A stretch of 38,201 nt of DNA from Deltaproteobacteria bacterium (GTDB lineage: Bacteria > UBA10199 > 2-02-FULL-44-16 > JAAZCA01): the NCBI GenBank assembly GCA_018645265.1, contig JABGOS010000068.1:1-38201 (forward strand). The letters run 5' to 3'. Positions 1 to 38,201 of the stretch are shown in pieces (position 1 is the first letter of the stretch; each line of letters begins with the position of its first letter). Position numbers and translations under genes: made by a program. The notes under the pieces were generated by a model. The model worked only from the letters and a program-made list of their open reading frames with translations, was not told where the DNA came from and made no database searches.

Positions 1-473
1 GTATTTCCATAACCGGCAATGCCTGCGACCACGCCATTTATGAGATACGATGTTTTCTCGTTATCAGGTGCACCAAAGCGAAGACTGTTCATATTGGCAA
101 GTGGCCTAGCACCCATTGTAAACACATCGCGCATAATCCCGCCAACGCCAGTAGCTGCACCCTGGTAAGGCTCTATAAAGGAGGGATGGTTATGACTCTC
201 CATCTTAAAACAAACAGCCTGTCCATCACCTACGTCGACGATACCAGCATTCTCACCAGGACCCTGTAGAACTTGCGGACCCTCTGTAGGCAATGTCTTA
301 AGATAAACCTTGGAACTCTTGTAGGAACAATGTTCAGACCACATCACAGAGAATATGCCGAGCTCGGTATAATTGGGTTCTCGCCCAAGAACTTCCTCTA
401 CACGTTTATATTCGTTTTCGGTCAGCCCATGTTCGGCAATGAGCTCGGGAGTTATTTTGGGATCTAATTTCAT
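1..473 (-). CDS. purL: Phosphoribosylformylglycinamidine synthase subunit PurL, N-terminal part (runs off the left edge)
   Basis: PurL converts FGAR, ATP and ammonia to FGAM in purine synthesis, taking ammonia from PurQ with PurS as bridge. About 157 residues are visible from an ATG at 473; the rest lies beyond position 1. The translation carries the PurL hallmarks [10 protein letters not shown] (active-site His region), [18 protein letters not shown] and the glycine-rich [10 protein letters not shown]. The short N-terminus before WSEHC fits the small, separate PurL type that works with PurQ and PurS, not the fused large form. It is last in the visible purB-purS-purQ-purL order, 38 bases after purQ. 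The Shine-Dalgarno sequence is weak. Truncation is by the window edge only; no frameshift is seen. Confidence 0.96.
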
Positions 474-511
474 AATAGGATTTCCGATTATAACAAGCGA
501 TTATAAAGGAG

Positions 512-1210
512 TTATTTATTAGCCTCATACCAATTTACAATAGACTCAAATATTTTAATACCTTCAACGCTACCTAAGAGCTCTTCGCTACAACGCTCCG
601 GATGTGGCATCATTCCACACACGTTACCATTCTCGTTAGTGATACCAGCTACCGAACCTGATGAACCGTTTGGATTCGATTCCTCATCGACATGACCGTC
701 GTTGGTACAGTACCTGAAGAGTATCTGATTATTTTTCTCAAGCCGAGTCAGTGTTTTTTTATCCAAAGAGAAATTACCGTCCATATGCGCAACCGGTATC
801 TTCAGAACATCACCCGCTGCATATTTATTTGTAAATGGCCCGTCCTTATGTTCGACCCTAACACAGACGTCCTTGCAGATAAACTTCAGTGACTTATTCC
901 TCATGAGAGCGCCTGGAAGAAGTCCCGCCTCCTGCAGAATCTGAAACCCATTACAGATACCTATCACAAGTCCACCCTTTGCAGCGTACTCGCGCACAGC
1001 ATTCATAATTGGCGAACATGCAGCCATGGCTCCCGATCGCAGATAATCACCGTATGAAAATCCACCAGGGAGGATAACGCAATCACACCCTTTAAGATCT
1101 TCATCCCGATGCCAGATAAACTCCGCTTCATGGCCAAGCTGTTCGGTAGCCACATGGAAGCAATCATGATCGCAGTTACTAGCTGGAAAGACTATCACTC
1201 CAAATTTCAC
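512..1210 (-). CDS. purQ: Phosphoribosylformylglycinamidine synthase subunit PurQ (glutaminase)
   Basis: This is the class I glutamine amidotransferase subunit that releases ammonia for PurL; it acts in the cytosol. The 232 residues match the usual length. Visible motifs are the oxyanion-strand LPGGFSYGD (47-55), the nucleophile elbow GICNGFQ with Cys86, and the C-terminal HPERCSEE supplying the His and Glu of the triad. The start is a GTG preceded by AAGGGG seven bases upstream; the downstream residues MKFGVIVFPASNCD are the normal PurQ N-terminus. It begins 13 bases after purS and is followed by purL, so it belongs to the purine operon. Nothing is missing or broken. Confidence 0.97.
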   Translation of the reverse strand: MKFGVIVFPASNCDHDCFHVATEQLGHEAEFIWHRDEDLKGCDCVILPGGFSYGDYLRSGAMAACSPIMNAVREYAAKGGLVIGICNGFQILQEAGLLPGALMRNKSLKFICKDVCVRVEHKDGPFTNKYAAGDVLKIPVAHMDGNFSLDKKTLTRLEKNNQILFRYCTNDGHVDEESNPNGSSGSVAGITNENGNVCGMMPHPERCSEELLGSVEGIKIFESIVNWYEANK

Positions 1211-1223
1211 GTATGACCCCTTT

Positions 1224-1466
1224 TTATTCAGACATTTCTATCCTATAACTCTCAATAACCGTATTAGCCAAAAGCTTTTCGCACATCTCATCCAGCTTAG
1301 CTTCGGCCTCGGCCTGATTGTCACCAGACATCTTGACTTCAATGTATTTGCCGATCCTGACATCGGACACACCCTTGTATCCCATGGTACCGAGAGTTCT
1401 ATTGACTGCCTCTCCCTGCGGATCATGCACACCTTTTTTCAACGTCACGTAAACTTTTGCTAACAT
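1224..1466 (-). CDS. purS: Phosphoribosylformylglycinamidine synthase subunit PurS
   Basis: PurS is the small dimeric subunit that joins PurQ and PurL in the FGAM synthase complex. The 80-residue product has the family N-terminus KVYVTLKKGVHDPQGEAV and the later segment VSDVRIGKYIEV. The ATG follows a strong AAGGAG that overlaps the last codons and TAG stop of purB, only three bases away, so the two genes are probably translationally coupled. A 64-residue reading frame in another phase on the same strand is a shadow. Presence of a separate PurS agrees with the short PurL type called downstream. Confidence 0.96.
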   Translation of the reverse strand: MLAKVYVTLKKGVHDPQGEAVNRTLGTMGYKGVSDVRIGKYIEVKMSGDNQAEAEAKLDEMCEKLLANTVIESYRIEMSE

Positions 1467-1469
1467 ATT

Positions 1470-2765
1470 CTACTCCTTGAATACCCTATTAAAAATCGTA
1501 TCCACATATTTTAAATGGCGTTTGAGATCAAATAGCGATTCCAACTTCTCGTTATTTAGTTTTGATGTAATTATATCGTTCTCTTTTATTACTTCCAGGA
1601 AGGACCTCTTTTCATTCCATGCTTTCATAGCGGTGGACTGAACTGCACTATATGCATCCTCCCTCGTCATTCCACTCTCCACTAGGGATAGCATCACATC
1701 CTGTGAACTGTACAAACCCAGTGAACTATCAAGATTCGATTTCATTCTCTCGGGGAAGACATCCAATCCATCTATCACCCTGTGCAATCTCGCCAACATA
1801 AAATCGACGAGAATGGTTGAATCCGGTGCGATTATTCGTTCGACTGAGGAATGCGATATATCACGTTCATGCCAAAGGGCTACATCCTCAAAGGCTGCCA
1901 TCGCATTGGATCTAACAACTCTCGCAAGCCCCGTTAAATTCTCACATAGTATGGGGTTTCGCTTATGAGGCATTGCGCTTGAACCCTTCTGCCCACTGCC
2001 AAACGGCTCTGCCGCCTCTGCAACCTCGGTTCTCTGAAGATGTCTTATCTCGACGGAAACCTTTTCTATAGAAGCTGCGATCCCCGCCAGCACAGAGAAG
2101 AAATGCGCATGTCTGTCGCGTTGCACAACCTGCGTCGAGATGGAAGCAGCTTTAAGGCCTAGCGAGCTGCATACAGCTTCCTCAATGTCGGGTGTGATAT
2201 GCGCAAACGTGCCGACCGCGCCGGATATTTTACCAACTGCGATATCAGTCAGAGCTGCTTCTAGTCTCACTATGTGTCTTGAAAACTCAGAAAACCAGAG
2301 CGCAAGCTTCAATCCGAATGTAATCGGCTCCGCATGGATTCCATGAGATCTGCCAATCATCGGTGTATTCTTAAATTCGTGAGCGCGTTTCTCGAGAGCA
2401 TTCACAAGCGCTTTCAAATCGGTAAGGATGAGCTCAGAAGCCTCCTTCAGCTGAAGCGCAAAGGTAGTATCGAGGAGGTCTGAGGAGGTCATACCCATGT
2501 GAATGAAGCGCGAATCTGGGCCTACAAATTCAGAAACGGAGGTTAGAAAAGCTATGACGTCATGGTGAACCTCAGCTTCAATCTCATTGATCCGCTGAAT
2601 ATCATACTTGGCCTTCGATTTTATGATCTTCAACGATTTTTCAGGAATCTGACCGGCCTTACTCCACTCATCACAGACCGCCAATTCAATTTTCAACCAT
2701 CTGTCGAATCTTGAATCCTCCGTCCATATCGAAGCCATTTCAGGCCTGGAATAACGCTCTATCAT
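1470..2765 (-). CDS. purB: Adenylosuccinate lyase
   Basis: PurB catalyses two fumarate-releasing steps: SAICAR to AICAR and adenylosuccinate to AMP. With the start at 2765 the product has 431 residues and begins MIERYSRPEMASIWTED, the normal N-terminus of bacterial PurB. The superfamily signature GSSAMPHKRNP is intact, as are SHGIHAEPITFG and the TSSDLLDTTFAL segment. The frame stays open upstream to 2867 from a TTG, but those 34 codons do not look like PurB and would overlap the predicted promoter. The ATG at 2765 has AAGGTGG just upstream. It is the first gene of purB-purS-purQ-purL; purC is not between purB and purS as it often is elsewhere. Confidence 0.96.
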   Translation of the reverse strand: MIERYSRPEMASIWTEDSRFDRWLKIELAVCDEWSKAGQIPEKSLKIIKSKAKYDIQRINEIEAEVHHDVIAFLTSVSEFVGPDSRFIHMGMTSSDLLDTTFALQLKEASELILTDLKALVNALEKRAHEFKNTPMIGRSHGIHAEPITFGLKLALWFSEFSRHIVRLEAALTDIAVGKISGAVGTFAHITPDIEEAVCSSLGLKAASISTQVVQRDRHAHFFSVLAGIAASIEKVSVEIRHLQRTEVAEAAEPFGSGQKGSSAMPHKRNPILCENLTGLARVVRSNAMAAFEDVALWHERDISHSSVERIIAPDSTILVDFMLARLHRVIDGLDVFPERMKSNLDSSLGLYSSQDVMLSLVESGMTREDAYSAVQSTAMKAWNEKRSFLEVIKENDIITSKLNNEKLESLFDLKRHLKYVDTIFNRVFKE

Positions 2766-2837
2766 AAGCGACCACCTTAAGTGTTCAATGCAAGTAGTTG
2801 ATATATCATAAGTATTAGCACCGTCTGGAGGGTCGGC

Positions 2838-2867
2838 ACTATAGCCCACCGCGACCAGCATATGCAA
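2838..2867 (-). promoter_or_regulatory. Possible sigma-70 promoter of the purBSQL operon
   Basis: Read on the minus strand, TTGCAT and TATAGT are separated by 18 bases. The -10 box matches five of six consensus bases, the -35 box only three. Transcription would start near 2831, leaving a leader of about 65 bases before purB. I saw no purine-riboswitch-like core or PurR-type palindrome in that leader. Confidence 0.35.
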
Positions 2868-2985
2868 CCTAAATTATCAGAAAACATTGAAATACCACGA
2901 GATAGCACATTTATACAGACTGCCAATCGGCGTTATGTTAAAATATCTTGAGAAATTAACGAAAATACTTAGAATCATTGAAATT

Positions 2986-3822
2986 ATGAACAAAAAGTAC
3001 TTTTCAATATTTATCTGCGTCCTTTTCATCACTGCCTCTATTTCACTGGGTACGGGTTCCTTATGGGCTCAAGAGGATGATGACGATACCCTTATCGATG
3101 AACAACCTATTGAAGAGGTCCTTGAGGAGGGCTTTGATGCTGAGGATGAGGAAGAACCGGAAGAGGATCTTGCTGAGGATGAGGAAGAACCGGAAGAGGA
3201 TGAGGACGAGCCCGACATAGATGAACAGGCAGCTGATGCACCGGAAATTGAAGGTGGAGAACCTGGAGAGGGAGATAATAGACGTCAGATAAAAATAGCT
3301 GGCATGATAGTGATGTCCTATGTCTTCGACAACTCCTCTGATTCCTTCACAGTGCGCTATCGCTGGGAATTGGAAGGACAGGCCAATGCCTCTATCTCAG
3401 TAATCAAGGGGGACGCAAATATTGAGGCCGAAGTTGATGGTTTCCTCGCAAAATGGCCATCAGGGGAGTGCAACCTGAACGTAAATGTGCCAAAGGTTCC
3501 TTTTGAACTGACCTTCAAAACTCAAGGGGAAGAAAAGGGAAACATAAAACTCGTTTTCAAAAAAGCTATAACTGAAACATGGCAATCGAGCTGCAGTTTC
3601 ATGGACGCGCCAGGGGCCACATTTGAGACTACAGGCCCTCCGGAAAAATGGTTTGAAAAAGCACTCTCCAAGGCACGACCGCCCCTTCGCTCAATCGTCG
3701 TGAACATCGATGAGCCAGAAACGACAACACAGATGATAATAAACACTCAGATTTTGGGTGATCCACCTGTAGGGTCGGTGGAGATAGAAGGAAATGCCAT
3801 CGTTACAGTCACGGATCTATAA
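2986..3822 (+). CDS. Secreted acidic protein of unknown function
   Basis: I do not recognise this 278-residue protein. From the ATG at 2986 it has a Sec signal peptide (MNKK, a hydrophobic stretch to about residue 25, likely cleavage near LWA-Q), then a strongly acidic low-complexity segment at about 30-96. A beta-rich region follows, with only two cysteines (GECN and SSCS), which may form a disulfide. An in-frame TTG at 2887 would add 33 residues with no export signal and is less likely. No good Shine-Dalgarno sequence precedes the ATG. A perfect 31-bp tandem duplication lies in the acidic segment. It is divergent from purB and convergent with the phosphorylase gene (3 bases apart). Export is well supported; function is unknown. 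Confidence 0.75.
   Translation: MNKKYFSIFICVLFITASISLGTGSLWAQEDDDDTLIDEQPIEEVLEEGFDAEDEEEPEEDLAEDEEEPEEDEDEPDIDEQAADAPEIEGGEPGEGDNRRQIKIAGMIVMSYVFDNSSDSFTVRYRWELEGQANASISVIKGDANIEAEVDGFLAKWPSGECNLNVNVPKVPFELTFKTQGEEKGNIKLVFKKAITETWQSSCSFMDAPGATFETTGPPEKWFEKALSKARPPLRSIVVNIDEPETTTQMIINTQILGDPPVGSVEIEGNAIVTVTDL
3138..3201 (+). repeat. Perfect 31-bp direct repeat with 33-bp period inside the acidic linker
   Basis: Bases 3138-3168 and 3171-3201 are identical. The period is 11 codons, so the repeat encodes a duplicated AEDEEEPEED block. Identity at DNA level, including third positions, points to a recent in-frame duplication or slippage event. Confidence 0.9.
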
Positions 3823-3825
3823 TCT

Positions 3826-4656
3826 CTATTTCAACTCCTTAACAACCTCCTGAAGAAGTCGCACAACCTTTGGAGCTAGTGCATTCATCGCATCCAGAAC
3901 TTCCTTATGCGTCATCTTTCCGCTATGAAGGTCAGCCGCAGGATTGGCAATGCAGGAATATGTAAGGACCCTCATATTCAAAAAGTTTGCAGCAATTACC
4001 GAAGGGACTGTCGACATACCAACAGCATCAGCTCCCATATCCCTAAGGGCAGCCACTTCAGCCTTAGTCTCATAGCTTGGGCCAGGAGTGGCAGCATACA
4101 CCCCCTCTTTAACTTCCAAACCAATCTTGGCGGATACAGTTCTGGATAACTTCTGAAGCTCAGCATCGTAAGCATTGGTAAGGCTGGTAAACTGCTCCGT
4201 CTTTCTCTGTACCGCAATCCCTCTGAGAGGGTTCATCCCCATAGAGTTGATGTGATCTGTCACCATCATTACATCGCCTGGCTTGAAATTTTTATTCACT
4301 CCCCCCACTGCATTAGTCGTGAGAAGGTATTTAACTCCCAACTTAGCTAGGACAAAATATGGAAAAACAATTACGTGCGGTGCATGCCCCTCGTAGTAGT
4401 GAAATCTACCTTGCATCACTACTAAATCCTTACCCTCATATTTTCCAAATATGAGTTTGCCAGCATGCCCCTCCGCTTTAGGTGATGGAAAATTAGGAAT
4501 ATCCTTATATGAGATCTCAACCCGATCATCTATATCATCCACAAAGGGATCAAGCCCACCCGATAAAACGACGGCTACAGTAGGTTTAATCGACACCTTC
4601 TCTTCGAGCCAGGTCGCAGTATCATCTACAGTCGGAAAATAATTATCTAAATCCAT
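3826..4656 (-). CDS. punA: Purine nucleoside phosphorylase, trimeric (class II) type
   Basis: The enzyme splits (deoxy)purine nucleosides with phosphate to free base and (deoxy)ribose 1-phosphate. The 276-residue product matches class II length and has HAGKL (His64), QGRFHYYEGH (Arg84, His86), TTNAVGGV, NPLRG, GPSYET (Glu196), GMSTVP (Met214) and an Asn at 238 in SCIAN; Glu196, Met214 and Asn238 correspond to base-binding residues of the human enzyme. Two departures stand out: the phosphate loop reads LSGGL where the family normally reads GSGLG, and Ser219 replaces the Glu usual after GMSTVP. The start has GGAGGTG upstream. It lies 21 bases after deoC, so deoxyribose 1-phosphate made here can feed DeoC after a mutase step not encoded nearby. 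Confidence 0.9.
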   Translation of the reverse strand: MDLDNYFPTVDDTATWLEEKVSIKPTVAVVLSGGLDPFVDDIDDRVEISYKDIPNFPSPKAEGHAGKLIFGKYEGKDLVVMQGRFHYYEGHAPHVIVFPYFVLAKLGVKYLLTTNAVGGVNKNFKPGDVMMVTDHINSMGMNPLRGIAVQRKTEQFTSLTNAYDAELQKLSRTVSAKIGLEVKEGVYAATPGPSYETKAEVAALRDMGADAVGMSTVPSVIAANFLNMRVLTYSCIANPAADLHSGKMTHKEVLDAMNALAPKVVRLLQEVVKELK

Positions 4657-4677
4657 TTCACCTCCAGAGAGTTTCTT

Positions 4678-5319
4678 CTATAAATTCACAAGTGAAACGC
4701 CCGATGATGTGCCAATTCTCTCCGCGCCAGCTTCAACCATCATAATCGCGGCATCACGTGTCTTTATTCCACCGCTTGCCTTAATCTTACATCTATCACC
4801 CACAGCCCTCTTCATGATTTCAACAGCCTCAAGGGTAGCCCCACCATTGCTAAAACCGGTAGAAGTCTTCACATAGGCGGCACCTGAATCGGCTGCCATC
4901 GTGCTTGCCTCAGCGATCTCCTGATCAGTCAGTAGGCAAGTCTCCAGGATGACCTTCACAGGTTTTGTCCCAGCCGCCTTGACCACCTCTGTTATATCAT
5001 TTCTCACCTGGTCAAATTTTCCAGCCTTGAAGAGACCGATCGCCATGACCATATCTATCTCAGTTGCCCCATTTTCAATGGCATTTAAAGTCTCATCAAC
5101 CTTCGTCTTTGTGGTATTCGCACCAAGCGGAAAACCAACAACGGTGGCTATTTGAACCGCACTGCCCTGAAGGAGCCCTGCTGCCTGTTCGACAAAGACC
5201 GGATTTACACAAACAGCTGCAAATTCGTTCTTCCTGGCCTCATCGCAGAGTTTTTCAATATCCGCCGGTTTGGCATCTGGCTTTAGAACTGTATGGTCGA
5301 TATATTTGTTTAATTCCAT
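4678..5319 (-). CDS. deoC: Deoxyribose-phosphate aldolase
   Basis: DeoC cleaves 2-deoxyribose 5-phosphate to glyceraldehyde 3-phosphate and acetaldehyde, letting deoxynucleosides serve as carbon. The 213-residue protein has the usual TIM-barrel motifs: IDHTVLKPDA near the N-terminus, GFPLGANTTKTK, EIDMV (Asp89), the Schiff-base lysine Lys151 in YVKTSTGF, and Lys180 in KASGGI. The ATG has AGGGGGTAAC just upstream. It is the promoter-proximal gene of a two-gene unit with the phosphorylase. The 162 bases between deoC and the divergent FHA gene should contain both promoters, but I found no convincing boxes there. Confidence 0.97.
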   Translation of the reverse strand: MELNKYIDHTVLKPDAKPADIEKLCDEARKNEFAAVCVNPVFVEQAAGLLQGSAVQIATVVGFPLGANTTKTKVDETLNAIENGATEIDMVMAIGLFKAGKFDQVRNDITEVVKAAGTKPVKVILETCLLTDQEIAEASTMAADSGAAYVKTSTGFSNGGATLEAVEIMKRAVGDRCKIKASGGIKTRDAAIMMVEAGAERIGTSSGVSLVNL

Positions 5320-5481
5320 GGTTACCCCCTTTCTAATTAGCGCCAGAACTTTATTTGAAATATGCTATCTTGGCAACCAAAACTGAAGATGCGGGGGCAA
5401 CGCAACTCTCCTATTGACCGATATACAAGCCTCCCTTATTATCCTTCGCCATTCAGACCACGATTTCGACAGGAGATTAAA

Positions 5482-6528
5482 ATGGACATGCCTGAGATGG
5501 ACAATGAGCTTAATTTTCCGATCAACCAGGAGCTGGTCGAGTCCGCTACTCAATCCATGGAAGAGTGGCGTATCGTCAAAGACAGGCTCCAGAAGATAGA
5601 TGACCACAAGGACGGAGTCTCAGAGAAAGTCTATGAGCGCGTTCGGCAGGATTATGAGGCACGTCTCTCCGAAGCTACGGACAAGCTCCTCAGCAAGAAA
5701 ACGGATGTCGACAATGAACTGGCAGCCCTTGGCAAAACCAGAGATAGCATCGAACAGCAGCTGGCAGAGCATCGTCACAAACTTGAAGAGATAAATTTCA
5801 GAAATACATTGGGTGAATTTACTGAAAGTGAGTTTGTGGAATGTTCAAAGGTTGAGCAGGAGAAGATCAGCAAATTCGAGACAGTTATTAACGCGGTCGA
5901 CAATAATATAACTCGCTATGAAGCGATATTTGAGGGCGAAAACGATCTCTTTGCCAAGCAGGAGGAACCCTCCCCTGAAGAGGATATTTCGGAAGTGGCT
6001 GATACTGCTGAATTTACGCCTGCCCCCCATCAGCCTGAGGCATCAGCCGATGATGCAGGATATGGCCTGGATTCAGATGATGCTGATTATTTTTCCTCAC
6101 CTGAAACTGATGAACATGATTCCACTGAAGAACATATCAAAGAAGACACTTCATCAAATATTGATAAAACTCCGGTGGAAGAGGATAGCAACACCAAGAA
6201 GGCCCCTATCGATGTTAACATAGAAGCCTCCTCTGAGATGCGTCCCCGCGTAGTAGTCATTAGCGGTGATAATGCCGGCGCTGCATACCCCCTCAAATCT
6301 ACGACGTCATTCGGTCGTGCGGAAACGAGCACAGTCCCTCTGAATGATGCAAAATGCAGCAGGCAACATGCTCAAATTCAACAACATGGCAATGAGTACA
6401 TGATCATCGACCTCAATAGCTCAAACGGAACATACATCAACGGCGAGAATGTCGAGGAACACGTTCTCTCCAATGGTGATGAGATCCTTATTGGCGATAC
6501 CCTCCTCCAGTTTCAGATAGACTCGTGA
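5482..6528 (+). CDS. Coiled-coil protein with C-terminal FHA domain
   Basis: FHA domains bind phosphothreonine peptides. This 348-residue protein has none of the usual kinase or adhesin partners. Residues about 1-155 are charged and heptad-like, predicted coiled coil; about 160-250 are acidic, Ser/Glu/Asp-rich and probably disordered; about 258-345 form the FHA domain, with SFGR, CSRQHAQI and DLNSSNGTYING, which include the phosphopeptide-binding Arg, Ser and Asn. The ATG at 5482 has AGGAGAT four bases away; an in-frame ATG at 5362 would add 40 residues without homology signs. No membrane segment or signal peptide is seen, so it is likely cytosolic. Its stop overlaps the methyltransferase start by four bases (GTGA), so the two are probably co-translated. 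Confidence 0.88.
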   Translation: MDMPEMDNELNFPINQELVESATQSMEEWRIVKDRLQKIDDHKDGVSEKVYERVRQDYEARLSEATDKLLSKKTDVDNELAALGKTRDSIEQQLAEHRHKLEEINFRNTLGEFTESEFVECSKVEQEKISKFETVINAVDNNITRYEAIFEGENDLFAKQEEPSPEEDISEVADTAEFTPAPHQPEASADDAGYGLDSDDADYFSSPETDEHDSTEEHIKEDTSSNIDKTPVEEDSNTKKAPIDVNIEASSEMRPRVVVISGDNAGAAYPLKSTTSFGRAETSTVPLNDAKCSRQHAQIQQHGNEYMIIDLNSSNGTYINGENVEEHVLSNGDEILIGDTLLQFQIDS

Positions 6529-7166
6529 GTCATCACACAGAGGAATGCCCCCTTTGTTCTTCAAATGGATGCCGGCTGTACCACTCAGGTAATCAGCGCG
6601 AATATTTTATCTGCCCAGAATGTAAATTAATCCACGTCCCTGCAAAATATCATCTACCTCCTGATGTAGAGGCAAGCCGTTACAACGAGCACAATAACAA
6701 TCCCAAAGATCCCGAATATCGCAAATTTCTAAATAGGTTGATGGATCCGATGCTTGAGAAGCTCTCCCCCGGTTCAAATGGTTTGGACTTTGGATCAGGG
6801 CCAGGCCCCACACTTTCAATCATGCTTGAGGAGGGTGGGTTTAACATGAATATTTACGATCCAATTTTCCATAACGATGGGTCAGTCCTGAAAAAGACCT
6901 ATGACTTTCTAACCTGCACTGAAACAGTGGAACATTTCTGCAATCCCAAGGTGAGCTGGCACCTTATCTTTCAGCTGGTCAGATCCGGTGGTTTTATTGG
7001 TATTATGACTCAGATGTACGATGGTAAAATATTTTCGGATTGGCACTATATTAGAGACCACACGCATGTTGAATTCTATTCAAAGCACACCTTCAGATGG
7101 TTATCTCGGAAATATAAAGCACATTTGAATTTAATAGGAGATTCAGTGGCCCTTCTTCAGGCCTGA
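6525..7166 (+). CDS. Zinc-ribbon class I SAM-dependent methyltransferase
   Basis: The 213-residue protein starts with a zinc ribbon (Cys8, Cys11, Cys30, Cys33 in CPLC and CPEC) and continues into a Methyltransf_23-like Rossmann domain. The SAM loop is GLDFGSGPG (86-94), followed by an acidic strand end in NIYDP and by TETVEHF, the usual post-motif of this group. SDWHYIRDHTHVEFYS near the C-terminus is typical of the family. The substrate cannot be told from sequence. The start is a GTG in the FHA gene's TGA region, with no separate Shine-Dalgarno, suggesting re-initiation. The last 10 bases overlap the convergent gene on the other strand. Confidence 0.88.
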   Translation: MSHHTEECPLCSSNGCRLYHSGNQREYFICPECKLIHVPAKYHLPPDVEASRYNEHNNNPKDPEYRKFLNRLMDPMLEKLSPGSNGLDFGSGPGPTLSIMLEEGGFNMNIYDPIFHNDGSVLKKTYDFLTCTETVEHFCNPKVSWHLIFQLVRSGGFIGIMTQMYDGKIFSDWHYIRDHTHVEFYSKHTFRWLSRKYKAHLNLIGDSVALLQA

Positions 7167-7423
7167 CGAAGATTCTTTCGTGAATAATGATAGTACAATG
7201 CCAAGTCGGTCAGCACCAGAAGCATATTGATCGCATACAAGTAGATTACCCAATCCCTTGAATAATAATATTTATGAAGAACGCCACATGCGTAGCCCAA
7301 TGCTACGACCATCATAAATAGTGGGCTCTTACCAATTACAACCTTCGTGCGAATACTCTTGGCAATAGAGATGGGCCAACTGATTCCAAAGCAAATTAGC
7401 ATTATAGCTTCGAGATAACTCAT
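7157..7423 (-). CDS. Small three-helix membrane protein (SemiSWEET/PQ-loop-like size)
   Basis: The 88-residue product has three hydrophobic segments at about 4-21, 33-50 and 58-77, with a basic loop (SIRTKVVIGK) after the first and a basic tail. Length and three-helix layout resemble bacterial SemiSWEET or PQ-loop half-transporters, and a SWP appears in helix 1, but I cannot confirm a PQ motif, so transport is only a possibility. The ATG overlaps the TGA of the upstream reductase gene by one base (TGATG) and has GGGGGAG eight bases upstream within that gene, so the two are one coupled unit. It converges with the methyltransferase gene. Confidence 0.7.
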   Translation of the reverse strand: MSYLEAIMLICFGISWPISIAKSIRTKVVIGKSPLFMMVVALGYACGVLHKYYYSRDWVIYLYAINMLLVLTDLALYYHYSRKNLRQA

Positions 7424-7866
7424 CAGAATAACTCCCCCAGTTTTTCACACAGCTTTTCAAAGATTTCTTTGTGCTCCGCATTGAAATTGGCTTTTTCATG
7501 CGAATCAATATCAAGCTCCGCGACTATTTTCCCATCTTTTCTGATAGGCACCACGATTTCAGATTTTACATCGATGCTGCAGGATAGATAATTAGACTCC
7601 TTAGAGACATCTTTCACCAAGATAGTCTCTCCCTTCTCCACCGCCTGCCCGCAGATACCGCGTCCAACGGCTATTCTACTATGTTCCGTGGGCGCCCCAA
7701 CATAGGGACCGAGCACCAGCTCATCACTATTTTGAGGATCGATAATGTAGAACCCCACCCAATCGCAGCCAGGAACATCTTTCGAAATAAGTCTACAGAC
7801 TGATAACAACGCCTCATCAAGGCTAGAGTCTCTATTTATTATATCTTCTACAGCTTCCAGTATCAT
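7423..7866 (-). CDS. GAF-domain free methionine-(R)-sulfoxide reductase
   Basis: The family (fRMsr, E. coli MsrC) reduces free methionine-R-sulfoxide with thioredoxin. The 147-residue GAF protein aligns through the diagnostic ELVLGPY, VGRGICG (Cys72), NYLSCSIDVKSEIVVP (Cys96) and AELDIDS. Cys96 corresponds to the catalytic cysteine of MsrC and Cys72 to the one in GRGVCG. The third cysteine of MsrC, ten residues before GRGVCG's Cys, is His62 here. The start at 7866 has GGGGTGGAG directly upstream; a GTG at 7890 also keeps the frame open but lies inside a palindrome. The gene starts just after REP-like copy A and is coupled to the small membrane protein downstream. Confidence 0.88.
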   Translation of the reverse strand: MILEAVEDIINRDSSLDEALLSVCRLISKDVPGCDWVGFYIIDPQNSDELVLGPYVGAPTEHSRIAVGRGICGQAVEKGETILVKDVSKESNYLSCSIDVKSEIVVPIRKDGKIVAELDIDSHEKANFNAEHKEIFEKLCEKLGELF

Positions 7867-7876
7867 TCTCCACCCC

Positions 7877-7897
7877 AAAAGGTGTCCCACACCTTTT
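7877..7897. repeat. REP-like palindrome, copy A
   Basis: AAAAGGTGT and ACACCTTTT form a perfect 9-bp inverted repeat around a CCC loop. On the minus strand the hairpin ends only ten bases before the Shine-Dalgarno of the reductase gene. It is in inverted orientation relative to copies B and C, judged by the trailing TTGG. Confidence 0.85.
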
Positions 7898-7993
7898 ATT
7901 ATTTATACGGCCTTTTACAGAAGGGGTCAATATTCACCATTCGAGCAATAACAACCGACCTCTTGACGAAATATATTTCGCATCTATAAGTAT

Positions 7994-8016
7994 AAAAGTG
8001 TCCGACACCTTTTTGG
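7994..8016. repeat. REP-like palindrome, copy B
   Basis: The core GTGTC-C-GACAC is flanked by A and T runs, giving a 9-bp stem with a single bulged C, the bulge being typical of REP hairpins. Its 23 bases are identical to copy C, 35 bases further on. Confidence 0.85.
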
Positions 8017-8028
8017 GTAATAATGCAA

Positions 8029-8051
8029 AAAAGTGTCCGACACCTTTTTGG
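8029..8051. repeat. REP-like palindrome, copy C
   Basis: Identical over 23 bases to copy B and in the same orientation, with two extra As on the left. It ends 25 bases before the HAD phosphatase start. The T run could add terminator activity, but no plus-strand gene ends just upstream. Confidence 0.85.
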
Positions 8052-8076
8052 CAGTAAACATCGAAAGGTATAAAAC

Positions 8077-8862
8077 ATGCAACCAAGACCGATCATGGAT
8101 TTAGATGGAACTAATATCGAAGGGGTTTTTTTCGATATAGATGACACATTTTCGTCAGAGGGAAAGATCACGGCCGAAGCATATACCGCCCTATGGAAAT
8201 TGAAGAATGCTGGGATAACTATGGTACCCATTACCGGTAGACCAGCTGGATGGTGCGATCATATTGCGCGCATGTGGCCCGTGACAGCAATCATCGGTGA
8301 AAACGGTGCTTTCTACTTCATGATGAAGGGTGGACGCATGACGAAGCACTATACCGCCGATCCATCTCGAAGAAGCGAATACAAGGAGAGGCTCCAAAGT
8401 GTGCGTGAGGAGATCATGAGGGATGTACCTGGCACCGACGTAGCAAGTGATCAGGACTATCGAGAGTTCGAACTGGCGATTGATTACTGTGAGGATGTTA
8501 CCCCCCTCCCCCATGCCGCCATAGATTCAATCGAAGGAATCTTTCAGAAACACGGGGCAACGTGCAAGACCAGTTCCGTACACGTAAATGGATGGTTCGG
8601 TGATTACGACAAGCTCACGACTGCAAAGATTTTTATAGAAAAGGAATTAGGGCTCAACCCTGACGCGGACAATGACAAATTCACCTTCGCAGGTGACTCG
8701 CCAAATGATGAACCTATGTTCACATTCTTCAATAACAGTGTCGGTGTCGCAAATGTAATGGATTTCGCGGATAGAATTCAGAATATGCCAAAGTATGTTA
8801 CAAAATCAAAGTCAGGTGCGGGATTCTCTGAACTCGCTTCTCTAATCTTGCATTCCAAATGA
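8077..8862 (+). CDS. HAD superfamily (subfamily IIB) phosphatase
   Basis: The 261-residue protein is a HAD-type phosphohydrolase. Motif I is FFDIDDTFSS (nucleophile Asp20, acid/base Asp22), motif II lies in VPITGR, and motif III/IV is FAGDSPNDEPMF, which binds magnesium. IIGENGAFYF after motif II and the cap between motifs II and III place it in the IIB (Cof-like, sugar-phosphate phosphatase) group. The substrate cannot be assigned. The ATG at 8077 has AAAGG eight bases upstream; Met7 lacks one. It follows the REP-like cluster and meets the Ldh gene end to end with no gap, so the two are convergent. Confidence 0.88.
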   Translation: MQPRPIMDLDGTNIEGVFFDIDDTFSSEGKITAEAYTALWKLKNAGITMVPITGRPAGWCDHIARMWPVTAIIGENGAFYFMMKGGRMTKHYTADPSRRSEYKERLQSVREEIMRDVPGTDVASDQDYREFELAIDYCEDVTPLPHAAIDSIEGIFQKHGATCKTSSVHVNGWFGDYDKLTTAKIFIEKELGLNPDADNDKFTFAGDSPNDEPMFTFFNNSVGVANVMDFADRIQNMPKYVTKSKSGAGFSELASLILHSK

Positions 8863-9969
8863 TCAAAATGGAAATTTATACTTTAAAAGCCCAAGCTCGT
8901 CTCGCATCGCAATTAAATTCTTCTGCAAATTTTTGTTGATGGGAATACCATCCTTCATTCGAACTTTCTCCGACTCAAATTCCTTTTCGCCGGCGGTGTA
9001 TATTCTCGGCTCCCCCTCAACCCTCTTTGATGCACGGAGCTCACGACAGATATTGCCAGCGATCTTTTTAAATAACTCAACTGGTAGGAAGTTCTCAATA
9101 TTGATAGCTAGAAAAAAGTGTCCAAGTTTATAAGGAGCCCTATTCCCCTCATCATCAAAACCGAGGAGACCCTTCATATATGAACCATCCTGAAGTGCGG
9201 CACACAAAATCTCCGCCATGACGGACCAGCCGTACCCCTTATGACTTCCAAGTTCTTCCGTAGCCCCTCCCATAGGAAGAAGCGCTGCACCACCGCTAAC
9301 AAGGTCCTTGAGAAGCTTTTTTGTATCAGTATGTGGATTTCCCTTATCATCTATCGCAACACCTTCTGGGGTATCCTTCTCAGCCCTGTCGTAGAGCTCT
9401 ATCTTGCCCCGTTGTGAGATCGATGTCGCACAATCTATGACGAATGAACAATCCTCATCGGTTGGACAACCGAAGGTGAGCGGATTCGTCCCGAGCATTG
9501 GCTCTACGCCATATGTGGGCGCAACCGACGGTCTCGCATTCGTAAATGTCAGGCCGATCATGTTATTTTCGATCGCCATCTCCGGATAGTATCCAGCTAT
9601 TCCATAATGCGTGGAATTTCTAACGGCGACTGCACCCAGCCCAAACTTGCCCGCCATATCGATTGCCATTTGCATCGAGTGGACGCCGACCACATGCCCC
9701 ATACCATGATGCCCATCGATTACAGCTGTCGTCTCAGTCTCCTTGACGATCTCAAAGTTAGTCGTCGGCTGCTGAATGCCATCCTTGATACGGTCGTAGT
9801 ACATCTTGAGCCTGCCGACGCCGTGCGAATCTATACCCTTTAAATCTGATGCGATAAGCACACTCTGGCAGATCTCCGCATCATCCGCTGGGACACCGAT
9901 TCCCATTAGAACATCTTTGATAAAATTTTTGATTGTATCCACCGGCACCAAAACGACTTGAGCAGCCAT
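8863..9969 (-). CDS. Ldh-family NAD(P)-dependent oxidoreductase (malate/L-lactate dehydrogenase type)
   Basis: This family (PF02615) comprises NAD(P)-dependent 2-hydroxyacid or ureidoglycolate dehydrogenases unrelated to classical LDH or MDH. The 368-residue product has DLKGIDSHGVGRL with the conserved His, NSTHYGIAGYY, MLGTNPLTFGCP and GSHKGYGW, all hallmarks. The substrate (malate, lactate, sulfolactate or similar) cannot be decided. A TTG at 9981 opens the frame earlier, but GGAGGA lies between it and the ATG at 9969, so 9969 is taken. No membrane segment or signal is seen. It appears to be a single-gene unit, convergent with the phosphatase gene and downstream of a terminator. Confidence 0.9.
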   Translation of the reverse strand: MAAQVVLVPVDTIKNFIKDVLMGIGVPADDAEICQSVLIASDLKGIDSHGVGRLKMYYDRIKDGIQQPTTNFEIVKETETTAVIDGHHGMGHVVGVHSMQMAIDMAGKFGLGAVAVRNSTHYGIAGYYPEMAIENNMIGLTFTNARPSVAPTYGVEPMLGTNPLTFGCPTDEDCSFVIDCATSISQRGKIELYDRAEKDTPEGVAIDDKGNPHTDTKKLLKDLVSGGAALLPMGGATEELGSHKGYGWSVMAEILCAALQDGSYMKGLLGFDDEGNRAPYKLGHFFLAINIENFLPVELFKKIAGNICRELRASKRVEGEPRIYTAGEKEFESEKVRMKDGIPINKNLQKNLIAMRDELGLLKYKFPF

Positions 9970-10031
9970 AAGATCCTCCAATTCGTGATCAGTTTGTATA
10001 AGATTTAAATAAGAATGGCAACTGTCGGCAC

Positions 10032-10060
10032 AAAAAAGCCCCGGCTGGAAGACCGGGGCC
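10032..10060 (-). terminator. Intrinsic terminator after the 519-residue lipoprotein gene
   Basis: On the minus strand GCCCCGG and CCGGGGC form a 7-bp all-GC stem around an 8-base loop, followed by six Us. It lies 25 bases past the stop of the lipoprotein gene and separates it from the Ldh gene. Confidence 0.92.
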
Positions 10061-10084
10061 TAATGATCAATTTAGTATTAACAA

Positions 10085-11644
10085 CTAATGAATCTTTGGA
10101 GTTTCTTGCCTTGGATCCAACCACAATGCAAATCCAGGAACCTGAATACCTCTAACTCCAAACGCTGCTGCTGAACCCTCTGGACAACTCAATCTTTCTC
10201 CAGGGGCATACTGACATTCATCATAAATGCGATTATCTATTCTAAGATAAGATATCTCATCGATAGGTAGACTCTCCCACCCAACCTCTGGGCCCCATAC
10301 TGGAGAAAAGTGCATAGGCATCCATAGCCTCAAACCACGTCCATCGCTTCCGTTGAATTGATCAATCGGAACAGTTACTGAAATAAGTCCTTCATTGAAT
10401 ACATCACGCTCTACTGCCTCATCATCATAAAAGGCATACAAATCATCAGCATGCAGGATGATATGGTGAAGATCGAATATCCTTTCATCTGAAGTTCTTC
10501 CAATTAGATCAAAGCGAAGCCCCTTGATATCGTATATGTCGTACTCACTAAGATTATGACTTTCATTTGAAGTGAACCTGCCAAAATACTCACATGCTTC
10601 ATAATTGCTGTCACATGGTTTTAAGCGCTTTGACACGCTTGCAATTGGAATTATTTCACGCGTGTTCTTATCCAGTACCAATATTGTAAACATACCCCTA
10701 TCGTTATCTTCAATCCACTTAATACCACCATCACGGAATTTTGGTATTGCAAGCTCGACCTTGTCGAGTGTAGGAGCTATATATGTTGGAGGCGGGTTAT
10801 GGTTGTTAATCGTATAAGCCCTCCGCGCTTGAACCTCGTTTCTACTTGAATCAACCGCAGTCACGTGCGTTACAAAAGTGACGCTATAGTCTCTAGGAAG
10901 TTCAATGTCAGCAGCGGTAATAGTTAGGTTTTCGTGATTTTCGCCAGAATATCTAACGCTAACGTCATCCCTTAGATTGGACCCCACATCCCCTAAGTCC
11001 AGCGTATCATTTTTTACCACATTTCCATGTGGGTCGGTGATATGATATCCTAACGAAATATTCCTCCACGTGTAAGTAGGTCTTCCTCCGGACGACTGAT
11101 ATCTGAATTCTAAATCGCCATTAATTCCCCTGTCATCGTTCTGAGAAAAAGCAAAATCCGCACTAGGTTGAACAACTAAGGGTGGCCTAGGTGTAGTCCG
11201 GTTTGACTCATCCTGAACCTCTTGATCCTCTAATGCTTGTTTGTCCGGAGATTGGAGAGATGGCAAATTATTCACCGCATATCGAGAGAGACCTGTCCTT
11301 CCATGTACGAATGGCGCTCCTTGGATGGAAACCTTCATAACCTCTCTTCCATCTGGCCGCGTGATCTTTTTTAGCAGATATTCACCATCATCACCTGGTT
11401 CTTCATTATCTGCTCTGCCATCATCCTTCTCATCATCCCTATCCTCCTTCTTCGGATCAGCTTTCTCACCATCCGGCTCATCCTTGCCTCCACCATGAAT
11501 TTGATCGTCACCACGCTGAAGCTCAGCCGTGATTTCTTCTACATCAAGAACTTCAGGACCTGAATCTGTCCCGATTCCTTGTTCACACCCATCGAACAGA
11601 AATAGCATAGAAACGATGCCAATAAGCATTATAACCCTCTTCAT
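10085..11644 (-). CDS. Putative lipoprotein of unknown function with acidic/basic linker
   Basis: I do not recognise this 519-residue protein. The N-terminus MKRV, a hydrophobic stretch and FDGC (Cys20) look like a lipoprotein signal, although Asp at -2 is unusual. Residues about 53-88 are a low-complexity Asp/Glu/Lys/Gly linker. The remainder looks beta-rich: a segment around SYTW- and DPHGN-like strands, then NNHNPPPTYIAP as a hinge, then a C-terminal region with four cysteines. The ATG at 11644 has GGGAGG upstream. A possible 20-codon leader frame ends on its start codon. It has its own terminator, and a terminator lies upstream, so it is probably transcribed alone. A cell-surface role is inference. 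Confidence 0.7.
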   Translation of the reverse strand: MKRVIMLIGIVSMLFLFDGCEQGIGTDSGPEVLDVEEITAELQRGDDQIHGGGKDEPDGEKADPKKEDRDDEKDDGRADNEEPGDDGEYLLKKITRPDGREVMKVSIQGAPFVHGRTGLSRYAVNNLPSLQSPDKQALEDQEVQDESNRTTPRPPLVVQPSADFAFSQNDDRGINGDLEFRYQSSGGRPTYTWRNISLGYHITDPHGNVVKNDTLDLGDVGSNLRDDVSVRYSGENHENLTITAADIELPRDYSVTFVTHVTAVDSSRNEVQARRAYTINNHNPPPTYIAPTLDKVELAIPKFRDGGIKWIEDNDRGMFTILVLDKNTREIIPIASVSKRLKPCDSNYEACEYFGRFTSNESHNLSEYDIYDIKGLRFDLIGRTSDERIFDLHHIILHADDLYAFYDDEAVERDVFNEGLISVTVPIDQFNGSDGRGLRLWMPMHFSPVWGPEVGWESLPIDEISYLRIDNRIYDECQYAPGERLSCPEGSAAAFGVRGIQVPGFALWLDPRQETPKIH

Positions 11645-11703
11645 ATCCAACCTCCCTCGTTTATTGGTTTACGAAGACCTATTTCTCGCAACATTTGGGC
11701 CAT
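11641..11703 (-). CDS. Possible 20-residue leader peptide overlapping the lipoprotein start
   Basis: On the minus strand an ATG at 11703 opens a frame of 20 codons (MAQMLREIGLRKPINEGGWI) whose TGA overlaps the ATG of the lipoprotein gene as ATGA. GGAGG abuts the first ATG, which is too close, but stands nine bases before an in-frame ATG at 11694, a workable spacing that would give 17 residues. The arrangement would couple translation of the lipoprotein to the leader. Chance cannot be excluded for so short a frame. Confidence 0.3.
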   Translation of the reverse strand: MAQMLREIGLRKPINEGGWI

Positions 11704-11708
11704 CCTCC

Positions 11709-11725
11709 GCCCCTCATGGGGGGGC
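11709..11725 (-). promoter_or_regulatory. GC hairpin in the lipoprotein leader
   Basis: On the minus strand GCCCC and GGGGC pair around a 7-base loop and end directly before the GGAGG that serves the leader frame. It has no U tract, so it is not a terminator. It could affect ribosome access or protect the mRNA 5' end. Confidence 0.35.
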
Positions 11726-11796
11726 TATCTCTATGTTATTCTTGGATATATTAATTAACGAAATATAATCACAAAGGCTGCTTACTCCTTAATGAT

Positions 11797-11823
11797 AAAA
11801 GGGCCGCTGATAGCGGCCCTTTT
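11797..11823 (-). terminator. Intrinsic terminator after the DUF5684-like gene
   Basis: AAAAGGGCCGCT and AGCGGCCCTTTT form a perfect 12-bp inverted repeat around a 3-base loop, 27 bases after the stop of the minus-strand membrane protein gene. The CCCUUUUAUC end on the minus strand gives a short U tract. The symmetric shape could also work on the plus strand, but no plus gene ends here. Confidence 0.85.
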
Positions 11824-11850
11824 GACACAATCTTCTTACCAATAGAATTC

Positions 11851-12273
11851 TTAGATAGCTGCAACCTGCGGCTGACGCTCCGCCTCAAATGCCAAGATCA
11901 TGAACAGTATGAGGTTCACCACTGGTACGAGCGCAATCAAAATTCCCCACCATCCCGGACGTCCCATCCTCTCGGCAATCGCCATCCACACAAGGATCGC
12001 TATAACGAAGTTTACGATCGGAATGAGCATGAGGATGATCCACCACATCGGCTTTCCTGCAATTTTCATCATCAAAAAGATATTCGCGATAGGAATGACC
12101 GCCCAGATAAAGGCGTTGCCCATCGTCATCCCAGTTTTTACCGCAAGTCTCGCAAGGCAGTACGAAAAAAAGAGATAGACGACGATCATAAAGAGAATCA
12201 TGCCAATCCCTATACCTGCTCCCATACCCTGCTGCATTTGCGTTTGTATATCCATCACAGCCTGTTCATTCAT
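11851..12273 (-). CDS. DUF5684-like multi-pass membrane protein
   Basis: The 140-residue product has a polar, Met/Gln-rich N-terminus, then four hydrophobic segments at about 20-40, 48-68, 72-92 and 104-124. The phrases VIPIANIFLMMKIAGKP, WWIILMLIPIVN and VWMAIAERMGRPGWWG are those of the DUF5684 family of small inner-membrane proteins, whose function is unknown. The ATG at 12273 follows a run of seven Gs that can act as Shine-Dalgarno; an upstream start at 12324 would add a non-membrane extension and is less likely. A strong terminator follows. It may be co-transcribed with the small lipoprotein 95 bases upstream. Confidence 0.8.
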   Translation of the reverse strand: MNEQAVMDIQTQMQQGMGAGIGIGMILFMIVVYLFFSYCLARLAVKTGMTMGNAFIWAVIPIANIFLMMKIAGKPMWWIILMLIPIVNFVIAILVWMAIAERMGRPGWWGILIALVPVVNLILFMILAFEAERQPQVAAI

Positions 12274-12368
12274 ATCCCCCCCTTTGTTTCGGAGGATAAT
12301 AGCAGAATTTCCATTTGGCGTCATGTTTTTTTATAAATCTAGACTCAAAAAAACGCCCTAAAATACCG

Positions 12369-12647
12369 CTACTGTAGCTTCACTCCATGGCATTCAGCAA
12401 CCTTTGTTGAAATCTCAGTAATTGTCTCCATAATCTTATCAGGATCCATCTTCTTGCGATAGTTCATGATATCTTCCTGAGTGATCCCCTTTTCCTTCAT
12501 GATCTCCTTACCCTCAGGCGCTGCTTCACTTGTGCTCTTACAACCCATTGTCACCATAGCATCGATGTACTGTTCCCTCGTCATGCTTTTAGAACATGCC
12601 ACCAAAAACACCGCGACCAACAGAACCATCATCACATTCTTAAACAT
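12369..12647 (-). CDS. Small lipoprotein of unknown function
   Basis: The 92-residue protein has a type II signal peptide (MFKN, hydrophobic 5-15, lipobox LVAC with Cys18). The mature part is helical and highly charged, with a repeated MxxEKGITQEDI-like helix pattern and two further cysteines (Cys36, Cys86) that could form a disulfide holding a helical hairpin. The ATG has GGGGGAAAT upstream. It begins 24 bases after polA ends, on the same strand. Function is not known to me; a periplasm-facing membrane anchor is the most that can be said. Confidence 0.78.
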   Translation of the reverse strand: MFKNVMMVLLVAVFLVACSKSMTREQYIDAMVTMGCKSTSEAAPEGKEIMKEKGITQEDIMNYRKKMDPDKIMETITEISTKVAECHGVKLQ

Positions 12648-12671
12648 ATTTCCCCCTTTGAAAGATAAAGA

Positions 12672-15386
12672 TTAATGGGCATCCGCCCAGTTATTGGCAA
12701 CACCTACATCGACTACCAAAGGCACAGAGAGTTTCACAGGCGATTCCATCTCCTCCACTACGAATTTCTGCACCGCACCTATATCATCCTTGGGAATCTC
12801 AAAGACCAATTCATCATGCACCTGCAGGATCATTTTAGAGCCCTGCGATACCTTTGAAAGCCCATTGTGTATCGATATCATCGCGACCTTGATGATATCG
12901 GCAGCGGTACCTTGAAAGACTGTATTGAATGCTGTGCGCTCAGCAAACTGCTGAAGCTGTTTATTACTGCTATTGATATCTGTTACAGGACGTCTTCTTC
13001 CGAAGAGCGTCTCGACAAAACCTCTGCTCCTTGCCTCCTCCAAAACTTTATCCCGATACTTCGCGACGCCAGGATATTTTTTGAAATAGTTCTCAATATA
13101 TTCAGCGGCCTCCCCAGGGGCAATCCCAAGTTGCCGCGATAATCCATATGATGTCTGACCGTATATCACAGAAAAATTAACAGTTTTACCAACCGCTCTT
13201 TGCTCCTTTGTTACATCCCTTACCTTACAGCCGAATATGCCCGCAGCAGTTATTGCATGCACATCCAACCCCTTGCTAAATGCATCGACTAAATTCGTTT
13301 CATTGGACATGTGGGCCAAAACGCGCAATTCGATCTGGGAATAATCGGCTGACAGGAGAAGATTTCCCTCCTCCGCAATGAAGGCATAGCGAATACGCCT
13401 TCCCTCCTCACTCCTGGCTGGAATATTCTGTAGATTAGGGTCGGATGATGACAGCCTGCCAGTTGCAGTTCTTGCTTGATTGAATGAAGTGTGAACCCTT
13501 TTCGTATTTGGATTTATCAAAGACTGCAAAGAATCGACATACGTCGATTTGAGCTTTGAGAGCGTCCTATAATTCAGAACTAATTTAGGGAGATCATGAT
13601 CATCCGCCAGCCCCTCCAGGATATCCTGACTTGTGGAAAAACCGGTCTTCGTTTTCTTCCCACCCGGAAGGCCCAACTTCTCAAAGAGTACAACGCCCAG
13701 CTGCTTTGGAGAGTTGATCTTGAACTCCTCGCCCGCCGCATCATAGATCGCCTTTTCTAAATCAAGAAGACGCTTGGTAAACTCGTTATCCAACGTCTTA
13801 AGCTGTGATTGATCGATCTTCATCCCAGCTATCTGCATGTCGACCAGAACCTCAAGGAGAGGCAGTTCCATCTTGTAATACAAATCTGAAAAATATTTAT
13901 CGATCTGAGGTTTAAAAATCTCAGCGAGACGCAGTGCCACGTCAGCATCCTCGCATGCGTACTCGAAAGCATTATCGGGTGATACTTCGGAAAAGTTGAC
14001 CTGCGATTTACCCTTCCCAGCCACCTCATCGTACTTGATCGTTTGATGGCCAAGACATCTAAGTGACATTGAATCCAACCCATGTTTTTCAGTTGGATTA
14101 AGGAGATATGATGCAAGCATCGTATCGAATGAAATAGGATCTAACTCAAAGCCATATCTCTTGAGGATCGTAAAATCATAGTTTAGATTCTGTCCAATCT
14201 TCTTGATCTTTTTATTTGATAGAACCGGAAGAAGAGCCTCCTTGACGAGATCGAATGGAAGTTGGTCCACCTCCTTTGGGGTCGCAAATAGTGGACCAGC
14301 CGATTCACCTCCATCATTATCCGACGATTTATGCCCCACAGGGATGTATGCTGCCTCACCAGCTTCCCATGAGAGTGCAAAGCCGACTATTTCAGCCTGC
14401 ATGGAATCGAGGGATGTCGTCTCTAGATCTATCGATAATATATCTTTATTATTTATAGACTTAAGAACTTTCTTTAAAGTTGTTTCTTCAGTAATAAGCC
14501 TGTAGCTTTCGAATGAAATAGCGCTTTCTACAGGCCTCTTCACTACCTCGGATAGAATCTTCGTAAACCCAAGCTCCTTAAAGAGTTCACTTCCACCAGA
14601 TGCTCCCAATTCCCCTGGCAAAAGTTCCTCCAGAGCAACCTTTACAGGAACATCCATATCTATCTTCACAAGCTGATGGGAGAGCCTCGCCTTTTCTACA
14701 TTCTCCTTAATCTTTCTGCCGACCGCCCCCGTAATCCTATCGGCATTATCTATGACCGCTTCAAGCGTACCATACTCGCGAATCAACTTCGCAGCAGTTT
14801 TCATCCCCACACCTGGCACCCCGGGTATATTATCCGATGTATCACCGGCGAGTCCCAAGACCTCTGTAACACCCTCGGGTCCGACGCCAAATTTTTCAAT
14901 GACCTCTTTTTGACCTATCCGCTTCCCCTTCATCTCATCCAATATAGACACATTTGAATCTACGAGCTGCATAAGATCCTTATCACCTGAGACGATCACC
15001 ACATCCACTCCCTCAGATGCGTACCTCTTAGCTAGGGTTCCAATTATGTCGTCAGCCTCAAAACCGACCTTATCGATCGCTTTCAAGCCGAGAGCAGTCG
15101 TCAGCGGCTGAACATAGGGAAACTGCAGTTTAAGGTCATCCGGTGGCTCATCACGATTCGCTTTATATTCACTATAGATCTCATCACGGAAGGTGGGCTC
15201 AGATCTATCGAAACATACAGCAATGTAGTCAGGCCGTTCCTCCTTCATGAGCTTCAAAAGCATCTGTGCAAACCCATATAATGCATTTGTAGGAAAGCCT
15301 TTTGAATTGGATAGATTGCGAATAGCGTAATATGCCCTAAAGACATAGTTGGCGCCATCCACTAGGTATAACCGCTTTTTTGACAT
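12672..15386 (-). CDS. polA: DNA polymerase I
   Basis: PolA fills gaps and removes RNA primers in replication and repair. The 904-residue protein is full length with all three domains. The 5'-3' exonuclease (about 1-290) has YLVDGANYVFRAYYA, GFEADDIIGT and SGDKDLMQLV. The 3'-5' exonuclease (about 315-490) keeps its acidic residues in SIDLETTS, NYDFTILK and YACEDADVAL, so proofreading should be active, unlike in Taq- and Bacillus-type enzymes. The polymerase domain has SADYSQIELRVLAH (near 680), YGQTSYGLS (near 740) and VHDELVFE (near 854). The start at 15386 gives the normal MSKKRLYLVDG N-terminus with only a weak Shine-Dalgarno. It lies 66 bases after folC on the same strand. Confidence 0.98.
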   Translation of the reverse strand: MSKKRLYLVDGANYVFRAYYAIRNLSNSKGFPTNALYGFAQMLLKLMKEERPDYIAVCFDRSEPTFRDEIYSEYKANRDEPPDDLKLQFPYVQPLTTALGLKAIDKVGFEADDIIGTLAKRYASEGVDVVIVSGDKDLMQLVDSNVSILDEMKGKRIGQKEVIEKFGVGPEGVTEVLGLAGDTSDNIPGVPGVGMKTAAKLIREYGTLEAVIDNADRITGAVGRKIKENVEKARLSHQLVKIDMDVPVKVALEELLPGELGASGGSELFKELGFTKILSEVVKRPVESAISFESYRLITEETTLKKVLKSINNKDILSIDLETTSLDSMQAEIVGFALSWEAGEAAYIPVGHKSSDNDGGESAGPLFATPKEVDQLPFDLVKEALLPVLSNKKIKKIGQNLNYDFTILKRYGFELDPISFDTMLASYLLNPTEKHGLDSMSLRCLGHQTIKYDEVAGKGKSQVNFSEVSPDNAFEYACEDADVALRLAEIFKPQIDKYFSDLYYKMELPLLEVLVDMQIAGMKIDQSQLKTLDNEFTKRLLDLEKAIYDAAGEEFKINSPKQLGVVLFEKLGLPGGKKTKTGFSTSQDILEGLADDHDLPKLVLNYRTLSKLKSTYVDSLQSLINPNTKRVHTSFNQARTATGRLSSSDPNLQNIPARSEEGRRIRYAFIAEEGNLLLSADYSQIELRVLAHMSNETNLVDAFSKGLDVHAITAAGIFGCKVRDVTKEQRAVGKTVNFSVIYGQTSYGLSRQLGIAPGEAAEYIENYFKKYPGVAKYRDKVLEEARSRGFVETLFGRRRPVTDINSSNKQLQQFAERTAFNTVFQGTAADIIKVAMISIHNGLSKVSQGSKMILQVHDELVFEIPKDDIGAVQKFVVEEMESPVKLSVPLVVDVGVANNWADAH

Positions 15387-15452
15387 GTCGTTGAATAAAC
15401 CGTGCAGTGTGAATATACAAAAGTGAAAGTTCTCACCGTTCAGTATCCACTT

Positions 15453-16655
15453 TTACTTATTTTTAAAATACCCTTTCGCTTCACCAACAACGGTGAGGGA
15501 ACCAGATATCACGAGTGTTTCATCCTTTCCCATACTCTTCGTAAGCTTTTTTATAGCATCGGAGATGTTTTCGTTAATACCTATCTTGGCTCCGGATGAT
15601 CTAGCTGCCGCTGCAAGATCCTTTGGCGAAGCTGCCCTATCAGAAGGCGCACGAACGCAGACTATCTCGCGAAACAGTGGTGCAAGTGGGCGCACTATTC
15701 CTGGTAAATCTTTATCAGCAAGAACGCCCAGTATAAGGACAGCTTTTTCCTTTTTGATATTCGTTCTAACGTAGGAAGCCAGTGACTCAGCCCCAGCCAC
15801 ATTGTGTGCTGCATCCAGAATCACCTTTGGATCTGTGAAGACCGTCTCCAGCCTACCCGGCCAAGTCGTCTTCCCCAATGTTTCTCCAATCTTCTTTATA
15901 GTGATACCGCTTGAAGATAGAAGATGCGCGGCCTCCACCGCACATGCGGCATTTTGCCTCTGATGCTCACCAGCCAAACCCAAGGGTTCATCTATCTCAT
16001 CAGGAGTTGCGATACATAGTGGTGAACCGGCATCATCGCAAGCTCTCTTAATAACATCCATAACTTCAGGAACCTGAAACGCTGTAACTGTCGGGACCCC
16101 TCTCTTGATGATCCCGCACTTCTCCCTCGCTATATCCGGAAGCGTTTTTCCAAGATGATGCATGTGATCGAAAGAAATTGGAGTAAGGATAGCCACCTTT
16201 GGCATTATGACATTTGTAGCATCGAGTCTTCCTCCCAGCCCGGTCTCAAATACAGCAATATCAACTTTATCTCTTTTAAAATGTACAAACGATGCGAGCG
16301 CTAATATTTCAAAATAGCTGAGCATCTTTGCATCTGGCAAAGTCTTTTTTATATCGTCGACAATCTCAGCCATATCCTTTTCAGAAATCAGCTTTCTGTT
16401 AATCTGAATTCTCTCACGAACATCAATTAGATGAGGAGATGTAAAGAGACCAACTTTATAACCACTGTATTTTAGTATATCCACCAGGAATGCAGCTGTT
16501 GAGCCTTTTCCATTTGTGCCACCCACATGTATCGATGGAAAGGCTTCCTGCGGTACATTCATCAGACTGCATGCCTCCTGCAGTGGGCCCAGCTCCATAT
16601 GAAAACCTTTTGGTCTAAGCGACTCAAGATAATCGATAGTATTCTTATAACTCAT
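15453..16655 (-). CDS. folC: Bifunctional folylpolyglutamate synthase / dihydrofolate synthase
   Basis: FolC adds L-glutamate to dihydropteroate and then to folates, in an ATP-dependent ligase reaction related to Mur ligases. The 400-residue product has the P-loop GGTNGKGS (45-52), FETGLGGRLDATN, DHMHHLGKT, EHQRQNAACA and VILDAAHN, covering both domains. Start choice: the ATG at 16655 has AGGGG eight bases upstream, whereas an ATG at 16670 overlaps that site and adds only five residues. It sits between the RsbU-like gene and polA on the same strand, with short gaps. Whether it is cotranscribed with the signalling genes is unknown. Confidence 0.96.
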   Translation of the reverse strand: MSYKNTIDYLESLRPKGFHMELGPLQEACSLMNVPQEAFPSIHVGGTNGKGSTAAFLVDILKYSGYKVGLFTSPHLIDVRERIQINRKLISEKDMAEIVDDIKKTLPDAKMLSYFEILALASFVHFKRDKVDIAVFETGLGGRLDATNVIMPKVAILTPISFDHMHHLGKTLPDIAREKCGIIKRGVPTVTAFQVPEVMDVIKRACDDAGSPLCIATPDEIDEPLGLAGEHQRQNAACAVEAAHLLSSSGITIKKIGETLGKTTWPGRLETVFTDPKVILDAAHNVAGAESLASYVRTNIKKEKAVLILGVLADKDLPGIVRPLAPLFREIVCVRAPSDRAASPKDLAAAARSSGAKIGINENISDAIKKLTKSMGKDETLVISGSLTVVGEAKGYFKNK

Positions 16656-16692
16656 TCGTAAACCCCTCATGGTAAGTATGATTTATTTCATT

Positions 16693-17958
16693 CTAAACTA
16701 GTTTGATCACCAACGCTGTTATATCATCACGCGCAGGTAGAGGATCTATAAACGACTGGACATTCTCCACCAACACATCAACTATCTGTCGCGCTGTTCC
16801 AACAACTGCATCCTCCATACACTCTATCAGCCGATCGTGACCGAACATCTCTCCAGCCGAATTTCTCGCTTCAGTAATGCCGTCTGTATAAAGTAGAATC
16901 ACATCACCCTTCGATATTACCATCTGTTTACTATGGAAATAAGCCTTAGGTTGAATTCCCAAGAGCGGGTCTTCCGTGCTAGTCTCCTCAAACGTTTTAT
17001 TTGCACTTCTCCAAATTATGGGAGGAGGATGCCCTGCTGTCGTGTACTCAATCATCTGCCTGGATTTGATGTATTGAACATAGTTCATCGATATAAACTG
17101 CTCCGCCTGATACAGATCTTCATAAAGAATAGTATTTATCCTTTGCACCATGTCCGCAGGGGAGAAATCAGCATCCCGCTGTGCGCGAATCGCGGAACGA
17201 AATGCAGCCATAATCAATGCCGCACCTATGGAGTGACCAGAAACATCCGCGACAACAAAGGAGGGTCTTTTTTCATCGGCAATAAAACAATCGTAGTAAT
17301 CACCACCGACCCGTTCTGCAGTGATAAGCCTTCCCGCCACATCGAGACCACCTATTTTAGGAGATTCTGCAGGAAGGAGACGATATTGAATCTGCCTTGC
17401 AATCTCCAGCTGCTGTTTCAAGCGCTCAGTAGCCTGTCTCTCGATCATGAGCTGACTTATGTGAAGATATGCCGCTGCCTGGTTCGTCAATGTCGTCAGC
17501 AGTGTAAGATCATCTTGCGTAAAGGGAGTGCCATCAGTCCTATCTGTTACGTTGATTACACCTAGAGCCTCCTCCCCCACCTTCATCGGAAAACATGTAA
17601 CCGGCGCAGATATCAAGGAACTCGTTTTATAATGACCACGACCGGCCTCAGTACTTTGAGCCGTAATATCCTCTATCAGCACCGGTTCGCGGCTTACAAA
17701 GACCTTTCCTGAAATTCCCTCTCCGACCTTGACCACAGCATCCCGAATGATCTTCTCATCTAGACCTCTTGCAGCGGCTATTCTCAAAGCCCCAAGCTCA
17801 GGGTCGTAGGTCATAACTGAAGCCTTTTCAACGCCCAGCATCTTTACGACAACATCCAGGATAAGTTCGTAGATCTGATCAGGGTCTACGGCTTTTGCTA
17901 TCGCTTCACTTAAAGCGTGCACCGCATCCATAGGTCTATATGTGTTATTATCACTCAT
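16693..17958 (-). CDS. GAF-domain PP2C-type serine phosphatase (RsbU-like)
   Basis: The 421-residue protein has an N-terminal GAF sensor domain (about 20-165) and a SpoIIE/PP2C phosphatase domain (about 190-421). Metal-binding acidic residues are in GGDYYDCF, VVADVSGHS, LLYTDGITEAR and ARDDITALVI; AGHPPPII and the linker LEIARQIQYRLLP are typical of RsbU-like phosphatases. It should dephosphorylate the STAS protein encoded two genes upstream. Its ATG overlaps the TGA of the RsbW-like gene (ATGA), so the two are coupled. No membrane segment is seen, so it presumably senses a cytosolic ligand through the GAF domain. Confidence 0.93.
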   Translation of the reverse strand: MSDNNTYRPMDAVHALSEAIAKAVDPDQIYELILDVVVKMLGVEKASVMTYDPELGALRIAAARGLDEKIIRDAVVKVGEGISGKVFVSREPVLIEDITAQSTEAGRGHYKTSSLISAPVTCFPMKVGEEALGVINVTDRTDGTPFTQDDLTLLTTLTNQAAAYLHISQLMIERQATERLKQQLEIARQIQYRLLPAESPKIGGLDVAGRLITAERVGGDYYDCFIADEKRPSFVVADVSGHSIGAALIMAAFRSAIRAQRDADFSPADMVQRINTILYEDLYQAEQFISMNYVQYIKSRQMIEYTTAGHPPPIIWRSANKTFEETSTEDPLLGIQPKAYFHSKQMVISKGDVILLYTDGITEARNSAGEMFGHDRLIECMEDAVVGTARQIVDVLVENVQSFIDPLPARDDITALVIKLV

Positions 17959-18359
17959 AATTTATATTCCATCCTCATGTGATGCGTTCCGTCCACAATC
18001 TTACTTTCAACCTTCGACATCACCTGATGTATAATAAAAAGACCTCTTCCGTGATCAGCCATCTCGTCAGGTCCTGGTATAACCGGTTCTCCAATGCCGA
18101 CACCTTTATCTGTCACCTCCATCACAATAGAACCGTCACTCAGAACCAACGATATCTCTATAGGCAAATCCTCAACACCATCATGCGCATGAAATATAGC
18201 ATTATCCACTGCCTCAACAAGCGCCATACTACAAGGCAGAAGAGCTTTCTTCGGAAAGTCATTCTCATCAACCAACTTTTGGACTGATGAGATCCACTCT
18301 CGAAGAGGCGTTAGGTACCGCGTATCGCTCTTTATTTTAAACACACTTTGAAAATGCAT
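17955..18359 (-). CDS. RsbW-like anti-sigma factor serine kinase
   Basis: The 134-residue GHKL ATPase has an N-box ALVEAVDNAIFHA (Glu49, Asn53), G1 DKGVGIG and G2 HGRGLFII, the arrangement of anti-sigma factor kinases such as RsbW and SpoIIAB (HATPase_c_2). It would phosphorylate the STAS partner and release or bind a target protein. No sigma factor gene is adjacent, so the target may lie elsewhere or be one of the neighbouring regulators. It lies 15 bases after the STAS gene and overlaps the phosphatase gene by four bases. The Shine-Dalgarno is weak. Confidence 0.92.
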   Translation of the reverse strand: MHFQSVFKIKSDTRYLTPLREWISSVQKLVDENDFPKKALLPCSMALVEAVDNAIFHAHDGVEDLPIEISLVLSDGSIVMEVTDKGVGIGEPVIPGPDEMADHGRGLFIIHQVMSKVESKIVDGTHHMRMEYKL

Positions 18360-18374
18360 CTACGATACTCACAT

Positions 18375-18719
18375 TTATTTTATTTCATCAAAACGTTTAA
18401 CAGCCGTTTCAGAGTCCGAGCATACATCAAAGAGACGATGAAGTCTGGTAATTTCAAAAATCGTTTTGACATCATCCGACAGAGAGACAACTTTAACATC
18501 ACCATCCCTCTGACGAACACGCCTGAGCAACGATATCAAAACACCCAATCCCATAGAATCGATGAAATTTAGGTCCGTACAGTCTATAATAAACTGTGTA
18601 GATCCTCCGCTCACGAGATCATATGCGATCTTTTTAAATCCTGACACGGTATCCGCATCTAAACTTCCACCACATTCGATCACTTGAACATTACCCAGCT
18701 GTTTCACTTCGATATTCAT
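18375..18719 (-). CDS. STAS-domain anti-sigma factor antagonist (RsbV-like)
   Basis: The 114-residue single-domain STAS protein has the strand VIECGGSLDADT and the phosphorylation loop CTDLNFIDSMGLGVL, where Ser55 is the expected target of the neighbouring kinase. GGAGG stands seven bases before the ATG. It is the first of three partner-switching genes (antagonist, kinase, phosphatase) and begins 55 bases after the third sigma-54 activator gene on the same strand, so transcription could run through from that gene. Confidence 0.94.
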   Translation of the reverse strand: MNIEVKQLGNVQVIECGGSLDADTVSGFKKIAYDLVSGGSTQFIIDCTDLNFIDSMGLGVLISLLRRVRQRDGDVKVVSLSDDVKTIFEITRLHRLFDVCSDSETAVKRFDEIK

Positions 18720-18774
18720 ATTGTGCCTCCGTAATTAGATACCCCGTGTACAGTGAATTATGCACCACGTTGGT

Positions 18775-20157
18775 TCACCTTAATCCGTATAACTTAATTT
18801 TTCTGTAAAGGGTAGCCTGCCCAATTCTAAGCTTTCTGGCTGCCTCACTAACATTGCCTAAACACCTCTTCAGGGCAACCTCTATAGCATACTTTTCCAC
18901 CTGCTCCAGGGGAATAATCCTCTGTCCATCGAGAGGGGCCATGGATGGCTCCGGTAAAATTGAACCGTCAGACCTCTTAGATTCCTGCTGAATCTGTGGA
19001 GGCAAATGCGAAGGCTTCACCCTGCTATCATTGTTTAAGACAACGACACGCTCTATTACATTCTCAAGTTCCCTCACATTACCCTGCCACTGATAATTCA
19101 CCATAAGATCCATAGCCTGAGGTGCAAAATCTACAAATATCTTTTCATTTTTAACGGAATATTTATCGAGAAAAAACTTTGAAAGTAGCGGAATATCTTC
19201 CGCCCTTTCTCTGAGCGGAGGAATGTGTATCGGAACTACATTCAGTCTATAATACAGATCCTCTCTAAAAGCCCCACTCTTCACATCCTTCAATATCTCC
19301 CTGTTCGTCGCGGCAACAATTCTCACATCAACTGTAATCGGGTCATTTCCGCCAACCCTCATAAAAGTACGCTCCTGGAGAAACCTCAACAACTTCACTT
19401 GGAGAAGGGGATCCATCTCACTGATCTCATCTAAAAATAGAGTGCCACCATCAGCCCTCTCACAACTGCCTACATACCTCTTATCGGCACCAGTGTATGC
19501 GCCCCTTTCATGACCAAACAGTTCATTTTCCAAAAGTTCACGCGGTATTGCACCACAGTTTATATCCAAGAACTTCTTCTTACTCCTCGTACTGAGACTA
19601 TGGATGGCCTGCGCAACCAGTTCCTTTCCAGTACCGCTGTCACCAGTAATGAGAACTGTAGCATTGCTCTTGGCCACCATCTTGATCATGCCAAATATTT
19701 CCTGCATCTGTGGACTTTGACCAACTATATTTTCAAGGCCATTACTCCACCCTACCTGACTCTCAAGGAAAAAAACCCTCTTTGTCAAATCATAGAGTTT
19801 TATAGCATTCAGAATGACTGTCTTGAGTTTATCACCATCCACTGGATAGAAGAGGTAATCGAAGGAACCAGCCTTCATCGCTTCAACTGCTGATTCTGGG
19901 GACTTTGAACGAGTGATGATTACCACAGGAAGGTTATCATCCATTTCCTTAAAACCCTTGATAATTTTCGCCGTACCACTCGCATCTGTGCTTTCCACAA
20001 CTACAACCGCACAATCCGCCCCCTGAGCCTGCACCTGCCAATCGCTTCTTCTAGTTGGCATAATCGAAAGCCTCCACGGCCCATTCGATATTGCCTTCTC
20101 CATAGCGGGAGAGAGCTTTCTACCATCATGCAAAACTATGATCTTATTCTTTTCCAT
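18775..20157 (-). CDS. Sigma-54 activator with degenerate receiver domain
   Basis: The 460-residue protein has a receiver-like N-terminus, an AAA+ domain and a Fis-type HTH. The receiver lacks the acidic pocket (IIVLHDGRK instead of an Asp pair) and has no Asp at the phospho-acceptor strand, which reads AVVVVEST. The AAA+ domain is complete: Walker A GDSGTGKE, Walker B GTLFLDEIS, the sigma-54 loop as GAYTGA instead of GAFTGA, and REDLYYRLNV. The HTH is GNVSEAARKLRIGQATLYRKI. An ATG at 20157 is preceded by GGGAGAGG; the frame opens three codons earlier at a GTG inside that site. It lies 18 bases after the preceding activator gene. Phosphorylation-independent control is likely. Confidence 0.92.
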   Translation of the reverse strand: MEKNKIIVLHDGRKLSPAMEKAISNGPWRLSIMPTRRSDWQVQAQGADCAVVVVESTDASGTAKIIKGFKEMDDNLPVVIITRSKSPESAVEAMKAGSFDYLFYPVDGDKLKTVILNAIKLYDLTKRVFFLESQVGWSNGLENIVGQSPQMQEIFGMIKMVAKSNATVLITGDSGTGKELVAQAIHSLSTRSKKKFLDINCGAIPRELLENELFGHERGAYTGADKRYVGSCERADGGTLFLDEISEMDPLLQVKLLRFLQERTFMRVGGNDPITVDVRIVAATNREILKDVKSGAFREDLYYRLNVVPIHIPPLRERAEDIPLLSKFFLDKYSVKNEKIFVDFAPQAMDLMVNYQWQGNVRELENVIERVVVLNNDSRVKPSHLPPQIQQESKRSDGSILPEPSMAPLDGQRIIPLEQVEKYAIEVALKRCLGNVSEAARKLRIGQATLYRKIKLYGLR

Positions 20158-20175
20158 CGTATACACCTCTCCCTG

Positions 20176-21606
20176 TTAAAGAGCATTCTCATCATCCTTA
20201 AACCCATCGACCTCGATACCGTATTTTTTGATCAGCTTCTTAAAGTTGGACCGATCCATCTGAGCTCGATCAGATGCAAATGAAATATTGCCACTGGTTC
20301 TTTTCAGAAGTGCTGTTATGTACACTTTATTAAATGAAGCCATTGCCCTCCTCTTGGCCTCTTTATAGGGATACTGGGAAATATCGACATCACCCATATC
20401 TTCTGAAAGATAGAACGACTCTCCCAGAATACGCGGTGGAAGATCTGATATCTCTATATTATCACCCGTAGCTAGGACGACAGCCCTCTCTATAACATTT
20501 TCCAATTCTCTAACATTTCCCACCCATGAATAGTTCTGAAGAACTTGCAGTGCATCCACAGTGATGCGCTCGATCTTCTTCTTCATCTTCAAATTATATT
20601 TATTCAAAAAATGGTAAGCCAGCACAGGAACATCCTCTGTCCGTTCTCTAAGAGGTGGAAGAGTAAGTCCTATCACGTTGATGCGATAGTATAGATCTTC
20701 TCTAAACCTCTTCTCCTTGATAGCAATAGCCAGATCCCTGTTAGTTGCAGCGATCATTCTAACATCGACGTTATCGACAGCATTATCACCTACTGGTCTA
20801 ACCTCTCCCTCCTGCAATACACGCAGGAGTTTCACCTGAACGGTAGGTGGCACTTCGCCAATTTCATCGAGGAAGATCGTTCCGCCATTTGCCGCCTCAA
20901 AAAGTCCTTTCTTGTCGGCAATGGCTCCGGTGAAGGAACCCTTTTTATGACCAAACAGCTCACTCTCCAAAAGGTGAACTGGGATAGCTGAGCAGTTGAT
21001 GATCACGAATGGTTTATCTTTTCTCTTTGAACGAAAGTGAATAGCCCGCGCCACAAGTTCTTTGCCAGTACCGCTTTCGCCCTGTATGAGCACTGTCGAT
21101 TTTGTGGGTGCAATATTATCGATTATATCGAAGATCTCCTGCATCTTTTTACTCTTACCAATAAGCTCTTCATATGAACCCTCATCTCCACCCTTTCTCT
21201 CCAAAGCTCTAAGCTTCTGAATAAGAGCGAAACGTTCCATTGCCTTAGCGAGAATTATAGACACCCTATCTATATCGTCAAAGGGCTTGGTGAGATAATC
21301 GTATGCACCACGCTTCATAGCCATCACCGCCGTCTCCTCAGAACCGACGCCGGTCATCATAACAACTTCTGTCAAAATATTGTTTTGCTTCAGGTGTTCT
21401 AGGAGTTGCAAACCGGTAAAACCGGGCAATTTAATATCAACTACAGCAGCCTCAAAAACCTTTTTCCCCAATAGCTCCAAGGCTTCCTCGCCGCTCTTTG
21501 CTACCTGGCAGGTCCAGCCTCTATCCTTAGCCAACCGTTCAAATATTCTGACAATAGCATCATCATCATCGACGATAAGTAAGTTTGTATTTTTATAAAG
21601 GCTCAT
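20176..21606 (-). CDS. NtrC-family sigma-54-dependent response regulator
   Basis: The 476-residue protein has an intact receiver (acidic run DDDD at 13-16, phospho-acceptor Asp57 in VVDIKLPG, Lys in LTKPF), an AAA+ sigma-54 interaction domain (GESGTGKE, GSFTGA, GTIFLDEIGE, REDLYYRIN) and a C-terminal Fis-like region with LLKRTSGNISFASDRAQM. The HTH is somewhat divergent, with SFASDRAQMDRSNF in place of the more usual AARLLG helix. A TTG opens the frame two codons earlier, but the ATG at 21606 is preferred. It sits 39 bases after the first activator gene. Target promoters are not evident in the window. Confidence 0.94.
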   Translation of the reverse strand: MSLYKNTNLLIVDDDDAIVRIFERLAKDRGWTCQVAKSGEEALELLGKKVFEAAVVDIKLPGFTGLQLLEHLKQNNILTEVVMMTGVGSEETAVMAMKRGAYDYLTKPFDDIDRVSIILAKAMERFALIQKLRALERKGGDEGSYEELIGKSKKMQEIFDIIDNIAPTKSTVLIQGESGTGKELVARAIHFRSKRKDKPFVIINCSAIPVHLLESELFGHKKGSFTGAIADKKGLFEAANGGTIFLDEIGEVPPTVQVKLLRVLQEGEVRPVGDNAVDNVDVRMIAATNRDLAIAIKEKRFREDLYYRINVIGLTLPPLRERTEDVPVLAYHFLNKYNLKMKKKIERITVDALQVLQNYSWVGNVRELENVIERAVVLATGDNIEISDLPPRILGESFYLSEDMGDVDISQYPYKEAKRRAMASFNKVYITALLKRTSGNISFASDRAQMDRSNFKKLIKKYGIEVDGFKDDENAL

Positions 21607-21645
21607 CCGCAAAGACCCTAATAGTTTTAATGTACGCTATTGACG

Positions 21646-23046
21646 TTAAACTTCAGCTTCCAACTTCTTTTTCTTTATTTTTTCAACCAGTGTAGTTCTA
21701 TTCAGTTTCAGCAATGTAGCAGCTTTGTTCTTATTACCACCAGTCTTCTTAAGCGCACCGATTATTAGTTGCGACTCAAAATCATCGACAGCTTTCTTAA
21801 ACGACATACCTGCATCCGGAATATCAAGATCACCCTGACCACCAGATGAAGATGCACTAAAGACATCTCCAACCGATCCCTCGACAACCTTGGGGGGGAG
21901 GTCCTCAAGCGATATTACACTTCCCGACTTGAGCACAGCTAACCTTTCCATCATATTTTCAAGCTCCCTAACATTTCCCGGCCAGGCATAACTACAGAGA
22001 ACATCCATAGTTTCCTTGTTAATATCCTGAACACACTTATTAGCGGTGTTACAGCTTCTGTCTATAAAGTGGTGGATGAGAAGTGGAATATCACCGCCTC
22101 TATCCCTGAGCGGGGGAACATGGATTGGAATGACATTCAATCTGTAGTACAGATCTTCCCGAAATGTACGTTCTTTGACGGAACGATCAAGGTCCTGATT
22201 TGTTGCAGCAATAATTCGAACATTAACCTGATGAGTATTCGTCGATCCAACCGGATCAAATCTTTGTTCCTGTAAAACCCTCAACACCTTAACCTGCAAC
22301 TTCGGGCTCATATCCCCAATCTCATCCAGGAAGATACTCCCTTGATCCGCAGCATCAAACTTGCCCATCCTAGTCGCAACAGCACCGGTAAAGGAACCCT
22401 TGATGTGCCCAAACAACTCGCTTTCAAGCAGCTCCTCCGGTATTGCACCACAGTTAACAGTTATAAGAGGCTTATCTTTTCTAGGACTATTATAATGTAT
22501 GGCTCTAGCTACAAGTTCCTTTCCCGTACCACTCTCTCCAGTGATCAACACAGTCGAATCACTTTCAGAAACCTTCTCTATAAGATCGAAAACATTGGCC
22601 ATTTCATCGCTGGAACCTATGATATTTTCGAAATGATATTTTTCCCTCAGCTGCTTCTTAAGCAACCTGTTCTCCTCCTTCAATTGGCTATGTTCCAGAG
22701 CAGTAGCAATGAGGGAAGCAATATCGTCGAGCTCGAATGGTTTGGTAAGATAGTGATAGGCGCCTGCCTTCATCGCCTCGACGGCGGAAGTTATCGTGCC
22801 AAATCCGGTAAGCACAATGGAAACCACTGAAGGCTGCTCTTTCTTCATCTTTCTGATTAGCTCTATACCATCAAGCTTTGGCATGACCAGGTCGACGAGA
22901 GCTAGATCAATCGTCTCAGTACTAAGGATTTTGGTAGCCTCCTCACCATCCTTGGCGGTAAAAACATCATACTTGAGACCAGTGAGAAAGCGCTCAAGAG
23001 CTTTGCGAATCGCGACCTCATCATCGACGATCATTATACGAGTCAT
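21646..23046 (-). CDS. NtrC-family sigma-54-dependent response regulator, probable kinase partner
   Basis: The 466-residue protein is a canonical NtrC-type regulator. Its receiver has Asp8/Asp9, Asp52 in LVDLVMPKLDG and LTKPFE; the AAA+ domain has GESGTGKE, GSFTGA, GSIFLDEIGD and REDLYYRLN; the C-terminal HTH is GGNKNKAATLLKLNRTTL. AAGGGG precedes the ATG. It follows the PAS histidine kinase gene by 57 bases on the same strand, so it is the most likely cognate regulator. Two more activators follow, which makes the phospho-relay order uncertain. Confidence 0.95.
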   Translation of the reverse strand: MTRIMIVDDEVAIRKALERFLTGLKYDVFTAKDGEEATKILSTETIDLALVDLVMPKLDGIELIRKMKKEQPSVVSIVLTGFGTITSAVEAMKAGAYHYLTKPFELDDIASLIATALEHSQLKEENRLLKKQLREKYHFENIIGSSDEMANVFDLIEKVSESDSTVLITGESGTGKELVARAIHYNSPRKDKPLITVNCGAIPEELLESELFGHIKGSFTGAVATRMGKFDAADQGSIFLDEIGDMSPKLQVKVLRVLQEQRFDPVGSTNTHQVNVRIIAATNQDLDRSVKERTFREDLYYRLNVIPIHVPPLRDRGGDIPLLIHHFIDRSCNTANKCVQDINKETMDVLCSYAWPGNVRELENMMERLAVLKSGSVISLEDLPPKVVEGSVGDVFSASSSGGQGDLDIPDAGMSFKKAVDDFESQLIIGALKKTGGNKNKAATLLKLNRTTLVEKIKKKKLEAEV

Positions 23047-23103
23047 TACCTACCCCTTTCTCTATGTGATCCCAATGCTAATTTTTGCGGGCCACAACAT
23101 GTT

Positions 23104-24270
23104 TTATTCTTCTATGAACGCTGGCAATCTTATGACAAATTCAGTACCACCATCCTCAACATCCTCGAACTCAATAGTGCCTCCATGCTCCTTAACTATC
23201 CTATAGCTAATGGAAAGCCCAAGTCCGGTACCCTTACCAGGGTCCTTCGTGGTAAAGAACGGATCAAATATCTGCTCTTTAATACGACTATTGATACCCG
23301 CACCTGTATCCCTAACACGAATTGCAACAACCCTTCCCCCATCCTCAACACCGGTCGTCACAGCGAGCTTACCACCCTTCTCCATGGCATGACATGCATT
23401 TGTCATCAGATTTAGAAATACCTGCTGAAGCCTATTGGATGCACCCATCACGTATGGAAGTCGTCCAGCACCATCAAAAAACAATTCCACATTGAGCGAC
23501 TGCATCTCCCTTCGAATAAAGGGAAATACCTTTTCCAGTATTACGTTAATATCGAGCGGAGAATGCTCCCCATCCTTGGATATCCTTGAAAAATCCAACA
23601 GATCGGCAACAATTTTTTTACACCGTCCTGCGGCTTCTTCAATAACCTCAATATCGTTAATCACATCCTTATTACCCTTAACATCCTTCTTGAGGAGCTG
23701 GGTAAAGGCTATTATCCCCCCCAGAGGATTGTTGATCTCATGCGCAACGCCGCCAGCAAGCATACCTATTGCTGCCATTTTCTCCTGCTGTATGATCTCC
23801 CTCTGCAGACGTCTCTCCTCCGTTATATCCCTGTAATACAACACGACCGACACATCCTCCACATTCTTCGTGTACGGATAGACGCTCACTTCAAACTCAC
23901 GCTTTGCAATTTTATTACATAGGGAGGAGGTAATCTGTTCGCCATTCACTATTGATTGCTCAAGTGGACATCCGTCGCACGGAACCTTCCTTCCAGCAAA
24001 AACTTCATAGCATCTCCTATTTACAACCTCACGAATATCTTTCGAGCAGACAGCTGACAGAGCAATATTAGCTCTCATGATTTTATAGTCCTGAGAAACG
24101 ATCTGAACTGGAGAGGTTATAGCATCAAATGTGGATTCCCACATGTATTTGCCACGCTCAAGTATGCCTACAAGTTTTTCCAGGGCCTCATTACTTTTGA
24201 CTAAAGATTTCAACTCCTTCTCTAAACTCTTATAATCCACTGCTGCTGCTCTCTTTGATCCTTTCGGCAT
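23104..24270 (-). CDS. Soluble PAS-domain histidine kinase with Cys-rich PAS motif
   Basis: The 388-residue kinase has a short coiled-coil start, a PAS domain (about 45-150), a HisKA dimerisation domain with phospho-accepting His177 in GGVAHEINNPLGG, and a HATPase domain with NLMTNACHA, DTGAGI, FFTTKDPGKGTGLGL. There is no transmembrane segment or signal peptide, so it is cytosolic. The PAS domain contains RRCYEVFAGRKVPCDGCP with Cys87, Cys98 and Cys101, a spacing that could hold a metal or respond to redox state. GAGGAG precedes the ATG. It is first in a run with three sigma-54 activators and is divergent from the VWA lipoprotein gene. Confidence 0.95.
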   Translation of the reverse strand: MPKGSKRAAAVDYKSLEKELKSLVKSNEALEKLVGILERGKYMWESTFDAITSPVQIVSQDYKIMRANIALSAVCSKDIREVVNRRCYEVFAGRKVPCDGCPLEQSIVNGEQITSSLCNKIAKREFEVSVYPYTKNVEDVSVVLYYRDITEERRLQREIIQQEKMAAIGMLAGGVAHEINNPLGGIIAFTQLLKKDVKGNKDVINDIEVIEEAAGRCKKIVADLLDFSRISKDGEHSPLDINVILEKVFPFIRREMQSLNVELFFDGAGRLPYVMGASNRLQQVFLNLMTNACHAMEKGGKLAVTTGVEDGGRVVAIRVRDTGAGINSRIKEQIFDPFFTTKDPGKGTGLGLSISYRIVKEHGGTIEFEDVEDGGTEFVIRLPAFIEE

Positions 24271-24326
24271 ATCGCTCCTCTCATAATGAGAAATATCTAA
24301 TATAGATCAATAAGGCTAGCAATATT

Positions 24327-24390
24327 TTGACACCCACTTAACCATTTGATTTTATGATAAATTATGATAATTATTATATGGTGAGTGGGT
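24327..24390. promoter_or_regulatory. Possible operator: 13-14 bp inverted repeat overlapping a TTGACA box between divergent genes
   Basis: ACCCACTTAACCAT (24332-24345) and ATGGTGAGTGGGT (24378-24390) are inverted copies except for a small central difference, separated by 32 AT-rich bases. A perfect TTGACA (24327-24332) faces the VWA gene and its last base starts the left arm; TTTTAT lies 17 bases on and TATGAT 20 bases on, so the -10 box is uncertain. The region separates the histidine kinase gene (minus) from the VWA lipoprotein gene (plus). A dimeric regulator binding both arms, with looping, would fit. Confidence 0.4.
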
Positions 24391-24462
24391 AAAAAATGTC
24401 TCATACTTCCGTGACATATTGTATTTTCAAAAAATTGATGCTGTGCTAAATTGGGCGACACC

Positions 24463-27066
24463 ATGGAGAAACGAAATTATATCAAGCTATTGGCCACTTT
24501 ACTCCTAGTAGCTTGCTTTTTTTCATTTGCCGGATGCAACAAAAAGGTAGATCAGAAAAAGGAAAAGACCAAATCCCCTACCGCTCAGGCGAAACAGGCC
24601 ATCAGAACCCCTGTTCTCATCGCGCCTGAACCTAAGGTAGAGGAAAAGAAACCACCGAAAAATGAAGATCAGGCGGTCGTTGATGCCAAGCCAAGGGGAC
24701 CAATCACCCTTCCACCCACAAATGAGCAACAGGCATCACAGGCTGCAGAAGCATCTCTAGCAACCCTTACCGGTCAAAAATCGCAAAAACCTGGGAACAC
24801 AGAGGACTTGCAGTCACTGGCTGCGCCAAGCGTCAAACCCGGAGAGATCGAGAAAGTACCCGAAGATGCCCTCCCGGTGCCATATCAGCCGAAGCTAGTT
24901 TCTGCGAAAACGAATATCGATATAATACTCGACGCATCCGGAAGCATGGCCGCGCCCCTTGGAGGCACATCTCAATCAAAATTTGAGATTATGAGGGAGG
25001 CTTTGTATGAAGTCATCTACGAGGCACTGCAGCAGCAGGCAGACTTTCCAAGGAACTTCGCCATAAGACTATTTGGATCTAAATCAAGCACTGATGATGA
25101 TAATTGTGATGATACCGAGCTCTTAGTCCCTATGGGTGAACCTGAGCTAGATATTATCAAGGGAATGCTGGACAGTGCGAAACCACAAGGGAAAAGCCCG
25201 ATCGCCTTGGCGATACGAAACGCTCAAAAGGATTTCCCATCGGATGGGCAGGCCGACAGGGTGATCGTCTTACTTGCTGATGGAGCAGATAACTGTGATG
25301 AAGATCCCTGCAGCGCAGCGAGAAAGATAGAACATGGTACGTTAGGTTACGTAATCAACACCATAGCTTTTGATGTGACTGGTGAGGACCAGAAAAAGCT
25401 GGAGTGCATCACAAAAACTGGTAGCGGAAAATTCTTCCTAGCAAGAAATGAAAACGAACTTAGAACAGCACTGAACGAAGCAATCAACTCAACAGTTCCT
25501 TACAATTTAAAGCTGTCGGCGCGCGCAGGTGCCACTCCACTTCCATTCAATCTCAAAGTGCTATCGTCAAAAACCCAAAGAGTGATAAAGAAGGACAAGA
25601 GCCTTGGCACTAAGATGTTAAGCCTTAAGCCCGGCACCTATGACATCCTGATAGAATATGCAGAATCCCCTGAAATGAAAAAACCCTCAAAGATACTTAA
25701 GGGGGTTGAAGTCATTCAATCGACGCGCGTCGAACAAACCGTCAATTTTGACCTAGGTCAGCTTTCCGTTTCAGCGGTAAGCAATGAAGGGAAACTCGTA
25801 CCTGCTAGATTTGAAATTATTCCGACGAAGGATGGAAAACAGACTGGAGCTCCAGCACTGTTGGAAATAGGAGCTGAATCCAAGAGCGTTTTTTTAACAC
25901 CTGGCTCATATGACGTCGTCGCAAATCTAGTGGAATTAACCCCTGATGATTTTTCGATAGTTGAAAAAAACGTAGCCGTCACAAAGGGTGGCACCATAGA
26001 TAAGCTCTTTAAATTTCAAAAAGGCACACTGACACTAAAAGCACTTACAACACAGGATGCTGAAACACCGTTTATATTTCAAGCCTACAAGGTTGGCAGG
26101 ACAAATATTCCTATCGCTAGCGGCGCATTTAACAAATCCGGTGGAAAGGTTCTTCTCGCACCGGGAACTTACGATATTCTCGCAATAGGCACCGATGACA
26201 GCATGGCGGCGAGTCCTAGAACAAGAGTAAAGGCTGTGGAAATCAAGGCTGCTGAGAACAAAGATGTGAGTATCAAGTTTGAAATGAGCAAACTCACGTT
26301 AGCAGCGGTCGATGGAAAGAATAACAAACTTCCTGCAGAATTCATAATAAGGGAACATGAGAGCGGCACAGAGATGACCAAGCTAAAGTCAGAATCCGGT
26401 TCTCCTGTATCGGTTCCTTTGCCTCCAGGAAATTATGATATAGTAGCTGTTAGTTTGAAATCCACTATCGAACCGAGACCTTCAGTCCCAGTACCTACGA
26501 TCAGCCTGACTGTAAAAAACCCGATCGAGAAAACGATTAAGTTTATCTTGGGAACACTTAGGCTCCGAGGAAGAAATGCAAAGGAACTCCCAATAAACAC
26601 GCAGTTTACAATTTATAAATCAGCTTCCGATGAAATCATATCCAGCGCTCCTCCATCTACCGATTGGGTGCTTTTCGACATAGCACCGGGCATTTATGAT
26701 GCGCTTGCTATTGACATAACCCCGAAGAAGGATCCAAAGCCGATGATATGGCTCAGAGATCTCAAGGTTGAAGATGGAAAGAGCTCGAGCCATGAAGCCA
26801 TCTACACAACTGGAAAAATTAAAGTCATAGGCAGAGGTCCAAACAACAAAATCATTGAATGCAAATTCAAGGTTTTTCAGTATGGCGCTGATAGGGAGTT
26901 GGTCAGCGGCGTAACCGGCGACGACTGGGAGATCTTCGAGATCGAGCCCGGCAAATATTATCTCGAAGCAAGTTACGTCGATGAAATCGAAGCCGTTACT
27001 CTCAAGAAATGGATCAACGTCACGGTAGGCGACAACGAAGTTGTCGAGCAGATTCTGAGATTTTAA
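24463..27066 (+). CDS. VWA-domain lipoprotein with six tandem PGxYD repeats
   Basis: The 867-residue protein has a lipoprotein signal with two candidate lipobox cysteines (LVAC at 18, FAGC at 25), then a Lys/Pro/Gln-rich linker to about 140. A von Willebrand A domain (about 147-345) follows, with MIDAS residues DASGS (157-161), a KSPIALAI threonine-loop counterpart and LADGADNCDEDPC. Six beta-sandwich-like repeats come next, each with a PGxYD-type turn at about residues 390, 480, 567, 655, 742 and 829, a spacing of 87-90. The ATG at 24463 is used; a TTG twelve bases earlier opens the frame. No Shine-Dalgarno is visible. The repeats resemble carboxypeptidase-regulatory or SpaA-type folds. A role as surface adhesin or scaffold is inference. 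Confidence 0.88.
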   Translation: MEKRNYIKLLATLLLVACFFSFAGCNKKVDQKKEKTKSPTAQAKQAIRTPVLIAPEPKVEEKKPPKNEDQAVVDAKPRGPITLPPTNEQQASQAAEASLATLTGQKSQKPGNTEDLQSLAAPSVKPGEIEKVPEDALPVPYQPKLVSAKTNIDIILDASGSMAAPLGGTSQSKFEIMREALYEVIYEALQQQADFPRNFAIRLFGSKSSTDDDNCDDTELLVPMGEPELDIIKGMLDSAKPQGKSPIALAIRNAQKDFPSDGQADRVIVLLADGADNCDEDPCSAARKIEHGTLGYVINTIAFDVTGEDQKKLECITKTGSGKFFLARNENELRTALNEAINSTVPYNLKLSARAGATPLPFNLKVLSSKTQRVIKKDKSLGTKMLSLKPGTYDILIEYAESPEMKKPSKILKGVEVIQSTRVEQTVNFDLGQLSVSAVSNEGKLVPARFEIIPTKDGKQTGAPALLEIGAESKSVFLTPGSYDVVANLVELTPDDFSIVEKNVAVTKGGTIDKLFKFQKGTLTLKALTTQDAETPFIFQAYKVGRTNIPIASGAFNKSGGKVLLAPGTYDILAIGTDDSMAASPRTRVKAVEIKAAENKDVSIKFEMSKLTLAAVDGKNNKLPAEFIIREHESGTEMTKLKSESGSPVSVPLPPGNYDIVAVSLKSTIEPRPSVPVPTISLTVKNPIEKTIKFILGTLRLRGRNAKELPINTQFTIYKSASDEIISSAPPSTDWVLFDIAPGIYDALAIDITPKKDPKPMIWLRDLKVEDGKSSSHEAIYTTGKIKVIGRGPNNKIIECKFKVFQYGADRELVSGVTGDDWEIFEIEPGKYYLEASYVDEIEAVTLKKWINVTVGDNEVVEQILRF

Positions 27067-27085
27067 TTAAGAGTTGTAATGCGGT

Positions 27086-30000
27086 TCAAGGAAGCCTGAA
27101 TATTTTTTCTTCACCACTATAGTGCAAATATTGCTCGATGAAAGCTTTTATCGCTATATCAATAGAGTTGCTCTCCTGATCAAAATTCAGCGACAGACCA
27201 TCAGGCATGAATGCTATTTTCCGTAAACCCAACTTGGATAACATACTATCTGAAGAATTCTGAAAGGCCATTTCCTGTGGAATTGTTATCGCGAATGCAC
27301 TCTCTTTAGGGGTGTACTGTGCAATTGCAGTCATAAGTTGATCTGCCAAATTGGATATTATCCGCTTTGATGGAATAGTCGTAACATTACTTCCCTCAAT
27401 GGGGGTGATAACAAGCCTGGACCTATCTGCTAACGTTCTAATCTTGATAGAGTACCCAGAATCACTCTCTGCATCACCTTGCACTTCGCTTAATTCGAGA
27501 CCTAATAACAACGATACATCAAAACTCACTATAGGTCCGTTCCAAGGATTTGAATCATCTGCACGCATGGAGAGGATAATCGGATCGCCGTTTGCATCAA
27601 ATTTAATCGGTAGATTGCCATAGTCATCAGTAGGCTTCGTCTTATCCACTTCAATTGCATAGAACGACATCTCCAATCCCCCAAGTTGCAGTTCTATGAT
27701 CGTACCCTCAGGAACATCATATGTAGCACCAATGTCAGTTCCACTACTCCTTGGAACTACAGGAAGCTCACTGGCTGTAGTGACAGATATTCTGGGTGCC
27801 AATGCACGACTGCCTCTGAGAGCCATAATTAGAGGCTGCTTTGCAGGAAAATAATCATAAGAGGTAAGCGAGGAGCCCAAGAGCTCCATAACCCTCGGCC
27901 TGACATAACACAATGTAGGAGGTTTATCCTTCACACCCGGGATAGGCTCAAAGGCATCACACTCCTTTACAAAATCGAATCCCATGCTCTTGAAAAACGG
28001 TTCATGAATATCAAAATCAAGAAGACCCTTAACATTATATCCATCACCATGTGCAATCGCCGCATACATGATTGCACCTATGGCATCTAGCGATATGCCT
28101 GCTCCGAGATCGAACCCCTTTAGATCTGAGGCCGTTCCCACCCTGTCGACTTCTTTCGGGTCAATTACGACACCTGCGCTGGACACCTTATATTGATCGG
28201 GAGTGTCCTTGAAATAGTCATGGTCACCTGCAGCTAAGTTTATCCCGAGTGATACACCCTGCGGCGTAAAATTCGTGTCTTCGCTCAATCCTACCCAAAG
28301 TGGGAGAACCATAGATGGCAATATCTTCATGAGCATATTATCAGCGCAATCTGAACCATCCTGACAACCAATAGGGATAGGAATCTTAAAATAATCTTTC
28401 ATAGCACCCGTAGCTGACGACGAGCCTGAGCAATAGATCATTGAATTGATCGAATCCAGTATGGCCTCCTTCACCGCCACTGTTTGGGCGTTGATGGAAT
28501 TAAAAGCCTTACATACTTTCTTCACTGACCCCGCAGCTGCTGCTACATCACACCAGACGAAGTGACCCCAAGGGGAAGCATTACCTATGAAGTTATCCGG
28601 AATGAGCGATGCGGGTTTATGAGTACAATAACTCGAGCCCTTATACGCACAATCATCGTGAGGGCTTGAAACGAGCATCAGTTTTTCACCATCGTCGTTC
28701 TCTTGAATAAGGAGTCTGATATCGATCTTGGCTTCATCAAAACCAATGATCAAAGGAAGTGGTTCTTTGTCACCAATTCCATCGCCATCACTATCAGGTG
28801 ATATATTGATTCCCGCCCTCACATCATCAACAATTAACGAAAGATCTATCTGGTTATCCTTAATCGAGAAATCACCTATCATTATACTACCTAGGGTTGG
28901 CATACCATTTATCGAAATCGCAAATTGACCGAGGCCCCCTTCCACATCACACTTAGGTATGGAGATAATTCCAACATCATCTTTTCCCTCAGCTTCATCG
29001 GCCTCATTATCAGAAATATCCACATCGCCATCCGATGGGTTTGCAATCTTTTCAAGCATACCTACAAGAAATTCTGAAAATTCGTCTGATGAGAAGAAAT
29101 TATTTACGAAGGGGATTAGAATCGAGTCCAACATAGAATCAGATAGTGAGACATCTAGCGCCCCCTCCACACCTACACGACCGACCTCATTATCATAAGG
29201 ACTTAATACCTTACCCCAACCGAAGGTCCAGGCGAACTGCTCCATACCATCCGGCGTATCGAGAGTAGCCACATTGATCCCAACCCTTGGAGTCAACACT
29301 ACTGCAAATTCACCACTAGCATCTGCACATACCTCATGAGGTTCCTTCCTGTTAAACTGTAATGTGACGCAGGAAAGATTTCCGCCGAGCTTAAATCTCC
29401 AGTCAATATCTGGATATTCTCCGGAGTCATACGCTGGCATGGGGGATGGAGAGATAAATTCCAATGCAGCTGCACCACGCGACGTGCTAAATTTTACATT
29501 CTTTACGCTTGGGCAGCTCCCCTCGACCGCAGCATTGCACGCTGAAATGGTCATACTATTATCACCTGCACCAGCAGGAACACCTATGATAAACCTACCC
29601 TGCCCTCCCTGTTCAACTGTCGTTTCACATGTGATGATTTTAGAATCACCCTTCTGATCCTGCATTAAGTTGTCTATGGAAACCTTCACTCCTCCTGTAG
29701 AGGCCCCTATAAAATCACAATACTGGCAATCTCCCAGCAGATCTACCGTGACCATAACCATCTTATCATCTATCACCTGCTCCGTTCGTATATCCGGGTT
29801 ATAGGAGACTTTTGAATCATTCAAAACCGGCGCAACAACTTTACTGCTTCTAACCTTCTTCTCGACAGATTCGCCTGACAACCTGCTCGCGGATATGGAT
29901 ATCGTATGGGGTCCTACGGAGTTCATCGGGATACCTACGGAATAACGTCCCTTTGCATCTAAACAGAATTCAGCCTTGGGTGATATCTCATCCCAACAGC

Positions 30001-30466
30001 CTGAACTCTTTGGATTCGTTGTATTCACATATTGAATCTTTTTGGTGTATTCATTCTGAACGGCCACGCGGATACTGGCTAATACTGAGCCCTGTCTATC
30101 CATCGTACCTCTTATAAGCAAAGAATCGTCCGCCACACTTCCTGGTGGGGTGTCGATACACAGAAAACCGGAACCAATCTCACATCGCATCACAGCAGGT
30201 TCTTGAGGTACCTTACACATGCCAGGCAGCCTACCCTTCACGACTTCTTCTTCCTCCTGCTCCGTTTCCTCCTCAGTCTCTTCTTCACTTTCATCTGATA
30301 TGGGGGAATACTCATCACCTCTGGCATCATTCACGACAGATCTATCCATCCACCATGACGCAATTCGTGATACAACGCCGGAAGGCTCCGCGCGCACCTC
30401 ATGGCATGTAAATATTAGAACGATACAAGCCAAAATAGATGCAACTATTTTGCATTTAATAGACAT
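27086..30466 (-). CDS. Very large exported protein with three Cys-bearing Ig-like modules, function unknown
   Basis: I do not recognise this 1126-residue protein. It has a Sec signal (MSIKCK, hydrophobic to about 21, cleavage likely after VRA at 26) and a Glu-rich linker (about 58-74). Three modules about 105 residues apart each contain a Cys strand then a Gly/Val strand: FCLDAKGRYSVGIP (near 167), ITCETT with GRFIIGVP (near 277) and EVCADASGEFAVVL (near 379). Near 560 DSDGDGIGDKEP looks like a calcium-binding (thrombospondin-3-like) loop. The C-terminal half is long, beta-rich and has scattered Cys pairs. The ATG at 30466 is preferred over a TTG two codons earlier. No Shine-Dalgarno is visible. 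It converges with the VWA gene 19 bases away. Confidence 0.8.
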   Translation of the reverse strand: MSIKCKIVASILACIVLIFTCHEVRAEPSGVVSRIASWWMDRSVVNDARGDEYSPISDESEEETEEETEQEEEEVVKGRLPGMCKVPQEPAVMRCEIGSGFLCIDTPPGSVADDSLLIRGTMDRQGSVLASIRVAVQNEYTKKIQYVNTTNPKSSGCWDEISPKAEFCLDAKGRYSVGIPMNSVGPHTISISASRLSGESVEKKVRSSKVVAPVLNDSKVSYNPDIRTEQVIDDKMVMVTVDLLGDCQYCDFIGASTGGVKVSIDNLMQDQKGDSKIITCETTVEQGGQGRFIIGVPAGAGDNSMTISACNAAVEGSCPSVKNVKFSTSRGAAALEFISPSPMPAYDSGEYPDIDWRFKLGGNLSCVTLQFNRKEPHEVCADASGEFAVVLTPRVGINVATLDTPDGMEQFAWTFGWGKVLSPYDNEVGRVGVEGALDVSLSDSMLDSILIPFVNNFFSSDEFSEFLVGMLEKIANPSDGDVDISDNEADEAEGKDDVGIISIPKCDVEGGLGQFAISINGMPTLGSIMIGDFSIKDNQIDLSLIVDDVRAGINISPDSDGDGIGDKEPLPLIIGFDEAKIDIRLLIQENDDGEKLMLVSSPHDDCAYKGSSYCTHKPASLIPDNFIGNASPWGHFVWCDVAAAAGSVKKVCKAFNSINAQTVAVKEAILDSINSMIYCSGSSSATGAMKDYFKIPIPIGCQDGSDCADNMLMKILPSMVLPLWVGLSEDTNFTPQGVSLGINLAAGDHDYFKDTPDQYKVSSAGVVIDPKEVDRVGTASDLKGFDLGAGISLDAIGAIMYAAIAHGDGYNVKGLLDFDIHEPFFKSMGFDFVKECDAFEPIPGVKDKPPTLCYVRPRVMELLGSSLTSYDYFPAKQPLIMALRGSRALAPRISVTTASELPVVPRSSGTDIGATYDVPEGTIIELQLGGLEMSFYAIEVDKTKPTDDYGNLPIKFDANGDPIILSMRADDSNPWNGPIVSFDVSLLLGLELSEVQGDAESDSGYSIKIRTLADRSRLVITPIEGSNVTTIPSKRIISNLADQLMTAIAQYTPKESAFAITIPQEMAFQNSSDSMLSKLGLRKIAFMPDGLSLNFDQESNSIDIAIKAFIEQYLHYSGEEKIFRLP

Positions 30467-30572
30467 ATTCAATTTTTTCTTAATCCAAATATCCTCTTAT
30501 TTATAATGAATGTCATATTGTCGGCCTATACATAAAAAAGTTGCGATAAAAAAGGCATTGCATGTCATATCG

Positions 30573-30603
30573 ATGACGCACCGGGCTGGAACAGTGCATA
30601 TTG
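30573..30603. repeat. Short element shared with 34514-34537, copy 1
   Basis: ATGACGC, then a seven-base insert relative to copy 2, then TGGAACAGTGCATATTG. The inner 19 bases at 30585-30603 match 34519-34537 at 17 positions. It lies in the 297-bp region between 30467 and 30763 that holds no gene, about 160 bases upstream of the 1248-residue lipoprotein gene. Confidence 0.5.
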
Positions 30604-30690
30604 CTGTATTTACGGGTAATTACGAGAATTTACCACATCCACTAAAATACAAATAAAGAGCAACTTTTTTACCACCTCGCCGATATCAGT

Positions 30691-30724
30691 ACATGCTTCT
30701 GAGCATGTGGAGAGATCCATGCTC
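30691..30724 (+). promoter_or_regulatory. Three-arm alternative hairpins in the leader of the 1248-residue lipoprotein gene
   Basis: ACATGCT (30691-30697) pairs perfectly with AGCATGT (30702-30708) around a 4-base loop. GAGCATG (30701-30707) also pairs perfectly with CATGCTC (30718-30724). The middle arm can thus join either neighbour but not both. The structure sits 40 bases before the start codon, with no Shine-Dalgarno between. It resembles an attenuator or protein-binding leader, but this is unproven. Confidence 0.4.
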
Positions 30725-30763
30725 AGATGTTATTGAACAATTAATTGAGTTGAATAAAATAAA

Positions 30764-33700
30764 ATGAAAACAATTAAATTCATAGCTGTGCTTATAGCGG
30801 TTATAATATCCTCCTCCGGATGCGGTGGACAGGATTGGACACCTGTATATTTTCAACCACCGGATCAGGATGATGAAACTTCCAAGTCTCCCAGCGAAAG
30901 TCTTGGCGGCAGAAAGTGCACGGTTCAATTTACATCTAAACTTTGTGTGCAGATAAAGGGCGATAATATTGAAGCAGGATTGCAAGAGGGTGAGGAACTC
31001 TGCGGTGAGGTTCCTCCCTTTCCAATCCACATCAACGGCTCAATAGCTTCTATTGAAGGATCAGAATTCCCCGATATAGACTTTGAAGGTGGTGGCCTTC
31101 CGGCGCCCATCACATTGAATGCGAGAGGTGACAGCGATGGTTCCACCAATACTGGTGAGGGCCCCGCAGATGGATCTGGTAATATTACTGTAAACGATTT
31201 CTCATTTTATATAGTGGCCCTTGGGATTGTTGGTGAAGTTCCAGGCCTCAGCCTGACAACCGGAAGTACGGATGAGTTACCTCACCTGCCTTCAATAAGC
31301 GGATCTCCCCCTGATGCATCGGGTGCAATGACGATGGTCATTGGAACAGTACTTGGCTCCATCATTCCAGCCGCTGATAAATATCTAAAGGGCGCATCCC
31401 TCTCTGCAACGATGACAGGTTCAATATCTCCACCTCTCACTGAGTGTGGAGGCGAAGCTGAAATAAATATTGAAGTTAATAAGCTCATCATAGACCAGGA
31501 TGGTCAACAGACCGAGTCTCCAATCCCTGAAGGGAAATACATGGAGATCTCTAACGGCACCTTTATAGCCGAAAGCGATTCGGATATCGGTGATCGCTTC
31601 GAGAGCACAGAGAAATTCAGAGCAACGAATGTCGGCTCTCAGGCTATTCGCATTAATGTACCGCCACAGAAGGGACCTTTTTACATAACCTCGGTGAACT
31701 CTCTTTCAACAACCTTAAATCCACAACAATCTATAGTGATGAACGTTGCTTTTCGACCAAAGCTCGATAATTCAGAGCCCGGAGATATCAGTGAACCTTT
31801 ATCCATAGGACCCGATCAGTTTTTCATGACCGCATCAGCGCTATCTAAAGCTGGAGATGGATCTATCAATCTCGTTGATGATGATGGCGCCGTGGATCAA
31901 CCCGATGTAGATAAAGTTGAGGTCGGATCCTCCGCTTTGCCAGCTAATACAGAAAAGGCCTTCTTTCTTTGCAAGGAAATTGAATGTAACGAAACTAAAC
32001 TCATCACCTCATGCAGGGAGTGTGACGATCCATCTTCACAACCCTGTGATCTCCTTCCTGTATCCACGGATGGTGGACCAATTGGTGAAGTCGATGCAGA
32101 CTGTAAGATTGTCAACCCAGATGCCGTCCCTCTTTATACAATAGATCTAAAGGGAAATGCAGGCGTGTCGCTTGATGCACAAAAACAGGTCTTGGCCATC
32201 AGAAACGACGGTGTCTCAGATCTTAATATCGCTAAAATAGAGATTGAGGAAATCAAAGGCAGTAAATCAATTGGACAGTTCTCGATACCTGATGGAGCCA
32301 TATTCATTGCGACGAGCTTCAAGGATGTCAAAGATAGAGTGAACAAGGCCCTTGATGGAAAGGGAGACTTGCAAGGAACAAAACTGCCCTTAACTCTAAA
32401 ACCGTATCAAAAGGGATATCAGGAGAATTCATTATATGTAGTTGTCACATATCAGCCTAACGACCTTATAGGAAGTGATGGCCAGAGCGCAGGAATAGGC
32501 AGCAAGGTCAAGGATAAAGCCACTCTCAAGGTAACAACGGATGATGGTGAAATTGAGACTATCGTAACAGGCACCACGACAATTCAAGAAACTCCAGCAC
32601 TGGAACTCTATTTTAAAACATCTGTTGGCGCTAGACATGTCATTGATGGCGGAGAATTTCCCCTTAAGGGAGTTACCGCAGAAACCGAGGACCTGGCAGT
32701 TCCCATGTTCCTGAGAACTGCAGACACATCGCAGAACATCTTGAGAGTAATCTCTATCACGATCGACGGTGATGACGAAAAGATGTTTCAGTGGCTCGAC
32801 ACAGAGGACAAAATCGCCGCTGTAGAACCAGCTACAGGCAAAGGTATGCGATGCTCCATTCCAATCATTGACGAATCCACAGGAGATATGATTGACGAAT
32901 CTTTCGAATTAAAACCGGTATCCCTATCACCAAATGGATTTGATCTACCGCCTGGTGCTTATACAACGGATAGTATGCCACTCTTTGGATGCTTGAATTT
33001 CCATCGCGACGATGCAGAGGCTTTCAACAAAAGAATCTTTAATGCCAATATGACCGTTGTAGCACAAGAACTTGATGCCACGGGAAACCCTGCGAAAAAT
33101 CCGGATGGCAGTTACAGACAGACCACGCTTACCGCAATACTCAAGGCGGCAATCAATCCACGTTCAGGAAGACTGGTAATGAGAATTACGCAGACGATGT
33201 CTGGGATCCTCAATCCAAAATTTCCTGGAATGTCTTCAATTACATCGAAGAAAGATCGTCAATATCTCGTTGATAGTGGCAAGATTAAGGAGACCGACTT
33301 CGAGGTTTTTCTTGGAGCGATAATACTAGATCCTTTCGATGAAATGACGATAGATACATTGGATGGAGAAAAGCACTTAACTGTTCCAAACGACGGACTA
33401 ACCGCAATCTTCAGAGCACTAGACACCCATCCAGTCGATGATGACTATGAAAATGAGTGGCTCTTTGATTACGCAAGCCTGCTTCACGATGCCAATCGTC
33501 CTGAAGGAAGCAGAGGAATATTTGAAGATTATCCAAATGTCCCCCCTGATACGTCGGCTAATGGATGGCGTATATTCACCGGAACGCTTTCCTATCCAGG
33601 CCCCCTACCACCGCCTGGCACGAAGAACCCTGAAATGCCATCGGACTGTGCTGTGGTCAATCCATGTGATCCTGAGGGATTGAAAAAATTCACGAAGTCT

Positions 33701-34510
33701 GGCGTAGGGTCTGATGGAAAAGGTGCATGCGCTTTTTTCTATGCTAGCGGAGGTAGGTACGACAGTCCCGCATTTCATACTGAAAGTGAAATGCCCGGCG
33801 GTGAATATGAGAATCTATGCAATCGTATAAATGAACCTCAGACCCTGCATGATCTTGATATAGGCTACTCCTCAGTGGATGGAGCGATCACCTTTGAAGA
33901 AGTTGGCCTTAGATTCTTTGGGCCGACCTATTTTCACAACCCTGGTGGCCCACTTGGAAACTATCCTCCTATGGATGAAGTCTTTCACATGTCATTCACA
34001 ACAGAGGTACTAAAACCGCAGAGAAGTCCTGAGGATTACAACGTTCTACCTGATGAAAATATTGATCTATCCAAGAGCGAATTTAAGATAAACCTAGATG
34101 ATCCCAAGTTGAATACGGTGCCTATATGTAAGAACACCGTTAAGGATAAAGTCTTCGGAGGGCAGCGATACAGCGGTTGGAGGTATCTCGAAGGACTTCT
34201 CTTCAAGGACGAGGAAGCAACTATTCCGGCTGGATGTCCTGAGGAGGACAATGACTACACTGGAGGCTCAGCCTATCTAAGAGGACGCGATGTTGATCAT
34301 GAAACCGGTGTGTTTACCCTCGTCACGAGTGCAAAATTTGGATCAAACGAGGAGCTTTCATTCGCATTCAAGGATGTCATGATCTTTGTCGTAATGAATG
34401 GATGGCTCTGTGATCCCATGGGAAGTGAAGAAGATTTTGAGGGAAGCTTATGCTTCGATGAAAAATTTAACGAGCGTGACGCGATAGGTCAGATATCGCT
34501 CACCGATTGA
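30764..34510 (+). CDS. Very large lipoprotein with two HYDIN/ASH-like modules, function unknown
   Basis: The 1248-residue protein has a lipobox SSGC (Cys20) after MKTIK and a hydrophobic stretch, so it should be lipid-anchored. Two segments look like HYDIN/ASH-type immunoglobulin modules: about 285-333 (FRATNVGSQAIRI ... LNPQQSIVMNVAFRP) and about 477-565 (LAIRNDGVSDLNI ... YVVVTYQPND). The rest contains many acidic loops and at least 16 cysteines, with a Cys-rich patch near 405-430 (FLCKEIECNE, SCRECDD). No enzyme motif is visible. The ATG lacks a Shine-Dalgarno; upstream are alternative hairpins. It is divergent from the 1126-residue gene and 83 bases before the next plus-strand gene. Surface location is likely; function unknown. 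Confidence 0.82.
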   Translation: MKTIKFIAVLIAVIISSSGCGGQDWTPVYFQPPDQDDETSKSPSESLGGRKCTVQFTSKLCVQIKGDNIEAGLQEGEELCGEVPPFPIHINGSIASIEGSEFPDIDFEGGGLPAPITLNARGDSDGSTNTGEGPADGSGNITVNDFSFYIVALGIVGEVPGLSLTTGSTDELPHLPSISGSPPDASGAMTMVIGTVLGSIIPAADKYLKGASLSATMTGSISPPLTECGGEAEINIEVNKLIIDQDGQQTESPIPEGKYMEISNGTFIAESDSDIGDRFESTEKFRATNVGSQAIRINVPPQKGPFYITSVNSLSTTLNPQQSIVMNVAFRPKLDNSEPGDISEPLSIGPDQFFMTASALSKAGDGSINLVDDDGAVDQPDVDKVEVGSSALPANTEKAFFLCKEIECNETKLITSCRECDDPSSQPCDLLPVSTDGGPIGEVDADCKIVNPDAVPLYTIDLKGNAGVSLDAQKQVLAIRNDGVSDLNIAKIEIEEIKGSKSIGQFSIPDGAIFIATSFKDVKDRVNKALDGKGDLQGTKLPLTLKPYQKGYQENSLYVVVTYQPNDLIGSDGQSAGIGSKVKDKATLKVTTDDGEIETIVTGTTTIQETPALELYFKTSVGARHVIDGGEFPLKGVTAETEDLAVPMFLRTADTSQNILRVISITIDGDDEKMFQWLDTEDKIAAVEPATGKGMRCSIPIIDESTGDMIDESFELKPVSLSPNGFDLPPGAYTTDSMPLFGCLNFHRDDAEAFNKRIFNANMTVVAQELDATGNPAKNPDGSYRQTTLTAILKAAINPRSGRLVMRITQTMSGILNPKFPGMSSITSKKDRQYLVDSGKIKETDFEVFLGAIILDPFDEMTIDTLDGEKHLTVPNDGLTAIFRALDTHPVDDDYENEWLFDYASLLHDANRPEGSRGIFEDYPNVPPDTSANGWRIFTGTLSYPGPLPPPGTKNPEMPSDCAVVNPCDPEGLKKFTKSGVGSDGKGACAFFYASGGRYDSPAFHTESEMPGGEYENLCNRINEPQTLHDLDIGYSSVDGAITFEEVGLRFFGPTYFHNPGGPLGNYPPMDEVFHMSFTTEVLKPQRSPEDYNVLPDENIDLSKSEFKINLDDPKLNTVPICKNTVKDKVFGGQRYSGWRYLEGLLFKDEEATIPAGCPEEDNDYTGGSAYLRGRDVDHETGVFTLVTSAKFGSNEELSFAFKDVMIFVVMNGWLCDPMGSEEDFEGSLCFDEKFNERDAIGQISLTD

Positions 34511-34513
34511 TGC

Positions 34514-34537
34514 ATGACGCTGGTACAGTGCGTATTG
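34514..34537. repeat. Short element shared with 30573-30603, copy 2
   Basis: ATGACGC runs directly into TGGTACAGTGCGTATTG, lacking the seven-base insert of copy 1. It lies four bases after the stop of the 1248-residue gene and 57 bases before the next start codon. Confidence 0.5.
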
Positions 34538-34593
34538 TTTCGGCAAGCATAAGCTGCAAGTGGTAACACGTAATTCAAACTGAATGCTATTTT

Positions 34594-36162
34594 ATGGGCG
34601 ATAGAATATTTCCAGATTTTCAACTGAAGGACCCTACCGAAGCTCTTACATTCTGGGAAGGCGTCGGTGTGTCCGGCGAGTTCAAGGTGGGCATTCCCAT
34701 AAAAACGCCTATCTCTGAAGGTAAAGGATTGGTACTGGGAGGCGCATTAAAACTTGAAATGCCAGACACGTTCAATGGAACGAACAATATATATCTCCAA
34801 TACCTCTCAGGCACGTCTGAAGGCAATTCAGCTGGAACTGACAACAAACAATGGTCTTTCCAGCTAGCTGCTGGGACAAAGAAAGGTTTTTTTTCCTACT
34901 TCGATAAGGATGGCAATTTTAGAATTAGACTTTCCCAGGAAAGCAGACCTCTTTGGGGTATAGGCGAAACTACGATAGGCAATCCAAACAACGCATATTC
35001 CAGCAGCAGCCATACTCTCTCTATAGGAACTGAAACCGGGGCCACGGCAGATTTCATGATAACGAGCCGCCTGAGAGCAAGTATCGGAGTTGGTGGCTAC
35101 TACGGAGTAGATTTTGCTGGCAGCGGCTCACCGTATAACCGACTCAAGCTAGCTATCATGTTGAACGCTGAGATCGCATGGTCTTCCGCTTCCCTGTCAT
35201 CAGATGGAAACGCCGACGTTTCAGTAAGCCCGCTTACGGATGTCTTTGAGTTTTTAAAACTCATACATGGCGGCGTATTCAGATACTCCTTAAATGCAAC
35301 TCTATCCGATCAGCAGGAGATACTCGGCAATTATGGAATTGAGGCCGGCGAGGGTGGCCCTGGACCATTTCGCAACTTACGTTATTTCAAATTTGCCTCC
35401 TCCCTACTTGGAGGAATTGGAGATTCTACTGGCACCTATCTTCGATCCAAAGCTTATTGGGGATACTTTGCAGGTCTGATGGCTAGAGGAGTAACCTTTT
35501 CCATTCTCGATGGTGATGCCGGAAGAACAGGCGCCATTGGAGATTTTCTGGGAGCAGCTCGCCTCGGTTCATATGCTATAGCGGGAATGGAGTCGGTTTC
35601 GAAGAGAAGAGCCCTATCCGATGATGATAAGATTCTTCGTGAAGGATGGGCGAACTTCGGCTCCTACTTACTCAATACAGTCGCAACCGGCATAGGACAG
35701 GGCACAGGCTACGAACCGCTTGCATCGGCTGGTGCCAGCGCGAACATGTCGATAGCCTTCCAACCCGGATTAGTATCAGACTTGACGAAGAGGATGGATA
35801 TCACAGCAGGAGCAACTGTGGTTAACCCACGCTTTGCACTGAACCTCCATAGGGATTGGAAGAAACTTCCGCTATTCACTTCCATGACAGTTTTTCTCGG
35901 AGGAAGTGACAAGGAGATTGAGATTCATTCCTCGATGGGTGCTCAATACAAGTGGACATATCTAAGGGTGTTGGCAGGTTTGGACAACGATCTATTCTTC
36001 GGCGATGACGCTGGTGCACATGTGGGTGCTATGGCTGGCCTAGATCTTATAATACCATTCGATGGAAAAGATAGCGGGGCTGGAATTTCTGCTGGTGTGC
36101 GATGTTTTGTGAACTTTCAGGGAGATTATGATTGTGCAGTGTTGGGTGGAGCAACCTTCTAG
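34594..36162 (+). CDS. Beta-rich protein of unknown function, possible outer-membrane barrel lacking a visible signal peptide
   Basis: I do not recognise this 522-residue protein. It is rich in Gly, Ser, Ala and aromatic residues with alternating hydrophobic strands (for example LRASIGVGGYYGVDF, LYLQYLSG-like and AGLDLIIPF near the end) and ends in AVLGGATF, a terminal Phe as in many outer-membrane barrels. Yet the N-terminus MGDRIFPDFQLKDP has no signal peptide, the frame is closed by a TAA 30 bases upstream, and no Shine-Dalgarno precedes the ATG. Either the start region has been remodelled or frameshifted, or the protein is not exported by Sec. It follows the 1248-residue lipoprotein gene by 83 bases and may share its transcript. 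It converges with nadD. Confidence 0.72.
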   Translation: MGDRIFPDFQLKDPTEALTFWEGVGVSGEFKVGIPIKTPISEGKGLVLGGALKLEMPDTFNGTNNIYLQYLSGTSEGNSAGTDNKQWSFQLAAGTKKGFFSYFDKDGNFRIRLSQESRPLWGIGETTIGNPNNAYSSSSHTLSIGTETGATADFMITSRLRASIGVGGYYGVDFAGSGSPYNRLKLAIMLNAEIAWSSASLSSDGNADVSVSPLTDVFEFLKLIHGGVFRYSLNATLSDQQEILGNYGIEAGEGGPGPFRNLRYFKFASSLLGGIGDSTGTYLRSKAYWGYFAGLMARGVTFSILDGDAGRTGAIGDFLGAARLGSYAIAGMESVSKRRALSDDDKILREGWANFGSYLLNTVATGIGQGTGYEPLASAGASANMSIAFQPGLVSDLTKRMDITAGATVVNPRFALNLHRDWKKLPLFTSMTVFLGGSDKEIEIHSSMGAQYKWTYLRVLAGLDNDLFFGDDAGAHVGAMAGLDLIIPFDGKDSGAGISAGVRCFVNFQGDYDCAVLGGATF

Positions 36163-36163
36163 T

Positions 36164-36730
36164 CTAATTGTCATCCTGATTTCTGTATAAACTTTTCGTA
36201 ATTATATATATAGCAACCTCACCCTCAACATGTTTATGGAATGATTCACCCTTCTCTATTTTTTTTCTAATTTCGGTAGAACTGATATCTGGTATGGTTG
36301 AAGCTTCACCTCTCGGCACCTCAATTATCTCTACGATCTCACGAATCTTATCGAATTGATACCAGTCCGGTGCCTCACGTCTTACATCGGTGCCAGTAAC
36401 CAGATAAAAACGACAATCTGGATTCTTCTTCCTGAGATGCTCTATTGTTCTAATTGTATGGCTGACACCACCCAACTCTTTCTCGGTATGCAGAACTTTT
36501 ATGGAGAGCATAAGTCTCCCCAACGCCAGTTTAAGCATTTTCAATCTATGTTCGAATTTCTCCAGCACCTTGCTGAATGGATGGTTGTAACAGGGGATGA
36601 CCCAAACCTCATCCACCAACCCCTTCGCTAAGAGCCACTTGCAAATAGCGGTATGGCCGATATGAGGCGGGTTAAAAGAACCCCCAAATATTGCTATTCT
36701 GCGTTTCTGTTTCTGCTCTCTAAAAACCAT
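36164..36730 (-). CDS. nadD: Nicotinate-nucleotide adenylyltransferase
   Basis: NadD joins nicotinate mononucleotide and ATP to give deamido-NAD. The 188-residue protein, slightly short for the family, carries the nucleotidyltransferase signature FGGSFNPPHIGH with His23 and His26, GTDVRREAPDW (the GTD...W motif) and ISSTEIR (149-155), the ATP-binding motif. About ten basic residues precede the first strand. The start at 36730 is the only reasonable ATG. It ends one base from the convergent beta-rich gene and is divergent from the NAD kinase gene, 50 bases away, so both may share a promoter region; I saw no clear boxes there. Confidence 0.95.
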   Translation of the reverse strand: MVFREQKQKRRIAIFGGSFNPPHIGHTAICKWLLAKGLVDEVWVIPCYNHPFSKVLEKFEHRLKMLKLALGRLMLSIKVLHTEKELGGVSHTIRTIEHLRKKNPDCRFYLVTGTDVRREAPDWYQFDKIREIVEIIEVPRGEASTIPDISSTEIRKKIEKGESFHKHVEGEVAIYIITKSLYRNQDDN

Positions 36731-36780
36731 GATCCCAGCCTTGCTAAGTTTATAATAACCTATTAATATACATAAGAATT

Positions 36781-37590
36781 ATGAAACTCAACCGCGTTCT
36801 TATAATATTTAAAAGTTTGAACGACGTCATCAAAACGAACCCTGATGATGCTGATGCCCCTTCTGACCATGAGGGGACCCTGACACAGATACAGGATGAC
36901 CTAGATGAACTAGGCATTCCGAGTCGCGTTATAGGCAGGGATAATATTAAGAGGGGGTTTAAGGGTGACCTTTTGATTACCCTGGGCGGTGATGGCACCT
37001 TCCTGGCGGCTTCCCATATAGCAGGGGATATCCCTCTTCTGGGCGTAAATTCCATGCCAGATCATTCCGTGGGTTTCTTTTGTGCTTCAAATGCATCGAA
37101 TTTCAAGGATGCGATATTGGATATATTGAAAGGGAGGCTGAAGTTAAGAAAATTGCCTCGCATGGAAATATCTATCGATGGTAAGGTCCTACCCTGTCTT
37201 GCACTAAACGATGTTCTATTCGGAAGATCCTCCCCTGCGGAGATGGCGAGATATGAGCTCAGAATTGGGAAACGCTGTGAACACCAGAAGAGCTCGGGCG
37301 TATGGATATCTACAGGTGCTGGATCAACCGGAGGCATCCACTCCTCTGGCGGCAAACCGATGAACATCGAATCCAAATACCTGCAGTATATGGTTAGGGA
37401 ACCTTATGCCCACCAAGCCAAGGTGTATAGCATACTTAATGGTCTGGTTAGGGGGGGTCAGAAGATCGAGATCATCCCAGAGAGAGATGCAGTCATCTAC
37501 GTCGATGGTCCGAACATAGTCTATACTGTGAGGGAAGGACAGAAACTCAGCACAAGAATCTCAGGTAAAACGTTAAAGGTATTCCTTTAA
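36781..37590 (+). CDS. nadK: NAD kinase, divergent type
   Basis: NAD kinase makes NADP from NAD. The 269-residue protein has the catalytic GGDGT (69-73) with Asp71, the NAD-binding LNDVLFG (Asn143, Asp144) and SGVWISTGAGSTGG (173-185) followed by SSGG. The last motif departs from the common TPTGSTAYxxSAGG of bacterial enzymes, with Gly-Ala replacing Pro-Thr and Gly-Gly replacing Ala-Tyr, so this belongs to a divergent branch. An N-terminal acidic stretch (NPDDADAPSDHEG) replaces the usual first helix loop. It is divergent from nadD, which makes the NAD precursor, so the two form a small NAD(P) locus. Confidence 0.9.
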   Translation: MKLNRVLIIFKSLNDVIKTNPDDADAPSDHEGTLTQIQDDLDELGIPSRVIGRDNIKRGFKGDLLITLGGDGTFLAASHIAGDIPLLGVNSMPDHSVGFFCASNASNFKDAILDILKGRLKLRKLPRMEISIDGKVLPCLALNDVLFGRSSPAEMARYELRIGKRCEHQKSSGVWISTGAGSTGGIHSSGGKPMNIESKYLQYMVREPYAHQAKVYSILNGLVRGGQKIEIIPERDAVIYVDGPNIVYTVREGQKLSTRISGKTLKVFL

Positions 37591-37607
37591 AAGGTTTTAT
37601 ACACTTT

Positions 37608-38201
37608 TTAGGAATTGATCGCTTTTTCGTCGTTATCGGATGTAGCCAGCTGTCTTGCAATTCTCTCTATAGGATCAATCGATGGCACTTCAGCGTTCGC
37701 TGATTTCGTGGCACCCAATTCCTTAAGTTTCCTCGCACCCGGCATCACCCTGTTCTCCCAAGAGCCCACAGCCTTGTTGAAGGAGTCTATAGCCTTGTCG
37801 AGACCAGATCCCACTCGAGAGAAATGATCTGAAAATGTCACAAAGCGCTCAAAAAGATCCTTACCGGCTTCTGAGATCCTCTGTGAATTCTCGGCAAGTT
37901 GCTCATGCTGCCAGCCCATAGCCACCACCCTTAGCAAGGCTATTAAAGTCGTAGGAGTGGATAGGATTACCTTACTCTTCATTCCGTCTTCGATGAGATC
38001 ACGATCCTGTTCAAGCGCTGCTGCGAAAAAAGATTCGCCTGGTAGGAATAGAACTACAAAGTCTGGCGCATTATCGAACTGTGACCAGTAGGATTTCTGC
38101 CCAAGTTTTCGCATATGCTCCCTGACAGCCTGAGCGTGCGCCGTCAATTGCATCACCCTGGAGTTTTCGTCAGGCGACTCCAGAGCTTCCATGTAAGCGT
38201 T
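37608..38201 (-). CDS. rmuC: DNA recombination protein RmuC, C-terminal part (runs off the right edge)
   Basis: RmuC-family proteins are predicted nuclease-related factors that limit recombination at inverted repeats. The visible 197 residues carry the conserved core: HMRKLGQKSYWSQF, PDFVVLFLPGESFF, ALEQDRDLIE and STPTTLIALLRVVAMGW, then a helical tail. An ATG at 38192 could be mistaken for the start, but the frame continues upstream with NAY-MEAL, matching the DAYLEAL segment of RmuC, so the gene extends past 38201. The N-terminal membrane anchor and coiled coil are outside the window. It ends 17 bases from the convergent NAD kinase gene. Confidence 0.94.
   Translation of the reverse strand, partial: NAYMEALESPDENSRVMQLTAHAQAVREHMRKLGQKSYWSQFDNAPDFVVLFLPGESFFAAALEQDRDLIEDGMKSKVILSTPTTLIALLRVVAMGWQHEQLAENSQRISEAGKDLFERFVTFSDHFSRVGSGLDKAIDSFNKAVGSWENRVMPGARKLKELGATKSANAEVPSIDPIERIARQLATSDNDEKAINS

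What the first reader, a model, noticed from the sequence alone, without database searches (positions are those of the whole stretch)
24463..36162. Locus of four large, unrecognised envelope/surface proteins: candidate undescribed system
Seen: within 11.7 kb lie a VWA lipoprotein (867 aa), an exported 1126-aa protein, a 1248-aa lipoprotein and a 522-aa beta-rich protein. All have low-complexity or modular repeats, none has an enzyme motif. Inference: they could form one cell-surface assembly (adhesion, gliding, predation or an outer-membrane complex), with the VWA protein as a metal-dependent binder. Two are on plus, one on minus between them, so they are not one operon.
Basis: partly seen in the sequence, partly recalled or inferred. 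Interest (0 to 1): 0.7.

Follow-up and report, generated by a model that had tools for sequence, protein, structure and literature searches.

The report
Conserved lipid-binding envelope module beside T3SS
Four unknown genes in an uncultured bacterium are a real, conserved gene set that encodes a BPI-like lipid-binding protein, two large lipoproteins and an outer-membrane-type barrel with no export signal; the set sits next to type III secretion genes in several relatives, so it may be an undescribed surface part of a secretin-less type III secretion system.

Summary
The four ORFs are real, and they stay together in relatives. P2 (minus strand) and P3 are divergent neighbours in about 20 genomes of the same class. 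A P4 follows P3 in 19 of 19 loci where that junction is present. The VWA gene is the usual but less constant partner. A broad P2 profile reaches 32 of 46 genomes in the class.

The proteins are not featureless. P2 is Sec-exported, with three Ig-like domains followed by a tandem BPI/LBP/CETP-type TULIP lipid-binding unit (Foldseek top four hits; I predicted this before the search). P4 is an outer-membrane-type beta-barrel with a helical insert, and no homologue has a signal peptide, yet 12 of 19 end in F/W like a BAM signal.

The locus abuts different type III secretion genes in three families: an LcrH/SycD-SctT cluster, the SctJ cluster, and SctU. It or its VWA gene abuts a TolC-MlaC-phosphodiesterase cluster in several others. 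The class almost universally has a non-flagellar T3SS, and every secretin I traced belongs to another system.

Best reading (about 0.4): an envelope lipid-handling and attachment module of a secretin-less T3SS, with P4 exported by that T3SS. The T3SS export step is inferred, not shown.

The parts
24463..27066 (+). VWA lipoprotein (P1), 867 aa; signal peptide with lipobox FAGC; VWA domain about residues 154-340; then serial beta-sandwich repeats; C-terminus ...ILRF
   Evidence: MIDAS DASGS at residue 157 and conserved C-terminal LRF
24922..25482 (+). VWA domain of P1
   Evidence: Pfam VWA_2 E 1.8e-5, below gathering score; homologous stretch 136-344 in many class members
27086..30466 (-). P2, Sec-exported 1126-aa Cys-rich protein: Ig-like domains + tandem TULIP
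29204..30184 (-). three Ig/FN3-like domains of P2 (residues about 95-421)
   Evidence: AF2 secondary structure, Glucodextran_B-type Ig hits in 12 of 17 homologues, Foldseek hits to SiiE/contactin Ig domains
27089..29176 (-). BPI/LBP/CETP-like tandem TULIP of P2 (residues about 431-1126)
   Evidence: Foldseek PDB ranks 1-4 are BPI (1bp1 E 2.7e-12, 1ewf), LBP 4m4d and CETP 2obd, about 700 aligned columns
30764..34510 (+). P3, 1248-aa Cys-rich lipoprotein, the best conserved of the four (mean column identity 55%)
31583..31762 (+). ASH/HYDIN-like Ig domain in P3 (residues 274-333)
   Evidence: Pfam PF22544 E 0.0014 in the window, best 3.9e-5, in 7 of 13 homologues
34594..36162 (+). P4, 522-aa outer-membrane-type beta-barrel without a signal peptide; ends in ...GGATF
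35230..35760 (+). helical insert of P4 between 8 N-terminal and 8 C-terminal strands (residues 213-389)
   Evidence: AF2 model, mean pLDDT 71.7
23104..24270 (-). histidine kinase, divergent from VWA; a homologue adjoins or lies near the VWA gene in families f1, f2, f5, f8, f15, f17 (probable regulator of the locus)

Best explanation
The four genes are one conserved envelope module of an uncultured delta-proteobacterium-like phylum. P2 is a periplasmic or surface lipid-binding protein: Ig-like arms carrying a BPI-type double TULIP tube (fold supported by a model; lipid binding inferred from the fold). P3 and the VWA protein are lipoproteins that anchor it and, through the VWA MIDAS, bind a partner (inferred). 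P4 is an outer-membrane-type barrel made without a Sec signal. I propose that P4 is exported by the non-flagellar type III secretion system that nearly every member of the class encodes, and is then inserted either in the cell's own outer membrane through its BAM-like C-terminus or in a contacted cell. P2, P3 and VWA would organise lipids or attachment at that site. In a T3SS that lacks a secretin of its own, P4 could supply part of the missing outer-membrane passage. Shown by computation: conservation, co-localisation, TULIP-like and barrel-like models, no signal peptide, T3SS and MlaC/TolC adjacency, no T3SS secretin found. Inferred: T3SS export of P4, lipid cargo, role at cell contact.
For: (1) P2 and P3 are divergent neighbours and P4 follows P3 directly in all 19 loci where the junction is present; gap -4 to +9 nt in 12 or more of them, frame variable. 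A broad P2 profile finds 32 of 46 class genomes. In all six further P2 loci opened from that search, a large ORF without a signal peptide lies beside or near P2 and in each of these loci at least one such ORF ends in F. (2) P2: BPI, LBP and CETP are the top four of 350,542 PDB chains. (3) P4: 0 of 16 homologues pass a hydrophobic N-terminus cut that 8/8 TolC-like and 5/5 MlaC proteins of the same loci pass. Model strands match OmpG, OmpA, NspA, OmpX. 12 of 19 end in F/W against 5 of 151 background ORFs. (4) T3SS links by different genes: the SctT-F14-LcrH-F15-LcrH cassette abuts P4 in f5 (G010, G017; F14/LcrH genes also next to P4 in G021, G026, G036); the LcrH-SctJ cluster abuts P2 in G038; SctU lies upstream of the operon in G022. 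(5) SctV in 44/46 genomes, flagellin in 4/46. Secretins examined lie in T2SS, T4P-like or Tad clusters. (6) TolC-MlaC-PDE adjoins or nearly adjoins P2/P3 in G019, G024 and G029 (TolC only in G014) and the VWA/histidine-kinase side in f5, f8, f15, f17.
Against: In the window's own family (f1), and in f2, f3, f8, f15 and G028, the locus is not beside T3SS genes; it lies by nadD, NAD kinase and rmuC or elsewhere. T3SS is nearly universal in the class, so co-occurrence alone carries no information, and not every T3SS-bearing genome has a detectable P2. LcrH/SycD matches are below NCBIfam's curated cut-off. The barrel-like ORFs of distant families are not demonstrably homologous to P4. AF2 models rest on 8 and 11 sequences with mean pLDDT 65 and 72, and whole-length TM-scores are low. 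No secretion signal for T3SS can be proved from sequence.
Confidence: 0.4

Rival explanations
1. An envelope lipid-traffic system independent of the T3SS. P2 (TULIP), MlaC, the TolC-like protein and the phosphodiesterase move or modify a lipid or glycolipid at the outer membrane. P4 is an accessory barrel exported by an unknown route; the T3SS adjacency is incidental gene order.
For: BPI-like fold of P2. TolC-MlaC-PDE is at or near P2/P3 in G019, G024 and G029, TolC in G014, and on the VWA/kinase side in f5, f8, f15, f17. In f1-f3 there is no T3SS neighbour.
Against: Does not explain a conserved signal-less barrel. T3SS adjacency arose in three families through three different T3SS genes.
Confidence: 0.27
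2. An adhesion or contact apparatus in which Ig-like and VWA proteins bind another cell, analogous to the Tad/Kil plus needleless T3SS* contact machinery of Myxococcus. P2's TULIP would bind the target's LPS as BPI does, and P4 would be delivered into the target membrane.
For: Ig-like, VWA and BPI-like modules; secretin-less T3SS as in Myxococcales (PMC3459982) and T3SS* acting with a Tad pilus in predation (PMC12075869); a Tad cluster with secretin in the window's genome.
Against: No evidence on lifestyle. The C-terminal aromatic of P4 suggests the cell's own BAM rather than a foreign membrane.
Confidence: 0.15
3. P4 is exported by a type I route through the neighbouring TolC-like protein, which also uses substrates without N-terminal signals.
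For: OEP (TolC) genes close to P2 or VWA in several families.
Against: No ABC transporter or membrane-fusion gene recognised beside the OEP, MlaC and PDE genes in the mapped loci.
Confidence: 0.08
4. Four unrelated surface genes kept together by chance, with P4 a cytosolic protein.
For: No signal peptide on P4; VWA is separated from the rest in some families.
Against: P2-P3-P4 adjacency holds across several families at 30-60% identity while flanking genes change; barrel-like model and C-terminal F/W enrichment.
Confidence: 0.05

Closest known systems
BPI/LBP/CETP TULIP proteins, and bacterial DUF4403 (pseudodimeric BPI-like TULIP, PMC6791001)
   Same: tandem TULIP layout, about 700 aligned columns to BPI; exported
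   Different: P2 adds three Ig-like domains, is Cys-rich, and gives no Pfam match to BPI or DUF4403 families; it stands next to a lipoprotein and a signal-less barrel
Non-flagellar type III secretion systems, especially the secretin-less Myxococcales type / T3SS*
   Same: Sct core present, no flagellin, no SctC found; part of the class T3SS cluster adjoins the module in some families
   Different: P2, P3, P4 and VWA are not known T3SS components; the class cluster keeps an LcrH-F15-LcrH translocon-like cassette, whereas Abby & Rocha found no translocon homologues in the Myxococcales type
Outer-membrane beta-barrels (OmpG, OmpA/OmpX, NspA)
   Same: predicted up-down barrel strands and C-terminal aromatic
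   Different: no Sec signal in any homologue; about 175-residue helical insert
CglB adventurous-gliding VWA lipoprotein (NF033757)
   Same: VWA lipoprotein, weak local match (E 0.00095 over 47 residues)
   Different: 18 bits against a cut-off of 200; other repeats and neighbours differ

Membership tests
BPI-type TULIP | two tubular lipid-binding domains in tandem | tested here: met
   Foldseek ranks 1-4 are BPI, BPI, LBP, CETP, from a model of pLDDT 65
BPI-type TULIP | sequence match to LBP_BPI_CETP or DUF4403 families | tested here: not met
   none among Pfam hits of 17 homologues at E 0.5; I therefore call it TULIP-like by fold, not a member of these families
BPI-type TULIP | binds lipid | not testable with these tools
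   needs purified protein and lipid-binding assay
Non-flagellar T3SS (the class's apparatus) | Sct core genes J, L, N, R, T, U, V without flagellin | tested here: met
   SctJ not found in the window's own fragmented genome
Non-flagellar T3SS (the class's apparatus) | dedicated SctC secretin | tested here: not met
   secretins examined lie in T2SS, T4P-like or Tad clusters
Non-flagellar T3SS (the class's apparatus) | P4 is secreted by it | not testable with these tools
   only adjacency and lack of a signal peptide
Outer-membrane beta-barrel | barrel fold | tested here: met
   16 strands in the model; Foldseek hits are OM barrels; closure of one 16-strand barrel versus two smaller ones not settled
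Outer-membrane beta-barrel | Sec signal peptide | tested here: not met
   0 of 19 homologues
Outer-membrane beta-barrel | C-terminal aromatic BAM signal | tested here: met
   12 of 19 end F/W, background 5 of 151
CglB/gliding | match above NCBIfam cut-off | tested here: not met
   18.3 of 200 bits
MIDAS-type VWA | DxSxS motif | tested here: met
   DASGS at residue 157 and in 18 of 21 homologues

The most novel reading that the evidence does not exclude
A class of outer-membrane barrels delivered by a type III export apparatus instead of Sec, acting with a bacterial BPI-like lipid carrier and surface lipoproteins to build the outer-membrane part of a secretin-less T3SS.
Probability: 0.22. Interest if true: 0.92.

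Novelty: new variant of a known kind. Interest (0 to 1): 0.66.

Why it matters
How secretin-less type III systems such as those of Myxococcales and this phylum get anything past the outer membrane is open; Abby & Rocha doubted that the Myxococcales ones secrete at all (PMC3459982). This module offers concrete, testable candidates. An outer-membrane barrel that bypasses Sec would break a general rule. A Sec-exported, Ig-fused, BPI-like double TULIP adds a family to the short list of known bacterial TULIPs and may be a bacterial counterpart of an animal LPS-binding protein.

Tried and rejected
Programmed readthrough or frameshift fusion of P3 and P4: rejected, the frame relation varies. A missed start or signal peptide of P4: rejected, the open frame extends only about 9 codons upstream in the window and no homologue has a hydrophobic start. 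Flagellar explanation for SctV: rejected, flagellin in only 4 of 46. A weakly scoring secretin that tracked the close P2/P3 genomes looked like SctC, but its gene neighbours in the window's genome look like Tad genes. Homology of distant signal-less barrels to P4: not shown by hhalign. PDB sequence search with P3 and P2 profiles: nothing useful. Sigma-54 promoter search: chance level. First genome scan with single P3: nothing. Rfam and tRNA: none.
Full report
WHAT IS THERE. The four ORFs are confirmed at the stated coordinates, with strand order VWA +, P2 -, P3 +, P4 +. Pfam and NCBIfam give only sub-threshold hits: VWA in the first, and an ASH/HYDIN-like Ig domain in P3. The window is a contig of a 2.24-Mb, 95.6% complete, 161-contig genome. 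Named relatives found by P3 are 'Deltaproteobacteria' MAGs from groundwater and similar sites, such as RIFCSPHIGHO2_01_FULL_43_49 and CG11_47_16. I recall these as GTDB phylum UBA10199 but did not verify that.

CONSERVATION. In 60 relatives P2 is found in 20 genomes, P3 in 22 (three of them short weak N-terminal matches), full-length or near-full-length VWA in about 21, and P4 by direct search in 4. Reading the loci shows more: P2 and P3 are divergent neighbours, and a P4 lies directly downstream of P3 in all 19 loci where the P3 3' end is present. Sixteen of these P4 were linked by sequence; three were added by position. The gap is -4 to +9 nt in most of them and the frame varies, so P4 is a separate, closely spaced gene and not a frameshift extension. 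VWA is convergent with P2 in families f1, f2, f3 and f5, next to P4 in two f15 genomes, and elsewhere or on another contig in others. P3 is the best conserved (55% mean column identity, many invariant Cys). P4 is the fastest evolving (about 16% identity between families). A P2 profile widened with remote members finds 32 of 46 genomes of the class. P2 neighbourhoods of the remote families again hold a large exported or lipoprotein gene in most cases and large ORFs without a signal peptide, often ending in F. Those ORFs are not demonstrably homologous to P4 (tested on five of them).

P2. From its sequence pattern I expected Ig domains plus a TULIP before running any structure search. The AF2 model (8 sequences, pLDDT 65, pTM 0.56) against 350,542 PDB chains returned BPI (E 2.7e-12), BPI, LBP and CETP as the first four hits, then Ig-rich proteins. 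Whole-length TM-scores are low (0.16-0.22 on the query), as expected for a multidomain model of modest confidence, so I claim the fold class and not details. DUF4403 is the known bacterial pseudodimeric BPI relative (PMC6791001); P2 has no Pfam match to it.

P4. The AF2 model (11 sequences, pLDDT 72, pTM 0.64) has 8 strands, a helical insert and 8 strands. Foldseek hits are outer-membrane barrels: OmpG, OmpA, NspA, OmpX, autotransporters. Whether this is one 16-strand barrel or two smaller ones is unsettled. None of 16 clustered members has a hydrophobic segment in the first 60 residues (max 1.09), while 8/8 TolC-like and 5/5 MlaC proteins from the same loci do (2.03-2.83); P4 looks like cytosolic NadD and LcrH in this respect. 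Yet 12 of 19 end in F/W (background 5 of 151; members are related, so the binomial P overstates).

TYPE III SECRETION. SctV is in 44/46 class genomes, SctJ/FliF-type genes in 40/46, flagellin in 4/46. The cluster order is SctD-like FHA, two small genes, LcrH, SctJ, SctK, L, N, O, P, Q, FliO, R, S, T, F14, LcrH, F15, LcrH (K, O, P, Q labels are by position and weak similarity). J, L, N, R, T, U and LcrH/SycD were matched by NCBIfam models, the LcrH, J, L and U hits below the curated cut-offs. In family f5, P4-P3-P2-VWA directly follows the second LcrH. In G038 (f17) P2 lies about 0.5 kb from the LcrH-SctJ end of the cluster. In G022 (f12) SctU sits upstream of the divergent operon. These are three lineages with three different T3SS genes. 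In the window's genome SctV (next to secA) and the F14-LcrH-F15-LcrH cassette are on other contigs. The three secretins of the window's genome lie in T2SS, T4P-like and Tad-like surroundings, and the only secretin of G011, G014, G018, G022 and G030 lies in a T2SS-type cluster (assigned by neighbouring genes read by eye). So no dedicated SctC was found, as in Myxococcales (PMC3459982), whose needleless T3SS* works with a Tad pilus in predation (PMC12075869).

LIPID LINK. A TolC-like OEP, MlaC and phosphodiesterase cluster adjoins or nearly adjoins P2/P3 in G019, G024 and G029 (OEP alone in G014), and lies on the VWA side with a histidine kinase, and in f5 TatC, in f5, f8, f15 and f17. Together with a BPI-like P2 this makes lipid handling plausible independently of the T3SS.

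JUDGEMENT. Shown: a conserved, class-wide envelope module; TULIP-like P2; barrel-like, signal-less P4; recurrent adjacency to T3SS and MlaC/TolC genes. Inferred: that P4 leaves the cytosol through the T3SS, that P2 carries lipid, and that the module serves the secretin-less T3SS. T3SS adjacency is seen in three families only and is absent in the window's own, so confidence is 0.4. An independent lipid-traffic role is the main rival.

Noticed in passing
window 16693-24270: Dense regulatory island beside the locus: histidine kinase, three tandem sigma-54 activators, STAS, anti-sigma-type ATPase and GAF-SpoIIE phosphatase (partner-switching set).
   Followed up: partly
window 10085-11650 (-): 521-aa lipoprotein with no Pfam match, not part of the conserved module.
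   Followed up: no
window 2887-3822 (+): 311-aa exported acidic protein with no Pfam match.
   Followed up: no
window 36164-38201: nadD, NAD kinase and rmuC flank the locus in families f1 and f3.
   Followed up: partly
L215:3490-7048 (own genome C29): F14-LcrH-F15-LcrH cassette, conserved through the class; F14 and F15 have no family and are candidate T3SS tip/translocon proteins.
   Followed up: partly
L173, L272 (G012): One genome carries two P2 homologues in separate loci, one flanked by pairs of related signal-less ORFs.
   Followed up: no
L190-L191 and relatives L192, L195, L196, L199, L202: SctV is stably close to secA (often next to an ArgJ-like gene) in the class, far from the main T3SS cluster in many genomes.
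   Followed up: no
L190:2826-5235: Tandem similar lipoprotein genes; part of one reads as N in the held sequence.
   Followed up: no
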